Below are positions 1 to 64,000 of a DNA stretch of 64,000 bases, one piece after another. Origin of the DNA: Terriglobia bacterium (lineage in GTDB: Bacteria; Acidobacteriota; Terriglobia; Terriglobales; Acidobacteriaceae); NCBI GenBank assembly GCA_020072645.1, contig JAIQGK010000019.1, forward strand, positions 1 to 64,000, given 5' to 3'. The stretch's first letter is position 1. Each line of letters begins with the position of its first letter. A program made the position numbers and the translations under genes. Below the pieces are notes generated by a model. The model did no database searches, had not been told where the DNA came from, and worked only from the letters and a program-made list of their open reading frames with translations.

Positions 1-146
1 GCAACACCGTCACGAACATCTTCTTCCCTGGCTTCACCATTACAACTGGCACCGTCCTCATGGTAGCCTCAACCATGTTCCACCTATCAGCCGCTCCGGC
101 CTCGATCGGAACAACCTCTTGAGACTCCACATCTAACCCGGCTGGT

Positions 147-1313
147 GTGGCTTTAACCCCCGATGGAACGCGGGCTTACGTCAGCAATTCTCTTGGCGGT
201 ACAGTCTCAGTGATTGATACAGCCAGCAACACCGTGATTGCAACCATTAGCGTGGGCCGTTTTCTTGGACCAGCCGCGGTTACGCCCGACGGCAAAAGCG
301 TCTATGTGCCAGGTGCCGTTGAAGTGGCGGTAATCAGCACGGCCACAAACAGCGTGGTGTCCAGGATTCCCACCCCAGCCCACGCGACCGCTGTCGCTAT
401 CACTCCCGACGGAACCCGCGCTTACGCGGTGGGCACCAACAATGTTGTTGTGATTGACACTGCCACCAACACAGTTCTGCAGTCCATAGGCGTAAGTTCG
501 TCTGTGTCCTTCTTTCCTGCTCCGATTATTGCCATTACGCCTGGGGGAGACACTGTCTACGTAGGCGGCGGGAACAGTCCCGTTGTTCAGGCGATAGCTA
601 CCGCGAGCAACACCGTGGTGGCAACGATCCCCATCCCTGGGTCCTTCGTGTTCGTTGGTGGGCTTGCCATCACGCCGGACGGCAGCCGGGTCTATGTATC
701 GAATGGATTTGACGCAGTGAGCATAATCGACACGGCCACCAACACACTGGAGCCTTCCCCGATTCAAGTCGGCCAGTTTTCAGCCGGAGTAGCGGTTACT
801 CCGGATGGAGCGTCTGTCTATGTTGCAAACCAAGGGAGCAACAACGTCTCCGTGATTTCAACCGCTACAAATACTGTGGTGGCAACGGTACCGGCGGGGT
901 TTAGTCCGTTCGCCATCGCGATTGCCAACCTGAGCACGCCCTTCTCCCGGTTCGCGATCAGCGGGCTGAGCGTGAACAAGAACGGATTTACGGAGTCGGG
1001 CACCTTCACCCTGGGCGCAAACAGCTCCGGACTGGACCTGGCGGCCCAGCCGCTCACCATCACCGTGGATAACTTCACGCTGACCATTCCAGCAGGTTCG
1101 TTCAAGCAAGTCGGGGGAAACATGCACTTCGTGTTCAGCGGGACCATTAACGGTTTGCCCGTGAGCATGACGCTGATGGCGACCGGGAGCACGAACAACA
1201 GTTTCAAGTACTCGGTGGCCGTCAACGGTGTAGACCTCACCGGCCAGCCAAATCCAGCAACCGTGGGACTGCAGATCGGAGAGAACACCGGCAGCACCAC
1301 AGCGCCGTTCTAA
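147..1313 (+). CDS. YVTN-type beta-propeller protein, N-terminus incomplete
   Basis: A beta-propeller of the YVTN/40-residue repeat family. Repeats of the form TPDG..YV...SN.VSVIDTATNTVVATI run through about residues 1-255. A separate beta-rich C-terminal region of about 130 residues follows (FAISGLSVNKNGFTESGTF...). Such proteins are normally exported and structural or binding in role; no enzyme motif is visible. The GTG at 147 is only the first usable start. The reading frame is open back to a TGA at 120-122, and the residues before 147 (SNPAG) already belong to a propeller repeat, so the true N-terminus and signal peptide are missing. Upstream of the TGA the same frame is open to base 3 and reads NTVTNIF..., which could be earlier decayed repeats. 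It is either a truncated gene or one broken by a nonsense or frameshift change. Confidence 0.75.
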   Translation: MALTPDGTRAYVSNSLGGTVSVIDTASNTVIATISVGRFLGPAAVTPDGKSVYVPGAVEVAVISTATNSVVSRIPTPAHATAVAITPDGTRAYAVGTNNVVVIDTATNTVLQSIGVSSSVSFFPAPIIAITPGGDTVYVGGGNSPVVQAIATASNTVVATIPIPGSFVFVGGLAITPDGSRVYVSNGFDAVSIIDTATNTLEPSPIQVGQFSAGVAVTPDGASVYVANQGSNNVSVISTATNTVVATVPAGFSPFAIAIANLSTPFSRFAISGLSVNKNGFTESGTFTLGANSSGLDLAAQPLTITVDNFTLTIPAGSFKQVGGNMHFVFSGTINGLPVSMTLMATGSTNNSFKYSVAVNGVDLTGQPNPATVGLQIGENTGSTTAPF

Positions 1314-1465
1314 GCAGCTTAAGGACGAAACAAGAAGCGGTAGAAGGCATTGGCCATCGGCCGTAACTTAGCTCTGGCCGGGGCAAAACGGCCATCGCGC
1401 TGTTTTGGGTTTCCTGGTTTGGCTAACTACTAATTACCAATTACTAAATACGAAAGGAGTTTCTT

Positions 1466-1945
1466 ATGAGAAAGCATGTTCGGATCTTTGCAGTGTTGAC
1501 TGTATGCGCTCTTGCCTTTGGGGCCTGGACCATGTTGAATGCGCAAAACCAAAATCAGGGCAATGGTTTTTCTGGCGGAACTTATCTGACCACCATCACA
1601 GATGCCAATACCAACGCATTTGCGTCGCGCTCGGTCATTACACTGAGCGCGGACCACGCCATGTCGTCCATTGACTCCGGACAGGGCGGGCCTGCCTTCC
1701 AGTTCAGCAGCCAGATGGGCACATGGGCCAATCCCGCCTCCGGCGTGGTGGGCCGGACCCTGGATTTCTCGTTCCCCAGCGCCGGCATCGCCCGCGTGGA
1801 TTACGTCTTCACCACCATTAATAAGGACACGGCGAGCGGGACCATCACCCTGACCGTTTTCGGGCTGAATGACGATCCCCAGGGCAGCGGCGGGACCGTG
1901 GCAGGCCACTTCAACTTCACCGGCGTAAAGGTGACCGCGCAATAA
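1466..1945 (+). CDS. secreted protein of unknown function
   Basis: A 159-residue protein that I do not recognise. Residues 1-26 form a classical signal peptide (basic start, hydrophobic core, cleavage after LNA). The mature part is Gly/Ser/Thr-rich and beta-like, with no Cys and no catalytic motif. The start is well supported by AAAGGAG about 7 bases before the ATG. It lies between two other secreted-protein genes on the same strand, but a strong hairpin follows it, so it is probably transcribed on its own or ends a transcript. Confidence 0.75.
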   Translation: MRKHVRIFAVLTVCALAFGAWTMLNAQNQNQGNGFSGGTYLTTITDANTNAFASRSVITLSADHAMSSIDSGQGGPAFQFSSQMGTWANPASGVVGRTLDFSFPSAGIARVDYVFTTINKDTASGTITLTVFGLNDDPQGSGGTVAGHFNFTGVKVTAQ

Positions 1946-1985
1946 CTACTGTTCCGGCCGTTGTCCATCGGTCGGGCGATATCGG

Positions 1986-2016
1986 GAGCAGGGATTGTGA
2001 GCAACAGTCCCTGCTC
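1986..2016 (+). terminator. hairpin after the 1466-1945 gene
   Basis: Perfect arms GAGCAGGGA (1986-1994) and TCCCTGCTC (2008-2016), extended inward by about four more pairs to a short loop. Loosely T-rich sequence follows (ATCCTTTGGTTTT). It lies between two same-strand genes and probably acts as an intrinsic terminator. Confidence 0.6.
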
Positions 2017-2064
2017 TCAGATCCTTTGGTTTTGCGAACCGCTTTTCCCTGAAAGGAACGAACT

Positions 2065-2922
2065 ATGTCTAGAAAGTTTTTTCTCTCCCTGTTGCTTTTC
2101 GCCGGTCTTCAACTTTCCGCGCAGACTTTCCACTTCCAGATTTTTGACGTGCCCAACAGCGCTTCAACCGAAGCGGACAACATCAATGCTCGCGGAAATA
2201 TTGCAGGGTTCTTCTTCGACCATGCCGGCGTTCAGCACGGCTTCTTTTTCACCTCCATCTCAGGCAATTTCACGCAAATTGATTTTCCCGGCGCAACCGT
2301 TACCAAGACCGTGGGATTGAATAATCGTGAAGACATTGTGGGCGCGTTCACTGACGCCTCAGGAAACCAGCATGGATTGCTGCGCGACGGCATCACCGGC
2401 GCTTTTTCCCAGATCGATTTTCCCGGCGCGGTCTCCACGCAGGCGCTCAGTATTAATGACGCGCGAGAGATTGCCGGCAGCTTCAATGACACGGCAGGAC
2501 GCACGCATGGATTTCTGCTCAGCTCCGGCGTCTTCACGCAGATCGATTTTCCCGGCGCGACCGGCACGTTTATCTTCGGCATCAACGATCACGGAGATCT
2601 CGCGGGCGCTTTCACTGACGCATCGGGGAACTTTCATGCGTTTACCCGGCAGGGCGGCGTCTTTACTCCAGTCAACTTCCCTGGGACTACCACCTTCTCC
2701 TTTGCTTTCGGCCTGAACGCCCGGCCCAACATCGTTGGCAGCTTCGGGGACGCTTCCGGAAATGGGCACGGCTTCCTGGAGCAGAATGGTGTCTTTATTC
2801 AACTGGATTTCCCCGGCGCGGCTTCAACCGATGGCGATGGCATCAACGCCGCGGGCGTGATTGTCGGCGATTTCTTTGACAACGCCGGCGTGGAACACGG
2901 ATATATCGCGACCAAACAATAA
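2065..2922 (+). CDS. HAF-repeat extracellular protein
   Basis: A 285-residue secreted protein with an N-terminal signal peptide (about residues 1-19, cleavage near LSAQ). About six or seven repeats follow of the type FTQIDFPGA....GIN..G.IVGAF.DASGN.HGFL. These repeats (His-Ala-Phe, HAF family) are known from putative extracellular proteins of Acidobacteria and some Proteobacteria and are expected to form a propeller. The molecular function is unknown. The start has AAAGGAACGAACT before the ATG. It sits in a run of secreted proteins, and its repeats are similar enough at DNA level to suggest expansion by duplication. Confidence 0.85.
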   Translation: MSRKFFLSLLLFAGLQLSAQTFHFQIFDVPNSASTEADNINARGNIAGFFFDHAGVQHGFFFTSISGNFTQIDFPGATVTKTVGLNNREDIVGAFTDASGNQHGLLRDGITGAFSQIDFPGAVSTQALSINDAREIAGSFNDTAGRTHGFLLSSGVFTQIDFPGATGTFIFGINDHGDLAGAFTDASGNFHAFTRQGGVFTPVNFPGTTTFSFAFGLNARPNIVGSFGDASGNGHGFLEQNGVFIQLDFPGAASTDGDGINAAGVIVGDFFDNAGVEHGYIATKQ

Positions 2923-2976
2923 CTATCGAACCGGACTTTGGGCTCTTGTCATTTCACTTTAAGAAAGGAAATTACC

Positions 2977-3501
2977 ATGACAGTACTTATTCAGAAACTA
3001 TCAAAGCTGCGTTTTGCCGCAGTAATTCGCGTAGCGCTCGCGCTGTTTATCGTTGTCTTCGGAGCCGGCGTCACGCTCGCTCAAACCCAGCAGGTATCGT
3101 TCACCGCCACCGGCACGGCAGTGATTACGGGCGTGACGAAGCTGCCCGGCGGACTGACCCAGTTGACTGGCACCGTTTCTGGCAATGCGACGCACTTGGG
3201 GGACGTCACGGGGCCAATAACACGTATCCAGGATAATCAGGGGAACTTTGGCACCACTGAAGTTTTCATCGCGGCTAACGGGAAGGACAGCATATTCCTT
3301 TCCGTGAGTGGGACCTTTCAGGGTAAGGGCGGGGGCGATAAGTGTGTGATCACTTCCACAGGAACGTACACAATTACCGGCGGGACGGGCGCCTTCGCCA
3401 ATGCCACAGGGAGCGGGACAATCGCGACGACGATCGACTTGTGCGCTGGTACCGCCATCGGGACATATACGGGAACGATCTCGCAGCCGAACTCGAACTA
3501 G
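2977..3501 (+). CDS. secreted beta-barrel-like protein, unknown function
   Basis: A 174-residue protein. I chose the ATG at 2977 because AAGAAAGGAA lies just before it; the frame is open further upstream, but without a ribosome binding site. Residues 1-32 form a signal peptide ending near LAQ. The mature part is rich in Gly and Thr and contains ITGGTGAFANATGSGT, a motif seen in many small secreted bacterial proteins with an allene-oxide-cyclase or dirigent-like barrel. That fold is an inference from the motif. Two Cys residues (in DKCVIT and DLCAGT) could form a disulfide. No catalytic role can be assigned. Confidence 0.7.
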   Translation: MTVLIQKLSKLRFAAVIRVALALFIVVFGAGVTLAQTQQVSFTATGTAVITGVTKLPGGLTQLTGTVSGNATHLGDVTGPITRIQDNQGNFGTTEVFIAANGKDSIFLSVSGTFQGKGGGDKCVITSTGTYTITGGTGAFANATGSGTIATTIDLCAGTAIGTYTGTISQPNSN

Positions 3502-3524
3502 AGAGAGTCTTGCGTAGCACTCCG

Positions 3525-3558
3525 ACCCAGGCACGCGCCGGTTTTCGCGTGCTTGGGT
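3525..3558 (+). terminator. intergenic hairpin
   Basis: ACCCAGGCACGCG (3525-3537) pairs with CGCGTGCTTGGGT (3546-3558) with one G-T pair and a loop of about eight bases. It follows a stop codon and precedes the next same-strand gene. There is no clear T-run, so it may be a weak terminator or an mRNA-stabilising hairpin. Confidence 0.45.
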
Positions 3559-3605
3559 GAGAAAGTCGTGCCGTCTACTGCAGCTTTTTGAAAGGATCAA
3601 TACCT

Positions 3606-6353
3606 ATGTTTAGAAAACTCCTGCTGCTCGTAATGCTTGCCACAGGTTCCACCATCATTCACGCTCAGACCATCGTCCCCATGTTTGGCGGCAATGCCCA
3701 GCATACGGCCATCTACACTCCTGCGGCGCAGCACTTGAATTCCATTCACTGGTCTGCCTCGATCGACCTGAACAACACCGGGGCGCTGGCGCACTATGGC
3801 GCTCCGCTGATAACGCCGGCCAACACCATCGTCGTTCCGCAAAAGACGGGTTCCAGTGGCGGCTTCCAAATCAACGTCTTCAATGCCGTCAATGGGGCCG
3901 CGATGTACTCGCTAACCACGGACTACACCCAGCCTTCGCACAACTGGATTCTTCCTTATCAGCCGGCGCTGGCCGTCAACTCCGTGGACACGCGGCTCTA
4001 CTACCCCGGGAACGGCGGGACAATCTACTACATTGATAATCCCGATTCAGTCAGCCACGGCGCTCCGGTGCAGCAGGTCTTCTATACGACTCTGGCGAAC
4101 TACCAGGCGAACGCCTCGGCCTTCAACTCCACCGTGTTCATCAACACGCCCATCACAAGCGACTCAAGCGGCAACGTGTTTTTCGGTTTCCGCGTGCAGG
4201 GCACCGCGCCCGCGCCGCTCAGCACTACGCAAAGCGGGTTTGCGCGCATCGATCCCAACGGCAACGCCACATTTGTTCTTGCCGGAAACGCGGCCGCTGA
4301 CGCAACCATCGGGCGCGACACCCACAACTCCGCTCCCGCGCTCAGCAACGACGGCACTACCGTCTATGTAGTAGTGAAAGGCGCAAGCAGTGACACCTAT
4401 GGCTACCTTCTGGGGCTTGACAGCACTACGCTGGCCACCAAGTTCAAGGTCTTCCTGAAAGATCCACGCAACAACAACGCCAATAACGCTGACATCATCG
4501 ACGACAGCACGGCTTCACCCATGGTCGGCCCGGACGGAGACGTCTATTTTGGCGTTCTCGGCAATCCCTTCAACGGCTCGCGCGGCTTCTTGCTTCACTT
4601 CAGCTCCGATCTAACTGTGGAGCATCCGGCAGGCGGCTTTGGCTGGGACAACACTCCCGCTATCGTGCCCGCGAGCATGGTGCCTTCTTATACCGGGACT
4701 TCGAGCTACCTGATCTTCAGCAAGTACAACAACTACGCCAATGCCGGAGGCGACAGCGCTGACGGCGTGAACCGCATCGCCCTGCTCGACCCCAACGCAA
4801 CCCAGGTGGATGCGCATGCCTCATCCAACGGCATGTTGATCATGCGCGAAGTGCTGACCGTGATCGGCCCGACGGCAGACGTGGAGAACCGTTCGACCAC
4901 GCTTCCCCTAGCCGTGCGTGAGTGGTGCATCAACACCGCCGCAGTCAATCCTGCTACCAACAGCATCTTCACGCCCAGTGAAGACGGACGCACCTATCGC
5001 TGGAACCTGATCACCAATTCTTTGTCGGAATGGGTGACGCTGGGGCCGGGAGTGGGCGAGCCTTATGTGCCCACGGTGATCGGCCCGGACGGCACAGTCT
5101 TTACCCTTAACGGCGGCACGCTATGGGCGCTGGGAAATCTGAGCGGTGTGGGCGTGGCCGTGAGCTCTTCCACTCCTGACGTGCGCTCCGCCGTGGTGGG
5201 ACAGTCGCTTACCTTCACTGCATCGATCACCAACACCGGCGGCTCCGGCCCGACTCCAACTGGAACGGTGACTTTTAGTGACACAACCTACGCCGTAGTG
5301 AATTCCACGCTGCAAACGACCACTGTCACGCTGGCTTCCAATGTGCCGCTGGACGCCAACGGCCATGCGACGTTCACCAGTTCGTCGCTCACGGCTGATC
5401 AGCATTTCATCACTGCGCAGTACAGCGGCGATTCCAACTTTATACCCGGCAGTTCTTCTCTGGTGCAGTCGATTCACGCAGGCGCGTCGTCCACGGCTCT
5501 GGCTTCATCGCCGAATCCGTCCGGTGTGGGCCAGTCCGTTACTTTCACCGCCACTGTTGCTTCTGTGCCCCCGGCCGCCGGCACTCCCACGGGCCAAGTG
5601 ACTTTTTCACAGGGCAACACCGTGCTTGCGCAAGCGCCATTGAACTCCAGCGGACAGGTCTCATTCAGCACCTCGGCGCTCGGCGCAGGCAGTGACACCA
5701 TCACTGCGACCTACGCTTCCGATCCGTTATTCGCGACGAGCAGCGGCAGCACCCTGCAAACTGTTCAGAGCTCCTTCACTACCACTACGACTGCAGTTTC
5801 ATCGGCCAATCCTTCTGTTTTCAGCCAGTCGGTGACCTTCACTGCCACTGTTAGTTCCAGCGGAGGCGTGCCTTCCGGCACAGTCACGTTTAAAGATGGC
5901 ACCACGACGCTGGGGACTTCCACGCTTGATGGCGCAGGCCACGCAACCTTCACCACCTCGACCCTCGCCGTCGCTTCGCATTCCATTACCGCTGCGTACA
6001 ACGGCAACTCTACTTTTAATCCGAGCACATCTTCTGTCCTGACTCAGACCGTAAATAAGGATGGGACCACCAGCGCGGTGACTTCATCGCTCAACCCGTC
6101 GAACCACGGCCAGAGCGTCACTTTCACCGCGACTGTAATAGCCAGTTCTCCGGGAACGGCTGTGCCTGGAGGGAGCGTCACGTTTAAAGATGGAACCAAG
6201 ACACTTAGCACCAAAACTTTGAACTCTTCCGGCCAGGCCACGTTCTCGACTTCCACCCTGGCTCGGGGTAGTCATTCGATAACCATTGTCTATGGAGGCA
6301 GTACCAGCTTTCTGGGCAGCACTTCACCGGTGCTTACGCAGACGGTGAATTAG
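3606..6353 (+). CDS. large secreted propeller protein with bacterial Ig-like repeats
   Basis: About 915 residues from the ATG at 3606 (AAAGGATC lies just before it; a TTG at 3588 is also in frame). A signal peptide of about 20 residues ends at HAQ. Residues about 20-520 look like a PQQ/quinoprotein-type beta-propeller, with recurring GPDG.V..F and L.LD.TT.. strands. From about residue 530 there are at least four Ig-like repeats of the Big_3 type, each with SxxxPS..GQSVTFTATV....PTGTVTF.DG...LGT..L...G.A.F.TS.L..G.H.ITA.Y.GD..F..S.S. Such repeats are common in Acidobacteria surface proteins and suggest adhesion or extracellular matrix binding. No anchor or sorting motif is seen at the C-terminus. 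Confidence 0.85.
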   Translation: MFRKLLLLVMLATGSTIIHAQTIVPMFGGNAQHTAIYTPAAQHLNSIHWSASIDLNNTGALAHYGAPLITPANTIVVPQKTGSSGGFQINVFNAVNGAAMYSLTTDYTQPSHNWILPYQPALAVNSVDTRLYYPGNGGTIYYIDNPDSVSHGAPVQQVFYTTLANYQANASAFNSTVFINTPITSDSSGNVFFGFRVQGTAPAPLSTTQSGFARIDPNGNATFVLAGNAAADATIGRDTHNSAPALSNDGTTVYVVVKGASSDTYGYLLGLDSTTLATKFKVFLKDPRNNNANNADIIDDSTASPMVGPDGDVYFGVLGNPFNGSRGFLLHFSSDLTVEHPAGGFGWDNTPAIVPASMVPSYTGTSSYLIFSKYNNYANAGGDSADGVNRIALLDPNATQVDAHASSNGMLIMREVLTVIGPTADVENRSTTLPLAVREWCINTAAVNPATNSIFTPSEDGRTYRWNLITNSLSEWVTLGPGVGEPYVPTVIGPDGTVFTLNGGTLWALGNLSGVGVAVSSSTPDVRSAVVGQSLTFTASITNTGGSGPTPTGTVTFSDTTYAVVNSTLQTTTVTLASNVPLDANGHATFTSSSLTADQHFITAQYSGDSNFIPGSSSLVQSIHAGASSTALASSPNPSGVGQSVTFTATVASVPPAAGTPTGQVTFSQGNTVLAQAPLNSSGQVSFSTSALGAGSDTITATYASDPLFATSSGSTLQTVQSSFTTTTTAVSSANPSVFSQSVTFTATVSSSGGVPSGTVTFKDGTTTLGTSTLDGAGHATFTTSTLAVASHSITAAYNGNSTFNPSTSSVLTQTVNKDGTTSAVTSSLNPSNHGQSVTFTATVIASSPGTAVPGGSVTFKDGTKTLSTKTLNSSGQATFSTSTLARGSHSITIVYGGSTSFLGSTSPVLTQTVN

Positions 6354-6366
6354 GAAGAACTAAGAT

Positions 6367-6409
6367 TGGGTAATTTGATGATTGAGTCATTCGAAAATCA
6401 AATTACCCA
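6367..6409. repeat. 13-bp perfect inverted repeat
   Basis: TGGGTAATTTGAT (6367-6379) and its exact complement ATCAAATTACCCA (6397-6409) are separated by 17 bases. It lies just after the stop of the large secreted protein. It is AT-richer than its surroundings and has no T-run, so it may be a regulatory or processing element rather than a terminator. Confidence 0.5.
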
Positions 6410-6552
6410 GTCGCCCCTGCTGAAGAATCAAAGCGACGAGTTTTGAGGAAAGCAGTGTCGGAAACTGTGAGAGTTGAGTTTGTCTCACGTGATGGGTTCA
6501 AATTTACAAAGCCTGCGAGTGCCGAAAGGAATTTTGTCTCAACGACGCGGAA

Positions 6553-6588
6553 AACCGCCTTGCGAGAATCTTTGCTCGCAAGGCGGTT
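6553..6588. terminator. bidirectional intrinsic terminator
   Basis: A 14-bp perfect stem, AACCGCCTTGCGAG (6553-6566) with CTCGCAAGGCGGTT (6575-6588), and an 8-base loop. T-rich flanks occur on both strands (GTTTTCC to the right, TTTTCC in the reverse direction). It sits between the convergent genes ending at 6353 (+) and 6624 (-). Confidence 0.85.
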
Positions 6589-6623
6589 GTTTTCCTATGA
6601 ATGATTGGTTCGTCCCCTGCGCA

Positions 6624-9332
6624 TCAGTGATGCGAATACGGTGACACGAGCGGCGCCACTTCCACCACGGTCATCATCCCGCGATCTTCATGCGCCAGGA
6701 TGTGACAGTGAATGACATACCATCCCGGATAATCGACAAAGCGGCTGCGCAGCTTGAAATAACCCTTGATCGTGATCTGCGTGCCATCACTCTTCTTTGC
6801 GGAAACGCCCGAAGGAATTGGAAAGACGTCCCACCAGATTCTGTGCGTGGCTGGCACTGTGGCGCGGCAAGGCTTCCACGTGGCAGGATTATCGGGATTC
6901 ACCAGGCACTGTCCCGGCTGAAGCGGAGCGCTGCTATTGGTGGAAACGACGTACATCGGCGTCTTTCCATCTGCCAGCGGCGCGTTCGGGGCGAAGACCT
7001 CCGTGACCTGGAATGGATTGATATGAATGTGGAATGGATGCGAAATGAAGGTTGAGTTGTTCGTGACCGTCCACTCTTCAACATTATTTAAGAGCACGGC
7101 CACACCAACCTCACCGCTGAACTGTTTACCGTTGATGCTGTGGACCGCTGCCGGCGACTTGGGCGGAGGTCCGTTGTTGAACTGCTGCGGAATCGTGCCG
7201 AAGTCGATGACCTGCGTTCCCCTAACTTCGTTGTCAGTTATATCGTTCAGGTCGGGAGGAAAGGTCTTGGCTGGCGAGGCGTCAGGGAATGGCATGTTGA
7301 CCGGCGTGCCCGCCACCTTGATCGTCGCCAGGGCAATGTTGAATGGTCCACGGTTCGGCGGATTGGGCTCAAGATCGCTCGGATCAACCGTGTTGTGGAC
7401 CTGCAGAGGATACGTACATCCGCCCGGCGTTGTGCACGGTTTGGCCTGCACCAGCAGATCAATACGGTTGCCTCCGGCCAGGATGAACCCTTTGTTGCTG
7501 CTATTCGCGTAGTTGTCAGTGTAGAGTTGGACGCCATCGATGGCTAGCGTCTTCCAGTTCACTCCTTGCGGAGCGAGGAAGAGAACACCGGCGCGGCTTG
7601 AGGCATTAAGGATGCGCCACATCTGCACCTCGCCAGGCTTCATGCTGATGATCGGATTCGTGCGGCCATTCAAAGAAAAGTCCGGCCCCTTGTCCTGTCC
7701 TGCCCCGCCCTTGAGGTTAGGCGAAGTGCCAAACTGGTCGATGACGAGCACCGGCTGGGTGCGCGTCCATTCTTTTGCGTAGGCCTTGTAGACTTCATTG
7801 ATTTCGTCGTCGTACTGGCCTTCAATGATGAACGCGCCGGCGAATCCGTTGGCCACGTCGATGGTGGTGGAGCCGTGCTTATGCGCATGATACCAGTGCG
7901 TACCCGGCGATTGCCCCATTTTCAGTGGTCCACCTTGTTCGGTGACGGAGAGGGCCTCGATCCCCTGGTGCGCTTCCATTTCTCTCATACCCGCGCCTCC
8001 CTTGGCCGGCGGCGTAGGAACCACCTCGGGAAACTTCGGCAGCCTGAAGCAGTATGGAAAGCTGCCGATGTAGTACTGCGGCCAATCCTTGCGATCGAGC
8101 GATGCCTGGTTGACAGGCCAGAGCTTGTTGCCGATTTCCGGTTGCTGGTCGAACCTCTGCAGAAGTTCCTTTTGCATGTCAGTGTACGCTTTTGGGAGAT
8201 CGTCCCAGGTCACCGGCCATTCCACATGCGATCCCTTGGACAGCTCCGCCTCGCACTTGGTGAAAAACTCATCGAAATTTGGCGGCTGGGGCGGCGCAGG
8301 ATTGCCGGTGAGTCGCTTGGAGGAGAGTACCTGCAGAAAAACATTGTCTCCTGTGGAGTTGGGATTGGTGTGAGTGCCATGGAAGTGGAAATTCGCCGTG
8401 GTTGAGCCGTGAAAGCAGTTCGGAAAGTTGTCGTTGCCAGGATATCCCGCTGAGGTGCTTTCGCAAGCATTTCTATCGCCGGAGTCGATCGACTGGCCGA
8501 ACTTCGACGGGTCGATCTCGTTCAGAAAGGTCAGCTCAATGAAATCGCCGACACGCGCCCGCAACGTGGGTCCGAGCATCGGATCGGCGAGGCCTTTCGT
8601 AGGCGGCGGGAATGGCGTGGTGGTGTTCGGGCTTCGAAAGGTACGAACCCATTCGGGGAAGCAGGCCTGGAAGTTCTGCGGGTCGCCGGGCTGGGAAGCC
8701 TGTGTCTTCGGTGGCTGCTTGCTCGGATCAACCACGTATGTCAGCGGATAGCGCATCGGCATGCGGACCTGCTCGGTTCCCGCGATCAGTGTTGCCCGTA
8801 GCCTGCCATCCTTGGAAACGATCTCCGGAATCCTGACCAGTGGCTGCTGCGGTGGTAAACACGGAATCTGGCTGGTGCTTGGGGGCGCATTTTGTCCGGC
8901 TCCCGGCGTCTTCTGTCCCTGCCCTTGTCCCTGGCCGTGGCCCGGCGTCTTTTGTGCGTGCGCCGGAACGGCCAACCATCCACTCAGCCAGAGCACAATG
9001 AACAAAAGGGCAAGCGGCGGCATGGGAACCACGGCCTGAATGATGATCTTTCCAATCTCTCCTTTGTGCTTGGTGCAGTGATATGTGAGCGTGCCAGTCT
9101 GAGACGGTGCAACGTAGTCGGTCTTCGACGTGAGAGAAGGCAGAATTTCATTCGAGGTGTAGCTGCCATCGTCTAAAGCAACCTGGTGCGTGTCATTGGT
9201 ATGGTTGCTCCAGGAGACGATCGAACTGGGGGGAGCGTTCAGCGGATCTCCTGGTTTAGAGCCAGGCAGATCGGGCTGAAACGCCGCTACACCACTGCTG
9301 CCGGGGACGATCTTGATGGAAAAATCAGGCAT
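6624..9332 (-). CDS. multicopper oxidase with extra N-terminal cupredoxin domain
   Basis: A 902-residue copper oxidase that should oxidise a substrate and reduce O2 to water. All four copper-binding segments are present: HFHGTH (316-321), HWYHAHKHG (479-487), HPFHIHINPF (765-774) and HCHILAHEDRGMM (875-887), the last carrying the type-1 Cys. Residues 1-100 form a small plastocyanin-like domain with His49, Cys86 and His89, but without an obvious Met ligand. Residues 104-126 then look exactly like a signal peptide (MPPLALLFIVLWLSGW..., cleavage after AHA). A Gly/Gln-rich linker follows before the oxidase. The start at 9332 has AGGAG before it, whereas the internal Met104 does not, so one long product is favoured. 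It is the last gene of a seven-gene operon, 14 bases after the cytidine deaminase stop. The topology, with a cupredoxin before a membrane segment, is odd. Confidence 0.9.
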   Translation of the reverse strand: MPDFSIKIVPGSSGVAAFQPDLPGSKPGDPLNAPPSSIVSWSNHTNDTHQVALDDGSYTSNEILPSLTSKTDYVAPSQTGTLTYHCTKHKGEIGKIIIQAVVPMPPLALLFIVLWLSGWLAVPAHAQKTPGHGQGQGQGQKTPGAGQNAPPSTSQIPCLPPQQPLVRIPEIVSKDGRLRATLIAGTEQVRMPMRYPLTYVVDPSKQPPKTQASQPGDPQNFQACFPEWVRTFRSPNTTTPFPPPTKGLADPMLGPTLRARVGDFIELTFLNEIDPSKFGQSIDSGDRNACESTSAGYPGNDNFPNCFHGSTTANFHFHGTHTNPNSTGDNVFLQVLSSKRLTGNPAPPQPPNFDEFFTKCEAELSKGSHVEWPVTWDDLPKAYTDMQKELLQRFDQQPEIGNKLWPVNQASLDRKDWPQYYIGSFPYCFRLPKFPEVVPTPPAKGGAGMREMEAHQGIEALSVTEQGGPLKMGQSPGTHWYHAHKHGSTTIDVANGFAGAFIIEGQYDDEINEVYKAYAKEWTRTQPVLVIDQFGTSPNLKGGAGQDKGPDFSLNGRTNPIISMKPGEVQMWRILNASSRAGVLFLAPQGVNWKTLAIDGVQLYTDNYANSSNKGFILAGGNRIDLLVQAKPCTTPGGCTYPLQVHNTVDPSDLEPNPPNRGPFNIALATIKVAGTPVNMPFPDASPAKTFPPDLNDITDNEVRGTQVIDFGTIPQQFNNGPPPKSPAAVHSINGKQFSGEVGVAVLLNNVEEWTVTNNSTFISHPFHIHINPFQVTEVFAPNAPLADGKTPMYVVSTNSSAPLQPGQCLVNPDNPATWKPCRATVPATHRIWWDVFPIPSGVSAKKSDGTQITIKGYFKLRSRFVDYPGWYVIHCHILAHEDRGMMTVVEVAPLVSPYSHH

Positions 9333-9346
9333 GGTGCTTCTCCTCT

Positions 9347-10198
9347 TTATTTGTGTGGCGCATGCGCCTGGTATGTACGGAGTGGAACCGATGTAATCGC
9401 GCGCAGAACATCATGCGTAGCGGAGGCTTGGCTGGCTTTGGAGCCCACTGCTTCAACCAGCACCGCGTCAACAATATCGCCGTAAGCCTTGCCGCCCGAA
9501 ATCACCAAACTGACGACGGCCGCTTCCAGTGGCGACATACTCGGATTGAATGCTGCGTTCTCAGCGACCGGGCCAGTGAAAATGCTGCCATCGCTGGTCT
9601 TCAGGGCAACTCCGGCATAGCTGAAAGTGTAAGGCGCGTAGGAGGCATTCGCTGCCGCCAGCGCGGCTTTTACCACGGGATCGCCGGTTGGCTGAGCAAG
9701 CGTCATGCCATGCGACTGCGGCGACATCAGCGCCGCGGTAACCCCCAGGTCGCCCGGTCCGAATGCGTCCGGGATCAACGATGTCAGCGGAGTCGAAGGC
9801 GTATTCGGGAGAAGAATCTGCAGCGTCGAAGCCGTGGTTAGTTCATACAGAAATTGCCGGCAATAACCGCACGGGGCGGCGGAAACTGCGAGCATCTGCA
9901 TTCCAGTCTCGCCACAGGAGATCGCATGGGCCGTCGCAGCCTGCTCTCCATGGACGGTAAAACTGAGCGCCTGGCCCACGAACTCATAATTCGCCCCAAA
10001 GTAAATACTGCCGCTTGCACCAAGAGCTACTGCTCCGACGAAGAAGTTTGAGATGGGCGGGATGGCGTACTTTTGGGCCAGTGGGACAAGCGCAAGCATT
10101 AATTGTTCAATGGACATGCCCGACGAGCGAAGGAACTGCGCGACTACCGGCGCGGCAATAGCGCCATGGGTTACCGGCGGCAGTTGTCCGGTGCTCAT
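9347..10198 (-). CDS. cdd: cytidine deaminase-like protein, two-domain type
   Basis: A 283-residue protein that matches the two-domain cytidine deaminases of the E. coli Cdd type in length and motifs. Such enzymes convert cytidine or deoxycytidine to uridine or deoxyuridine in the cytoplasm. The zinc/catalytic signature is complete: HGEQ (83-86, His83 ligand, Glu85 proton shuttle) and PCGYCRQ (109-115, Cys110 and Cys113 ligands). Residues about 165-275 form the degenerate second domain without zinc ligands, as expected for the family. The start overlaps the stop of the upstream gene in an ATGA arrangement, so the two are translationally coupled. A pyrimidine salvage enzyme inside a redox operon is unexpected, and the natural substrate could differ. 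Confidence 0.88.
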   Translation of the reverse strand: MSTGQLPPVTHGAIAAPVVAQFLRSSGMSIEQLMLALVPLAQKYAIPPISNFFVGAVALGASGSIYFGANYEFVGQALSFTVHGEQAATAHAISCGETGMQMLAVSAAPCGYCRQFLYELTTASTLQILLPNTPSTPLTSLIPDAFGPGDLGVTAALMSPQSHGMTLAQPTGDPVVKAALAAANASYAPYTFSYAGVALKTSDGSIFTGPVAENAAFNPSMSPLEAAVVSLVISGGKAYGDIVDAVLVEAVGSKASQASATHDVLRAITSVPLRTYQAHAPHK

Positions 10199-10944
10199 CC
10201 GACGAATGCCTCCGGACGCAGGAAGCCGGCGAACCGCTTGAGTACCGATGTGGTCATATAAGGATGCATCGTAGATCCCGGAACAGTCTGCACGAACAAG
10301 TCACCGTGCGCTTTAAGAAACTCCTGGTACACCGGCTCCTTGGTGTGGGCAACGAAAGCGTCGTGGTCCTTCCATGCAGAGTTGTAAGTCACCGCGTCAA
10401 GTTGCATCGGCGGGATAGCGGGGGAATCCGGCGACTCATCGGCAAAGCTCACCGTATACATGTATGTACCCGGCTCTATCTCCTTCACTGCTTTGACATA
10501 GTCAACCAGCGCCGCCGCTACTTTTTTCCGGTTGCCCGGCTTCATTACCCAGCGCGCCTCCACCTGGAACACATTGGGGTCCACCTGCTGGGGACGAATG
10601 AATCCAACTGCCAGTTCGAGCGCCTGTACGATGACGAACGGCGAAGTTGGTCCGTACATGTTCAGAAAAAGGCTGCCGTATTTGGCGATGAACTTCTTCA
10701 GGTTCGGCCCGCTGTTGTGGGCCATGAATGCTTTGCGGTCCTTATAGCCTTCAACGAACGCCACCTGTACCGGCGCGGGCGGCGGAAAGATATTGATGCC
10801 CGGATCAAAGTTCGGCGTGTGGATCAGATAGAGCCATGTGTCCGGCTCGGAGCGCTCAATTTGCGCTGCGAGTTCGCCGAGCGCTGCATACGCCTTCGGC
10901 TCATTGCCGGGCACGATTGACCAAAAAGCATTGATGAGATACAT
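10195..10944 (-). CDS. tandem ABM/dimeric alpha-beta barrel protein
   Basis: A 249-residue protein from the ATG at 10944, chosen for GAAAGGATC seven bases upstream. It appears to hold two copies of a ferredoxin-like alpha/beta domain (about 1-110 and 125-245). Both have the pattern typical of antibiotic-biosynthesis-monooxygenase or EthD-like proteins: an opening strand, a helix with PGTYMY/PDTWLY, then KDHDAFVAHTKEP..QEF or KDRKAFMAHNSGPNLKKF. Members are often cofactor-free oxygenases acting on quinol-like or aromatic compounds. That role is inferred, as no single catalytic residue is diagnostic. It lies 13 bases after the GMC gene and overlaps cdd by 4 bases. Confidence 0.65.
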   Translation of the reverse strand: MYLINAFWSIVPGNEPKAYAALGELAAQIERSEPDTWLYLIHTPNFDPGINIFPPPAPVQVAFVEGYKDRKAFMAHNSGPNLKKFIAKYGSLFLNMYGPTSPFVIVQALELAVGFIRPQQVDPNVFQVEARWVMKPGNRKKVAAALVDYVKAVKEIEPGTYMYTVSFADESPDSPAIPPMQLDAVTYNSAWKDHDAFVAHTKEPVYQEFLKAHGDLFVQTVPGSTMHPYMTTSVLKRFAGFLRPEAFVG

Positions 10945-10957
10945 GACGATCCTTTCT

Positions 10958-12937
10958 TCAGGAACCGAGAGCGGCAAGGATGCTTCGCGCCGATTTAAAT
11001 GCCAGACCCATCAGAGTCAGCGTGGGATTTGCAGTGCAGACGGTCGGGAAACTGCCGCTCCCGACGATCCACATGTTCTGCACATCATGCGAGCGCTGAC
11101 TCGCGTCAACGACCGAGGAACTCGGATCGACGCCCATGCGGTGTGTCCCCACTACGTGGCCCGCGCCATAGTAGTGGTAGTTCACGCCCTGATATGTGAA
11201 GTCGCCTGCGCCCCCCACTCCGTTTATGGTGAACTCCGTCGCGCCCATCCGCTCGTAGACTTTTGAGCAGACGTAGGAGGCCATGCGGAAGCCTTCCATC
11301 GTGTACGGGTCTAAACCATACTCGACCTTCGGCCGCGGGAGGCCAAGACCGTCAACGTTGTTCGGCTTGCCGGTCGCCTTGTCGACATCGAGCGTGACGC
11401 GGTTCTCGGCGAGAGGCGATTGATCGAACATGCAGGCGATGCGGAACTGGCGAGTAAAAATGTTGTTGAGTTGCTGCACCAGCTTCAGGCCCCCAAGGCG
11501 AACCGGCTGGCCGCTCCCTCCCGGAGGAGGGTTAACGTTCGAATTGTTTGTTCCCTGGATGAAGTCCATCGTCGTCGTGTAGGGATCGCCCTTCGAGAAG
11601 TTCCATCCCTCGTTGCCGATTTCCATGCGAAACGACGCCCGGTATTTGCGAAACTCGCCGTCGCGAAGCGATTCGATGCCCGAAGTGGCTAGCGGGCCGC
11701 GATAGCCGAAGATCGGTTGCGGAGCGAGGGCCCAGGTCAGGTAGAGCGGGTGATCCATAAGATTGCGGCCCACCTGGTCACTGCTGTTAGCGACGCCCTT
11801 TTGGTTGTTCGACAGCAGAAGCAGCTTCGCGTTTTCAATGGCGTGGCAGGCCAAGACGTAAAGCTTTCCAGTGACAGACTTGGAGACCTTGGTCAGGTTG
11901 CCCTTGTCATCGCGCGACCACTGGTAGTAGTCAACGCGCGTTGCGTTCTTGCCTTCGACCGCGACGTTGTACGCCACTGACTGATAGCTCACCGTCACCT
12001 TGCCGGTGTCGAGGGCCTTGCCGAGTGTGACGGTCGGATCCCACTTCGCCTGAATGGGACAGATGGGGATGCAGTTGGTGTTGCCGGCGCAAACGCGGCG
12101 ATCGTCGTACGGCTCGGAGTTGCGGCCTTGCGGTGTCGGCGAGACGAAGACGTCATACAGCGTCGGGTCCGAGCCGCCGGGCGTGTTCGGTAGCGTGCCC
12201 GGTACCTGGAGACCCGCCACGGCGCTGCTGACGGCCTGATCGACCAGGCTCATTGGGATCGCCTGCATGGGGTACTGATAGCCCGGCGGATAATTCAGGC
12301 CGACGACTTCCAGCGGCTCCTGCTGAGCCACGCTGGCAGCGACGCCGATCTCTTTTTCCGCCAGCCCCCACAGCTCCTGCAACTCGGTATAGTCGAGCGG
12401 CCAGTCGCGGCCGTGGCCGTACTTCGTCTCCAGGCGGATGTCATTTTCCAACTCGCGCAGCGACGTGCCGAGCCAATGCCAAGATGTTCCGCCGCCGTTG
12501 CGTTCATAGGTGCTTGAGAACTGGAGACCGCGCACGTCGCCGGTTTTTGGGTCTGCCGGCGGGTTTTGCGGATTGGGATCGTTCTTATGGAGCTCGGTGA
12601 ACGGCTCCTGCTGCACCAGATAGCTGACATCGGGGGCCTTGCCGATGGACAGCACCGTTGCGCGCGGCGTGGGCAGAGTTGCCGGATTGGGCAGCTCGCC
12701 GACGGGATTGAACTTCGAGCCTTGGCGTCCGGCGAGCGCAGGGTACGGCGATTCGGGCGTCTTAGCCAGTGCGAGGTAGAAATTCTCCATGTACTCCTCG
12801 CGGCTGTCAGGAACGGCCAGCCCGGCTTCAAGAATCAACACTTTCTTGCCGGCCCGGCCGAGTTCCTTGGCGATGAGATTACCGGAGACGCCAGCGCCGA
12901 GGATGACCACGTCATATTGCGGAGTAGTTGGGCTCAT
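10958..12937 (-). CDS. GMC-family FAD-dependent oxidoreductase (dehydrogenase large subunit)
   Basis: A flavoprotein of about 659 residues in the glucose-methanol-choline family. I chose the ATG at 12937 because it overlaps the upstream stop (ATGA) and is followed at once by the FAD-binding Rossmann strand (VVILGAGVSGN, about residues 9-19, then LILEAG). The C-terminal GMC signature is present (GAGHVVGTHRMG and a SFPTVCTANPTLTLMGLA-type segment). A Cys cluster, CAGNTNCIPICPIQ (about 283-296), matches the cysteines conserved in membrane-bound gluconate/sorbitol/FAD-glucose dehydrogenases, some of which carry an Fe-S centre. With the small subunit before it and a cytochrome c before that, the natural reading is a three-subunit dye- or cytochrome-linked sugar or alcohol dehydrogenase. 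The substrate is unknown. Confidence 0.88.
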   Translation of the reverse strand: MSPTTPQYDVVILGAGVSGNLIAKELGRAGKKVLILEAGLAVPDSREEYMENFYLALAKTPESPYPALAGRQGSKFNPVGELPNPATLPTPRATVLSIGKAPDVSYLVQQEPFTELHKNDPNPQNPPADPKTGDVRGLQFSSTYERNGGGTSWHWLGTSLRELENDIRLETKYGHGRDWPLDYTELQELWGLAEKEIGVAASVAQQEPLEVVGLNYPPGYQYPMQAIPMSLVDQAVSSAVAGLQVPGTLPNTPGGSDPTLYDVFVSPTPQGRNSEPYDDRRVCAGNTNCIPICPIQAKWDPTVTLGKALDTGKVTVSYQSVAYNVAVEGKNATRVDYYQWSRDDKGNLTKVSKSVTGKLYVLACHAIENAKLLLLSNNQKGVANSSDQVGRNLMDHPLYLTWALAPQPIFGYRGPLATSGIESLRDGEFRKYRASFRMEIGNEGWNFSKGDPYTTTMDFIQGTNNSNVNPPPGGSGQPVRLGGLKLVQQLNNIFTRQFRIACMFDQSPLAENRVTLDVDKATGKPNNVDGLGLPRPKVEYGLDPYTMEGFRMASYVCSKVYERMGATEFTINGVGGAGDFTYQGVNYHYYGAGHVVGTHRMGVDPSSSVVDASQRSHDVQNMWIVGSGSFPTVCTANPTLTLMGLAFKSARSILAALGS

Positions 12938-13470
12938 TGTCCACCACCGTTGCCGGTGTTCACCCCGAAACTGGACAGTGATCCGGGCTGCTGGCTCCAG
13001 TAGCCAAAAGTGAAAGCGCTGTACCCCATGGGGTGCGACTGCATGACGCGCCAGACTAAACCATTGGTGTAGGCGACCGAAGAGATGACTTGCAGCGGCG
13101 GTGGCGCGAATCCGCCTCCGCCCAACACGCCCGGTACATACCACGAGCCGAGATACCACATGGCGACGATGCTTTGGGCGAGTTGCGCCTGCGCCGATGG
13201 CGAGGAGCCGCTCGTTTCAAGCAGCGTATCGGCGATCTGCTGTGCCGGTTTCGTCTTGATGGCGCGATAGGCGTTGAGGAGCGACGTCATTGCCGCTTGA
13301 CCCACTTGCGCGACGGCGAAGACGTAATACTCACGCGCCAGGCCGAGCGGATCGAGTGCCGGCTTGAGGACGCTTGATTGGAAGCCGGTCAGCGCCGCCG
13401 ACATGTCGGCAAAGTCCTGAATCTCGGAGTCGGGGATCGGTGGGGGTGATGGTATTGTTCGACGGGTCAT
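12934..13470 (-). CDS. sorbitol/FAD-dehydrogenase small subunit-like protein
   Basis: A 178-residue protein resembling the small (hitch-hiker) subunit of membrane-bound FAD sorbitol or glucose dehydrogenases (FAD-SLDH family). The clue is the AQSIVAMWYLGSWYVP segment at about 100-115 and the C-terminal NGLVWRVMQSHPMGYSAFTFGYW region, together with its place just before a GMC large subunit, which it overlaps by 4 bases. Family members usually bring the large subunit through the Tat system. Here the N-terminus is Pro-rich and has no twin-Arg plus hydrophobic stretch, so export of the complex is not obvious. Confidence 0.7.
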   Translation of the reverse strand: MTRRTIPSPPPIPDSEIQDFADMSAALTGFQSSVLKPALDPLGLAREYYVFAVAQVGQAAMTSLLNAYRAIKTKPAQQIADTLLETSGSSPSAQAQLAQSIVAMWYLGSWYVPGVLGGGGFAPPPLQVISSVAYTNGLVWRVMQSHPMGYSAFTFGYWSQQPGSLSSFGVNTGNGGGQ

Positions 13471-13487
13471 GGTTTCAGCCTTTCTCT

Positions 13488-14828
13488 CTACTGGGCGCGT
13501 TGCAGGACGTAGGTGAAGTCGCTGGGCACCGGCACGGTCATGGTGGCGTTGTTATGGCACTCGATGCAGTTCGACGAGACGTTCGGCACCGTCCCCTGGA
13601 TATAGGTCTCAAGGGTTGTGTTGGCGAGGAACGTTGGGGCTGGCGCGCCGAACGGCTGCTTCGGGTCGGTGGGCCACATGGTGCTGATCAGTTCATAGTT
13701 CTGCCAGACAGATTTCGGATTCACGCCCTTCAACTGCTTCTGTGCGTCGACATTGCGGGTGGCCGCGCTGGCTGCATAGATGGGAAAATTGAACTGGTTC
13801 ATCCGCACTATCTGGCTGTGGAATGTGCTGACCATCGTCGGCTTCCACGGACGCGGCGGAACCTGATTCATCTTGCAGGCTTTGCACTTCGGATTGTAGT
13901 AGTTGTAACTCGCCTTGAGCTTGCCGCTCTTGACCTCGGCATCGGTCGGCACATTGTCCACGTGCTCGAAAGTCGACCAGAGCCACTGCGGCGCGGCCTG
14001 CGTCTTGTGGCCGATGTGCATGCCGACCAGCCCCGCCGTCTGGATCGTGCACCGCGCCGGGTATTTGGGATTTTCCGATGCTGGCGTGTAAACCAGCACC
14101 TTCTCGGAATGGAAGCGGGCCTTATCGGCAGGGGAGATCATCTTCCACGCGGTCTTGACCATGATGGCTCCTTCGACCAGCGTCTTTCCCGTGCTGTCGA
14201 TTGAGCCCGACGTGAAATTGACCGGTGGCGTGAAAGCCTTCTGCCCCGCCTTCGAGTAGAGCGAATTGGACAGGATGTAGTCGAACATCGTCTTGTTGAC
14301 GAGGATCTGGAAGCGTGTGAAGACGCCGTGCTGGTCGATGATCGGGCCGGTGTTGAACGGCTGGCTGTTCGCCGAGACCACCGAGGGCGTCAGCAGGTTC
14401 TTGCCGATCTGCATGAGCATGACTACTGGCAGGTTCCCTTTGTTGACCGACTTGCAGGCGTCAGGGATGTTCACCGAGCCGTTCCATGTCGGCCGCGCAC
14501 CCCCCGGAAGGAAGACATCGCTCACGTCGCGGTAATGCTCCCACACGGTGTCATTGTCGCCATTGCTGCCGATGGTCTTCTTGGGATCGCCATTGCCGTC
14601 CGGTCCGGGCGGCCAGTTCAGGGCGATAAAGGTATTCCATGAGTAGACGTCAAAGTCAGGCTGGAAGGCATCGATCGAAACGGTTTTGGCCGTGACATTA
14701 ACGTCGCCGGGAATAGCTGGGCTGAGTACGATTGGCGGTGGTGGCGTCGGCGACGCCCCCTGCGGTCCAGCATGTAACAGCAACGCTGCGGTTAATAGCA
14801 GCGCCGCAACGAAAACGAGCTTCTTCAT
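13488..14828 (-). CDS. periplasmic c-type cytochrome-like protein
   Basis: A 446-residue exported protein with a clear signal peptide (residues 1-20, cleavage near LHA). A single haem-binding CxxCH motif (CIECH) lies near the C-terminus, in the segment SSNCIECHNNATM. A CKACK motif at about residue 320 could be a structural or metal site but lacks the His. The large region between has no recognised domain. It is placed directly before the dehydrogenase small and large subunits (17-base gap), so it is probably the electron acceptor subunit passing electrons from the GMC flavoprotein. It is much larger than, and different from, the usual three-haem cytochrome of such complexes. Confidence 0.7.
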   Translation of the reverse strand: MKKLVFVAALLLTAALLLHAGPQGASPTPPPPIVLSPAIPGDVNVTAKTVSIDAFQPDFDVYSWNTFIALNWPPGPDGNGDPKKTIGSNGDNDTVWEHYRDVSDVFLPGGARPTWNGSVNIPDACKSVNKGNLPVVMLMQIGKNLLTPSVVSANSQPFNTGPIIDQHGVFTRFQILVNKTMFDYILSNSLYSKAGQKAFTPPVNFTSGSIDSTGKTLVEGAIMVKTAWKMISPADKARFHSEKVLVYTPASENPKYPARCTIQTAGLVGMHIGHKTQAAPQWLWSTFEHVDNVPTDAEVKSGKLKASYNYYNPKCKACKMNQVPPRPWKPTMVSTFHSQIVRMNQFNFPIYAASAATRNVDAQKQLKGVNPKSVWQNYELISTMWPTDPKQPFGAPAPTFLANTTLETYIQGTVPNVSSNCIECHNNATMTVPVPSDFTYVLQRAQ

Positions 14829-14845
14829 GGCTCCTCCGGCTTGGC

Positions 14846-16294
14846 TTAAGCGATGAATGTTTGAAATAGCGGAGCGAAATTACCGGGCGTGGGCTCGAAC
14901 GGCGAGCCGATCGCCTGCTGGAAGGTAAAACGATTGTTGGGATCCCATTGCTTCTTGATCCGAACCAACTCGTTGTAGTTGCCGCCGTAATACTCTTGCT
15001 TCCAGTTGGTGAGCAGCGGATCGATGTAGTTGACGTAGGCCCCGGTGTCATGCGGCTTCATTGCTTCGCCCAACGCATAACCCCACTGAACGTTCTGTCC
15101 TAACTGGTCGTCGTTCGCCCAGATAGACTTTACTTCCCACAGGAAGCGGGCTTTGCGGTGCCAGAATGACGTGCCATCCGGTTTCACCTGCTCGATCTTG
15201 CCTCCCATGTGCGTCCACACCAGAAAGCTGTTGGGTGACGGAGCGCTCGCCATGGATTCAGTCAACGTGGTAATGGCTGCCGGCGTGAAGGCTTTAGGAG
15301 GCATGAAACCCGAGCGGATATAAGCTTGTTTTCCCCCAACGTTGGTCAATAAGCCGTTGAATATCTCGAAGTCGGGCAGCGTCATGTCGTAAAGGCTGAT
15401 GAAGATATTGGGAAATTTCAGGATCGGCGCGATCAGGTCCATCCCCTCACGTGTGTCGCCGTTGAAGATTGGCGTAAGGCCAATTGAGTTGACGAGAGTA
15501 TCGGGATGCGCCGGAAGCGCCACCTTTCCCATGTAACCGTACACCGCCAACTTGTCGGGAACGGTCTCTATCCACTCGTTGTAAAAGCCGTAAACTTCCT
15601 GCGCCGCCTCTGCCGGATAGCGGATTTGGCCCACCAGCATTGTCTTTGTCAAAGGCTTGTGCACGCGCAGCTCAAAAGCCACGGCGATCCCAAAGTTTCC
15701 GCCGCCGCCGCCACGGCACGCCCACCAGAGATCGCGGTCTTCCTTCGATTTGGAATCGGCGGAGATTCTGCGCAATTGGTAGTCTGGGGTAACAAGGTCA
15801 ATGGAAACCAGGTTGTCGACGCTCAGGCCGTAAGAGCGGGAAACGAAGCTCAGTCCGCCGCCGAGCATAAAACCGGGAATGCCAACCGTGGGGCAACCGC
15901 CCCCGATCGGAATAAATCCAGTATTGCTGCTTTGCAAATAGATGTAGATGTCACGCCAGCGGTTCCCAGTCTCCGCCCAACAGACCTGCCGACCAGCGTC
16001 GAAACGCTTGGCCTTCATGTTGGTGAGATCAATGACCAGCCCACCCTGGTTCAGGCAGTAACCGGCTGCACTGTGCCCGCCGCCGCGTACGGTGAAAGGC
16101 ATCTCATGTTCGACCGCAAATTTATAGGATGTAATGACGTCCTGCGCGTTCGCGCACATTGCAACGGCGCCGGGACGAAGATCAATACGGCCGTTGTCAA
16201 TGACTAGTGACTGGTCGTAACCGGGATCGCCCGCTTGAAGTAATCTACCGGTGAGCTGACTGCGAAGCTTATCAATATCGTTCTTAGAGGTCAC
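14846..16294 (-). CDS. BBE-type bicovalent FAD oxidoreductase
   Basis: A berberine-bridge-enzyme-like flavin oxidase or dehydrogenase. From the GTG at 16294 it has 482 residues, the usual family length. Both covalent FAD attachment sites are present: His74 in RGGGHSAAGY and Cys134 in GGGCPTVGIPGF. The typical BBE C-terminus follows (AYVNYIDPLL...KKQWDPNNRF). The substrate is unknown; relatives oxidise sugars, alcohols or aromatic natural products. The open frame extends to ATGs at 16378 and 16414, but the palindrome at 16338-16360 lies inside that extension and the extra residues are not family-like, so I prefer the GTG although its ribosome binding site is weak. It is the first gene of the redox operon and has no visible signal peptide. 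Confidence 0.85.
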   Translation of the reverse strand: MTSKNDIDKLRSQLTGRLLQAGDPGYDQSLVIDNGRIDLRPGAVAMCANAQDVITSYKFAVEHEMPFTVRGGGHSAAGYCLNQGGLVIDLTNMKAKRFDAGRQVCWAETGNRWRDIYIYLQSSNTGFIPIGGGCPTVGIPGFMLGGGLSFVSRSYGLSVDNLVSIDLVTPDYQLRRISADSKSKEDRDLWWACRGGGGGNFGIAVAFELRVHKPLTKTMLVGQIRYPAEAAQEVYGFYNEWIETVPDKLAVYGYMGKVALPAHPDTLVNSIGLTPIFNGDTREGMDLIAPILKFPNIFISLYDMTLPDFEIFNGLLTNVGGKQAYIRSGFMPPKAFTPAAITTLTESMASAPSPNSFLVWTHMGGKIEQVKPDGTSFWHRKARFLWEVKSIWANDDQLGQNVQWGYALGEAMKPHDTGAYVNYIDPLLTNWKQEYYGGNYNELVRIKKQWDPNNRFTFQQAIGSPFEPTPGNFAPLFQTFIA

Positions 16295-16337
16295 GTGCAG
16301 GTGAAGCCTAAATGACTTCTTGCGGCGCTGGCAAGTT

Positions 16338-16360
16338 ATTTTTGTACTTAGTACAAAAAT
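16338..16360. promoter_or_regulatory. perfect palindrome, probable operator of the redox operon
   Basis: ATTTTTGTAC-TTA-GTACAAAAAT: two exact 10-bp arms around a 3-base centre, within the space between the divergent genes at 16294 (-) and 16597 (+). The symmetry and length fit a dimeric repressor site of the TetR, MarR or HxlR kind. On the minus strand a TTGACC box near 16390 and an AATGAT-like box about 16 bases on could form a promoter, with the palindrome just after it. No regulator gene adjoins it in this window. Confidence 0.6.
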
Positions 16361-16596
16361 GATTGAGGGCCCGATCATTCGAAGTAAACAATCTCGGTCA
16401 ACTGCAAGCACCATTCTGTATTTTTGCGAAATGAGATGGCGAGAGGATGATCGCGCTACTTACTTGTGTGCATTGCATTGCTCACTAATTGAAAATTATT
16501 AGCAAAAATAAAGCTGCCCGATGTAAGTCTGGCCTTGCAATGTTGCCTTTACTGATTTATCCATTGCCAGGACTATTCATTCGTTAGAGGCACAAA

Positions 16597-17280
16597 ATGA
16601 GATCTGTGACAAAAGCAATCAGCTTGATCTGCATTTTCGCGTTTACGCTCTTCGGGCAGACAAATTCAAGTCCTGGACGATGTTCAGCATCACTAGAGCC
16701 GGAAAATCACGCAATCGTTGTTGATCGGCTCATTCGTTATCACGACTCCGGAGAGTACGATCTGGAAATCAGGAAAGTTGCAAACAATGCCAGAGATTAC
16801 CTTGACGTGCGGGCGAAGCATGCTTCAAAAGATGAAAAACTTGCAGCCGTATTCGATATCGATGAGACGTCCCTTTCGAACTGGGATGTTATGTCCGGCT
16901 GCGGGTTTTGTTCATATCCATCTCAAGTGAAGCTCTACCCTAATGCTCAGGGATCCGCAATCATTCCAGTTCTTGAACTCTTCAGCTATGCCAAAAAAAT
17001 GGGTGTTACCGTGTTCTTTGTTACTGGGCGCCAAAATGCGCAGCGTGAAGCGACGATCAAAAGCCTGACTGATGTTGGTTACTCCGGTTGGGCCGACCTT
17101 GTCATGCAACCCGATGGCAACAAGAAACCTGCTCGCGAGTTCAAGTCACTTGACCGGCAGCTGATTGAGGACAAGGGATATCACATCGTTTTAAATATTG
17201 GCGATCAGGCCAGCGATTTGGCGGGTTGCTGTGAAGAACGCGTATTTAAACTGCCCAATCCCTTTTACTTGATTAATTGA
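16597..17280 (+). CDS. HAD-family class B-type (IIIB) acid phosphatase, secreted
   Basis: A 227-residue protein with a signal peptide (about 1-20, FGQ). The HAD phosphatase motifs are in order: motif I DIDET (87-91, nucleophile Asp87, acid/base Asp89), motif II VTGR (142-145), and motif IV GDQASD (202-207). This arrangement, with the lipid-anchored or periplasmic acid phosphatase fold, matches the HAD subfamily IIIB (HAD_2/Acid_PPase). It should hydrolyse phosphomonoesters such as nucleotides outside the cytoplasm. The start has AGAGG before the ATG. It is divergent from the redox operon and may share its control region. Confidence 0.85.
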   Translation: MRSVTKAISLICIFAFTLFGQTNSSPGRCSASLEPENHAIVVDRLIRYHDSGEYDLEIRKVANNARDYLDVRAKHASKDEKLAAVFDIDETSLSNWDVMSGCGFCSYPSQVKLYPNAQGSAIIPVLELFSYAKKMGVTVFFVTGRQNAQREATIKSLTDVGYSGWADLVMQPDGNKKPAREFKSLDRQLIEDKGYHIVLNIGDQASDLAGCCEERVFKLPNPFYLIN

Positions 17281-17468
17281 GACAATTACTTTTTGGGTCT
17301 CGGCTGGTTTGCGTTGAAGAATTGATTCATTGCGTGGCGGAAAAAGGCCGGCAATGCCCATCGGTCATAGTGTGGCGTAAAGAATTCGGGTCCATTTTTG
17401 CCGAGGCACTATTCTTCTTCTTTTCAGCAACCTGTTTCTTCAGAGACCGAGGCTAAAATACAACTGCT

Positions 17469-19343
17469 TTGGAACGTGCATCCGCAAAACCACAACAGCC
17501 GTCTTCCGGCTCGCGAAAGAGCAGCGCATTTACGTTGCAGCATAAGCTTGCCGCGCTGCGTACTGTTCCGGGATTTCTTCGGATGGCCTGGGCCGCTCAT
17601 CACGGATACATGGCGGCTACGATTGTCCTGCGTCTTCTGCGCGCAGTGGTCCCAATCGCCACCCTTTGGGTGGCCAAATTGATTATTGACGCCGTTGTAT
17701 CCGCGCGCATGGGGCAGCCGAATGCATCGCGATTATGGATGCTGGTTGGAGTCGAACTGCTGATCGTAACTATTGGTGAAGCTTTGGACAAAGCTTCTAC
17801 AGCGGTAGAAGCGCTCTTTGGTGAACTCTGCTCGAATTATCTGAGCGAGTGCCTCATATCGCAGGCGGCGGCGCTCGATTTAAGCCATTTTGAAGACCCC
17901 GCTTTTTATGATCGCCTGGAGCGTGCGCAGCGGCAAACCACCGGACGCATTGGCCTGCTTACCCAACTCCTCTCCGTAGCCCAGGATTTATTGACTCTCA
18001 TCTCGTTAGCTGTGGCAGTCTTCGTTTACAGCCCATGGCTCTTGCTTCTATTGCTGATAGCGGTAATTCCCGGTTTCCTGAGTGAAACCCATTTCAGCGC
18101 GCTTGAGTATTCACTTTTTTATCGGATGACGCCGGAACGCCGGCAGCTGGATTATTTGCGGTCGCTCAGCGCGGGAGACAAGACCGCAAAAGAGGTCCAG
18201 ATATTTGGGTTGGCGCCATGGTTGCTTGGCCGTTATCGAAAGCTGGCTACGCACCTGCATCTAGCAAATCGGAATCTGGCTATCCGCAAAGGGATGGCCG
18301 CGGTCATGTTCTCACTGCTGGGAATTGCCGGATATTATGCCGGATATGTATTGATTCTGTGGCGTGGCTTTTATGGCTTTATTACGATCGGAACGCTCAC
18401 ATTTCTTGCTGCATCTTTTGCGCGTAGTCGCACCACGACGGAGAGAGCCTTGCTTGCAGTCGGCAACATCTACGAACAAGGTCTTTATATGCGTGACCTG
18501 TTTGCGTTTCTTGAGATGAAGCCCACGATTGTTTCTGTTATCGGGGCGCCCTCTGTTCCAACACAACTTAAGCAGGGATTGTTCTTTGAAAATGTCGGGT
18601 TTCAATATCCATTGAGCGACAACTGGGCCGTGCGCGGCATCAGCCTGCATATCGCGCCCGGAGAAAAGATTGCCCTGGTTGGAGAAAATGGAGCGGGTAA
18701 GACTACACTTGCCAAGCTGGTCGCTCGTCTTTATGACCCTACTGAAGGGCGCATTCTGCTGGATGGAATTGACCTCCGCGAATACGACCTTGAATCAGTG
18801 AGACACGCTGTTGGAATCATTTTTCAGGATTTCGTTCAGTACGATATGCGTCTTGATGAAAATATCGGCGTGGGAGAGATTAACTCAGTCCTGAAGGAAA
18901 TCGATGGTGAACAGACAGCCCCGGCGATTATGGAAGCGGCAAAAAAATCACAAGCCGATTCCTTGGCCCTGGGCCTTCCTCTCGGATATAAGCAGATGCT
19001 GGGGCGGCGTTTTGAAAATGGAATTGAACTCTCGGGCGGAGAGTGGCAGAAAATCGGACTGGCGCGCGCTTACATGCGTCAGGCCCAGATCATTATTCTG
19101 GACGAGCCTACTGCCGCCCTGGATGCACGCGCTGAATATGAGACCTTCACGCGATTCGCTGATTTGGTTTCAGGACAGATAGCATTGCTTATCTCGCATC
19201 GCTTCTCAACTGTGCGCATGGCTGACCGTATTGTCGTTCTTCAGAAGGGAACAATTCTGGAACAAGGAACGCATACTGAACTGTTGTCGCAGAACGGGCT
19301 TTATGCAGAATTGTTTCGGTTACAAGCGGAGGGGTACCGTTGA
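17469..19343 (+). CDS. ABC exporter, fused permease and ATPase (peptide-type)
   Basis: A 624-residue half-transporter with a six-helix membrane domain (about 40-330) fused to an ATPase. Walker A GENGAGKT (405-412), Q-loop Gln453, signature LSGGEWQK (521-528), Walker B IIILDEP (541-547) and H-loop His577 are all intact. The linker LFAFLEMKPTI after the last helix and the LSGGEWQK signature are like those of NisT/SpaT-type lantibiotic and related peptide exporters, so a peptide or small-molecule export role is the best guess. There is no N-terminal C39 peptidase domain. The start is TTG at 17469, because an in-frame stop lies just upstream and no ATG comes before residue 39. It heads a four-gene operon and overlaps the methyltransferase gene by 4 bases. 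Confidence 0.88.
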   Translation: MERASAKPQQPSSGSRKSSAFTLQHKLAALRTVPGFLRMAWAAHHGYMAATIVLRLLRAVVPIATLWVAKLIIDAVVSARMGQPNASRLWMLVGVELLIVTIGEALDKASTAVEALFGELCSNYLSECLISQAAALDLSHFEDPAFYDRLERAQRQTTGRIGLLTQLLSVAQDLLTLISLAVAVFVYSPWLLLLLLIAVIPGFLSETHFSALEYSLFYRMTPERRQLDYLRSLSAGDKTAKEVQIFGLAPWLLGRYRKLATHLHLANRNLAIRKGMAAVMFSLLGIAGYYAGYVLILWRGFYGFITIGTLTFLAASFARSRTTTERALLAVGNIYEQGLYMRDLFAFLEMKPTIVSVIGAPSVPTQLKQGLFFENVGFQYPLSDNWAVRGISLHIAPGEKIALVGENGAGKTTLAKLVARLYDPTEGRILLDGIDLREYDLESVRHAVGIIFQDFVQYDMRLDENIGVGEINSVLKEIDGEQTAPAIMEAAKKSQADSLALGLPLGYKQMLGRRFENGIELSGGEWQKIGLARAYMRQAQIIILDEPTAALDARAEYETFTRFADLVSGQIALLISHRFSTVRMADRIVVLQKGTILEQGTHTELLSQNGLYAELFRLQAEGYR

Positions 19344-20113
19344 ACGAAACGGCTTCAGCCTTCGATGCCGGCGCTTCCAGTTTTGAGAGATTCCGCGCCC
19401 TGCCTGATGGTGTGCCGGAAGCTATCCGCTCAACAATTTACGACACAGTCCATGTTCCATCGCCGGCTAGAGTACTGGATCTTGGCGCTGGAACGGGACG
19501 GATTGGAAGAATATTTGCGCAAGCTGGTGACTTATATTGCGGCTTGGATGCCTCTCTCGGGATGCTGCAAGAGTTTCGGCGCAATGCAAAGAATAGTTTT
19601 CTTGTTCAGGCAAACGGAGAGCAGTTGCCGTTCCGGGACCATGCTTTTGATGTTGTGCTCCTGATGCATGTGTTAGGCGGTACCAGAGATTTCCAGGCAG
19701 TGATTCAAGAAGCGCGCCGGGTCTGTAATTCGGATGGTGCTATTGTAGTTGGTCGCACAGCTAGCCCTGAATCCGGCATTGATGCTCAGCTAAAAAGACA
19801 GTTGAAGTTAATATTGGAACAGATGGGTGTTGTTTGGCATCGACCGCAAGAGTCATATCGCAAATCGCTGGCGTCTCTGGAAGCAATCAGCAGGCGCCGT
19901 ATTCACATGAGCGCGATCTCGTGGAATGTAACCGCAACCGCACGCGATTTTTTGCTACGACATCAAACAGGAGCGCGATTTGCAACTTTGCCAACCGCCA
20001 CTCAAGAGCGCGCCCTTGAACGATTGACCACGTATACAGTAAGTAACTTTGGCGCTTTGGATAAAACCTTTGAAGAGCAACGTAGCTTTGAACTGGACAT
20101 TTTTGTGTTTTGA
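19340..20113 (+). CDS. class I SAM-dependent methyltransferase
   Basis: A 257-residue protein with the methyltransferase Rossmann core. Motif I is VLDLGAGTGR (45-54), the acidic residue at the end of strand 2 lies in CGLDASLGML, and the region DHAFDVVLLMHVL is a motif-III-like strand. It belongs to the Methyltransf_11/25 type, whose substrates are mostly small molecules. The start is TTG in a TTGA overlap with the ABC gene stop, which indicates translational coupling. The substrate is unknown. Its position between an exporter and two MoSto-like genes suggests that it modifies the product or ligand handled by the operon. Confidence 0.85.
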   Translation: MNETASAFDAGASSFERFRALPDGVPEAIRSTIYDTVHVPSPARVLDLGAGTGRIGRIFAQAGDLYCGLDASLGMLQEFRRNAKNSFLVQANGEQLPFRDHAFDVVLLMHVLGGTRDFQAVIQEARRVCNSDGAIVVGRTASPESGIDAQLKRQLKLILEQMGVVWHRPQESYRKSLASLEAISRRRIHMSAISWNVTATARDFLLRHQTGARFATLPTATQERALERLTTYTVSNFGALDKTFEEQRSFELDIFVF

Positions 20114-20139
20114 TTTTAAAAAAGCGACGCAGAGAAAAT

Positions 20140-20973
20140 ATGGACGATAAGAACGCGATTCTTCCCGGACTGGGAAAGCAGCTCATCCTCAATTCCTTGA
20201 CAGACGCATCAGTGCAACGAGCCACCGAAGAAACCCCCGATTTCGCAATCTTGCCATGGGTCAATGTGGTCAAAATAGGTGGTCAGAGCATCATGGATCG
20301 CGGACGCGCCGCGGTTTATCCGCTCGTGAAGGAAATTGTAGACAATCTTGACCGGCACAAAATGATTCTTGGAACGGGGGCCGGAACGCGAGCGCGCCAT
20401 ATTTACAGCCTGGCCATCGATCTGGGGCTTCCAACCGGAGTGCTAACCGTGTTGGGCACCGCGGTTGCGTGGCAGAACGCTCAAATGCTCCATTATCTCC
20501 TGGCCCAATATGGCATTCCTTTCGTTGAGCCTGAAGGCTTCAGCACCCTGCCTCACTACTTGATGGAACGAGGTGCGGTTGTTTGCCAGGGAATGCCGCC
20601 TTACAAATTGTGGGAGCCAAATCCCGAGACTGGCCGAATACCGCCGCAGCGCACTGATACTGGTTGCTTTCTGGTTGCTGAGGTCTTTGGCGCTCGAAAG
20701 ATGATTTATGTGAAAGACGAAGATGGCCTTTATTCAGCGGACCCTAAGAAACATCCCTCTTCTGAATACATCCCTCGCATTAGCGTTGAAGAACTGCTGG
20801 CGCGAGACCTGGAAGACTTGATTGTGGAACGGGCCGTGTTGGAGTTCATGGTCCGAGCACGGAATATTCACGAAATCCAATTCATTAATGGCCTGAAGCC
20901 AGGTCAACTCACTGCGGCACTCAATGGCGAACCTGTAGGAACCATTATTTACAAAGACAGAGGTACAAAGTGA
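20140..20973 (+). CDS. molybdenum storage protein subunit-like amino acid kinase (first paralogue)
   Basis: A 277-residue amino-acid-kinase-fold protein. From memory of the Azotobacter vinelandii MosA/MosB sequences it matches them closely along the whole length: VVKIGGQSIMDRGRAAVYPL (42-61), GTGAGTRARH (78-87), GMPPYKLW (151-158), RTDTGCFLVAE (171-181), VKDEDGLYS (191-199) and the ending with INGLKPGQLTAAL. MoSto binds ATP and packs polyoxomolybdate or tungstate clusters inside a heterohexamer. Lys45, the phosphate-contacting Lys of the fold, is kept here. The ATG at 20140 is chosen (GAGA upstream); a TTG at 20110 in the same frame would overlap the methyltransferase stop. The next gene is its paralogue, so the two probably form a hetero-oligomer. 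A metal-storage role is inferred from similarity only. Confidence 0.8.
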   Translation: MDDKNAILPGLGKQLILNSLTDASVQRATEETPDFAILPWVNVVKIGGQSIMDRGRAAVYPLVKEIVDNLDRHKMILGTGAGTRARHIYSLAIDLGLPTGVLTVLGTAVAWQNAQMLHYLLAQYGIPFVEPEGFSTLPHYLMERGAVVCQGMPPYKLWEPNPETGRIPPQRTDTGCFLVAEVFGARKMIYVKDEDGLYSADPKKHPSSEYIPRISVEELLARDLEDLIVERAVLEFMVRARNIHEIQFINGLKPGQLTAALNGEPVGTIIYKDRGTK

Positions 20974-21788
20974 GCTTCGACCACTCTAAGTCACAACATG
21001 TCACTTCAAGCTTGATGCGTGAGTCATTGGTGGATAAAGACGTGATCGCCAGAACAGAAGCTCCGGTCACTTCCATTTTGCCGGATGTGAACGTAATCCA
21101 GATAGGCGGGCATTCGATCATGGATAGAGGACGATCAGCGCTGCTCCCGCTGTTGGACGAGATCATAGCGAATCAGGCCCAGCACAGAATGATCATTGGA
21201 GTAGGTGCTGGTGTACGTTCACGGCATATCTTTTCAGTGGGCCTTGATCTGGGACTGCCCACCGGCGCTTTGGCTGCTCTTAGCGCCAAAGATTCGGCGC
21301 AAAACGCTTACATGGTCTCATGTTTATTGGCAAAACACGGATTCGTATATCTGGAGGCTCCCTTTGTAGTCCAGCTGCTGCCTGCGATGCTGGCTGCTGC
21401 GCGCGGCGCTGTTTTCAACGGAATTCCTCCGTATTCTTTATGGGAGCATCCGCCGCATTTGGGAAAACTCCCGCCCCATGGAAGTGACGCGGGATCATAT
21501 TTGATCGGCGAAGTTTTCGGGGTCCGGAATGTGATCTTTTTAAAAGATGTTGATGGCTTGTATTCGGACGATCCGAAAGTTGATCCCGCCGCGGAGTTTA
21601 TTCCTCAAGCAAAGGCACAGGAAATAATTGACAAGAAGTTCCGCACACTTCCAATTGAGCCAGTCGTACTTGAGTTGTTGACGCGAGCAAAATTGGCGCG
21701 TAGCGTCCGTATCATCAATGGCCTGGTTCCGGGTAATCTCACACGCGCTTTGAAAGGTGAAGCAGTCGGCACCTTAGTTCAAAAATGA
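20970..21788 (+). CDS. molybdenum storage protein subunit-like amino acid kinase (second paralogue)
   Basis: A 272-residue paralogue of the preceding gene, with the same fold and landmarks: VIQIGGHSIMDRGRSALLPL (42-61), GVGAGVRSRH, GIPPYSLWEHPP, SDAGSYLIGE, FLKDVDGLYSDDP and INGLVPGNLTRALKGE. Where the first paralogue has Lys in KIGGQS, this one has Gln44 (QIGGHS), so nucleotide or phosphate contact may have been lost or changed. The two genes could be catalytic and structural partners, as in the alpha/beta MoSto of Azotobacter. It starts at GTG in a GTGA overlap with the first gene and ends the operon. No nitrogenase, molybdate transport or molybdopterin gene is nearby. Confidence 0.8.
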   Translation: MSFDHSKSQHVTSSLMRESLVDKDVIARTEAPVTSILPDVNVIQIGGHSIMDRGRSALLPLLDEIIANQAQHRMIIGVGAGVRSRHIFSVGLDLGLPTGALAALSAKDSAQNAYMVSCLLAKHGFVYLEAPFVVQLLPAMLAAARGAVFNGIPPYSLWEHPPHLGKLPPHGSDAGSYLIGEVFGVRNVIFLKDVDGLYSDDPKVDPAAEFIPQAKAQEIIDKKFRTLPIEPVVLELLTRAKLARSVRIINGLVPGNLTRALKGEAVGTLVQK

Positions 21789-22033
21789 TCAGGGATTTAG
21801 AAGCTTACCACCCACGACTATACCTTGGTAAAAAACGAATATTCAAAGAGCGGACTTCGGAATGGAGTGAACCCAAAGTGAGACACGGTGTAGGCAAAAT
21901 CCTTGTTCGCCAATGACGCAACAATTTCCTGAGCGTTCTCTTAGCTGCGCGTGCAGAAGTTTCCAGGTGATGTCATTTCAAATGGCGGTGAGAGGATAAG
22001 TAATCAGTGGAAATCGTTGCGATGCTATCTAAA

Positions 22034-22073
22034 AGGATTTGAACCTCCGACCCCCTGGTCCCGAACCAGGTGC
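22034..22073 (-). tRNA. 3' fragment of tRNA-Pro (CGG), probable attachment-site remnant
   Basis: On the minus strand the sequence runs from the start of the anticodon stem through a TTCGGGA loop (anticodon CGG), the variable loop and the T arm (GGTTCAAATCC). The acceptor 3' strand is not tRNA-like and there is no 5' half, D arm or CCA. It cannot be a working tRNA. Such 3' pieces are left when tyrosine recombinases integrate into tRNA genes, and a broken integrase lies about 1.5 kb away. An intact tRNA-Pro (CGG) is not in the window. Confidence 0.65.
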
Positions 22074-22335
22074 CAACCCTTATTGAAACTATTGAAATTT
22101 GAGGTTCTTAAGAGATTGATATTGAACCTATTGCGCACCGCTTATTGAAAGCTGTTGCGATTTGTTGAAGTCGTAGGCTTTCTCAGCACAAAATCGTCTA
22201 CAGGTGTCCGGGGTGAACCTCGTCCTTGAGACAGGTTTTATTGCGACAGCTTGCAGCATCATTAATTAGTAAACCCTTCACGTGATACAAACTCGCTTCC
22301 CAAAGTTTTCGACACTGCTTCTTCACAGCATTATC
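22074..22335. other. no recognisable gene
   Basis: AT-richer than the flanks, with no ORF that has a start signal and no clear repeat. It is part of the decayed integrated element. Confidence 0.5.
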
Positions 22336-22346
22336 TCATTGATTCT

Positions 22347-22613
22347 TCAGCAGGTATGGGTCTGGGAAAGGACGGCGTCTTGAATCCCTGCTGCCATCAA
22401 CGTAGAAGATTTCTCCTCGCTCGGAGGAAAGAATCTTATGTAGCACCAACTGTTGTAGCCCCAGTTTCTCGCTAGGCGTCTTCCTTGAACTCTTCCGGCG
22501 AAGCGATAACCCAAGGCTGAGTATAACCGTTTCTGGTTGTAAGAACGCTCGATGAACTCCTCGATGTTGCTCCGCAGTTGATCGAGAGCCCGGTACTGAT
22601 TGGCGCAAATCAC
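22347..22613 (-). pseudogene. IS3-family transposase remnant (OrfB C-terminus)
   Basis: The minus strand encodes ALDQLRSNIEEFIERSYNQKR followed by LYSALGYR. This is the characteristic last helix region of the DDE transposase of IS3 elements (consensus N.EEFI..YN..R.HSALGY.SP). The rest of the transposase, including the DDE residues, and both terminal repeats are absent. After LGYR the reading frame wanders, and an alternative frame also looks transposon-like, so a frameshift is likely. It is a dead fragment inside the integrated element. Confidence 0.75.
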
Positions 22614-23036
22614 GCCCAGGTCTTATTGGCGGTTCGTGGCAATTTAGCGAGAGATTCTGCCACTTTTCCTATCTGGGCCCCGCAAGTTTCGGAACCATTT
22701 CCATGTTGAAAGACCACGAATTTCCTTTCTGCTGTCACTAGTTATTTGTGTTGTGAAGGACTGTATATTTTTAAATGTTTATACCCAATTTGGATTCATA
22801 AACATAATCTAAAGTGATTCAGGCTTTTACAAAAAGTCCGATTAACAGAGGTTTCAGTATAGATTATTACGGTGCGTAACAACTCGACGCCAAGTGAGTG
22901 AGAGATTGCATGCGCGGTGTGATGTCTCGAATCGGCGATGAAGTCAGTTTTGCCCCGGCTTGCTCCTCTTAGCATTGCTCCGGCCCAATCCCCGGCCGGT
23001 CTGCACTTAGCCCATTGAGACCTTCAAGGAGTCTGC
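22614..23036. other. non-coding stretch before the HTH gene
   Basis: About 420 bases with no supported gene. The left half is AT-rich; the right half before 23037 has CAAGGAG close to the ATG, which serves the AraC-type gene. Confidence 0.5.
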
Positions 23037-23276
23037 ATGCCGGACGATTACCGCATTCGCAAGGTGCTGGAATCACTCGAAGATGACCCAACGACAAGTG
23101 TTCGTGAACTTGCCACCCGGGTGAATCTTAGCCGCTCACGGCTGGGACACTTGTTCAAACTTCAAATGGGCGTGGATCTGAGTCATTTTCTCGCGAATGA
23201 GCGGCTGGAGAAAGCAGCGGAACTCTTGCGGCAAACCGATCTCTCAGTCAAGGAGATTGCGGCACGGAACGAATGA
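23037..23276 (+). CDS. short AraC-type helix-turn-helix protein, possibly truncated
   Basis: A 79-residue protein consisting almost entirely of an AraC/XylS-type DNA-binding segment. The first helix-turn-helix is complete (about 20-50, TSVRELATRVNLSRSRLGHLFK), and the linker helix region follows (ERLEKAAELLRQTDLSVKEIAA). It stops just where the second helix-turn-helix would begin (the usual continuation is VGY.D...F.R.FK), so half of the DNA-binding unit is missing. AAGGAG lies before the ATG. It is followed by excisionase-like and integrase genes, so it may be a mobile-element regulator of naturally short form or a decayed one. Confidence 0.65.
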   Translation: MPDDYRIRKVLESLEDDPTTSVRELATRVNLSRSRLGHLFKLQMGVDLSHFLANERLEKAAELLRQTDLSVKEIAARNE

Positions 23277-23325
23277 TTAAGACGCCGAAGACTCAGAAGT
23301 GGATGTTGAGTCTGGGAGGAAAACA

Positions 23326-23553
23326 ATGGACCAGAGCGCACACGGACATCCAGAACCTTACGTCAGCCCGGAAGAGGCGGCGGCATTCTTGAAAATAAAT
23401 CGCCTGAAGATCATTCGCATGGCGCGTTCCGGTTCGGTGCCGGCGCATCCGCTTGGGGCCGGAAAGAGAAGGCAGTGGCGATTCAAACTTTCAGAGCTTG
23501 ATAAGCACATGCAGGGTGGTATAGAAACAACGCACCCGCCCGTGCGCCAATGA
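23326..23553 (+). CDS. excisionase-family DNA-binding protein
   Basis: A 75-residue MerR-like/HTH_17 protein of the excisionase family. YVSPEEAAAFLKINRLKIIRMARSG.VPAHPLG..KRRQWRFKLSELDKHM shows the winged helix-turn-helix, with the terminal WRF..SELD. Such proteins direct excision or regulate small mobile elements together with a tyrosine recombinase. The ATG at 23326 is preceded by GGAGG. It lies 11 bases before the integrase start, so the two formed one transcript. Unlike the integrase, this gene is intact. Confidence 0.8.
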   Translation: MDQSAHGHPEPYVSPEEAAAFLKINRLKIIRMARSGSVPAHPLGAGKRRQWRFKLSELDKHMQGGIETTHPPVRQ

Positions 23554-23564
23554 AGGGAATGTAA

Positions 23565-24711
23565 ATGGCGCAACGGTATCAAGACGGGCATCTCAGAAGA
23601 GCGAAGCGCAAGCGCGGAGCTGACGTGTGGGAGTTTCTATGGCGAGAATGCGGGCCGAATGGCAAGCGGCGACAGAGAACTCTCACAGTAGGCAGCGTGG
23701 ACGAGCTTCGCACTGAAAGGGAAGCCCTAAACAGAATCCAGCTCTTGCGAACGAACATTAACCGTGATCTTCCAAGATCGGCACTGATGACGTTCGAGGA
23801 TCTGGTCAATCACTACCGCCAAACGGAATTGCTGGCGGACAACAAAACCGAGAAGACCAGGAGCACATACTTGGTCTATCTCAAAAACTGGATCCTTCCG
23901 ACCTGGGGCAAAGAGTACCTGCACAGCATTAAGCCGGTAACAGTCGAGCATTGGCTCAGGAATCTGGGAGGACTCAGCAACGGAAGCAAGTGCAAAGTCA
24001 TAAACATTATGTCAGGAATCTTCAGTCACGCAATCCGGTATGAATTCGCAGATCGAAACCCAATCACTGCGGTCCGGCAATCTGGCAAGCGCGAAAACGT
24101 TCGGTTCTACTCGAGATAGCGGAACTGCATCGTCTGTTCGATGAGTTGGAACTTCGGGAACGGGCGATGATTGTTTGCGACGCGCTGACAGGGATGCGAA
24201 GAAGCGAACTGATGGGGTTGCAATGGTGCGATCTGGACTTCTTTGAGATGCTGCATCAATATCGTCCGATCCGTGGTCGACCAGGTAGTCGGTAGTTGCA
24301 AAACGGAGGCATCGCGCAAACCCGTTGTCATGGATGAGCACATTGCGCAAGCGCTCATGGCATGGCGGCAGGAAAGCACGTACACAGCTTCCACCGTTGG
24401 GTTTGGGTTCACTACAGAAGAAGGGTCGGCAGCCGCTGTGGCTTGCCACAGTGATGCGCTACTACATCCAGCCGGCAGCACAACGGGCCGGCATTGACAA
24501 GAAAATCGGCTGGCACACCTTACGGCATACGTTCTCGACTCTGATCAAGTCGCTGGGCGTAGACGCGAAGGTTGTTCAGGAACTCCTGCGGCATGCATCT
24601 TTCAAAACAACGATGGACGGCTACACGCAGGCTTTGGAAGCACCGAAACGCCAAGCACAGGCAGCTTTGGCGGACCTGATCATGCGCACGGGTAAGGTTG
24701 GAAACGCATGA
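23565..24711 (+). pseudogene. tyrosine recombinase (phage-type integrase), frameshifted
   Basis: A site-specific integrase broken into three reading frames. The first frame (23565-24119) has the SAM-like core-binding domain (TFEDLVNHYRQTELL...). A second frame continues from about 24098 to 24291 and carries the first catalytic Arg segment TGMRRSELMGLQW. A third frame near 24243-24345 reads SVVDQVVGSCKTEASRKPVV, a normal continuation. The frame ending at 24711 then carries HTLRHTFSTL and LLRHASFKTTMDGYTQ, with the catalytic His/Arg, His and the Tyr nucleophile. At least three frameshifts separate the pieces. All catalytic residues are still legible, so the decay looks recent, unless the shifts are sequencing errors. 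Confidence 0.85.
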
Positions 24712-24776
24712 TTTTGACTATTGTTGTGGAGTGTTGTGGGAATTACGGCAAGGACGCTGCTAAGTCATTGATTCTT

Positions 24777-24854
24777 TGGCGTCCCCGACGGGATTTGAAC
24801 CCGTGTTACCGCCGTGAAAGGGCGATGTCCTAGGCCGGGCTAGACGACGGGGAC
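24777..24854 (-). tRNA. tRNA-Glu (TTC)
   Basis: Complete cloverleaf on the minus strand. The acceptor stem is GTCCCCG/CGGGGAC, the D arm includes TCTAGCCCGGCCTAGGA, the anticodon loop CTTTCAC gives anticodon TTC, and the T arm is ACGGG-TTCAAAT-CCCGT. The discriminator is G and CCA is encoded. It lies 66 bases after the broken integrase. Confidence 0.95.
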
Positions 24855-25081
24855 GCGTGCAGGCGGGAGTTATCATCCGCATTCGAATCCAGCGCGGCTA
24901 GGGTTCAGATCAACCACTTTGCTTGAATGCGGTTGGTTTTTTGCACCTGACAGCTAACCTGCTGAACTGCCCTTTGATAGTAGCAGTGGCAGAAAGCCTG
25001 TGTCAAAGAAACCGGCGCTGCTGAAACTTGGTAAATTAGTGTGATGAGCTTCAGCAACGCAAATCGCGGAGGACAACCGGA

Positions 25082-25744
25082 ATGACTTCGCGGACAGCAG
25101 TTGTTCTGGGCGCTTCAGGGCTGGTTGGCGGCTTCTGCCTGCGCGCGCTGGTCGACGATCCAGATTACACGCGAGTGCTGACATTCGGTCGCAGAGAGCT
25201 ACCATCGCTTACGCGAGCCAAGGTTGCGCAACGCGTGGCCGATCTTGCGACACTTTCCGCGGAAGATTTTCAAGGCGCACAAGATGTGTTCTGCGCGCTG
25301 GGCACCACGATTCGAAAAGCCGGATCGCAGGAAGCTTTCCGCCACGTTGATATGGAATTGCCGTTGCGGGCTGCCGAGCAAGCAGTGCGGGCCGGTGCTG
25401 AACAGTTCGTTGTAGTGTCTTCAGTGGGTGCTGATCCGGCCAGCAAGAATTTCTATCTTCGCACCAAAGGTGAGATGGAAAGGGAACTGGCTAAACTGCC
25501 TTTCAAGGCGCTGCATATCCTGCGTCCAAGTCTGCTGATCGGCAAGCGGGCGGAGTTCAGGCTGGGTGAAGCCATTGGCATGAAGATTGCTCCCGTGCTG
25601 GACTTGCTCACCTTCGGGCCATTGAGAAAATATCATTCCATGCAGGCGGAAATCGCAGGCAAAGCAATGGTGGCAGCCGCTAAATCCGGAAAAACCGGGA
25701 CCTTGATCTATGAGTTCGATCCCATCGTTACGCTTGCTGCATAA
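25082..25744 (+). CDS. NAD(P)-binding SDR-like oxidoreductase (TIP30/CC3-like)
   Basis: A 220-residue atypical short-chain dehydrogenase or epimerase-like protein. The dinucleotide motif is GASGLVGG (10-17). The segment SSVGADPASKNFYLRTKGEMER supplies the Ser and the YxxxK-like Tyr/Lys arrangement (Y-L-R-T-K), as in bacterial relatives of human HTATIP2. HILRPSLLIGKR is the typical strand after the active site. The substrate of this family in bacteria is not established. The ATG has GGACAACCGGA upstream. It is a single gene between the tRNA-Glu and the S9 peptidase. Confidence 0.8.
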   Translation: MTSRTAVVLGASGLVGGFCLRALVDDPDYTRVLTFGRRELPSLTRAKVAQRVADLATLSAEDFQGAQDVFCALGTTIRKAGSQEAFRHVDMELPLRAAEQAVRAGAEQFVVVSSVGADPASKNFYLRTKGEMERELAKLPFKALHILRPSLLIGKRAEFRLGEAIGMKIAPVLDLLTFGPLRKYHSMQAEIAGKAMVAAAKSGKTGTLIYEFDPIVTLAA

Positions 25745-25856
25745 GGCTGATCAGAGAATAAGTTCGTTGCTAACCGCATCTGTTTCTAAACGTCACTCTT
25801 CTTGACCATACCTGACAGCGCGATTAGGCTTCTCTGCGCCACTCCTAGGAGGACTT

Positions 25857-27869
25857 GTGAGACGAGTGTTTTCTCTTTCTCCATCTCTGCGTTCTGCGAT
25901 TTTATTTGTGTCCATCTTCATGGCGGTTTCTCCGCTCATGGCGCAGGGCGCTCCGCCGGCTCAGCCGGCGGAAATCAAGCCGGGTGACAATCTTGTAGTC
26001 GAAAATATTCCTCCAGTGCCCGCAGCAATCGCAGAAAAAGCCAACCAGTATGGCGAGTTCCGCTTCGCCACATTGCAGGACTGGCATCCGACGAAGAAAG
26101 AAATGCTGATCGGTACTCGCTTTGCCGAGGTGCAGCAGATTCACATGGTCCAGATGCCAGGCGGAGCGCGTACGCAGCTCACGTTTTTTCCTGATCGCAC
26201 CGGCGGCGGACGCTTTGGCCCCAAAGGCGATTACTTTACTTTCTCCAAAGATGTTGGCGGCGGCGAGTGGTATCAGATCTACCGGTATGACATTGCCAAT
26301 GGCGACGTTACGCTGTTGACGGACGGAAAGTCTCGTAACGGCGGTCGCAGCTTCGCACACAATGATAACCGAATCGCGTACACCTCCACGCGCCGTACGG
26401 GAAAGGACACTGATATCTGGATCATGGATCCTACCAATCCCAAGGTGGACAAGATGCTTCTGCAATTGGAGGGCGGCGGCTGGGGCGTGGCAGATTGGTC
26501 GCCCGATAATAAAAAGTTGCTGGTGGTAGAGGAGGTCTCGGCGAACCAGACCTATCTCTGGCTAGCGGATGTTGCCACCGGCGAAAAGAAACTGCTGACG
26601 CCAAAATCCGGCGACGAGCAGGTTGCTTACGGCGGCGGCCCGTTCAGCAAAGATGGCAAAGGCTTCTACTCCACAACCGATCGCGACTCCGAATTTCGGC
26701 GTCTTGCCTATTTTGACCTGGCCACCATGCAGCCCACCTATCTCACCACCGACATCAAGTGGGACGTGGATGAAATGGAGCTCAGCGACGATGGCAAAAT
26801 GATGGCATTTGTCACCAATGAAGACGGCATCAGCAAGCTTTATCTGATGAACACAGCCACGGGCAAATACAAGCCGGTTGCTGGCATCCCCACAGGACTG
26901 ATTGACGGGCTGCGTTTTCACCGAAACAATCGCGACCTGGGATTTGTTGTGAACTCTGCAAGATCGACCGCGGACGTGTACTCGGTGGATGTGGTAACAG
27001 GCAAGATTGAGCGCTGGACAACGAGTGAAACCGGAGGCTTGAACACCGCAACATTCGCCGAGCCGCAACTCATCAAGTGGCAGACGTTTGACGGCAAGAC
27101 CATCTCCGGCTTCCTTTATATGCCGGACGCAAAGAAGTTCCCCGGCAAGCGGCCCGTGATGGTGATCATTCATGGCGGCCCGGAAGGGCAGTACCGCCCT
27201 GGATTTCTTGGCCGGAACAACTATTACCTGAACGAAATGGGCGTAGCGCTTGTCTTTCCCAACGTGCGCGGGTCCACGGGCTATGGCAAAACTTTTCTCA
27301 AGCTTGATAACGGCGTCAATCGCGACCACACGCATAAAGATATCGGCGCCCTGCTGGACTGGATTGGCAAGAATTCCGCGCTCGACTCCGGCAAGATCAT
27401 GATTGCCGGCGGCAGTTACGGCGGCTACATGACCTGGGCAGTCGCTTACGAATACAGCGACAAGATCTGCTGCAGCCAGCCGGTCGTTGGCCCGTCGAAT
27501 CTGGTAACGCTATTGGAACACACGGAACCGTATCGGCGCGACCTAAGGCGCGTGGAATATGGTGACGAGCGCGATCCAAAAATCCGCGAGTACCTGGAAA
27601 AGACCGCGCCGCTGAACAACTCAGAAAAGATTCGCAAGCCGGTGTATGCCGTGGTGGGGAAGAATGATCCGCGCGTGCCCTGGACGGAGTCTCGGCAAAT
27701 GCTGGACAAGCTGAAGAGCAATGGAATCCAAACCTGGTTCCTGATGGCGAATGATGAAGGCCATGGCTACGCTAAGAAGAAGAACCAGGACTTTCTCTTC
27801 TATTCAACGATCTTGTTCGTGCAGCAGTTTCTTTTGGGCCAGCAGAATGGGGCAAGTGGGACACAATAG
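25857..27869 (+). CDS. S9-family serine peptidase (dipeptidyl-peptidase/prolyl-oligopeptidase type), secreted
   Basis: A 670-residue protein with a signal peptide (1-30, LMAQ), a TolB/WD40-like propeller (about 60-400) and an alpha/beta-hydrolase domain. The catalytic triad is visible: Ser520 in GGSYGGYM, Asp604 in GKNDPRVP and His636 in DEGHGY. Secreted S9 peptidases cut short peptides, often after Pro or Ala, in the periplasm or outside. The start is GTG with AGGAGG eight bases upstream. A perfect terminator follows directly. It is monocistronic. Confidence 0.92.
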   Translation: MRRVFSLSPSLRSAILFVSIFMAVSPLMAQGAPPAQPAEIKPGDNLVVENIPPVPAAIAEKANQYGEFRFATLQDWHPTKKEMLIGTRFAEVQQIHMVQMPGGARTQLTFFPDRTGGGRFGPKGDYFTFSKDVGGGEWYQIYRYDIANGDVTLLTDGKSRNGGRSFAHNDNRIAYTSTRRTGKDTDIWIMDPTNPKVDKMLLQLEGGGWGVADWSPDNKKLLVVEEVSANQTYLWLADVATGEKKLLTPKSGDEQVAYGGGPFSKDGKGFYSTTDRDSEFRRLAYFDLATMQPTYLTTDIKWDVDEMELSDDGKMMAFVTNEDGISKLYLMNTATGKYKPVAGIPTGLIDGLRFHRNNRDLGFVVNSARSTADVYSVDVVTGKIERWTTSETGGLNTATFAEPQLIKWQTFDGKTISGFLYMPDAKKFPGKRPVMVIIHGGPEGQYRPGFLGRNNYYLNEMGVALVFPNVRGSTGYGKTFLKLDNGVNRDHTHKDIGALLDWIGKNSALDSGKIMIAGGSYGGYMTWAVAYEYSDKICCSQPVVGPSNLVTLLEHTEPYRRDLRRVEYGDERDPKIREYLEKTAPLNNSEKIRKPVYAVVGKNDPRVPWTESRQMLDKLKSNGIQTWFLMANDEGHGYAKKKNQDFLFYSTILFVQQFLLGQQNGASGTQ

Positions 27870-27881
27870 GCAAATAACAAA

Positions 27882-27899
27882 GGGCCGCCGCAGCGGCCC
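27882..27899. terminator. bidirectional terminator between convergent genes
   Basis: GGGCCGC-CGCA-GCGGCCC, flanked by AACAA on the left and TTGTT on the right, so it reads as a GC stem with a U-rich tail in both directions. It lies between the stops at 27869 (+) and 27922 (-). Confidence 0.85.
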
Positions 27900-27921
27900 A
27901 TTGTTTCATCCCTCTTTCAGC

Positions 27922-29100
27922 TTAGTTAATAGGACTTGCCTGAAAAGCCGCACCGCACTTCTTCGGCTTATACGTGCTGATATCGCCGGAGACCATGGAG
28001 TTATTGTTGCACTCAAGCGCGAGTTTGCCGTTTCCTGTAATCGTGTCATTAGCGGCGAACTTAAGAACGGACATGGTATTTAAGACAATGCCGTCATCAG
28101 TATTGTTGTTGATGGTGTTGCCGCCCAGGCTGTTCAGCAGGGAACTAAGATCAACCAGGACGCCTACTCCCGTATTTCCGGAGATGTCGATTCCCCCATC
28201 CAGATAAGCGTCAGAGTGGTCGGTAATTTCAATTCCGCCTTTGCCATTGCCATCAATCGTGGTTGCGCCCGCCCATTCGCAATGGCTGGTTTCGCCGCAG
28301 TGCACGCCGACCCCCGCATTGGATGTGATTGAACCATCCGACATGATGACGGTGCTGGTATGGATCACTTCCAATCCAAATGGGCCTTGATTTCCTATGA
28401 TGCGATTGTCGCCGCTGATATCGGCTTCAGCGCTGTTGGCAACAGATACGCCTACGCTGCCGTTGTTGCTGATTACATTCTCGGTGCCGGGAGTTACACC
28501 ATCGCCGCCGTTCAGAATTAAGTGCCCAGTGGACACGGCGATACCAATACGGCCATTGTTCGTTACCGTGGTGCCGGTGACGTCACTATCCACATAAAAC
28601 GTTCCGCCGCCCACGCTGATGCCGGAGCGAGTGCTCGCCTTGATTGCGCTGTCGGCAATATGGACCAGTGAATCGATGCTGGTAAGGCCGATGCCCAGAC
28701 TGTTCTGGATTGTGACGCTCGTGAGGTCCACACGGGAATTGTCATTGATCAGAGCACCACGTCCGCCATCGAATATGATGTTCTGGATCCCCACTCTCTG
28801 TGATGCATCAATGGCCAGCAGATGTCCATTAGCATTTCCCGGCACCACCGTAGCCGTTGGATTGCCGAAGATCGTCAAATCGGTCCGGCCAAACATAACC
28901 ACGTTCTCATGGCAGGTGCCGGTGACTGAGATGCTGTTCGGCCCTGCGGCGGGCAACGAGGCCAATGCATCATGAATTGTAGTGAAAGCGCCCGGCGTGG
29001 CGCCGCTGCAATCCACCGTGGCGCTGGCGGCAAATGCAAAGCTGGAAAGAAGAAACAGCGAACAAGCGAACAGCAATTTATACCCGGAGCAACTGGTCAT
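27922..29100 (-). CDS. secreted right-handed parallel beta-helix protein
   Basis: About 392 residues from the ATG at 29100, chosen because GAGG lies seven bases before it; an ATG at 29112 is also in frame. A signal peptide of about 27 residues is followed by some ten rungs of a pectate-lyase-like beta-helix, with repeated patterns such as GNTGVGVLV, NNGRIGIAV, NNGSVGVSV and SNAGVGVHC. Helix proteins of this type bind or cut polysaccharides, but no lyase motif is clear here. Cys residues near both ends (TVDCSGA, GTCHEN, HCGETSHC, LECNNN, KKCGAA) could form disulfides. Confidence 0.75.
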   Translation of the reverse strand: MTSCSGYKLLFACSLFLLSSFAFAASATVDCSGATPGAFTTIHDALASLPAAGPNSISVTGTCHENVVMFGRTDLTIFGNPTATVVPGNANGHLLAIDASQRVGIQNIIFDGGRGALINDNSRVDLTSVTIQNSLGIGLTSIDSLVHIADSAIKASTRSGISVGGGTFYVDSDVTGTTVTNNGRIGIAVSTGHLILNGGDGVTPGTENVISNNGSVGVSVANSAEADISGDNRIIGNQGPFGLEVIHTSTVIMSDGSITSNAGVGVHCGETSHCEWAGATTIDGNGKGGIEITDHSDAYLDGGIDISGNTGVGVLVDLSSLLNSLGGNTINNNTDDGIVLNTMSVLKFAANDTITGNGKLALECNNNSMVSGDISTYKPKKCGAAFQASPIN

Positions 29101-29389
29101 AGTTATCCTCATGCCTCTGAAGTTAAATTGAAATTTGGGGAGTGACAGAACTTTACCGCAGCAAATCGTATGCTGCCAGAGAATAGTGCATGGGATTGAA
29201 AAATCGCTTCAAAGATTTTGCGGGAATTACAAAAATTGTCACTTCGTACCGGCTGGATGCATCCGGTGTGCAACAAGTTTCTGAATAAAAGACAGAAAAC
29301 CCCAACTTCCGCAACAATGGAGGAACGGCAGGGGAGAAATCGGTTTTCGTCTCGATTCGCCGTAGTTCTAAAGACGCGATGACAGCGAT

Positions 29390-30322
29390 TCAGCTATGCA
29401 GAAATTTTTCCAGGTCGGCATTAGATCCGCAAAGCACCACGCCAACCCTCTCTCCCGGACGAGGTTTGTAAACGCCGGAAAGAAGAGCCGCGAACGCGGT
29501 GGCGCCGCCTGGTTCGGCGATCAAGCGCAATTGCTGCCACAGCGCGCGTTGAGCTTCTAGGATCTGTTCGTCGCTGACCAGGAGTGACTGCGACACAAAC
29601 TTCTGCGCGATCGGAAACATTAACTCACCCACGCGACGAGCACCGAGAGAGTCCGCGGCAACGCCTCCGGTCTCAACGTCCACCACCTGCCCAGCCCCAA
29701 GCGCCTTTTGCAGACTAGGTGCACGCTCCGGCTCAACGCTGATGATGCGTACGCGATCCTGATACCATGCGGCCACGCCGCCAATCAGTCCGCCGCCGCC
29801 CACGGCGATCAACACCGAATCCAACCCGCGCACCTGCTCTTCAAGTTCCATGCCAAGAGTCCCCTGGCCGGCGAGCACGCGCTCATCGTCATAAGCGTGA
29901 ATGCCAAGCCCTCCGGTTTGCGCAGCGCGCTCTTTGCTGGCGGCCAGAGCTTCAGCGTAATCATTGCCAATAAGATTGATGGCTGCGCCATATTGCCGCA
30001 GCCGCTCAACTTTGTTGGCGGGAGCCACGGCAGGAACAAAAATTTCAGCCCGGTATCCAAGCTTTTGTGCGGCATAAGCGACGGCAGCGCCATGATTGCC
30101 GCCAGAGGCAGCAATCACGCCTGCGTCACCGATAGTAGAATTCAGAATGCAGTTGAACGCGCCACGCGGTTTGAACGAACCGGTATGCTGAAGGCATTCA
30201 AGTTTGAAGAAAATTCTGGCATCAATGCTGAAGGCCTTTTCTTCCAACGCAAGCACCGGCGTGCGCCGAACATGCGTAGCGATCCTCCGCCCTGCATCCT
30301 GAATTTCAGTGCGAGAGATCAT
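29390..30322 (-). CDS. threonine/serine dehydratase-like PLP enzyme
   Basis: A 310-residue fold-type II PLP enzyme. The PLP Schiff-base Lys is Lys51 in GSFKPRGA, ASGGNHG contacts the cofactor, and the phosphate loop is GGGGLIGG (175-182). At this length, without the C-terminal ACT-like domain of biosynthetic IlvA, it fits the catabolic threonine/serine ammonia-lyase or threo-hydroxyaspartate dehydratase group, which form 2-oxo acids and ammonia. It overlaps the nitrilase gene by 4 bases (ATGA), so both enzymes are co-translated. Together they may form a nitrogen-releasing pair. Confidence 0.85.
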   Translation of the reverse strand: MISRTEIQDAGRRIATHVRRTPVLALEEKAFSIDARIFFKLECLQHTGSFKPRGAFNCILNSTIGDAGVIAASGGNHGAAVAYAAQKLGYRAEIFVPAVAPANKVERLRQYGAAINLIGNDYAEALAASKERAAQTGGLGIHAYDDERVLAGQGTLGMELEEQVRGLDSVLIAVGGGGLIGGVAAWYQDRVRIISVEPERAPSLQKALGAGQVVDVETGGVAADSLGARRVGELMFPIAQKFVSQSLLVSDEQILEAQRALWQQLRLIAEPGGATAFAALLSGVYKPRPGERVGVVLCGSNADLEKFLHS

Positions 30323-31305
30323 TCGGCTTTGCGTGACTTGGTTTGACTGCTCAATGTGGCGACGGGCGGCTTGGGCTGATCATCCACCAGCAGACGGAAG
30401 ATATCCGGTCGCGAGTAGTGGCCAACAGCGTCGAAATCAAATTTGGCCTTGGGCAGCAAACCGCGGTCCAACTCAGCCACCAGGATTGTTTCATCTTCAA
30501 AGTTCGGACCTGCCAGGAACTCACCAAAAGGACTGACGATGCAACTTCCGCCGCGGGAAAGAACGGTGTCCGGTTTTTCTCCAAATGTCGTGGAGTAATT
30601 TTTGGGGAAGTCGCGGCGGCGGTTGAACTGATTGCAGCCCAGAACAAAGCAGCGGCCTTCCGTGGCAATATGCTGCATGGTGGCAGACCATGTGGGGCGA
30701 TGGTCTGCCGTTGGCGCGCAATAAATCTCAATGCCCTGGGAATACATGAAGGTGCGCAGCAGCGGCATGTAGTTTTCCCAGCAGATTACCGCGCCCAGCT
30801 TACCCAGTGGAGTATCAAAGACAGGCAGAGTTGATCCGTCACCATATCCCCAGATCAGCCGCTCGGAAGCGGTCGGCATTACCTTGCGATGCTTGCCGAG
30901 GAAGGTTCCATCCGGCGCGAAGAAAAGCACACAGCAATAAAGCGTACCGCGCTCGCGCTCAATCACGCCCATCACCAGATAGACAGAGTTAGTGCGCGCC
31001 GCTTTGCTCAATGCATCGACCGTTGGGCCGGGAACTTCCACAGCACTTTCAAAGTAGCGCTTGAAGTCCTCTCGGCCAGCGTCCGTGCGCCAACCGACCA
31101 CGGCGCCAAAGTCGAGCCCGCGAGGGTAGCCGGAAATAAAAGCTTCAGGGAAGAGTACAAGTTTGGCTCCTCGCTTCGCGGCGTCGCGGGTCAAGTCCAG
31201 CGCTTTGGCCAGAGTTCTCTTGCGGTCAAATGCGACGGACGCAGCCTGAACCACTGCCACGGTCACCGCGCTGCTAACCGGCTCTTGTTTGGCAGAACGC
31301 TTCAT
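30319..31305 (-). CDS. nitrilase
   Basis: A 328-residue carbon-nitrogen hydrolase of the true nitrilase branch. The catalytic triad is complete: Glu54 in FPEAFISGYPRG, Lys141 in KHRKVMPT and Cys175 in ICWENYMPLLR. These segments are the ones conserved in enzymes turning nitriles into carboxylic acids and ammonia, rather than in amidases. A Ser/Gln-rich N-terminal extension of about 12 residues precedes the fold. It is the first gene of a two-gene unit with the dehydratase. Confidence 0.88.
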   Translation of the reverse strand: MKRSAKQEPVSSAVTVAVVQAASVAFDRKRTLAKALDLTRDAAKRGAKLVLFPEAFISGYPRGLDFGAVVGWRTDAGREDFKRYFESAVEVPGPTVDALSKAARTNSVYLVMGVIERERGTLYCCVLFFAPDGTFLGKHRKVMPTASERLIWGYGDGSTLPVFDTPLGKLGAVICWENYMPLLRTFMYSQGIEIYCAPTADHRPTWSATMQHIATEGRCFVLGCNQFNRRRDFPKNYSTTFGEKPDTVLSRGGSCIVSPFGEFLAGPNFEDETILVAELDRGLLPKAKFDFDAVGHYSRPDIFRLLVDDQPKPPVATLSSQTKSRKAE

Positions 31306-31531
31306 GTGAGACGAAAAACTATAACAGCAAATATCGATTTATCGCAGCCGGCTGTCATCCCACTCCTGAGCTGCTGCGCATCCTTAATATATGTATTGTT
31401 GGAAAGTCTAATGAAGGCACAGCGGTTCCGGTTTAAAAGCCTATTTTTATCAGGTACTTACAACAATTTTATTCGACAAATCAATGCAGTGATAGGACAA
31501 TAGCAAGGTATCGCTTCCGGAGCTCGGATAA

Positions 31532-32731
31532 GTGTCTTTCAAACCAGATCGGTTGGGTCGGCGTGTCTCAATCTTTTGCGGCGCGATGGCACTCTTCTGT
31601 CTGTTCTCCGTAAGCCTCTTTGCCCAAAGCGCGTCACCCGATACTTCCCAGCCAATTGATGCGACTGGCGGATTTCTTCAGCGAGAAGGCGCACAGCCAA
31701 AGTTTGAAGGCGCCAGCAAACTTTCTTCCGACGCGCGCATGGCCCTGACACAGGGGCGCATTTTTAGTGTTCCTCATTTTTCAGGATCGTTTGAATCGCA
31801 GGGCAAGACTTTTCCCTTTACGATGGTCGGTGTAAAACCGCAATCGAACTCGACGACCCAAATTCCTGTTCAGATAATTCCAATTTCATTGTTCTTTGAA
31901 GAATTTGTGGATGAGAATGGCGCACCAATCGTGCTTGATCCCGGCCCGATTGTTCCGCGGGTGCAGTCGTCTCCTAATTTCCACGACGCTCAATATGCAA
32001 CGGGGACCACGCAATTTGCCGATGCCGTGCAAAAGGCGCAATTCAATGCCATCGCCGGCAAGGATTGGCATACGCTGCTGGGCTCTCCGCAAATTCTCAA
32101 GCCGCTGCGGATCGCGGTACCGCGAGGCGATGCCAAGGTTTACCGCAATCCCAGCACCGGCGTGGTGTATGCGATCGTGGATACTGACTTTTTTCTTTCG
32201 CAGCTGAATACCATGATCCAGATGGCGAATCTTTCGCCGGATGCTCTCTCCATCGCGCTCACCTCGAATGTCTTTCTTGCGCCGCAGAAAGATATCAAAA
32301 AATGTTGCGTGCTTGGCTTTCACACATCATTCGACGTAGGCGAGATGGCACAGGTCAAGTTTGTCCAGACCTTCATTTGGGCCAGCTGGGTGGAGCAGGG
32401 GATTCTTGGTTCCAGCCTGGCGGACGTTACACCGATGAGCCACGAGATTTCAGAATGGATGAACAATCCATTCGGCAGCAATACCGTTCCCGCGTGGCAG
32501 GTACCGAACTCGACCGCATGCCAGAGCAACCTTGAGACTGGCGATCCATTGGCGCTGATGCCCAACGCCGGATACCCCGTGCTGATCGATGGATTTACTT
32601 ACCATCCGCAGAGCCAGGTCTTAATGCAATGGTTTCAGCGTGGAGCGACATCTGACGCATTTGAAGGAGCTTTCAGCTTCCCCGACCAGAGCATTATGAC
32701 CGCACCTTCGCAGGCCTGCCCAGTCCGTTAG
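31532..32731 (+). CDS. secreted protein with zincin-like HExxE motif, unknown function
   Basis: A 399-residue protein with a signal peptide (about 12-32, LFAQ). No known family is recognised with certainty. A striking segment, SHEISEWMNNP (about residues 310-320), has the look of a metalloprotease-like HE..EW helix, but the normal HExxH second His is replaced by Glu-Trp. Two adjacent Cys (IKKCCVLGFH) and one in NSTACQSN are present. The start is GTG at 31532 with GGA upstream. It stands alone, followed by a 340-base non-coding stretch. Confidence 0.65.
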   Translation: MSFKPDRLGRRVSIFCGAMALFCLFSVSLFAQSASPDTSQPIDATGGFLQREGAQPKFEGASKLSSDARMALTQGRIFSVPHFSGSFESQGKTFPFTMVGVKPQSNSTTQIPVQIIPISLFFEEFVDENGAPIVLDPGPIVPRVQSSPNFHDAQYATGTTQFADAVQKAQFNAIAGKDWHTLLGSPQILKPLRIAVPRGDAKVYRNPSTGVVYAIVDTDFFLSQLNTMIQMANLSPDALSIALTSNVFLAPQKDIKKCCVLGFHTSFDVGEMAQVKFVQTFIWASWVEQGILGSSLADVTPMSHEISEWMNNPFGSNTVPAWQVPNSTACQSNLETGDPLALMPNAGYPVLIDGFTYHPQSQVLMQWFQRGATSDAFEGAFSFPDQSIMTAPSQACPVR

Positions 32732-32794
32732 TTCTCTGAATTCAAGTCCCGCAACATCCCATACAATTTTATTGAAGCAGGTTTTATTTCTCTC

Positions 32795-32935
32795 ATCCAG
32801 AAAGAGGTAGGTAGGTGCGCGGTCCCGGGATGATAGCTTGCTGCGTTTATGCAGCCCGCTACCATCCCGCGGGGAAGGACCGTCGCTCTTTTGAGCAATG
32901 GGGGCTCTCCCTTGGAGGAAACGGGAGTACTTCTG
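32795..32935 (+). ncRNA. possible structured RNA or long hairpin region
   Basis: This gene-free stretch of about 340 bases (32732-33071) contains a strong nested stem. CGGGATGATAGC (from about 32826) pairs with GCTACCATCCCG, with GCTGC/GCAGC inside. The outer CGGTCC pairs with GGACCG near 32877, and a CTCCC/GGGAG stem follows. The nested pairs and GC content look like a stable RNA of 100-150 bases or a structured leader. It does not match tmRNA, RNase P or SRP as I know them, and 6S RNA cannot be shown. The strand is assumed from the flanking genes. Confidence 0.3.
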
Positions 32936-33071
32936 TTGATAGAACGCCAATCGCGGAAAAGTTTGCAAAATAATTCGTGACGCTCTGCTTTTGAGTCCTT
33001 GAGGATACAGATGGGCGGAGCTCATGCGGAAACGCTGTGCTTTACAATCGCGGTGCACTTAAGGAGCAGGA

Positions 33072-33308
33072 TTGAGCGTTCTCACCGCTTTCGGATTGTT
33101 CGCCGTCACGGCCATGCTGATCTTCTACGCCTTGGAAAAGCGCAGCCCATGGTTCATCTTTGCTTTCGCTGTGGCCTGCGCACTGGCTTCCGTCTATGGC
33201 TTTCTGCAAGGCGCGTGGCCCTTTGGCGCGGTGGAAGCTGTCTGGTCAATGGTGGCACTGCGCCGCTGGTGGCTGGCACGTCCGGGAAATAGCAATTTAG
33301 CTGGCTGA
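33072..33308 (+). CDS. small membrane protein
   Basis: A 78-residue protein with two hydrophobic helices (about 2-20 and 26-46) and a basic tail (ALRRWWLARPG). The TTG start at 33072 has AAGGAGCAGG upstream, which supports it over alternatives. It is not assigned to a family with a known function. It precedes the propeller gene by 65 bases on the same strand. Confidence 0.6.
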   Translation: MSVLTAFGLFAVTAMLIFYALEKRSPWFIFAFAVACALASVYGFLQGAWPFGAVEAVWSMVALRRWWLARPGNSNLAG

Positions 33309-33373
33309 TCTCGAATCGCAAGACAGTTTGTGGTGTTCCTATTAGAATGATCACGACAAAAATGAGGTGAAAG

Positions 33374-34405
33374 ATGCGGAAGCAAATCGCAATACTAGTT
33401 GCAGTGGCGTGCCTGGGCGCAGGCTCGGTAAAGGCTTTTGCGCCAGCGCAATATCAGGTGAAGCAGAAATATGTTCTGGGCGGCGAGGGCGGCTGGGACT
33501 ATTTAACTTTTGATCCGGCAGGAAAGCGGCTTTTCATCTCTCGTGGTACGCATGTCATGGTGGTGGACCCTTACAAAGGTTCTGTGATCGGCGATATTCC
33601 TGACACGCCCGGAGTCCACGGCATTGCGCTGGCACAGGATTTAGGCAAAGGCTTCACCAGCAATGGTCGTGAAAACAGCGTGACCGTGTTTGACCTGAAG
33701 ACCTTGAAGCAAACGACAAAGATCAAGATAGACGGTGAAAATCCTGACGCCATTCTCTACGATCCATCTTCCAAGCGCGTCTTTACCTTCAATGGACGCA
33801 GCAAGAATGCCACGGTAATCGATGCTACGAACGACAAGGTTGTCAGCACTATTCCGCTCGACGGCAAACCGGAATTCGGGGTCGCTGACGGCAAGGGCGG
33901 AGTCTTTGTAAATATTGAAGACAAGAGCGAATTGACCAGCATCGACGCCAAAAAAGCTTCCGTGATTAAGAGCTGGCCCTTGGCCCCTTGCCAGGAGCCG
34001 AGCGGACTAGCCATGGACCAGAAACACCGCAGGCTTTTTGCCGGCTGTGACAACAAGATGATGGCAGTGGTGGATGCGGATAGCGGCAAAGTGATTGCGA
34101 CGCCCGCCATTGGCGAAGGCGTGGATGCAAACGCTTTTGATGTCGATGAGCAACTGGCCTTCAGTTCCAATGGACGCGACGGCAACCTTACGGTCGTCCA
34201 TGAAGATTCGCCGGACAAGTTTAGTGTGGTAGAGAATACCCCGACGCAGAAATTTGCGCGCACCATGGCCCTGGACACCACGAATCACGACGTTTACCTC
34301 GTCACGGCCGAGATCGAAGAGGCCCCTCCGGCAAAAGAAGGCGAGCGTCCTCGGCGCACCATGAAGCCCGGCACGTTCACGCTGCTGGTGGTGGGGAAGA
34401 AGTAG
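33374..34405 (+). CDS. YncE-like beta-propeller protein, exported
   Basis: A 343-residue protein with a signal peptide (1-22) and about six or seven propeller blades. The blades carry YVTN/YncE-type patterns such as PAGKRLFISRGTHVMVVD, KGFTSNGRENSVTVFD and SSKRVFTFNGRSKNATVID. Such periplasmic propellers have no confirmed enzymatic role and probably bind ligands or proteins. The C-terminal KEGERPRRTMKPGTFTLLVVGKK is charged. The start has GAGGTGAAAG before the ATG. Confidence 0.8.
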   Translation: MRKQIAILVAVACLGAGSVKAFAPAQYQVKQKYVLGGEGGWDYLTFDPAGKRLFISRGTHVMVVDPYKGSVIGDIPDTPGVHGIALAQDLGKGFTSNGRENSVTVFDLKTLKQTTKIKIDGENPDAILYDPSSKRVFTFNGRSKNATVIDATNDKVVSTIPLDGKPEFGVADGKGGVFVNIEDKSELTSIDAKKASVIKSWPLAPCQEPSGLAMDQKHRRLFAGCDNKMMAVVDADSGKVIATPAIGEGVDANAFDVDEQLAFSSNGRDGNLTVVHEDSPDKFSVVENTPTQKFARTMALDTTNHDVYLVTAEIEEAPPAKEGERPRRTMKPGTFTLLVVGKK

Positions 34406-34453
34406 CCTTCGGAGCGCAAAACCCGGGAACGCAAAACCGGGGAACGGAACCGG

Positions 34454-35059
34454 CTACTTCAAATACTTTTCCGGCAACGGGTGTGATGGATCTTCACTTT
34501 CCCAATAGATGGTGAGGATCCACCACCGAGTGCCATCATTAAAAAGCTGAAAGCTATTGATGCCGCGCGCGAACGGCTTCTCGCCCTTGGCGTGGCGCGA
34601 CTCATAGGTGCTCCACACATGCGCAATGTGGTCCCACTGCTCGACACGGTTCGCCACTGAATTTTCAAAAAAGCCCTCTTTGCTAAAAAAGTCCTGGGCT
34701 CGGGTGGCGTATTCGTCTGGCGATGAAACCCGCGCTGTTACAACTCCCTTATCATCGCGGCGGCTGGGGATCATGCGCGCCCCGGAATAGAAAAAGCTGC
34801 GAAAACGGTCCCAATCGCGCGGACCAGCAGGGCCGGAGATCACGTCATACACGGCCGCAATAATGTGGTCGATAGAATCAACGTCACTCGTGCGCGCATT
34901 GGAGTCAGGCACAGTTGAGCTTGGCGCGGTTGATGCAGTTGCGTTGGTCTGCGGCTTGGTTGATGGCGCAGGTGACGTCTGGGAGGTCGAGGTCTGGGCG
35001 ATCGCAAAGCAACCCAGAAGAAGATAAACGGCAAAAGCGGAGGCGAGGCGATTATTCAT
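34454..35059 (-). CDS. exported SnoaL/NTF2-like protein
   Basis: A 201-residue protein from the ATG at 35059; an in-frame TTG lies three codons earlier. After a signal peptide (AIAQ) there is a Ser/Thr/Pro-rich low-complexity linker of about 40 residues, then a domain of about 125 residues. Its pattern (helix HIIAAVYDVISGP, FRSFFYSGARMIP, VEQWDHIAHVWSTYESRH, GINSFQLFNDGTRWWILTIYW) fits the SnoaL/NTF2-like cone fold used by ketosteroid isomerase-like and polyketide cyclase-like proteins. The function is unknown. It converges with the propeller gene at 34405. Confidence 0.65.
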   Translation of the reverse strand: MNNRLASAFAVYLLLGCFAIAQTSTSQTSPAPSTKPQTNATASTAPSSTVPDSNARTSDVDSIDHIIAAVYDVISGPAGPRDWDRFRSFFYSGARMIPSRRDDKGVVTARVSSPDEYATRAQDFFSKEGFFENSVANRVEQWDHIAHVWSTYESRHAKGEKPFARGINSFQLFNDGTRWWILTIYWESEDPSHPLPEKYLK

Positions 35060-35127
35060 GGGAAACAATCTAACGCCGATTCATCCTGTCCGCAAACAAA
35101 AGTAATAGATTATCGCGATGCCGGGTC

Positions 35128-35562
35128 TTAGTGCTCCCGTATGTCGGCGCTCATCGGCGCTTCTTCGTTCGGATGTTGACGCTTCCACCATTGCAGGTAG
35201 TGCAGGTTGCAGCAGAACGTGATGGGTGCGCTCTCCACTGCGAGAATGGAAATCCCATCTTCGATGGATGCCCCACACTCGCTGCACACGCCGGTCTGGA
35301 CGAACTCCGGCGCAACAAGTCCGTGCCAGGGAATGCGCCGGTAGCAAGCTTCATACATGCCGGAAGCATAGATTGGGCCAATGGGACTGCGCGTGCGAGT
35401 GTGCCAGTTCTGGCAATAGGTCCAATGGTCGGCCAGCATGGCGACGCCACGAATCTCGCAGAATGAGATTTGTGTCTCATCCGGTTCCGGGTTTCGCCAG
35501 ATGCCGCCATTGCGGCGATTGAACCCACAGGTCCCGCAATTGTCAGGGCCTCCATTCGGCAT
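35128..35562 (-). CDS. Cys-rich zinc-ribbon-like protein, unknown
   Basis: A 144-residue protein from the ATG at 35562, where a family-like start MPNGGPDNCGTCGFNRR begins; the frame runs about 35 codons further. Several Cys pairs suggest metal binding: CGTCG (about 9-12), C..WTYCQNWHTR, CSECG (about 95-99) and CCNLHYLQWW. This arrangement resembles two zinc ribbons. No catalytic motif is seen. It is divergent from the 35671 gene, with about 108 bases between them. Confidence 0.55.
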   Translation of the reverse strand: MPNGGPDNCGTCGFNRRNGGIWRNPEPDETQISFCEIRGVAMLADHWTYCQNWHTRTRSPIGPIYASGMYEACYRRIPWHGLVAPEFVQTGVCSECGASIEDGISILAVESAPITFCCNLHYLQWWKRQHPNEEAPMSADIREH

Positions 35563-35670
35563 TGCGCAGCTTCCTCCGCAAGTGTGCGGGTGATGCGCCC
35601 TGCACTCTACCAGAAATGTGATTGCAGAGGGAAACGTTATCCATGTAACCTGCTGCCAAGAGGACAAAAC

Positions 35671-36726
35671 TTGTTATATCCCGGAGATACCGTGCGGCTT
35701 TTGCGCGAGCTGCCGGAAAGCGCTTTGCCGCAGTACATGGAAGGCAGAGTGACCGCCGTTCCGCCGCCGACGGAAGGCGAGCCGCGCACTGTCGAGATAC
35801 GTTTTTATCGCAACGGAGAAGAAGTGACCGCGAACCTCCCATTCCACGATGTGGAGTTGGTCATTGAGCAATCTCTCCTTTTTCGGACGGCCGTTTTCTG
35901 GGCCCTGCAGGAACCTCGTGACAAGCTGGTGGAACTAGCCATCAACTCTCTGCTCGATAGCGGGTTCCTGATGCGCGACGGCCCGAATGTCGCGCGGCTG
36001 TCTTACGATCGCAATGATCGCTGGTGGAAGTGGGGCGAAAAGATCACTGATCCCACTGGCGCCTTGGCAGTCACTGCATCTCCCGCATGGGATGGATGCG
36101 TGGTGGCGTTTTCCGGACAACAGCGATTTCATCTGGAATTTCGCTTGCGTGGGCGCGGCGACCCAGTGATTTTTCTGCATGAACGAGATGCCGCTTATGC
36201 CGAGCAGGCCATGGCAACTGAATCGGCCATGTCATTAGCGCGCGTTCTGATGAACCTCTCAAGCGTGATCGGGGCGCGTTACTGCGCATTTCCTGTTGCC
36301 GACCCATGGCTGCAAGATGAGGACTGGCAGTCTCTGATGCGTCCGCCACTGTATCCTGATTTCTTCATGCTGCCCGAAAAGGAGTTCCCGCACGGACTTC
36401 CTGGCTTTCGCGGGATCCGGCTGACGGAAAATCGTGCGATATGGACCGCGCTTCCAATGAAAGGCTCGCCGGTTGAAGTGGGATTCCAGCGCAGTGAAGA
36501 GGAATTAAAGCGCGATCGCCTGCGGCAACTGAACGCGCTGGGCGAAAAATATTATGACCAGATGTATGAGAGCCGCCACGGCGCCAATGGCTGTTACAGC
36601 AGCGCGAAAGACGCGCTCTATGATGCGATTGTATTAGCCAACGAATTAGGGATGAAGGCGGAAGCCGAAGCATTGTCCCAAAAGCTGGCGCACATCAAAG
36701 CAGTTTTCCGGAGCCAGTTCACGTAG
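35671..36726 (+). CDS. conserved hypothetical protein
   Basis: About 351 residues from a TTG at 35671 preceded by AAGAGGA. The open frame runs further upstream through the divergent gene, so the shorter form is preferred. The first 60 residues (LYPGDTVRLLRELPES... IRFYRNGEEVTANLPFHDVELV) look like a small SH3-like beta domain. The rest is mixed, with KWGEKITDPTGALAVTASPAWDG and a C-terminal TPR-like helix pair (AKDALYDAIVLANELGMKAEAEALSQKL). I do not recognise the family. It converges with the YwiC-like gene 10 bases on. Confidence 0.6.
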   Translation: MLYPGDTVRLLRELPESALPQYMEGRVTAVPPPTEGEPRTVEIRFYRNGEEVTANLPFHDVELVIEQSLLFRTAVFWALQEPRDKLVELAINSLLDSGFLMRDGPNVARLSYDRNDRWWKWGEKITDPTGALAVTASPAWDGCVVAFSGQQRFHLEFRLRGRGDPVIFLHERDAAYAEQAMATESAMSLARVLMNLSSVIGARYCAFPVADPWLQDEDWQSLMRPPLYPDFFMLPEKEFPHGLPGFRGIRLTENRAIWTALPMKGSPVEVGFQRSEEELKRDRLRQLNALGEKYYDQMYESRHGANGCYSSAKDALYDAIVLANELGMKAEAEALSQKLAHIKAVFRSQFT

Positions 36727-36736
36727 CCGGTAAATT

Positions 36737-37618
36737 CTAAGCGTGCAAAAGGAACGCGCCAATCATAAGGATGTTGAATAGAAGCCCCTGCAACAGCTCA
36801 CTGACGCCAAGAATGTGAACGCCCAGCGGTCGCCAGGGCCTGACCAACCAAACGCTGAGACGGATGAGGGAAGGAACGAAGGCGAGCATCAGAAGGAACG
36901 GTGCAAATCCAGCGAATGCCGCTGTAATGGACGCGCCAATCATCAACAAGTGCAGGAAGCATACGGCCATGCTGCTGCGTAGTTTCTGCCGGCGTGACCT
37001 CACCTGCGCTGTGCTAATGCGCAGATGAACGTATTCGATTTGACCCACGGCAAAAAGCCATGACGCAAGCCAGAGTAGAATACTTGTCCCGTCGATGCGG
37101 CCAGTGGCAGCATAATAGGCTCCAGCGGCCGTCGAACTGAGGCCCATCGCGCCGATCAACTGCTTGGGAACTCGCATGCGTCGCGAACTGCCGAGCAGAA
37201 TCCGGACTGCAAAGCATCCTAATGCGACCAGGCCAAAACCCACGACCAGCCCACGATGCCAATGGAAAAGCTCCAAGACCCCGGCAGTTGCGATTACAGC
37301 TAATGCGATTACCGATATTATTGCGACGCGCTGCTGCCGCTGGGAACGGGCTTTTATGAGGGAAAATCCCAAAAGACTTTCCAAAGGTTGATAGATCAAA
37401 AATGCGGAGAGAGCGGTCAACAAGAACCAAAGAGCCGGTTGCAACCATGCGTTAGGTGCTCGATACCCTATGATGGCGCCGCTGATCAGCGGAAAAAGTA
37501 GAAGTCCCCATGTGCCATGTTCCCTGGGAACCAACACTCTAATTGCGGGTCTGGATGGGCCGGGAAAGACCAAGATCTTTCCTGCCGGCGCGGCCGCAAT
37601 TTTGCCCTGAGCGTTCAT
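36737..37618 (-). CDS. YwiC-like integral membrane protein
   Basis: A 293-residue protein with eight or more hydrophobic helices. The YwiC family signature REHGTWGLLLFPLISG (about 32-47) marks the first helix. The family is named after a Bacillus subtilis protein of unknown function and is found near respiratory and nitrate-related genes in some bacteria. Here the neighbours (a hypothetical protein, PilZ, queG) give no functional clue. Confidence 0.8.
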   Translation of the reverse strand: MNAQGKIAAAPAGKILVFPGPSRPAIRVLVPREHGTWGLLLFPLISGAIIGYRAPNAWLQPALWFLLTALSAFLIYQPLESLLGFSLIKARSQRQQRVAIISVIALAVIATAGVLELFHWHRGLVVGFGLVALGCFAVRILLGSSRRMRVPKQLIGAMGLSSTAAGAYYAATGRIDGTSILLWLASWLFAVGQIEYVHLRISTAQVRSRRQKLRSSMAVCFLHLLMIGASITAAFAGFAPFLLMLAFVPSLIRLSVWLVRPWRPLGVHILGVSELLQGLLFNILMIGAFLLHA

Positions 37619-37725
37619 CGGAAACCATTCTCAGGGATAAGCTCACATTCGGCTGTGATTTTAGTCACAGTGACAACAATGGCTGCCGTGAGGAATGAAG
37701 ATCAAAAGTGCGGAAAAGCCCGTCC

Positions 37726-38058
37726 TCAGGCCATACGCAGATCGCGCGTGGTGCGGCGAATCATTTCTTTCTGCTGTTCGGTGATCTGGACAAACTTGAA
37801 TCCGTATTGGAAGCCGTGCCGATAACGCACCTCTGCTTTGATCTTCAACGGTTCCTTGCCTTCTGAAAGCTGCAACTCCAGTTCGACAATTTCTCCAATA
37901 TCAATCTCGCTGGGGATAGTTGCTCCCACCCCGCCTTCGGCGATGTCCTTTGTCCGTCCAATGAATGTTTCTTTTGCCCGGACGGCGATTCGCAAATCCA
38001 GAAGATAACGCGAATGCGCTCGGGGAAGGGTCCACGGATGCTGTTTATTCTGGGACAT
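37726..38058 (-). CDS. PilZ-domain protein
   Basis: A 110-residue single-domain protein. A PRAHSRYLLDLRIAV segment corresponds to the RxxxR motif, and KDIAEGGVGATIP to the (D/N)xSxxG motif, of PilZ c-di-GMP receptors. The Ala in place of Ser and the HSR spacing make c-di-GMP binding likely but not certain. It would be a cytosolic effector in motility, exopolysaccharide or secretion control. It is followed on the same strand by the YwiC-like gene, about 110 bases away. Confidence 0.8.
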   Translation of the reverse strand: MSQNKQHPWTLPRAHSRYLLDLRIAVRAKETFIGRTKDIAEGGVGATIPSEIDIGEIVELELQLSEGKEPLKIKAEVRYRHGFQYGFKFVQITEQQKEMIRRTTRDLRMA

Positions 38059-38101
38059 GGCTCTTGAGACCTTAACACAATGTTCCTTTTTGGGGACTTA
38101 C

Positions 38102-39193
38102 CTAGCGCGATTCGTCTGTAAGCTTCCTGAGCGCCCATTCTGCGTGCTCTGCGACCACGGTATCTTCCTCGGCGGCCATCTCTTGCAAATCCGCTACAAA
38201 AGCTTTGTTACCGCTGTTGCCCATGGCAATGGCGACGTTGCGCTTCAAGCCAGAATATTTCGCCCGTTTCACAGGCGAGCCGCGAAACGTCTTACGGTAA
38301 GCTTCTTCATCCATCTGCGCCAGCCAGCGCAGGTCAGGATGGAAAAGTCGTTCCTGCGGTTGAAATTCCGGCACGGAAGTAGGCGGCGCATTGCCGGACT
38401 TGTTGTTCCACGGGCAGACATCCTGGCAAATATCGCAACCAAAGATGTGATGCCCCATGTCCGCTCTCAGTTCTTCAGGCACGCTGCCGCGCTTTTCAAT
38501 GGTGAGATAAGCGATACATAGCCGGGCGTCCATCTTCCCGGGAGCCACAATGGCATGCGTGGGACAAGCGTCAATGCAGCGCGTGCAGCTTCCGCAGCGG
38601 TCGGCGGCAGCGGTGTCTGGCGGCAGCTCAAGGGACGTAAGGATAACTCCCAGAAACAGCCATGATCCCATTTTCTGGTTGATAATGCAGGTGTTCTTGC
38701 CAATCCATCCGATCCCTGCATACTTGGCGTAAACGCGTTCCAGAATTGGTCCGGTATCAACATAGCTGCGGGTTTGGATTTCGGCGTTCTGCGCAGCGGC
38801 AGCTTGCTGAATCGAAGCTTCCACCTGTCGCAGCCGCGGCAGCAGCGCGTCATGATAGTCCTTTGTGCCCCAGGCGTAGCGTGAGATCCAGCCTCGTTCC
38901 GGGTCGTTGGCCTGGATCGAGTAAGGCTTGCCAGCGCTATAATTCAGTGCGCAAACAATCATGGAGCGCACCCAGGGCGCGGCGTTCGTGGCAGAAGCGC
39001 GGCGAAGCTCGCCTGCCTCCGTGCGCGATTCCATGTACTTCATTTCTCCGGCGCGGCCCGCATCCACCCATTCGATGAAGGCGCCAAGCTCCGGCATGTC
39101 CTCTTTGCGGACAGGTGCAATCCCGGCCAGATCAAAGCCGGCCTCTACGGCGGCTTGCTTGGCGATCTTCGCGAGTTCTTCTGCAAACATCAT
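38102..39193 (-). CDS. queG: epoxyqueuosine reductase
   Basis: A 363-residue enzyme that reduces epoxyqueuosine to queuosine in tRNA, using a cobalamin and two [4Fe-4S] clusters. The family hallmarks are present: the catalytic Asp in YVDTGPILER (Asp146), GIGWIGKNTCII, the first ferredoxin-like cluster CGSCTRCIDACP (200-211) and the second CDICQDVCPW (253-262). A C-terminal HEAT-like helix region follows (KRNVAIAMGNSGNKAF..). The length is normal. Other queuosine genes are not in the window. Confidence 0.95.
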   Translation of the reverse strand: MMFAEELAKIAKQAAVEAGFDLAGIAPVRKEDMPELGAFIEWVDAGRAGEMKYMESRTEAGELRRASATNAAPWVRSMIVCALNYSAGKPYSIQANDPERGWISRYAWGTKDYHDALLPRLRQVEASIQQAAAAQNAEIQTRSYVDTGPILERVYAKYAGIGWIGKNTCIINQKMGSWLFLGVILTSLELPPDTAAADRCGSCTRCIDACPTHAIVAPGKMDARLCIAYLTIEKRGSVPEELRADMGHHIFGCDICQDVCPWNNKSGNAPPTSVPEFQPQERLFHPDLRWLAQMDEEAYRKTFRGSPVKRAKYSGLKRNVAIAMGNSGNKAFVADLQEMAAEEDTVVAEHAEWALRKLTDESR

Positions 39194-39428
39194 GGTGGAG
39201 TTCGATTATCCCTTATTGCGGATGCGAACTTAAACTCCTGTCTAAGGATACGTAAATGAACCAGTAATGAAACGCCTTAGAGAGTACTAAGGCCCGCTTT
39301 CTTTCTGCGGGATTAAGAAAAATGAGCTAGCAGCTTATCAGCGCAAGATATCATCCTATCTTTAGTAGCTGAGCTGCTGTTTTTAGGATACGTGTGTTAA
39401 CGGCACTCAAAGGAGTCTAAAGGTCCTC

Positions 39429-40679
39429 ATGCTTTGTACCTTCTGCGGGACTGAAAATCGTCCGGAATATAAGTTTTGCGGCTCGTGCGGTGTGCGGCTG
39501 GAACGGCGGCAAGCTGAGCGAAGGAGCCGCCAGTCCGGAAGCACAAAGTGTGCAGGCTGCGGCCATGTGAATGAGCCCGGCATGAAGTTTTGCGGCATGT
39601 GCGGAACCCGCGTAGAACGCCGCATGGAAGAGCGTCGTGGTACCGGCGATGCAGCGCGCGCGGCTGCAATCGCAAATGCACAATTGCCGCCGCCGGAATT
39701 AAAAGGCAGGGCAACTACGCAGGTTGCTGCGCCAGAACTATCCGATGAAGCTCCTGTCGCGCTGCCTCGCAGGGGAGAACCGGCAATCTTTCGCAATGAA
39801 CCTCCGCGCGCTGGGGTCGTGCGTGCTGAATCCGCATCCAGTGAATCTGTCCGCCAGGAGTCTGCAAATAGCGGTCGCATTAGTGGACCCTCTTTTCTGG
39901 GCCTGAATTCTCAGCCGGACAACAATGAGGGCGTCGAATATCTGCTGGAAGACGAGCCTTCCGGCGGCGGCTTAAGGAAGGTGCTTCTGCTGCTGGTGCT
40001 CGCCGCCATCCTGGGCCTTCTGTTTGTGCAATGGCGATCAAGTTTTAAAGCCAGTCCAAAACCGCCCGCGCCGGCAAAATCAGATCCATCAACTCCAGCC
40101 AATGCCCCGCAGGGAAACAATCAACCTTCTGATCCACTGATACCCGCTGTTACTGAAGCACCTAAGACCGCGGCCAGCGGAAGCAATGCCGTCACGGCCG
40201 GTGCGGTTTCTGAAGTAAAAGCGCCACGGGCAGAACCTACAGCGCTGGAAACCACGTCGCCCAGCCCATTGGCCACAAGCTCAGACGAGGGGACAACCTC
40301 GGCAAAATCCTCCGCTGAGAAAGCCCTGCCCGACTCAGACAGCAAAGGAGCAGAAGAAGCACGCATTCCTGACTACAAGCCCAGTGCTGCTCTGGTCCGG
40401 GCCCAGCAATACATTCGCGGAGCCGGCGGTGTACAGCAGAACTGCGAACAGGGCATGCTGTATCTGCGCGCAGCCACGGACAAGAGCGATCCCGGCGCGG
40501 CCATCCAGATGGCGGCGCTTTATTCCAGCGGCCTCTGTGTGAAGCAGGACCGCGTGATGGCTTACAGGTGGTTCAACTCAGCGCATGAGCTTCAGCCCGC
40601 TAACATGTGGATACAAAAAAACATGGACCAACTGTGGGCGCAAATGTCGTCACAGGAACGCCGCCTGGCAGGCTACTGA
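39429..40679 (+). CDS. double zinc-ribbon, membrane-anchored Sel1-repeat protein
   Basis: A 416-residue protein with two N-terminal zinc ribbons (Cys3/6/17/20 and Cys41/44/55/58, both of the form CxxCG...FCGxCG). An acidic, low-complexity linker follows, then one transmembrane helix at about 180-200 (RKVLLLLVLAAILGLLFVQW), a long Pro/Ser/Thr-rich region, and a Sel1-like TPR pair at the C-terminus (GMLYLRAATDKSDPGAAIQMA, VMAYRWFNSAHEL). The ribbons are predicted to be cytosolic and the Sel1 repeats periplasmic. The function is unknown; such proteins may connect cytosolic and envelope partners. The start has AAAGG before the ATG. Confidence 0.7.
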   Translation: MLCTFCGTENRPEYKFCGSCGVRLERRQAERRSRQSGSTKCAGCGHVNEPGMKFCGMCGTRVERRMEERRGTGDAARAAAIANAQLPPPELKGRATTQVAAPELSDEAPVALPRRGEPAIFRNEPPRAGVVRAESASSESVRQESANSGRISGPSFLGLNSQPDNNEGVEYLLEDEPSGGGLRKVLLLLVLAAILGLLFVQWRSSFKASPKPPAPAKSDPSTPANAPQGNNQPSDPLIPAVTEAPKTAASGSNAVTAGAVSEVKAPRAEPTALETTSPSPLATSSDEGTTSAKSSAEKALPDSDSKGAEEARIPDYKPSAALVRAQQYIRGAGGVQQNCEQGMLYLRAATDKSDPGAAIQMAALYSSGLCVKQDRVMAYRWFNSAHELQPANMWIQKNMDQLWAQMSSQERRLAGY

Positions 40680-40689
40680 AACTCGATTT

Positions 40690-40965
40690 CTAAATTCCCA
40701 GCTTCTTAACTTCTTCGTTGTAATACTTGCGGTAGAGGATGTCCCATTCCTGTGTGCCTTCCGCAATGGTCCGCTTCTGGCTTTCAATTTTTGCGCGCGC
40801 AGCCACATCGATCTTGGCTTCTGCCATGAGCAGCTCTTCCAGAATGCGGCGCGCTTCCATGCGGATGGTATTCGGATCTTCAATGAACTCAACGTCGTCG
40901 AGCGTCGCCAGCGCGTCAGCAACGCTGTGGGCAAGCCTGTTTACCTTGTCACGAGAAAGTCTCAC
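40690..40965 (-). CDS. DUF507 family protein (second copy)
   Basis: A 91-residue, mostly helical, charged protein of the DUF507 family, with LSRDKVNRLAHSVADAL and the C-terminal EWDILYRKYYNEEVKKLGI pattern. The family function is unknown. It overlaps the upstream paralogue by 4 bases, so the two are translationally coupled and may form a heterodimer. Confidence 0.8.
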   Translation of the reverse strand: MRLSRDKVNRLAHSVADALATLDDVEFIEDPNTIRMEARRILEELLMAEAKIDVAARAKIESQKRTIAEGTQEWDILYRKYYNEEVKKLGI

Positions 40966-41240
40966 AGCACCGCCTTATACTTGCGCACCAGTTCGCCTTT
41001 AACTTTCTTGAACATCTCCTGATAGCTGGCGCCGGCGCGCTGCATTTCATCCTGGTATTGCTCCAGGATCAAGCGGACCTCGTCGTTGATGCGATCTTCC
41101 AATTGCAGTTCTTCCAGCAGCGCATTATTGAGCGCAGCTGAAACCGCCGGGACATTCTTGGTTTCAATGAATTCCCCGGCAATCAGTTTTTGGGTTACCT
41201 GGCGGGCTAAATACCCGACATATTCTTTGGAAAGGAGCAT
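40962..41240 (-). CDS. DUF507 family protein (first copy)
   Basis: A 92-residue paralogue of the next gene, with the same layout: LSKEYVGYLARQVTQKLI, a central helical segment (LLEELQLEDRINDEVRLILEQYQDEM) and the C-terminal YQEMFKKVKGELVRKYKAVL. It is DUF507, of unknown function, found mainly in Acidobacteria, Nitrospirae and deltaproteobacteria. The pair is conserved as tandem genes in relatives, from general knowledge. Confidence 0.8.
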   Translation of the reverse strand: MLLSKEYVGYLARQVTQKLIAGEFIETKNVPAVSAALNNALLEELQLEDRINDEVRLILEQYQDEMQRAGASYQEMFKKVKGELVRKYKAVL

Positions 41241-41457
41241 GCTTTTTTAGACGGTATGTGCTTGAAAAGAATAGTTTATCATACCGCGCGGTTGTGTACC
41301 CAGGGCGACGGGCGGCGGTTTTGTGCTCCGTTCTGCCTCGCCATGCCGCCTGGCGCTCCTTCCGGTTGATCTGCGGATCGCGACCTCTTGCGCGGTGCTC
41401 GTGAACAATTGGCAATCCATATCGATGTTGTTCTAACCTATCCGCTGGTGATTGAAA

Positions 41458-42699
41458 ATGTTTCGCAAACTTGTTGCTTTGTTCATGCTTCTGGCGGTAG
41501 TCGCCTCTCCCGCGTCCGGTTTTGATAGCTTCTGGCATTCTGAAGCCACGCGCAAAGTGGCTGAAGCGAACGGATTCAGTGAAGATGCGCGCAAGATCAT
41601 GCAACTCGGCAACTTTTCACCGGACTTCTTTGGGCCTGTATCTGACTTTGCCGCAAACAATCTCCACGGTCAGGGCCTTAACGCGCTCAATCAGTATCTG
41701 GCAAAAAGCGCACAGGACCGCGACGCCGCCATCTTCCTCCACTTCGACAACCTAAATGGTGAGTTGGACCGCAATTCTAAATTCGACGCGTTATTCAATC
41801 GCCTGCTCACAAATACGCAATGGGTGCTTGGCGGTTACATCAAGCAGACCAACGCTGACGAGCGCACGCGCAAAGTCATGACGCTGATCGTGCTTGGCGC
41901 TTCGCTCCACGCCATTCAGGATTTCTACAGCCACTCTGACTGGATTCATCATGATTTCAACAACACGGCGGTAAAGCCCGTCCGTCTGCCTTCGGGTGAA
42001 CTTCGCGCGCCCACATGGTTTGAATATCGTGATCAGGCCGGCGATCCGGACAAGTGGCCGTTCCAGGTCAAGACCGGCATCTATCCTCCTGTTGCGGGGG
42101 CCGTGAATACGCACACGCACATGAATCACGATAATTCTCGCCTCCTCTATAGGGAGTATGAGACTGCGGGCCAGCCACTCGTCTCCCAGGCCAAGTATCA
42201 TGATGCCGGGCCAGTGCCGGCCCATGAACAGGATGAAGCTTCTGCCTTTGCTCATCAGCAGATGGCGTATAACACGGCCATTGCGGCAAGCATTGAGTGG
42301 GTGAAGAAAGTTGAAGAGTACCCTGACGCCAAAGCGGCCATTGAGTCTGCGAAAAACTGGCAGTTGAAATTGAAAGATCCCAAACTCGTGCGAGAGCTGG
42401 AAGCCGGCCAGATTACTGAGATGGCGCTCTCCTGCGCAGCCGGAAAATGGGACGGCGAAGACCCGCCCGGCGATCGTGGCGTGCTTTGCAAAACGGTGCT
42501 TGATAAAACCATCACCCCAAGTTCCGCTTCCAGCGCGGCGAATATTGAATCCATTATTGTTGGCCTGGCTACCGGAGCTGCCTTTCCTTACGCGCTGAAA
42601 TATACCGGTAAATTCTGGGACGTTCACCGCCAGTATCATCTTTTAGATCACCTCGCCGCCGGGATCGGAGCTGCGCGCCATTACAGCCAGAAGCAATAA
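41458..42699 (+). CDS. secreted Het-C/phospholipase C-like protein
   Basis: About 413 residues from the ATG at 41458. A signal peptide of about 21 residues is followed by a His-rich all-helical region. Candidate zinc ligands include FWHSEATRK, the LHAIQDFYSHSDWIHHDF segment and HTHMNHDNS. The H-IQDFYSHS-W pattern is that of Het-C and of zinc-dependent phospholipase C/P1 nuclease-like folds. A hydrolytic role on phospholipids is possible but unproven. Confidence 0.65.
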   Translation: MFRKLVALFMLLAVVASPASGFDSFWHSEATRKVAEANGFSEDARKIMQLGNFSPDFFGPVSDFAANNLHGQGLNALNQYLAKSAQDRDAAIFLHFDNLNGELDRNSKFDALFNRLLTNTQWVLGGYIKQTNADERTRKVMTLIVLGASLHAIQDFYSHSDWIHHDFNNTAVKPVRLPSGELRAPTWFEYRDQAGDPDKWPFQVKTGIYPPVAGAVNTHTHMNHDNSRLLYREYETAGQPLVSQAKYHDAGPVPAHEQDEASAFAHQQMAYNTAIAASIEWVKKVEEYPDAKAAIESAKNWQLKLKDPKLVRELEAGQITEMALSCAAGKWDGEDPPGDRGVLCKTVLDKTITPSSASSAANIESIIVGLATGAAFPYALKYTGKFWDVHRQYHLLDHLAAGIGAARHYSQKQ

Positions 42700-42780
42700 G
42701 TGAGTGCGCCAGGTTGATTCGCAAAAGGCCGCACTGTTTTTAGTTGTGAACCTCAAGTAACGTTCCAGGCATCAGTATTG

Positions 42781-43779
42781 ATGAATCACACAAAGGAATC
42801 TTTGGTCCCTTTCTCTATTCTTGATCTCGCATTCGTCGCGCAGGGTTCCACGCCGGCGGACGCCTTGCACCATTCCCTTGATCTGGCGCAGCACGCTGAG
42901 CGCTGGGGCTATCGCCGCTTCTGGCTGGCCGAGCACCACAATATGGTCGGCATTGCCAGCGCCGCCACTTCCGTTGTCATCGGATACGTTGCCGGAGGCA
43001 CCAAAACCATCCGCGTTGGCGCGGGCGGAATCATGTTGCCGAACCATTCACCTATCGTCATCGCGGAACAGTTTGGCACTCTTGAATCGCTTTACCCCGG
43101 GCGCATCGATCTTGGCCTTGGCCGCGCTCCCGGCACTGACCAACGAACTCTGCGAGCGCTGCGCCGTGATCCCAACAGCGCCGATAGTTTTCCTGACGAC
43201 GTGCGCGAGCTTCAGGCATTTCTCGGTCCGCTGCAAGCAGGGCAAACAGTCCAGGCCGTTCCCGGCACTGGGCTCAACGTGCCAATATGGATTCTCGGCT
43301 CCAGTCTCTTTGGCGCGCAGCTTGCCGCCGACTTTGGCCTCCCTTATGCTTTCGCTTCCCACTTCGCTCCGGACGCGCTCATGCTGGCGCTTCAGGTCTA
43401 TCGCAGGGAATTTCGGCCGTCGGCCCAACTCCAGAAGCCCTACGCCATGGTCGGCATAAACGTAATTGCCGCCGATACAGATGCAGAAGCGCGACGGCTT
43501 TTTACCTCTGCCCAGCAGGGCTTTACCAATGCCGTGCGCGGCACGCGCCGCCAGCTTGCGCCGCCCATTGATGACATTGAGTCGTATTGGTCGCCCATGG
43601 AAAAAGCGCATGTTTCCAATATGCTGGCCTGCTCGTTTGTCGGCTCGCCACAAACCATCCGCACCGGATTGGAAACATTCATCCGGCAAACCGCCGCCGA
43701 CGAGCTTATGGTCGCTTCCGCTATCTATGACCATTCCGCGCGACTGCATTCTTACGAACTGCTTGCGGGGATCAGGTAG
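42781..43779 (+). CDS. luciferase-like flavin-dependent monooxygenase (MsnO8-like)
   Basis: A 332-residue TIM-barrel monooxygenase of the bacterial luciferase superfamily. The pattern [60 protein letters not shown] is typical of LLM-class FMN enzymes of the MsnO8/YhbW group. Such enzymes use reduced FMN and O2; the substrate is unknown. The ATG at 42781 follows a TTG in the same frame. Confidence 0.88.
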
Positions 43780-43943
43780 TCGAGACGCACAGATTTTTAA
43801 TTCAACCAAATCTGTGATGTCGGCTTTTCTCCTGCTTTGTGTTCCTTCGTGTCCTTTGTGGTAAAAGTTCTCGGCTTTCCAATTACGGCACAAGAGTCTC
43901 TGCATTCGGAAACAGTCCGCCCGACACCGCTGGCCAAAAAACA

Positions 43944-43963
43944 AAAGGCGCCGCAGCGCCTTT
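43944..43963 (-). terminator. intrinsic terminator of the sigma-factor operon
   Basis: AAAGGCGC-CGCA-GCGCCTTT, read on the minus strand, is followed by TGTTTTTT. It lies about 20 bases after the stop of the secreted protein at 43983. Confidence 0.85.
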
Positions 43964-43982
43964 GCTCTTCCTGTCCATCTGA

Positions 43983-44576
43983 TCAATCCAACTTCGTCGC
44001 AGTCACTTCCACCTGCATGCGCTTGGTACTGTTGATGTCGTCCACAGTGGTGAGAATAGCTGGTTTGCCCAGTGTCAGCAGCTCCCAGGAATCTGTTCGC
44101 GTGGTCCGCAGGAACGGGGCTGCCAGGCCGGCATTCCCAGTGGCGTTGGCAATCTGCTCCGGGCGGATAAAGCTGCTGATTTCAATATCGCAGTGGAGCT
44201 GCAACCTGCGGTCCACTTGTTCCTTCATGGAACAGTTAATCCTTAATCCGACATCAGTATACGTATACGCCTTGTCGCCCCCCTTTTCCAGCGTAGTTAT
44301 AGGGACCTTTGTAGCAACCCTTATGTTCGAAGGCTGATTGTCCGTTCTGCCAATCATCATGTAATCGCGCTGGTTGGTGCGTTTGCCATCCTCCAGCTCA
44401 TACATCACGAAGGCCAGCTTGAAAAAGTTCTCTGTCATGCCTTCCCGGCCTGCCAGAATATCTTTCTTGGCTGATTGGTCCTTAGTTGGCTGGTCGGCTG
44501 CATCTTTCGCCGGCTGCTGTGCCGCCAGGCTTGAGACAAGCGTTAGAGCAAGTATCACCTTGGTAAAAATCTTCAT
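43983..44576 (-). CDS. secreted protein of unknown function, third gene of the ECF operon
   Basis: A 197-residue protein with a signal peptide (1-19), then a Lys/Asp/Gln-rich linker and a beta-rich domain (FFKLAFVMYELEDGKRTNQRDYMM... LHCDIEISSFIRP). Two Cys (RINCSM, LHCDIE) may pair. The family is not recognised. It lies 10 bases after the anti-sigma-like gene and ends at an intrinsic terminator, so it is probably the target or sensor component of this sigma-factor unit. Confidence 0.65.
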   Translation of the reverse strand: MKIFTKVILALTLVSSLAAQQPAKDAADQPTKDQSAKKDILAGREGMTENFFKLAFVMYELEDGKRTNQRDYMMIGRTDNQPSNIRVATKVPITTLEKGGDKAYTYTDVGLRINCSMKEQVDRRLQLHCDIEISSFIRPEQIANATGNAGLAAPFLRTTRTDSWELLTLGKPAILTTVDDINSTKRMQVEVTATKLD

Positions 44577-44586
44577 GGTTCTCTCC

Positions 44587-45177
44587 TTATCGAGTATTGC
44601 TGAGTTTTTGAGGAATATGCATTGGGTCGGGAATGGCTTCAGTCTGGTCCTGATCGCCCACCACTGGCGGCTCGTCAGGATGGCTTTGCGCGATCACCTG
44701 TTCACGCGGCGTGCCTGCCAAATAACTGAGCAATAATTTCTCTTGCTCCGATAATGGCGTTGGCGTGGGGAAGACTGCCGGACGCTCATTCAATGCCAGA
44801 GCCGCATTCTGTGGCCGCGTGGGCGCTAACGGTTTGCGCGGACGAATCTTGACCGTTTCATTGCGTACAGCCGGCGCGCGTGGCTGAATGTTTGGTTGGG
44901 GAATAGCTGGGCTGGTCTTAACGATCACGTGTGTCGGCGGCGCAATTCGATGCCTTCCACCAATCAATACCGCAGCCGCGATGATTACGGCCGCAACCAT
45001 TCCCGCCGAAAGCCATTTGAAATTCCACCATCCGTGTGCTGTTTCCTTTTCTGGCGTCTCACGCAGGCTCGCCAGGATCCGGGTTTCCAGCCCCGGTCGA
45101 GGTTCGGCCGAGGAATAGTTGGCCAGCAGCGAGTCCAGCATTTTGTCCACCCGTTTATCTTTTTCCTGGTCAGCCAT
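44587..45177 (-). CDS. anti-sigma factor-like single-pass membrane protein
   Basis: A 196-residue protein. The N-terminal 40 residues form a helical cytosolic segment (DKRVDKMLDSLLANYSSAEPRPGLETRILASLRE), a transmembrane helix lies at about 53-73 (WLSAGMVAAVIIAAAVLIGG), and a Pro-rich periplasmic tail follows. It has no zinc-binding His/Cys motif, unlike ZAS anti-sigma factors. It starts inside the end of the ECF sigma gene (8-base overlap). This arrangement is typical of anti-sigma factors. Confidence 0.7.
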   Translation of the reverse strand: MADQEKDKRVDKMLDSLLANYSSAEPRPGLETRILASLRETPEKETAHGWWNFKWLSAGMVAAVIIAAAVLIGGRHRIAPPTHVIVKTSPAIPQPNIQPRAPAVRNETVKIRPRKPLAPTRPQNAALALNERPAVFPTPTPLSEQEKLLLSYLAGTPREQVIAQSHPDEPPVVGDQDQTEAIPDPMHIPQKLSNTR

Positions 45178-45775
45178 GTTTCCTCCCCTCCAGCAGGACC
45201 GTTAATTTCTCTTTGAGCTGCTTGCGTGCCCGGAACAGTCGCGTCCGCACCGACCCTTCCGGTATCTTCATTACCTCGGCAATCTCCGCCGAGTTCAACT
45301 CCTGGATCGTGGATAGTTCCAATGTGTTGCGTAGATCTTCCGGCAAACCAGCAATCAAACGTTCGAGCATTTGCTGCATCTGCGCATTGGCAAGCTGTTG
45401 ATCTGCGGCGACTGCCAAATCCGGAATCGATTGTGCTAGTTCCACTCCCGCTTGCTCATCGCTCAGCGAAACCATGCTCAGCGAAACGATTGCGCGACTG
45501 GAACGTCTTTTGTCCAGCGCCGTTGTCCACGCAATGCGAGCGAGCCATGTTTTAGCGTTGCTTACTTCATGCAGGCGGTCCTTCTGTTTCCATACCCGAA
45601 GAAAGCATTCCTGCGCTGCATCTTCCGCGTCATGGTGGTTGCGCAGGATGGAATAGGCGATGCGAAAGACCATTCGGGAATGGTCTGCCACCAGCGTTTC
45701 AACTGTGGGCGCCGCAGCTTCCATGGCAATCGCCGATTTCAGAACCGTATCTCCCAAAATTGCCTGCCCCGCCAT
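45170..45775 (-). CDS. ECF-type RNA polymerase sigma factor
   Basis: A 201-residue sigma-70 family protein lacking regions 1 and 3. Region 2 is seen in DHSRMVFRIAYSILRNHHDAEDAAQECFLRVW, and region 4 as a helix-turn-helix near the C-terminus (LNSAEIAEVMKIPEGSVRTRLFRARKQL). It directs RNA polymerase to stress or envelope-type promoters. ATG at 45775 or the later one at 45724 could start it. It heads a three-gene operon with its predicted anti-sigma factor and a secreted protein. Confidence 0.92.
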   Translation of the reverse strand: MAGQAILGDTVLKSAIAMEAAAPTVETLVADHSRMVFRIAYSILRNHHDAEDAAQECFLRVWKQKDRLHEVSNAKTWLARIAWTTALDKRRSSRAIVSLSMVSLSDEQAGVELAQSIPDLAVAADQQLANAQMQQMLERLIAGLPEDLRNTLELSTIQELNSAEIAEVMKIPEGSVRTRLFRARKQLKEKLTVLLEGRKHG

Positions 45776-46172
45776 TTCTCGCCTTCCCTGTGAAGAAAGA
45801 CTGCTGGAGAACGAAAAGTGTTCTGATATTTTGCGGTTATTTTCGGGACAGGGCTGCGGCGGCGATCACAGTTCCGATGCGACCCAAGAAAGACGGTCCG
45901 CGAGCGGGACCCGGGAAAGATCATTTAGAGCGTTTGCTAAATTGATGTACCCGCTACATACATCACGCTCAGCGATCCATCTCACCCAGCGGCGCACCGT
46001 CCTGGGGTGAGTCACACCAACCGCAAAGTTTTTCGACAAGGTTTCCGCGAAGCCGAAGGATCGGCTCTGCTGCATCACAGGGCTATCCAGGACTGCTCCG
46101 ATGATCGGCTGCCCTGAAGAGCAGCGGAGCAGATCCTTCACCTCGCATCGGGAGCACGGTAAAGAAGAGCGG
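45776..46172. repeat. intergenic region with decayed repeat ends
   Basis: No supported gene. GCCGAAGGATCGGCTCTGCTGC near 46050 and GCAGCGGAGCAGATCCTTCACC near 46122 resemble the terminal inverted repeats of the MITE-like elements at 53.4-54.8 kb, here facing outwards. A CTCACCC/GGGTGAG hairpin lies near 45980-46010. Confidence 0.4.
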
Positions 46173-46871
46173 CTAGTCGAGAGTCCCCAGGCGCTTCAAG
46201 AATTCCTGAGCTTCTTTGAATTGTGGAAACAATTTTTCTTCTTCACGGAAGGCGGCCGGATGCACCAGGCGCCGGCTGCCGCGCAGCTTGACGGGATGCC
46301 GCAGGTGCAGCATCTCATGATAGACAAGATACTCGATGGCATAGAGCGGGACGCGCGGGGAATCGAACACACGGCTGACGACGATGGTGTTATGCGCGGG
46401 ATCATAGTGGCCCAGGCTGCGCAGGGACTTGTTGCCGCTCCATGTCATTTGTGGTCGAGCCATAAGGCCGTGGAAGAAGCGAAGATTCAGGTCGTCAAAA
46501 ATCCGGTCGAGATCGTAATGCTTGCCCTGGGGACTCTCAATGCGCTTGCGCCCGCGAAGCTGGCGAATGAGTTGCGACTTTTGTGCCATGGCGTGACTGC
46601 CTGTGTATTTGCGGTATCGCGCGGCGTGGGCCGCATCAACCGGCTTGCGATGAAGTTTGGCAATGAGGATATGCAGGATGGCATAAAGCACCGGCTCCGG
46701 CGCGCCTTCAAGAAGATCTGAGAGGCGGACAAAGATGCGTCCCTGGCGCAGGCGGATGGTGCAATTGATGTTGGCGAAGCGATAGAAACGGACCTCAAAT
46801 TCCGGCATAGGGGCGCGCGGACGCAGGTCGCGGTATGCCTGCTCAAAAATTTGCGTGAGGATGGAGGTCAT
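46173..46871 (-). CDS. SprT-like metalloprotein
   Basis: A 232-residue protein. The SprT/YgjP-type domain occupies the C-terminal half, with a zinc motif in YLVYHEMLHLRHPV (His185, Glu186, His189) and the conserved DLNLRFFHGLMARPQMTWS entry strand. The function is unknown in bacteria; the eukaryotic relative SPRTN is a DNA-protein crosslink protease. The N-terminal third (FEVRFYRFANINCTIRLRQGRIFVRLSDLL) is a beta segment shared by short relatives. It stands alone on the minus strand. Confidence 0.8.
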   Translation of the reverse strand: MTSILTQIFEQAYRDLRPRAPMPEFEVRFYRFANINCTIRLRQGRIFVRLSDLLEGAPEPVLYAILHILIAKLHRKPVDAAHAARYRKYTGSHAMAQKSQLIRQLRGRKRIESPQGKHYDLDRIFDDLNLRFFHGLMARPQMTWSGNKSLRSLGHYDPAHNTIVVSRVFDSPRVPLYAIEYLVYHEMLHLRHPVKLRGSRRLVHPAAFREEEKLFPQFKEAQEFLKRLGTLD

Positions 46872-47008
46872 TGTTTTAATCCCGAGTGCAGCGAAGGAGC
46901 CCCTATTACCTGCAAGCTGCGGAGGGAGAACGCTGATTTGAATGTGGCATGCCCATAGATCCTGGAGACAATAGCGGCCCCCCTCGCTGCGCTCGGGGTA
47001 AAAACAAT

Positions 47009-47563
47009 CTACTTTTTCTTTTCCGACGCGCCTTTCTGATCGTGCGTGGTTTCCATGTATTCACGCGCCACATCCGCGTTGGACTTGAGGGAATCCATGG
47101 CGTCCTGCAAGACAAATCGGAAATCGGGAGCTTCTTTTTTTGTGACAGGATCAGTTTCGCTGGCTGACTTGAGCGCATTCAGCCGCTGTTCAAAGCGCGC
47201 GTCAGCATCAAGCAACTCCTTCAATCCCTTGTGGTATTGCTTGACCGTATCTTTATCCAGCGGGCGAGCTTCATATTGATCAAGATTGTCGTTGATTTCG
47301 TCCATGAGGCTGGTGAAATCTTCCAGCAGGTCATGGATCTGCTTGCCACGGTCCGCCGCCTGCTTGGGATCAAGACGAATGTGATCAATGGCCAGAAGAC
47401 GCGCCTCAGTAAACTTGATCATGAGCTTGATGCGATTGTAAGGCTCCATGGCCACTTCACGAAGCTGATCGGCTTCAGCTTCAGTCAGGGGATCGCGCCT
47501 TTTGGCGGAGGCAGCCACGCTCAGCAGCAGCAACAGCAAAATTATTTTCGTAGCGATTTTCAT
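47009..47563 (-). CDS. small secreted helical protein, unknown (third gene after uvrA)
   Basis: A 184-residue protein with a signal peptide (1-20), then charged amphipathic helices (TEAEADQLREVAMEPYNRIKLM..., HDLLEDFTSLMDEINDNLDQYEA) and a Lys-rich end. No motif is recognised. It overlaps the preceding gene by 4 bases. Together with that gene and the TPR gene it looks like a small envelope module. Confidence 0.65.
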   Translation of the reverse strand: MKIATKIILLLLLLSVAASAKRRDPLTEAEADQLREVAMEPYNRIKLMIKFTEARLLAIDHIRLDPKQAADRGKQIHDLLEDFTSLMDEINDNLDQYEARPLDKDTVKQYHKGLKELLDADARFEQRLNALKSASETDPVTKKEAPDFRFVLQDAMDSLKSNADVAREYMETTHDQKGASEKKK

Positions 47564-48009
47564 TTGTGGTCCTTTTTCTTGTCTGGCGGGGCAAACATGG
47601 ATTCGAGCACTTCTTCAGTAAGTCTTTCCAACTCCTTTTCCACGGCCTCAACCCTGGGACGGTCTTCCGCAGCCAGGGTGCGCTTCATGTTTTCCAGGCG
47701 GCGGTGACACTCGCGAAGAGATTTTTCCGTCTCTTTCATCTTCTTGCGCGTCTGGATGGCGAGATCATGTGCCTTGGTGGCGTATTGCAAAATTTCCTGC
47801 ACGGTGGCGTGGCCTTTGACGGATTCTCCGTCAGTAAACTGCTTGTCTGCAACCGAGACGAGCGATTCAGCGATTTCAGCGTAAAGACGGCCTTGCTGGC
47901 CGGGCTCAGCGTGCTCAGCTTCAGCCTTGAGCTGGTCGACGGTCTTTTGCTCCGCGTTAGCGGCGAACGCGAGCGAGAGCAGGATAAGAATGAAAATGGG
48001 TTTTGACAT
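47560..48009 (-). CDS. small secreted helical protein, unknown
   Basis: A 149-residue protein with a signal peptide (1-19) and a charged coiled-coil-like region (about 70-140, RKKMKETEKSLRECHRRLENMKR...). The function is unknown. It overlaps the next gene by 4 bases and is two bases from the TPR gene upstream, so the three are co-transcribed. Such pairs of short helical proteins with a TPR protein are common in Acidobacteria, but no role is established. Confidence 0.65.
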   Translation of the reverse strand: MSKPIFILILLSLAFAANAEQKTVDQLKAEAEHAEPGQQGRLYAEIAESLVSVADKQFTDGESVKGHATVQEILQYATKAHDLAIQTRKKMKETEKSLRECHRRLENMKRTLAAEDRPRVEAVEKELERLTEEVLESMFAPPDKKKDHK

Positions 48010-48011
48010 TG

Positions 48012-49299
48012 TTAGTTCGGTAGAATCGCTTTGAGCCGGTGGCGTGCCTGAAACTCCTGATCAGGGAATTTGCCGGCGGCGACCCCAAGAAAAAGCTTAT
48101 AGTTTGCCGCCGCAGGTTTGTACATTCTTAGATTATCGTACGCGGTGGCGCGGAGAAAATATGTGGCCGGGGTTTCCGGCTGGAGCTTGGCGCGCGCGTC
48201 CAGGACGCGGATGGTGAGCTCGTAATTCTTGTTTTGTTCCGCAGCGTAAGCGAGATCAGAATAGCCTTGGACAAGGTTTGGGTTGAGCTGGACGGCTTTG
48301 AGTAAGATCGTTTGCGCTTCAGGATACTTGAGCTGATGCATGAGGGCGGTGCCGTAGTCGAGATGAAGCTGCGCGTCAGTGGGATTCTGCGCGATCAGTG
48401 GGCGAAGAAGATCGGCGGCAGCAGGGTATTGCTTGGTTTCAAGATAGAGACTGGCGAGATCACGAGCGATTGTGGAATCGGGAGAAGTTCTGTACAACGG
48501 CTCAAGTGTGGCGATGGCTTCCTGCAATTTTCCTTCAGCGGCCTGGAGTTTGCCTAACTGAAGTTCTGCTGCGGTGCTTTGGGGGTTGGCGGAAATGTAT
48601 TTGTGCAGCCAGGATTCGGCGTCGGAGAAGCGCTTTTGCTTGAGATAGAGGCTGATGAGCTGCTCAATGCTGTTATTGTTTCCGGCTTCGGCGAGCTTAA
48701 GATATTGTTGCTCAGCGGCGGCAGCGTTGCCGGAGTGCTCCGCCATGCGGGCGATGCCGAGTTGCGCTTCAGAGTTTTCGGGATCGAGTTCAGCGGCTTT
48801 TTGATAGGCTGCGAGCGCATCTTGCGGCTGGCTTTCTTCCGTAACCTGAGCCAGCGAGAGCCATGCGTCGGCGAGCGCCTGCTTGCCGCCGGTGGTCGGA
48901 GTGAGAGTGACTGCCGTTTTTAGAGCGGAAGCGGACGCAGTGAGGTCGCCGGATTTGGCGAGAGCGAGGCCAAGATTTTGTTGTGCTTCAAACCATTTGG
49001 GATCGAGCTGCGTGGCTTTTTTATAGGCAGCGATGGCTTCGGCATTCTTGCCTTGATGGCTTTGGGCGAATCCGAGATCGAACCAGGCTTGAGGGTTTTC
49101 AGCCTGAGTGGCAATGAGCGCTTGCAACTTTTCTTCGGCCTGAGAGTACTGCTGTTTTTGCAGAAGAGACTCGGCGTCTTTAAGCGCGTCTGCGGTGTGG
49201 TCGTCTGCGGTGGCTGTTTGCTGATGGGATCTATGAGTCGGGCGTGTTTGCGCGAGCGCGGGCAGAGCGAGACTTGCCAGCAACGCAACGGCAATAGCT

Positions 49300-49313
<14 letters not shown>
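48012..49313 (-). CDS. secreted TPR-repeat protein
   Basis: A 433-residue protein with a signal peptide (1-21, LAQ) and about ten TPR units from residue 40 (for example ENPQAWFDLGFAQSHQGKNAEAIAAYKKAT and its repeats). It should be periplasmic and act as a scaffold for protein partners. Its start lies 14 bases inside the 3' end of uvrA, so it is probably co-transcribed with it. No enzyme domain is attached. Confidence 0.8.
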
Positions 49314-52350
<3,037 letters not shown>

Positions 52351-52520
52351 GGTTACCCGTGTTTCTCGATCTTTTGCCGCCGTTCTGCGGGCATAGACGC
52401 ATGCAGTCTCGGCGAGTGAGGCGGAATCCTTTATTGTAATTGGTTTTCTCACTCAAATTCATCCGCCTCTCCATCCGCGACAATCCGCGTTAATCCCCGG
52501 TAAGTTTGCCTGCGGTTTTG

Positions 52521-52907
52521 CTTTTCCGATCACCGGATCACCCGATCACGCGCGATCACCCGATCACGCGCGATCACCCGATCTTGGGTTTCTCCGTGTC
52601 TCAGTGCCTCCGTGGTAGGTTTTGGTTTTTCTATCAGCGTTCATCAGCGTAAATCTGCGGCAAAAGTTTTTCTCCGTTCCAATCAGTGTCATCAGTGTTC
52701 ATCAGTGGTAAGTTTTTTCGGCTTTTGCTTTTCGATCACCGGATGACCCGATCACGCGCGATCACCGATCTTGTTTTTCTCCGTGTCTCCGTGCCTCCGT
52801 GGTAGGTTTTGATTTTTTCTATCAGCGTTCATCAGCGTAAATCTGCGGCAAAAGTTTTTCTCCGTTCAGATCAGTGTCATCAGTGTTAATCAGTGGTAAG
52901 TTTCTCC
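52521..52907. repeat. two-unit tandem repeat with internal short repeats
   Basis: Two imperfect copies of about 180-207 bases (from about 52521 and about 52728). Each begins CTTTT(C)CGATCACCGGAT and goes on through CGATCACGCGCGATCACC, CTCCGTGTCTC.GTGCCTCCGTGG and ATCAGCGTTCATCAGCGTAAATCTGCGGC, ending with ATCAGTGTCATCAGTGTT(C/A)ATCAGTGG. The first copy carries an extra GATCAC-type unit. The right end overlaps the 3' end of the gene at 52886. Between 52351 and 52885 no gene is seen. Confidence 0.8.
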
Positions 52908-53341
52908 GGCAAAATCAATTTCTGTTCTATCCCCAGTCCCAGTTTTCCCACCAGGCTCTTCAGCTCAATCACTTCCAGCGGACAATCCAGCCAGTTATGG
53001 CTCCAGCACACAATCAAGTCGGCCCCTGTCAGCGGATGGCCATGGAAAAGAAAATTCCGGCTCTCGTGTTCAAATTCAATTTTCACCAGCTGGCAACGGT
53101 CGCGCTCTACCCGGCGTAACGCTTCGCAATCGGGAAATTCAGATTGCACGCGGGTTATGTAAAAGCCCAGTTGCCGGGCCACGCCGCCAAACAGCAACAC
53201 CACGCCCATCTCGTTAATCGGAGCGCACATCAGCGGAGAATCAAGCAACGGCTCTCCATACATGGGCTGTCCCACCATAATTCTGGGTCGCAGAAGCATG
53301 TCTTTCGTTGGCCCGGATGTCCGATTTCTGGCCCTGGCCAA
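52886..53341 (-). CDS. conserved hypothetical protein, possible nuclease-like fold
   Basis: A 151-residue protein. The central part reads RCQLVKIEFEHESRNFLFHG and then GADLIVCWSHNWLDCPLEVIELKSL. This pattern, an acidic residue followed by strand-E-x-E/K-type segments, reminds me of a PD-(D/E)XK-like core, but no catalytic set is proven. The sequence GADLIVCW.HNW.DCP.EV.EL is strongly patterned and probably conserved. The start may be at the ATG at 53299 instead. Its stop codon lies inside the tandem repeat. Confidence 0.55.
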   Translation of the reverse strand: MARARNRTSGPTKDMLLRPRIMVGQPMYGEPLLDSPLMCAPINEMGVVLLFGGVARQLGFYITRVQSEFPDCEALRRVERDRCQLVKIEFEHESRNFLFHGHPLTGADLIVCWSHNWLDCPLEVIELKSLVGKLGLGIEQKLILPEKLTTD

Positions 53342-53432
53342 CTGATAATGCGGCTACCAATCTGGGCGGACGCATACCTGCCGGGTCGAAACAAATCGCG
53401 TCAATCTTGAAACTCGTCGCCGATCCTACAAA

Positions 53433-53695
53433 GCAGCGGAGCCGATCCCTCACCGCTCCGCTCCCCAAGGCTCGCCGTCGGGATTCGGGATAGCAGGTCG
53501 CGGGAGATGGAGTCCGGGATCAGGACGGCACGTCGAGGAGGACACGATCTTAGATCCGCACATCGTCTCGCGCTGACAAACTGCCCACGTCAAACACAAC
53601 GCCCACACAACGACACGCTGTTCCGAGAGCCGAGCATCAACGCTGCATAAAGCTCGACATAGTTTCTGTGAGGCCCGAGGAATCGGCTCCGCTGC
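53433..53695. repeat. MITE-like element, copy A
   Basis: A 263-base element with terminal inverted repeats: GCAGCGGAGCCGATCCCTCACC at the left and, reversed, GCAGCGGAGCCGATTCCTCG at the right. The interior shares GACAAACTGC..., CACAACGACACGCTG and TTCCGAGAGCCGAGCATCAA with copies B and C. No ORF is convincing. About 75 bases before it (GGACGCATACCTG...AATCGCGTCAATCTT) are repeated before copy B, which gives a direct repeat of about 350 bases. Confidence 0.75.
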
Positions 53696-53803
53696 TCTCA
53701 AGGGCTATCAAACTGGTCGGACGCATACCTGTCGGGTCGAAACAAATCGCGTCAATCTTAAAGCTCCGCGCCGATCAAGCGGCGTTGTTCAAAATCCTAT
53801 AAA

Positions 53804-54072
53804 GCAGCGGAGCCGATCCCTCACCGCTTCGGCTCACCGAGGCTCGCCGTCGGGATTCGGGATGGCATGTCGAGGGGGATGGCGTTTCGGTCGGGACGGC
53901 GCGACGAGCGGGACAAAGCACGATCTGAAAAGTCCGCACTGTGTCCCGCTGACAAACTGCTCAGGCCAAACCACCACGCCTACCCAACAACACGCTGTTC
54001 CGAGAGCCGAACATCGACGCAGTATAACCATCGTTACAGCTTCCGTGAGGCCCGAGGAATCGGCTCCGCTGC
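53804..54072. repeat. MITE-like element, copy B
   Basis: A 269-base copy with the same terminal inverted repeats and interior motifs. It ends 31 bases before the GIY-YIG gene and carries TTCCGAGAGCCGAACATCGA near its right end. The left flank duplicates the sequence before copy A. Confidence 0.75.
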
Positions 54073-54103
54073 TCTCAAGGCGTGTACAATCTGGAGCGCA
54101 CGC

Positions 54104-54457
54104 ATGAAGACCTACTGGACTTACATCATGTCAAACAAGTCGCGACGGCTGTATGTGGGATCCACCAGCACGTTGCCGTATCGCGTATTCCAGCACCAAA
54201 ACAAACTCTATCCTGATAGCTTCACCGCGCGATATGAGTTCTACATGCTTGTCTGGTGTGAACCTTTTGAGAGCCCTATCAGCGCAAGGATGCGCGAGAT
54301 CGAACTCAAAGGCTGGCGGCGCGAGAAGAAACTAAAACTCATTCTCGCTGAAAATCCTGACTGGGCTGATCTGAGCCGCGAGTGGGAAGAAGATCCGGGC
54401 TGGAAGCTGGAACCCGATGCTCTTATCAGGCTCAAGCGGAAAACTCCGAAATCCTAA
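54104..54457 (+). CDS. GIY-YIG family endonuclease-like protein
   Basis: A 117-residue single-domain GIY-YIG protein. The start MKTYWTYIMSNKSRRLYVGST carries the TYI...YVG motif (residues about 5 and 17-19). The helix RVFQHQNKLYPDSFTARY then gives the conserved His and Tyr, and a later MREIELKGWRREKK provides the family Glu. The group resembles UPF0213/SLX1-type small nucleases. The gene lies in a 407-base gap between two MITE-like copies (31 and 21 bases from their ends). ATG is the natural start; upstream in-frame sequence is repeat-derived. Confidence 0.85.
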   Translation: MKTYWTYIMSNKSRRLYVGSTSTLPYRVFQHQNKLYPDSFTARYEFYMLVWCEPFESPISARMREIELKGWRREKKLKLILAENPDWADLSREWEEDPGWKLEPDALIRLKRKTPKS

Positions 54458-54478
54458 GCTTCATAATCCCCCAGAGAC

Positions 54479-54779
54479 CCGCGGAGCCGGTCCCTCACCT
54501 CTTCGGCTTCACCAAGGCTCGCCCGTCGGGATTCGGGATAGCATGTCGAGGGGGATAGGTGTTCGATTCAGGGCAGCACATCAACCGTGATGCAGATTGC
54601 ATTCTGGATTGTCCGTCGAACTAGAAACGATCTTGCATCTCCGCATCGTGTCCCGCTGACAAACTGCTCACGCTCACCGCAGTCCCCACACAACGACCTG
54701 CCGTTCCGAGAGCCGAGCATCAATGCTGCCTGAATTCTCCACATAGCTTCTGTGAGGCCCGAGGAATCGGCTCCGCTGC
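54479..54779. repeat. MITE-like element, copy C
   Basis: A 301-base copy with terminal inverted repeats CCGCGGAGCCGGTCCCTCACC and, reversed, GCAGCGGAGCCGATTCCTCG. It is slightly longer than A and B because of an insertion in the middle. It begins 21 bases after the GIY-YIG stop. A short tail to 54800 matches the ends of the other copies (CTCAAGGGCTA). Confidence 0.75.
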
Positions 54780-54834
54780 TCTCAAGGGCTACCAATCAGC
54801 GCGGGCCCCTTTTCCAACGTTACCCGCGCCTTCG

Positions 54835-54965
54835 TGTCCACCGTGAGAACAAGTGTCAGGGCACGGCTTCAGCCGTGCCATAAAAGGGCAGAAAGAAATT
54901 CCTTCCTTACGCCGTAGGCATGGCGCGCAGCGCAGCGGAGCGCACAGGCAGCGTTCGGCGGGCGG
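54835..54965. repeat. dispersed intergenic repeat, copy 1
   Basis: Contains the perfect hairpin GGCACGGCT-TC-AGCCGTGCC (54860-54879), preceded by CCGTGAGAACAAGTGTCAGG and followed by a CCTTACGCCGTAGGC...GCGCAGCGCAGCGGAGCGC segment. The same order recurs at 57.4, 58.5, 59.6 and 62.5 kb. The rest of the gap up to 55065 has no gene. Confidence 0.75.
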
Positions 54966-55065
54966 CCGCCCTCAAACTTTCGGTCAACGCAGCGAATTGG
55001 CCTGCCACGTCGCCCGACTACTCCAAATGTAAAAACCGTTTTTGCTGCTAGGTTTGATTGAGCGC

Positions 55066-57246
55066 CTAATTCGGCCTTGCTTCGGGCTTGAGATAACGAT
55101 CAAAGAACTCATTTTCGCGCCGCCAGAAGTCTGTCATCGCTGCCCCTTCAAACCCATGCCCTTGGCCTTCATAGCGAAGTAAGGTCACGTCTTTGCCCAG
55201 ATATCGCAATCCCTGATACATCTCGATCATGCCCTGCAGAAAAAAAACATCTTTGTCGCCCACAGCCAAAAGCATTGGCGTAGTCACGTTTGGTAAGCGG
55301 TAAACGGCAGACATTTTTGTCCACCCTTCCAGATCAGTCCATGGCGTACGGTCTTTGCCGTACCATTGCACGACCCCCGCAGGAGGACCTCCGCCCGCAG
55401 GGAAGAAAAATTGAGAAAGCCAATCGGGCGCTACAGCTGCGATCGATACCGCGCACTTAAAGCGAGGCGTAGCTGTCACCAGATAGTCAGCAACTCCCCC
55501 TCCATTGCTGAAGCCAGTCAATCCCATGCGGTCAGGATCTACGATTCCTCTGCGTATCAACTCATCCACTCCCGACATGATGTCATCCACCATCACTGCC
55601 CATCCATCAGGTCCTTTCACCGCCTGCATGAAAGCTTCACTTTTGACTACCGTTTGCCACACGTGCGGGGCGCGAGTAACAGGGAAAAATACGGCATAGC
55701 CACGGGATGCGAAAGATTGGTTCCCGCCCATCGTGTCGCCATAAAACTCATGTAATTCCTGCCCAATTGCGGGATAGCAATCCACAATCAGCGGATACCT
55801 ATGCCCTTCTTGGTAGCCAGCCGGCTTGATCAGCACGCCTTCTAATTGATCGCCGCGAGAGTTCTTCCACCGCACCAACTCTTGTTCGCCCATGGCCCAC
55901 TCTTTCATCTGTGGATTTGCGTCAGCCACCAGAGATGGCGAAGTGGAATTGCCGTCAATCATCTCGATGAGACCCCAGTGCCGTTCGTCCATCTTTTCCC
56001 AAACCAGAACTCCGGTCCGCGATATTGACATAGTCTCCTCATTAATCATTCCCCCGGGCGAGACTATGGGTGTTGAATGGAGATCACCGATGTCGATCTT
56101 GGCTAGACCATTCTCACGGTTGACGATGACGGAGCGGCTGTCAGGGGCCCACATAAAGTGGTAAAAGCTCTCTTCTAAACTCTTGGGCCCTCCGAATTGC
56201 GCCGTCAGATTCTTGGGAGTGCCTGTTCCGTCAGCAGAAATCACATAGACTTGCCGGGTACCAGACAGGCGTTCAGCTCCTGCGAATGCGATCCACTTCC
56301 CATCGGGCGACCAGGCGGGCAATCGTTTTATGCCATCGCCCGTCGTTACGGCATGCCGAGCTTTCGAATCAACTCTGAACACGTACAGGTTTGCTCTCTT
56401 GAAATCGGTCCAGTTTAGAGCGCCTTCCATCGACGCGCACACTATTGATTTCCCATCGGGCGACCATTGCGGATTGAAGTAGTTATCATCGCCGTGAGTC
56501 AGTTGTTCAACCTTGCCGGTGTTAACGTCGGCAATGAATATCTGGCCTACTTTAAAGGGATCAACTTTTGCGCTGGGATCCCGTTCATTTCCCTCCGATG
56601 CGGCGAATACGCCGTGCATCGTCCAGGGGTACGGAGTTGTTGAGGTGAGTATCAAAGGCAATCCCTGCTTAGGGTCCGCTCCAGGAGCTGCCTGCTTGGC
56701 TGCGGGTGCCATACCCGACTGAGTGCCTTCCTTAGCCACCAACGATGTGAAAGCCAATTTGGTTCCATCTGGTGACCAGGAAAACCAGAGAGGATCAAAC
56801 CCCCATGCATCAAAAAACGTGTATTGGCTGATTTCGATGCCGTCGCCCAGATGCGTAATCTGGCGCGGTTTACCAGTTCTCACATCCAGCACCCAAAGCT
56901 GCCGGTTGCTCGCGCTCGGTGTGTAGTATGCAAGGTGCTCGCCGTCAGGGGACCAATGGGGAAGCATACCCCGCCCCATCTGACGGGGAGTGCTGTTAGG
57001 CCGGGCATCCACGATCCATAGATTGCTTTCCGGAACAACGCCTTCAGATGCATTTCCCCACGTGGTATAGACGATGCGGCGACCATTGGGTGAGATCTGA
57101 AGGTAGTAAATGGAGTTAGGACTCAAGCTTTGCAGATCTTGCAGAGTTATCGGCCGCGGTTCTTTTGCAATTAAAAGGCAAGATGCGGCAGTCACCGCAA
57201 CCAGCGTCAAATACTTAAAAAACGTCAAGGACTTACTCTGCGCCAT
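55066..57246 (-). CDS. S9-family peptidase (prolyl oligopeptidase type), secreted
   Basis: A 726-residue protein from the ATG at 57246, chosen for AAAGGAG just upstream; the longer frame runs into repeat sequence. An N-terminal signal or anchor segment (about 8-27) is followed by a TolB/WD40-like propeller with repeated WSPDGxxLA motifs and an alpha/beta hydrolase domain. The likely triad is Ser580 in GFSNGG, Asp664 or Asp666 in AVGDKD and His697 in GQGHGF. It is distinct from the peptidase at 25.9 kb: the nucleophile elbow is GFSNGG rather than GGSYGG. It should act on peptides in the periplasm or outside. Confidence 0.9.
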   Translation of the reverse strand: MAQSKSLTFFKYLTLVAVTAASCLLIAKEPRPITLQDLQSLSPNSIYYLQISPNGRRIVYTTWGNASEGVVPESNLWIVDARPNSTPRQMGRGMLPHWSPDGEHLAYYTPSASNRQLWVLDVRTGKPRQITHLGDGIEISQYTFFDAWGFDPLWFSWSPDGTKLAFTSLVAKEGTQSGMAPAAKQAAPGADPKQGLPLILTSTTPYPWTMHGVFAASEGNERDPSAKVDPFKVGQIFIADVNTGKVEQLTHGDDNYFNPQWSPDGKSIVCASMEGALNWTDFKRANLYVFRVDSKARHAVTTGDGIKRLPAWSPDGKWIAFAGAERLSGTRQVYVISADGTGTPKNLTAQFGGPKSLEESFYHFMWAPDSRSVIVNRENGLAKIDIGDLHSTPIVSPGGMINEETMSISRTGVLVWEKMDERHWGLIEMIDGNSTSPSLVADANPQMKEWAMGEQELVRWKNSRGDQLEGVLIKPAGYQEGHRYPLIVDCYPAIGQELHEFYGDTMGGNQSFASRGYAVFFPVTRAPHVWQTVVKSEAFMQAVKGPDGWAVMVDDIMSGVDELIRRGIVDPDRMGLTGFSNGGGVADYLVTATPRFKCAVSIAAVAPDWLSQFFFPAGGGPPAGVVQWYGKDRTPWTDLEGWTKMSAVYRLPNVTTPMLLAVGDKDVFFLQGMIEMYQGLRYLGKDVTLLRYEGQGHGFEGAAMTDFWRRENEFFDRYLKPEARPN

Positions 57247-57354
57247 TGTCGGTCTCCTTTGATCGAAAGCCTGAATAGCGAGAATATACAGGAGAGTTAA
57301 TGCCTTTTGGGATCGCTTTTGCTGTACGCGCTTCTGCGGTGTACACCCGGAGCG

Positions 57355-57640
57355 ACTCGGGAGAGCCGGCGGGTGGCCCACCTTTTCCGCTTTTGCAAAG
57401 GGTGGAATTCCACGCCGTCCGCCGCATCCATATCCAGTCCCGCGCAACGGGACGGCTGGTGCTTTCAGGGCAGGCCTTTAGGCCGGCCTTCGCCAACGGC
57501 GAACGAGGCACGGTCCCGAGGCGAGCTTGCGAGCTGAAGGGCAAGTGCCGGGAAAGCAAAGAAAAGGATTATTTCCTTGCGCCGTAGGCCGGTCGCGCAG
57601 CGCAGCAGAGCGCGAATAGATTCCTGCTCTTTAAACACGT
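57355..57640. repeat. dispersed intergenic repeat, degenerate copy 2
   Basis: Contains GCTTTTGCAAAGGGTGGAATTCCAC, a degenerate middle (CGGGACGGCTGGTGC) without the perfect hairpin, and the right segment CCTTGCGCCGTAGGCCGGTCGCGCAGCGCAGCAGAGCGCGAATAGAT. It makes up most of the gap from 57247 to 57936, in which no gene is supported. Confidence 0.6.
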
Positions 57641-57936
57641 GTCGCCTAACGGTATCGCAATCGAGTGCCAGACAACCTCAGCATAGACCCCGAATTCGAA
57701 CGGCCGCAAAACGCTCTTCACCGAAATGATCAAAAAGCTGTCCTGGACGCCCTTTGGCCCATCAGCGCTCCCTTAGAAAGCGCAAACCCCCGTTTTACAT
57801 CGTCCAAATCGGTGTTAACCAGCCTGCAGCCGATAAGGCTGTTGGTCTTATCCAGTGCAACTCCGGTCACAGGAAGTGAATGCGCCTGTGTAGGCATGTC
57901 TTTGCCGGAAGCCTGGCAGTTGGAAGCTACAATCCT

Positions 57937-58326
57937 CTATTGAATGCATTCCAGGTGACATTCCGTCGAGGTCGTGCATTTGGCGTTGCCGATGCAATCG
58001 CAACAGACCAACCCGTCTGTGCAAACACCATCCGGTTGCCCTGGGGGACCGGGACAGAACGTCGTCGGGGGGAAGTCCGCGTGGGTTGTGGCAAGGCCCG
58101 CGTTTAGACCCGTCACCAATGTGCGATCGTGCAGGCCTCGGCGCTGTAAATGGAGCATAAAGAGCGCGGCTGGCCCATCCAGATGCGCGGGTTCTGCTGT
58201 CGCAGAAACAGTTAGCGCATTCGCCTGAACTGCTGTTGCCTGCCCATTTGTTACCGTTTGCGCCGTTGCTCCTATTGTGAACAGAAGAAAGAGTGAAATG
58301 AGAAACCATTTGCTGGTGGATTTCAT
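57937..58326 (-). CDS. secreted Cys-rich protein
   Basis: A 129-residue protein with a signal peptide (1-22, ATAQ), a central Ala/Thr-rich part and a Cys-rich tail with eight Cys (TFCPGPP...VCTDGLVCCDC...KC...EC...EC) in the last 40 residues. It looks like a disulfide-knotted secreted peptide, but the family is unknown. It is transcribed opposite to the second Cys-rich gene at 58778 and about 450 bases from it. No function can be named. Confidence 0.65.
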   Translation of the reverse strand: MKSTSKWFLISLFLLFTIGATAQTVTNGQATAVQANALTVSATAEPAHLDGPAALFMLHLQRRGLHDRTLVTGLNAGLATTHADFPPTTFCPGPPGQPDGVCTDGLVCCDCIGNAKCTTSTECHLECIQ

Positions 58327-58454
58327 GGACTCAGATTCTCCCTAATTCAAGATTTTACTTCTGGCATAGTGTAGTCCAACTGCATACGCTGTTCGGGATA
58401 ATTGATGACATTTCAAACAAAGTAAGTTCCATTTTGGAGCTCACTGAGTTTCGA

Positions 58455-58560
58455 ACTCCTTCTTACGCCGTAGGCTTGCGCGCAGCGCAGCGGAACGCAA
58501 ACAGGCAGCGTTCGGCGGGTGGCCCACCTTTTCCGCTCTGGCTTTTAGTTAGGCGCAATA
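58455..58560. repeat. dispersed intergenic repeat, partial copy 3
   Basis: CCTTCTTACGCCGTAGGCTTGCGCGCAGCGCAGCGGAACGC and GCAGCGTTCGGCGGGTGGCCCACC, without the central hairpin. The remainder of the gap (58561-58777) is markedly AT-rich and probably holds the promoter of the 58778 gene, but no clear -35/-10 pair can be fixed. Confidence 0.55.
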
Positions 58561-58777
58561 TCTGCTGCAAGGATGTGACAAGTCGGGCAAAAAGTTAAGA
58601 GTTTCTAATAGTTATGAAAATAACTGACACTAATTCCACTTTGGTACAAGCTCCAATATGAAACTAGATAACTATAAATATATGGTGCAAGTAGTTTCAT
58701 TCATTTTATTTAGTTCTATAATTTCCGTTGCCATGTTAGAGAGAGACAAAATGGCAAGAAAGAAGGAATAAGAAAGC

Positions 58778-59005
58778 ATGTCTACCTATGTTAAAATTGC
58801 TATGCGGCTAACTATTCTCTTCGCTTTGATGGTGGCGGTGCTGGTTCTGATTCAACCAACGCCTGCCGCTGCGAGCCAATGCACGGACCAATGCCATGCT
58901 GACTATGTGGCGTGTGAGGCAACCTGCATCGGGCAGTTTGGATGCGATGATATTTGCAGGCAGAATTTGTTTGATTGCAATCAGTGTTGCTTTGGCAATT
59001 GCTGA
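58778..59005 (+). CDS. secreted Cys-rich peptide (10 Cys)
   Basis: A 75-residue protein. Residues 1-33 form a signal peptide (MRLTILFALMVAVLVL, cleavage after AAA). The mature peptide is about 42 residues with ten Cys (CTDQC..., VACEATC, FGCDDIC, DCNQCC, GNC). Such a density points to four or five disulfides or a metal-binding knot. A CADYVAC-like spacing recurs twice. It is 38 bases before the thioredoxin-like gene on the same strand, and the two are likely co-transcribed. The family is unknown. Confidence 0.75.
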   Translation: MSTYVKIAMRLTILFALMVAVLVLIQPTPAAASQCTDQCHADYVACEATCIGQFGCDDICRQNLFDCNQCCFGNC

Positions 59006-59043
59006 TTCCTATTTCACTCGATCCAAAATGACAGGAGGCAACA

Positions 59044-59559
59044 ATGGCGGGCATTAGTAATGAACGAACTGCAAAGAGAGTTGAACTGGTTGCGAATGTT
59101 GGAATCGTCATTGTTGCCTTATTGGCGGCAACATTGCTTTTGCGCAACAACCTCGGACACCAGTCAAATCCGCAATCTATTGTCATTGGCTCAAAGATAA
59201 AGCTCAAAGATGTCAATTGGAAAGCCAATGGAAAGACGCTGGTTCTGGCTTTATCAACCAATTGCCATTTCTGTACGGAAAGCGCTCCATTCTATCGGCA
59301 GTTGGTAAAGGCAGCGGAAGAGAAAAACGTCCGTACAGTTGCCGTGTTCCCACAATCGCCCTTAGAAGCAACGTCTTACTTGGCGGCAAAAGCCGTGAAG
59401 GTTGATTTGGTCCAGCAGTCTCCTTTACCGGATATTCAGGTGTCCGGGACGCCAACGGTTCTGTTGGTCAATGAAAATGGTGAAGTCAAAGCTGTATGGA
59501 TTGGGAAACTTCAGGCCGAGCGCGAAAAAGATCTCTTGGGCCGGTTAGGATCGTCCTGA
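59044..59559 (+). CDS. membrane-anchored thioredoxin-like protein
   Basis: A 171-residue protein with an N-terminal transmembrane anchor (about 13-35, VELVANVGIVIVALLAATLLL) and a thioredoxin-fold domain from about residue 50. The active site is CHFC (TNCHFCTESAPFYRQL) and the cis-Pro loop is SGTPTVLLVN. It is of the TlpA/redoxin type, with the active site in the periplasm. The direct downstream position after a ten-Cys secreted peptide suggests that it oxidises or isomerises the disulfides of that peptide. AGGAGG lies before the ATG. Confidence 0.85.
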   Translation: MAGISNERTAKRVELVANVGIVIVALLAATLLLRNNLGHQSNPQSIVIGSKIKLKDVNWKANGKTLVLALSTNCHFCTESAPFYRQLVKAAEEKNVRTVAVFPQSPLEATSYLAAKAVKVDLVQQSPLPDIQVSGTPTVLLVNENGEVKAVWIGKLQAEREKDLLGRLGSS

Positions 59560-59629
59560 AAGCTGGAGAGAACCACCTTTCCTTTGTTCTTCTTCCCGCT
59601 CACAGCAATGTTGAGGTAGCTGATCCTTC

Positions 59630-59845
59630 ACCGCTCTTGCGAAGGGTGGGATTTCACACCGTTCGTCGCACCGTTTCTAAATTCCGCAATGGTCGCGACT
59701 CCGGTGTCAACCGTGAGGACAAGTGTCAGGGCACGGCTTCAGCCGTGCCGTAAAAGCGCAGAAAAGAATTTCTTCCTTACGCTGTAGGCTCGTCGCGCAG
59801 CGCAGCGGAGCGCGAATAGATCTGCTCTTTAAAAACGCGCCGTTA
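59630..59845. repeat. dispersed intergenic repeat, copy 4
   Basis: A long, well-kept copy: GCGAAGGGTGGGATTTCACACCG, TTCTAAATTCCGCAATGGTCGCGACTCCGG, the hairpin GGCACGGCT-TC-AGCCGTGCC (59730-59749), and CCTTACGCTGTAGGCTCGTCGCGCAGCGCAGCGG. It fills most of the gap to the response regulator. Confidence 0.8.
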
Positions 59846-59898
59846 ATCGACTGCCACACCGTCCGCCGCACGACAGCGGACCGCGGCTGCAGCAGGCC

Positions 59899-60654
59899 TC
59901 AGATCTGAAAGGTGGTCCGAAGAGAGTGTTTATACCGGCGGCTCGACAGAATGGCTGTACCGTCTGCCAGAACGAGCGTGTATTGATAATTGCGGGTTTG
60001 TCGGATCTCTTTCACGCTATTCACATTGACAATCCACGAGCGATGAACCCTGAGCAGGACGTCCTGTTTGAAATCGCGCTCCAACTTGTTCAGCGTTGAA
60101 CGGACCAGCAGAGTTTCTGTGCCGCAACGGATTCTGACGTAGTTGTCCTCGGCCGCCATCCAGATGATGTCATCCGCGCATAGCCTGATGTTCCGTCCTC
60201 GGTCGGCCACCGTAATTCGAAAGGGAGATCGCGCTCGTCTGAGCTGGTTTCTTAGCGCTTCTTTGGCCCGATCCAGGGCCAGAAATAGCCGGTCTTCATC
60301 GAACGGTTTCATTACATAATCGCAGGCCTGAATATCGAAGGCCCTGGGCGCATAGTTTGCAAACGCCGTGGTAAACACTATGACGGGCTGATCTTCTTCT
60401 GATAATTTTTCCAGCAAATCGAAACCGGACAGTCCCGGCATCTTGACGTCAAGGAACAGGATATCCGGGCAACATTGCTGGATGCGCTCCCGGGCCTCGC
60501 TCGCACTGCTGCACTCCTGGATTTCCTGAATGTCGTCGTCCTTCTCAAGCATGTGGCGCAGGAAGTTCCGCGCCAGGCCTTCATCATCGACGACCATCAC
60601 CCGTAGTTTCTCTGCCAGTGGTTTCTGAGTAAGACGCGCTCCACTGCGATTCAT
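59899..60654 (-). CDS. LytTR-family response regulator
   Basis: A 251-residue protein. A receiver domain occupies about 18-135, with acidic residues Asp23/Asp24 in VVDDEG, the phosphoacceptor Asp69 in LFLDVKMPGLSG and the switch Lys in YVMKPFDED. A LytTR DNA-binding domain follows at about 145-250 (DDIIWMAAEDNYVRIRC..., VHRSWIVNVNSVKEI). It is a transcription factor of the AlgR/AgrA/LytR type, which often controls virulence, peptide or bacteriocin genes. It overlaps its kinase by 4 bases (ATGA). Confidence 0.92.
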   Translation of the reverse strand: MNRSGARLTQKPLAEKLRVMVVDDEGLARNFLRHMLEKDDDIQEIQECSSASEARERIQQCCPDILFLDVKMPGLSGFDLLEKLSEEDQPVIVFTTAFANYAPRAFDIQACDYVMKPFDEDRLFLALDRAKEALRNQLRRARSPFRITVADRGRNIRLCADDIIWMAAEDNYVRIRCGTETLLVRSTLNKLERDFKQDVLLRVHRSWIVNVNSVKEIRQTRNYQYTLVLADGTAILSSRRYKHSLRTTFQI

Positions 60655-61766
60655 CGTGTTGTCTCTCCTTGAGAGGCGGGGAGCGCGATCAGGACCTGAA
60701 ACACCCCGGGTGAATTCCAGCCATATTCAAACCGAAACCGTTCTGGATATAACAATTGCAAACGGGACCTCACGTTGGCAAGGCCGACTCCTTCCCGAAT
60801 CAGCTTAGCCGCCTCGGGAGTACTCTCCTGCTCATTCCGGACGATAATCTCCACGGAATGGTCCACCGCCCGTGAGGCTACTTCCACTCGGGCCGCTCCT
60901 CCATGCTCCCACGCGCCATGACGCAGTGCGTTCTCAACCAGGGGCTGAAGGATCAGATTTGGAACCAGAGCTGATTCCGTGCCGGGACCAAGATTCACCC
61001 GGAGGCGCACGCGATCTTCAAAACGCACACGCTCAATCCCAAAATACAGCTCGACAAAGCGAATTTCTTCTTCCAGGCAGATCATCCGCGAGTCGCGTCC
61101 ATCGATCGAAAGGCGCAGGAATTCGCCCAGCCTGGCAATCATGCGAATGGCTTCGCTCGGACGGCTCTCAATCAGCGCGGAAACGGAATGCAGTGTGTTG
61201 AAGAGGAAGTGAGGGTGCAATTGCATGCGCAGGGCCATTAACTCGGCTCTTGCCAGTTGAGTTTCGAGAAGCGCCCGGCGTTCCTCTTCCTCCCGCAGCC
61301 CTTCGTAGTAATCATGCGCGCAGAAGAGAGCCAGAATGAGCGAATACATCACCATTTGGCCGGGTGTGCGATAAGCACAGTACACAGCCAGATATCGGAA
61401 TGTAAAAGGGATGTTAGCTGTGAACCCCGGATCCACTAGCCTGTCGATGGATAATCCCAACAGGCGCGTCAACGATGGAAGAATGATCGCCATAAGCACG
61501 TGCAAGATGTAGATATGGACTCTTGGCGGAGCCAGCGGAAAGCGGCGGTTAACGGCGAAAATGAGAGGACATAAAGCCAGCCATAGATAAATCTCCAGAA
61601 AATACCAGAGCAACCCACTTGCAAAAGAAGCCGGCGTTCCCAGAGACGTTAACTGCGCATACCAGGCAACGGATTCGGCTAATCCAAGAGCGGTTGCGAT
61701 CACAAACAGGAAGACGAATACCTTCCGCGGAAGCCTCAGCGATCTGTGCGCACCATGTTTGTCCAT
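60651..61766 (-). CDS. LytS-like sensor histidine kinase
   Basis: About 371 residues from the ATG at 61766. Five or six transmembrane helices (about 15-155) without a large extracytoplasmic sensor are followed by a cytosolic coiled coil and a His_kinase domain (PF06580 type). The phospho-acceptor lies in MQLHPHFLFNTLHS, and the ATP-binding N box is in VENALRHGAWEH. It pairs with the LytTR regulator. The signal is unknown, but small peptides on both sides make a peptide signal possible. Confidence 0.9.
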   Translation of the reverse strand: MDKHGAHRSLRLPRKVFVFLFVIATALGLAESVAWYAQLTSLGTPASFASGLLWYFLEIYLWLALCPLIFAVNRRFPLAPPRVHIYILHVLMAIILPSLTRLLGLSIDRLVDPGFTANIPFTFRYLAVYCAYRTPGQMVMYSLILALFCAHDYYEGLREEEERRALLETQLARAELMALRMQLHPHFLFNTLHSVSALIESRPSEAIRMIARLGEFLRLSIDGRDSRMICLEEEIRFVELYFGIERVRFEDRVRLRVNLGPGTESALVPNLILQPLVENALRHGAWEHGGAARVEVASRAVDHSVEIIVRNEQESTPEAAKLIREGVGLANVRSRLQLLYPERFRFEYGWNSPGVFQVLIALPASQGETTR

Positions 61767-62069
61767 CGGTTTGCTAGTAACCGTACCAAATCCGACTCGC
61801 AAAGGTAAACAGAGTTATCAGGCTGAGAGCGAGAGACCCGGCGTTTCTCCTCAACAAATAATGATCGATTGTCACTCACCCCATCCTGCGAACCTCTGGC
61901 CACATTTTTCTTTTGAGGCCCGCCCAAGTGTCGCTATGGTGGTGCGAAATCAAAGAAAAATGGCGTGTGGTTTGCATTCACGAACGGCTGCGGCTGCAGC
62001 GCACGACAGAGCTCGGTACGTGCAAGGTATGAGTTTCGGGCCGTTGTTGGCCCAAAGGAGAACATCTGA
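61767..62069. other. intergenic region upstream of the two-component genes
   Basis: About 300 bases with no supported gene; the ORFs seen lack start signals. It should contain the promoters of the kinase operon (minus strand) and of the 62070 gene (plus strand). Confidence 0.4.
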
Positions 62070-62327
62070 ATGGCAAATGGGAGCAGAAAGCCCATCCGGG
62101 CAGCCGACTGTGCCGATCGAGCAGGCAAGTACGCTTTCGGGCTGAATGACACCAAAGCGGTTGCGGCGTTGCGCCAACTGGCAGACGATATCGAAGCCGG
62201 TGCTCTGGCACTGCACAGCGTAACCACTCTATCGCACGCCACGCATGAAGAATTTTGTATTCGAGAAATCACCATTGAAGTCCTGGAGGAATGTCCGAGC
62301 GCAGGCCCCGTCGCGGTAAAGGAGTAA
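62070..62327 (+). CDS. small conserved-looking protein, unknown
   Basis: An 85-residue soluble protein. The start has GGAG nine bases before the ATG. The composition is mixed, with ADCADRAGKYAFGLNDTKAVAALRQLADDIEAGALAL and THEEFCIREITIEVLEEC. It shows no Cys or metal motif of note and no hydrophobic segment. The family is not recognised. It stands between the two-component system and the GG-leader peptide. Confidence 0.55.
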   Translation: MANGSRKPIRAADCADRAGKYAFGLNDTKAVAALRQLADDIEAGALALHSVTTLSHATHEEFCIREITIEVLEECPSAGPVAVKE

Positions 62328-62449
62328 GGCGGGCCCACCCAATCTGGCTTTTCTTTAACTCACAATACCGTGGGTGCCCTCGATAAGAGCGGGTGGCCTA
62401 TTGGTTCCCCTTTTTCCGACTACCTAAACTGGATGACCCATCCTTTTGC

Positions 62450-62635
62450 CGCTTTTGCAAAGGGTGGGATTTCATACCGTTCGTCGCACAGTTTCTAAAT
62501 TCCGCAATGACCGCGACTCCGGTATCCACCGTGAGGGCAAGTGTCAGGGCACGGCTTCAGCCGTGCCGTAAAAGCGCAGAAAGAGCCTCTTCCTTTTACG
62601 CCGTAGGCTCGTCGCGAATAGATTTCTGAATCGGC
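62450..62635. repeat. dispersed intergenic repeat, copy 5
   Basis: A close copy of the one at 59.6 kb, with GCAAAGGGTGGGATTTCATACCG, TTCTAAATTCCGCAATGACCGCGACTCCGG, the hairpin GGCACGGCT-TC-AGCCGTGCC (62548-62567) and TTTTACGCCGTAGGCTCGTCGCG. The terminal GCGCAGCGCAGCGGAGCGC segment is missing. It lies in a gap (62328-62712) with no gene. Confidence 0.8.
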
Positions 62636-62668
62636 GGAGCGGTGGTTAGCAGCTGAGAAATGTTTTAT

Positions 62669-62697
62669 GGGGATGAAGCAGATTTTTCTTCATCCCC
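62669..62697 (-). terminator. terminator of the GG-leader peptide gene
   Basis: Ten-bp perfect stem GGGGATGAAG/CTTCATCCCC around a nine-base loop, starting 15 bases after the stop codon of the peptide gene on the minus strand. The T-run is only partial on the minus side (ATAAAAC); on the plus side GTTTT follows. Confidence 0.7.
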
Positions 62698-62712
62698 GTT
62701 TTGCGATTCGAA

Positions 62713-62883
62713 TTACACGCCGCCGCAGTCCGCCGGTACACCGTCCCCGTTTGGGAATGTGGGGCTAGGCGCTGAGCAGGGCGCTAGCGTGAAGAATCCT
62801 CCTTGAACGTTTTGGGTTTCCTGATCGCTCAGCTCACGAGCGCCCATGCGGCCCAGTATTCTGTTTTCTTTTTTATTTGCCAT
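62713..62883 (-). CDS. double-glycine leader peptide (bacteriocin/RiPP-like precursor)
   Basis: A 56-residue gene below the usual ORF-length cut-off. AAAGGAG lies seven bases before its ATG and a strong terminator follows its stop. The first 29 residues form a charged leader with NRILGRMGARELSDQETQNV, ending in QGG (residues 27-29), the typical cleavage site of C39-type peptidase/exporters. The core (about 27 residues) is Pro/Gly-rich with two Cys (Cys36 and Cys53) and ends ADCGGV. Leaders with RELS..E...V.GG are known from bacteriocin-like and RiPP precursors in Bacteroidota and Acidobacteriota. No C39 exporter is in the window; the ABC gene at 17.5 kb lacks that domain. Confidence 0.8.
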   Translation of the reverse strand: MANKKENRILGRMGARELSDQETQNVQGGFFTLAPCSAPSPTFPNGDGVPADCGGV

Positions 62884-63168
62884 ATTCAATCTCCTTTCTT
62901 GTTATAGGTTTTTGTTGTCAGCGCTTCAGGCGGCCGCGAGGAAGTTCGGCGGGGACGCCGATTAAGTCTTAACAGCCGCCAAGCAACTACCGACCTGAAA
63001 GACCAAGATTAAAGAGAAGTGTTCTCTGATTCAAACCTGTTCCAAAATGGGAAGATCTCTGGAAAATCGGCTGGAGGAACAGCCTCTGCTCCAACAAGAC
63101 GGCTTACAATGCGAAATTGAACGCAATCACATCGCGCAACGCGCGAATCCAAAAAGCCCGGAGGACTT

Positions 63169-63357
63169 ATGAAAATGATAAACCTCGAAAAACTCTTGAT
63201 CGTTGCAGCATTGCTGTGCACGCCGCTGATGGCGTCGAACGCTCAGGCGCCAAGCGCCACGAAACCGCGTATCTCAACCAGCACCAACGTGATCACCTGC
63301 ATGCCCGGACTGGTCTTTAGGTGCAACCAGTTCGGATGTTTCTGTGTGAAACCCTGA
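63169..63357 (+). CDS. small secreted Cys peptide
   Basis: A 62-residue protein with a signal peptide (about 1-25, SNAQ) and a mature part of about 36 residues carrying four Cys close together (CMPGLVFRCNQFGCFC). GGAGG lies six bases before the ATG and an intrinsic terminator follows, so it is a real single-gene transcript. Its origin is unknown; the size and Cys pattern fit a disulfide-bonded peptide or small metal-binding peptide. Confidence 0.75.
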   Translation: MKMINLEKLLIVAALLCTPLMASNAQAPSATKPRISTSTNVITCMPGLVFRCNQFGCFCVKP

Positions 63358-63366
63358 TTAATAAGC

Positions 63367-63393
63367 AGGCGGGAAATCTTCCCGCTTTTTTCT
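63367..63393 (+). terminator. intrinsic terminator
   Basis: GCGGGAA-ATC-TTCCCGC with AG/TT extension, followed by TTTTTT. It lies nine bases after the 63357 stop. Confidence 0.85.
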
Positions 63394-63495
63394 GCCCAAG
63401 CGCGGTGCCCATCCTTCGCGCATTTTGCGAAGGATGGGATTCCATACGTTCACCGCGCCTTCTTGCCCGCATGTCCATTTCGCTATAATCCCGCC

Positions 63496-64000
63496 GTGCG
63501 TTTCTTGCTCTGTTGTTTTCTTGCTGCGATTGCGGCGGCGGGCACATTGCATGCGTCCTCTTTGGAGGACCGTCATGCGGCCATCAATCGCGCTCTGAAC
63601 TTTCTGCACAGGACTGCGCAAGATGACGCGAACTTCTCCCGCTATGGCGCAGATCTCTTGTGGTGTTTCTATACCATCGCCCATACCGCCCGCGATCATG
63701 AGGTAAGTGAGTCCGCGCGACGCACGGGGCGTGAACTGGCGCAGCGCTGGCGCAAATCTCACCGGCACGTTCCGGCCGATGCAAATCCAGCCGGCATCTT
63801 CCTGCTTGTGACGGGAGCATACTCCGCTGACCGGCTCGGGTTTCCTGACCGTCGATTCAAAGCTGAACTGCGCCGGGCCGCCGCGAAATTTAGCGCACAG
63901 GATTACCTCGGCTTTGACCCGCGCACGGGCCTCCACGTCTCGACAATCCTGGTCGTTACGATCAATGGTACAGCGCTTTGATCGTGACCTTTTTTGGCGA
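63496..64000 (+). CDS. secreted protein, apparent frameshift, runs off the window
   Basis: The frame starting at GTG 63496 encodes a signal peptide (LLCCFLAAIAAAGTLHAS) and a helical domain (AINRALNFLHRT..., GADLLWCFYTIAHTARDH, RRSHRHVPADAN-like). It stops at 63981. After GFDPRTG, however, the next frame continues more sensibly (PPRLDNPGRYDQWYSALIVTF), which needs one extra G in the GGG at 63927-63929. The gene therefore continues past the window in another frame, as a frameshifted gene or a sequencing error. The family is not recognised. An upstream ATG at 63463 is in frame but lacks a clear ribosome binding site. Confidence 0.65.

Follow-up and report, generated by a model that had tools for sequence, protein, structure and literature searches.

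What two relatives of the molybdenum storage protein (MoSto) subunits do in an operon with an ABC exporter and a methyltransferase is the question raised by this part of the window (the whole 64,000-nucleotide stretch of DNA that was analysed). The initial annotation had posed a choice between a fold put to changed use and a new metal-handling unit, and this proved to be the right framing. The four genes that it described lie in a single run at the positions that it gave (Table 1), with the TTGA overlap at 19340 and the GTGA overlap at 20970 both as claimed. It had placed the Mos1 start, with some reserve, at the ATG at 20140, 26 bases behind the methyltransferase; in the five closest loci that have the two genes, 18-50 bases separate the methyltransferase stop from the Mos1 start (23 in L029, 18 in L030, 18 in L031, 50 in L040 and 31 in L042), so that this gap is likelier than a TTG overlap at 20110. 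In 22 of the 22 loci listed for clade W, the window's own branch (window counted), Mos1 and Mos2 stand in tandem and overlap by 4 bases. Co-conservation of the four genes, on which the annotation had staked its reading, is found in three further loci (L029, L040 and L042), where the gene order is identical. The exporter, the methyltransferase, Mos1 and Mos2 make up a single, real operon.

Table 1 Features of the window discussed in the text
Feature	Position	Strand	Match
Multicopper oxidase, N-terminal cupredoxin-like stretch (by eye)	6624..9332	-	Cu-oxidase_2 6.6e-16
ABC exporter, MsbA/ABCB-like half-transporter (membrane part + ATPase)	17469..19343	+	Pfam ABC_tran 8e-34
Class I SAM-dependent methyltransferase	19340..20113	+	Methyltransf_11 5e-19
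Mos1, MosB-like subunit, both nucleotide-site lysines present	20140..20973	+	2ogx_B 5.6e-90
Mos2, second subunit, KIGG Lys replaced by Gln, without MosA His140/His156	20970..21788	+	MosB 9e-70, MosA 4.5e-61
40-base partial copy of tRNA-Pro(CGG), att-like remnant flanking the operon	22034..22073	-	100% match to contig C17
Helix-turn-helix protein and two separate tyrosine-integrase pieces (mobile-element remnant)	23299..24711	+	HTH_17, Phage_int_SAM_3, Phage_integrase

The resemblance of both paralogues to MosA and MosB, noted at the outset, goes far beyond chance. Mos1 and Mos2 belong to the amino-acid-kinase family, and their nearest characterised relatives are the two paralogous subunits of Azotobacter vinelandii MosAB (MoSto, PDB 2OGX/4F6T), a pair of the same family. 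MoSto is the best solved match for both (E 6e-90 for Mos1, 9e-70 for Mos2) and surpasses the top UMP kinases (1e-6 and 1e-8, respectively) by over 60 orders of magnitude. Mos1 is 57% identical to MosB, groups with it and, like it, keeps both nucleotide-site lysines, the K of KIGG and the K of KDEDG; Mos2 shares 46% identity with MosB and 41% with MosA. In a quick-method tree of 90 rows, Mos1 falls on the MosB side with SH-aLRT values of 88 and 91, neither above 95, as does L036_Mos2; MosA and the Mos2 clades are placed outside that side without forming a single resolved clade. The annotation had named grouping with UMP or glutamate 5-kinases as the outcome that would count against it. PyrH shares the fold family, but the NCBIfam pyrH models give Mos1 56 and 31 bits against cut-offs of 158 and 244, and with MoSto as the best match an ordinary UMP kinase is ruled out; glutamate 5-kinase models are absent from the NCBIfam match lists for the Mos proteins, and the kinase models that are listed score far under their cut-offs. 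Another gene in the genome (L004) resembles PyrH by eye.

Relatives were collected by scanning one genome per species across 84,980 species, which gave 456 stretches (not genomes) with a relative at a tblastn E of up to 1e-3; the best 80 of these were kept for comparison, so the branch proportions lean towards the window, and the duplicates L038, L039, L041 and L102 were removed from the 80 before counting. Altogether 86 related loci were examined, 83 of which fall into two branches that lack MosA His140 as well as His156 (clade W, 23 loci; broad clade, 60 loci). The flank is shorter than 5 kb in 38 of the 86. Neighbour profiles were derived from clusters within these same flanks and are therefore tuned to them.

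The residues set both branches apart from Azotobacter. One account of MoSto (PMC4504029) names Glu129 and His156 among the cluster ligands. By residue numbering, we assign both to the MosA subunit. A further MosA cluster ligand is His140. Unlike MosA, window Mos2 has Met at His140, Ser at His156 and Lys at Glu190, while Glu129 is kept. His140 and His156 are absent from all 83 Mos2 rows of the two branches, a count that leaves aside L035 (His140 kept, Asn at 156), L036 (His at 156, Trp at 140) and L037 (a single Mos gene). Position 129 remains Glu in 23 of 23 clade-W rows and carries Pro in all 60 rows of the broad clade; with the histidines lost and this further change in the broad clade, the known MoSto cluster sites are missing. 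The reported loss of the KIGG lysine from the second paralogue is correct: Mos2 reads QIGG, and this Gln, another difference from MosA, occurs in 20 of the 23 clade-W rows and in none of the 60 broad-clade rows. Judged by sequence, the two clades are a sister branch and not canonical MoSto, since all their Mos2 rows lack two histidines through which Azotobacter MosA binds the cluster. Conserved residues that might act as new ligands are Glu130 and Arg144 of Mos1 (numbered from the start at 20140) and His160 of Mos2, which is Phe in MosA.

We then asked how far the neighbours of the pair recur. The initial annotation had regarded the methyltransferase (nearest solved chain, hypothetical protein TTHA0223, 6.5e-16) as an unexpected partner, a view that does not hold, as it is the commonest neighbour found around the Mos pair. 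In 56 of the 81 loci with enough flank, its profiles match immediately upstream of the MosB-like gene, in one place and on one strand across many phyla, and are missing there in the other 25; the flanks as a whole hold 59 matches, one of which does not lie about 1-2 kb upstream. Neighbour counts over the 86 loci rule out chance adjacency. These counts bear on the reading in which Mos1 and Mos2 are an ordinary MosAB molybdenum store that has nothing to do with the neighbouring methyltransferase, exporter and oxidase. Azospirillum plasmids (NC_013859.1, NZ_CP059454.1) do carry a MosB-like gene in tandem with a MosA-like one, and the stretches shown, whose gene tables are incomplete, have none of these three partners annotated; the L035 pair is likewise without them in the stretch seen. 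The Azospirillum MosA proteins, unlike Mos2, keep His140 and His156. Against such a reading stand the fixed place and strand of the methyltransferase and, in clade W, a gap of at most 50 bases wherever the gene is present; we consider it highly improbable. Compared with Azotobacter MosAB, too, the methyltransferase, exporter and oxidase in many related loci are a difference, and the proposal that the neighbours are unlike those of diazotroph MosAB pairs is borne out for the pairs compared here. We know of no job for a methyltransferase or an exporter in molybdenum storage, and at most one open-licence paper joins the terms molybdenum storage and methyltransferase.

The exporter had been called peptide-type and NisT-like, an assignment that we revise. 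Its top solved matches are ABCB4/ABCB1, followed by MsbA, with which it shares the single-chain membrane-plus-ATPase layout, and peptide-export models score far under cut-off. The protein exceeds the curated cut-off of none of the 25 models listed, the top NCBIfam model included (MsbA_lipidA, 250.9 bits against 602), and ABC_tran is its sole Pfam family, no membrane-domain family exceeding threshold. A peptide or RiPP exporter operon was rejected, as there is no peptidase domain and TIGR01193 reaches 140.8 bits against 523.85. The L029 counterpart is 80% identical. Nor is an exporter an odd partner: 21 of 83 loci have one within 3.5 kb, and its membrane part is of two different types (ABC-2 in 16 of the 60 broad-clade loci, MsbA-type in 5 of the 23 clade-W loci). 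The partnership with methyltransferase and exporter is no peculiarity of this genome.

The earlier reading had passed over a recurrent multicopper oxidase, of which the window holds a relative at 6624-9332, 8 kb from the operon and on the opposite strand. The window protein is related to the oxidase that adjoins the operon in other loci (38% identical to L031_768 over 824 aligned positions), which in several relatives lies directly upstream of it. Multicopper oxidase profiles match within 9.5 kb in 39 of the 86 loci, one match being weak (L100, where a fragment of 92 aa at the end of a contig scores 33 bits), and are without a match in 47, some of them short-flanked; the profile group of the window oxidase is found in 19 of the 23 clade-W loci. 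The flanks hold 43 oxidase matches in about 1.26 Mb, against a background of about 1 per Mb (124 matches in about 125 Mb from 31 genomes, of the window's order only). The genome itself is oxidase-rich, with 15 Cu-oxidase_2 matches. More oxidoreductase genes lie upstream of the operon in the window. In the open-licence literature, we found no paper joining molybdenum storage with multicopper oxidase and none joining molybdenum storage protein with Acidobacteria.

That no molybdate transporter lies near had been stated in the initial annotation, which holds within the 64-kb window; elsewhere in the genome, WtpA-, ModB- and ModC-like genes cluster together. These WtpABC/ModABC-like proteins are under every curated cut-off listed, and the profile search gave no ModA match in the genome. 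Its other molybdenum genes comprise MoeA and five MoCoBD_1 matches (molybdoenzymes). The nifH model finds two matches of 22-30 bits against a cut-off of 394, and a nitrogenase-linked store in this genome was thereby discarded. Among the relatives, importer genes neighbour the pair in many cases, which makes the molybdenum link stronger than it had appeared. Importer profiles (ModA, ModB or fused ModBC) match within 9.5 kb in 38 of the 86 loci, with a best score of at least 100 bits in 36 of the 38 and ModA of at least 200 bits in 26; L055 and L086 are weak. These are profile matches, and the curated models, applied in three loci only (L032, L036 and L040), confirmed ModA in all three. L040, whose importer is absent from the profile count and was found with the curated models (ModA 173.7 bits, cut-off 62.5; ModB 244.3, cut-off 182.6), has a Mos1 84% identical to that of the window and has every partner together with the two Mos genes within about 9.5 kb. 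The 48 loci with longer flanks include 24 with an oxidase match and 24 with an importer match.

The two branches differ in these neighbours, and on this difference turns a reading in which another metal or oxyanion (copper, vanadate or another) is handled in concert with the copper oxidase, the tie to molybdate importers being secondary. In clade W, the oxidase is present in 19 of 23 loci and a clear molybdate importer in 1 (L040; L055 is weak), and cupredoxin-like genes adjoin the oxidase in L029, L030, L031 and L040. Against this, importer profiles match in 36 of the 60 broad-clade loci (L086 weakly), and we are aware of no copper storage by amino-acid-kinase proteins; we think this reading distinctly unlikely. 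A somewhat better case, though still an unlikely one, can be made for the fold in new use. Mos1/Mos2 would then be the small-molecule kinase of a biosynthetic operon, and its product would undergo methylation, export and, outside the cell, oxidation by the multicopper oxidase. The cluster-binding histidines are lost while the Mos1 nucleotide-site lysines stay, methyltransferase, exporter and oxidase suit a small-molecule pathway, and the additional oxidoreductase genes upstream in the window would fit it as well. However, 26 of 60 broad-clade loci have importer genes beside the pair along with the methyltransferase, no scaffold-forming biosynthetic gene is seen among the 35 neighbour clusters listed as most frequent, and the kinase scores given above argue against it. 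For the cyanobacterial neighbours C14 and C16, one protein of each was compared with Pfam and matched no family.

Homology, co-conservation, operon structure, residue changes and importer linkage are all observed here. The reading that we consider best, at about even chances, is a molybdate/tungstate store that is driven by ATP and belongs to a molybdenum-handling module spread by horizontal transfer. The MoSto matches, the recurring neighbours, the importer genes of relatives and the molybdenum genes of this genome speak for it. Against it count the missing cluster sites, the greater identity of Mos2 to MosB than to MosA, the absence of a ModA match and of nifH over cut-off in the genome, the scarcity of importers in clade W, the loci without an upstream methyltransferase or a nearby oxidase, and the distance of the oxidase from the operon in this oxidase-rich genome. 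As in the homologous MosAB, Mos1 and Mos2 would form a mixed complex, an (alpha-beta)3 cage, in which ATP is probably hydrolysed mainly in the beta-type Mos1 subunit; its use would load molybdate or tungstate, held as an oxyanion cluster or adduct, with a cluster chemistry predicted to be unlike that of Azotobacter because two histidine ligands are gone. This complex would be the core of an accessory, horizontally moving module, for which ModABC-type importers, encoded next to the pair in many relatives, would take up the oxyanion, a task that may fall in this genome to the WtpABC/ModABC-like genes elsewhere. More speculatively, the methyltransferase and exporter might serve to make some small ligand or by-product or to expel it, and the multicopper oxidase, if secreted, might oxidise extracellular ligands and so promote molybdenum uptake; phenolic or catechol molybdenum complexes in soil are candidate ligands. 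The same parts could instead surround an assembly chamber, not a store, in which a small Mo or W metabolite is built on an organic ligand, finished by the methyltransferase, secreted by the exporter and used or processed outside by the oxidase. We give this version little credence; if true, it would mean a diffusible bacterial molybdenum compound, and to our knowledge no such metal natural product has been described. So far, MoSto has been regarded as a peculiarity of one nitrogen-fixing organism. If the module does handle molybdenum, the store and its partners would represent a widespread, horizontally moving Mo/W homeostasis system, present in a genome without nifH over cut-off and tying molybdenum to copper oxidases.

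Mobile-element traces are found on the downstream side of the operon (Table 1). No tRNA is called at the 40-base copy in the window, and its counterpart on C17 lies where the full tRNA-Pro(CGG) is called.

All four open frames of the run proposed in the initial annotation (17469-21788) were found in place on the plus strand, and the junctions described for it were recovered as well: a TTGA overlap of 4 bases, a gap of 26 bases (replaced by an overlap with the alternative TTG start at 20110), and a GTGA overlap of 4 bases. Since the five nearest loci space the methyltransferase and Mos1 by 18-50 bases, we favour the ATG at 20140 as the Mos1 start. The 4-base overlap between Mos1 and Mos2 recurs in 22/22 listed loci of clade W, the window's branch of Mos loci.

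Coordinates of the operon genes and the multicopper oxidase in the window
Feature	Position	Strand	Context
ABC transporter	17469-19343	+	open frame
Methyltransferase	19340-20113	+	open frame
Mos1	20140-20973	+	open frame
Mos2	20970-21788	+	open frame
Multicopper oxidase	6624-9332	-	window

Both paralogues match Pfam AA_kinase. Among solved structures, Mos1 matches the beta subunit (MosB) of the Azotobacter vinelandii molybdenum storage protein MoSto at 5.6e-90, and Mos2 matches the beta subunit at 9e-70 and the alpha subunit (MosA) at 4.5e-61, with UMP and isopentenyl phosphate kinases at E-values between 1e-8 and 1e-3. Sequence identity to MosB is 57% for Mos1 and 46% for Mos2, which shares 41% with MosA. 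A quick 90-row tree puts Mos1 on the MosB side (SH-aLRT 88 and 91, neither above 95), together with the Mos2 of locus L036; the Mos2 clades and MosA fall outside that group, one joint clade not being recovered. An identity as UMP kinase was rejected, as the curated models scored far under cut-off.

Octamolybdate is covalently bound in MoSto via His156 and Glu129, according to PMC4504029. Both residues fit MosA numbering, and the window's Mos2 keeps Glu129 and carries Ser at 156. At position 140, where the histidine of MosA is presumably a further cluster ligand, it has Met. Histidine occurs at neither position in any of the 83 Mos2 rows of clade W and the second, broad clade; an Azospirillum plasmid MosA has both, L035 only His140 and L036 only His156. 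These missing histidines keep alive the main rival explanation, namely that the fold has been reused as a small-molecule kinase. At the nucleotide site, Mos1 retains both lysines. In Mos2, the first site is Gln in 20/23 clade-W rows and Lys in 60/60 broad-clade rows, and the second is Lys in 23/23 and 59/60 rows, respectively, where MosA has Glu190. Thus most of clade W, like Azotobacter, pairs one subunit having both lysines with another lacking one, although the lost lysine is at a different site in Azotobacter MosA than in most clade-W Mos2.

The best-supported reading makes Mos1 and Mos2 an ATP-loaded store for a Mo/W oxyanion and the core of a Mo-handling module; homology, co-conservation and importer linkage were observed directly. 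From the genes, we propose that the pair works like MosAB in outline: Mos1 and Mos2 would form a cage, the cargo would be a Mo or W oxyanion, and ATPase labour may be divided between the subunits. More speculatively, the methyltransferase, exporter and oxidase might carry out chemistry on ligands, both intracellular and extracellular. However, the pair differs from MosAB in lacking the His140 and His156 ligands and is therefore not filed as canonical MoSto; we regard it as a sister branch whose new partners are conserved.

Neighbours were compared across 86 loci, with four duplicates dropped beforehand: clade W (23 loci, including the window), the broad clade (60), and L035, L036 and L037 apart. 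Within 9.5 kb, molybdate-importer profiles match in 38/86 loci (two weakly) and multicopper oxidase profiles in 39/86 (one weakly); of the 48 loci flanked by 5 kb or more on either side, 24 show importer matches and 24 oxidase matches. Clade W, whose members are Acidobacteriota, Alphaproteobacteria and Isosphaeraceae, with one labelled Solirubrobacterales and one Gammaproteobacteria, carries the methyltransferase in 21/22 loci, an oxidase in 19/23 (located between 13 kb upstream and 9.5 kb downstream) and an MsbA-type exporter in 5/23 (window, L029, L040, L042, L051). The broad clade has the methyltransferase in 36/58 loci, importer matches in 36/60, an ABC-2 exporter in 16/60 and two other oxidase groups in 21/60; its L083 has a window-type exporter on the opposite strand. 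The full four-gene set recurs in L029, L040 and L042. L040, whose Gammaproteobacteria label may reflect misbinning of the contig, brings together ModA, ModB, a cupredoxin-like gene, oxidase, exporter, methyltransferase and the Mos pair. Cyanobacterial MosAB-like loci (L073, L075, L079, L084, L086, L089, L092, L096, L098, L101) carry at least one of the conserved neighbour-protein clusters C14, C16 and C26; one C14 and one C16 protein gave no Pfam match. In four Bradyrhizobium loci (L097, L103, L106, L111), which lack the methyltransferase, molybdate-importer genes are followed by a frame of 645-747 aa, WD40-like by eye in L111, and after it come Mos1 and Mos2.

The ABC protein, initially called a peptide-type exporter, is a half-transporter nearest to ABCB and MsbA and bears no mark of peptide export. 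The methyltransferase is class I, its nearest solved relative being the hypothetical protein TTHA0223. In 56/81 loci whose flank reaches 1.3 kb or more it immediately precedes Mos1 in the same orientation, and it is absent from this place in the other 25; all but one of the 59 matches lie ~1-2 kb upstream. Window-type and broad-type profiles align with 100% probability over 260 columns, which fits one family, though many class I methyltransferases would align in this way too. Within the open literature that could be searched, we found no description of a methyltransferase or oxidase link to MoSto-like genes.

Where the oxidase is in line upstream (14 clade-W loci), 12 stop no more than ~125 bases short of the gene that follows or run slightly into it; the ~500-base overlaps in L043 and L047 arise because a long start was chosen for the methyltransferase. 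Loose matches to all four copper-ligand motifs occur in 17/17 clade-W-type oxidases above 650 aa. Mos loci, whose related members are not independent, hold 43 oxidase matches in ~1.26 Mb, against a background, drawn from 31 genomes of the window's order only, of 124 Cu-oxidase_2 matches in ~125 Mb, or ~1 per Mb, an upper bound for genes. The window's genus is oxidase-rich (15 such matches in the 6.4 Mb genome that holds the window), so one oxidase 8 kb off in the window proves little alone. By eye, that oxidase has a plastocyanin-like start that lacks a signal peptide, and a stretch resembling one comes after it, inside the frame; L029-L031 and L040 have the cupredoxin-like part as a gene of its own, with none evident by eye. 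An oxidative cluster on the minus strand (9347-16414) adjoins the operon; its genes encode cytidine-deaminase-like, ABM-domain, GMC oxidoreductase, FAD-SLDH-like and berberine-bridge-type oxidase proteins and one unassigned protein of 446 aa.

The own genome (99% complete) gave no ModA match and no nifH over cut-off. It has MoeA, five MoCoBD_1 matches and adjacent WtpA-like, ModB/WtpB-like and ModC-like genes, each under the curated cut-offs listed, so uptake and use of Mo or W without nitrogenase appears plausible from gene content.

At E <=1e-30, the Mos pair occurs in 4 of 61 genomes (own plus 60 relatives), all from the window's genus (4/9 of its members), and 7/396 genomes of a phylum sample have a match. 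A scan of one genome per species (84,980 species) gave 456 encoding stretches; the best 80 of these were kept, of which 79 were assignable, spread over 11 phyla. Nine other carriers, of which eight are Alphaproteobacteria or Isosphaeraceae and L042 bears the label Acidobacteriaceae, share 73-77% identity with the window in Mos1 but only 46-61% with its genome's UMP-kinase-like protein; this difference, from one comparison protein, suggests that the Mos genes were transferred horizontally. Traces of mobile elements lie beside the operon: a 40-base partial copy of tRNA-Pro(CGG) at 22034-22073, with seven further genome matches (two at full tRNA-Pro genes), and, at 23299-24711 near tRNA-Glu (24777-24854), a helix-turn-helix protein and tyrosine-integrase pieces.
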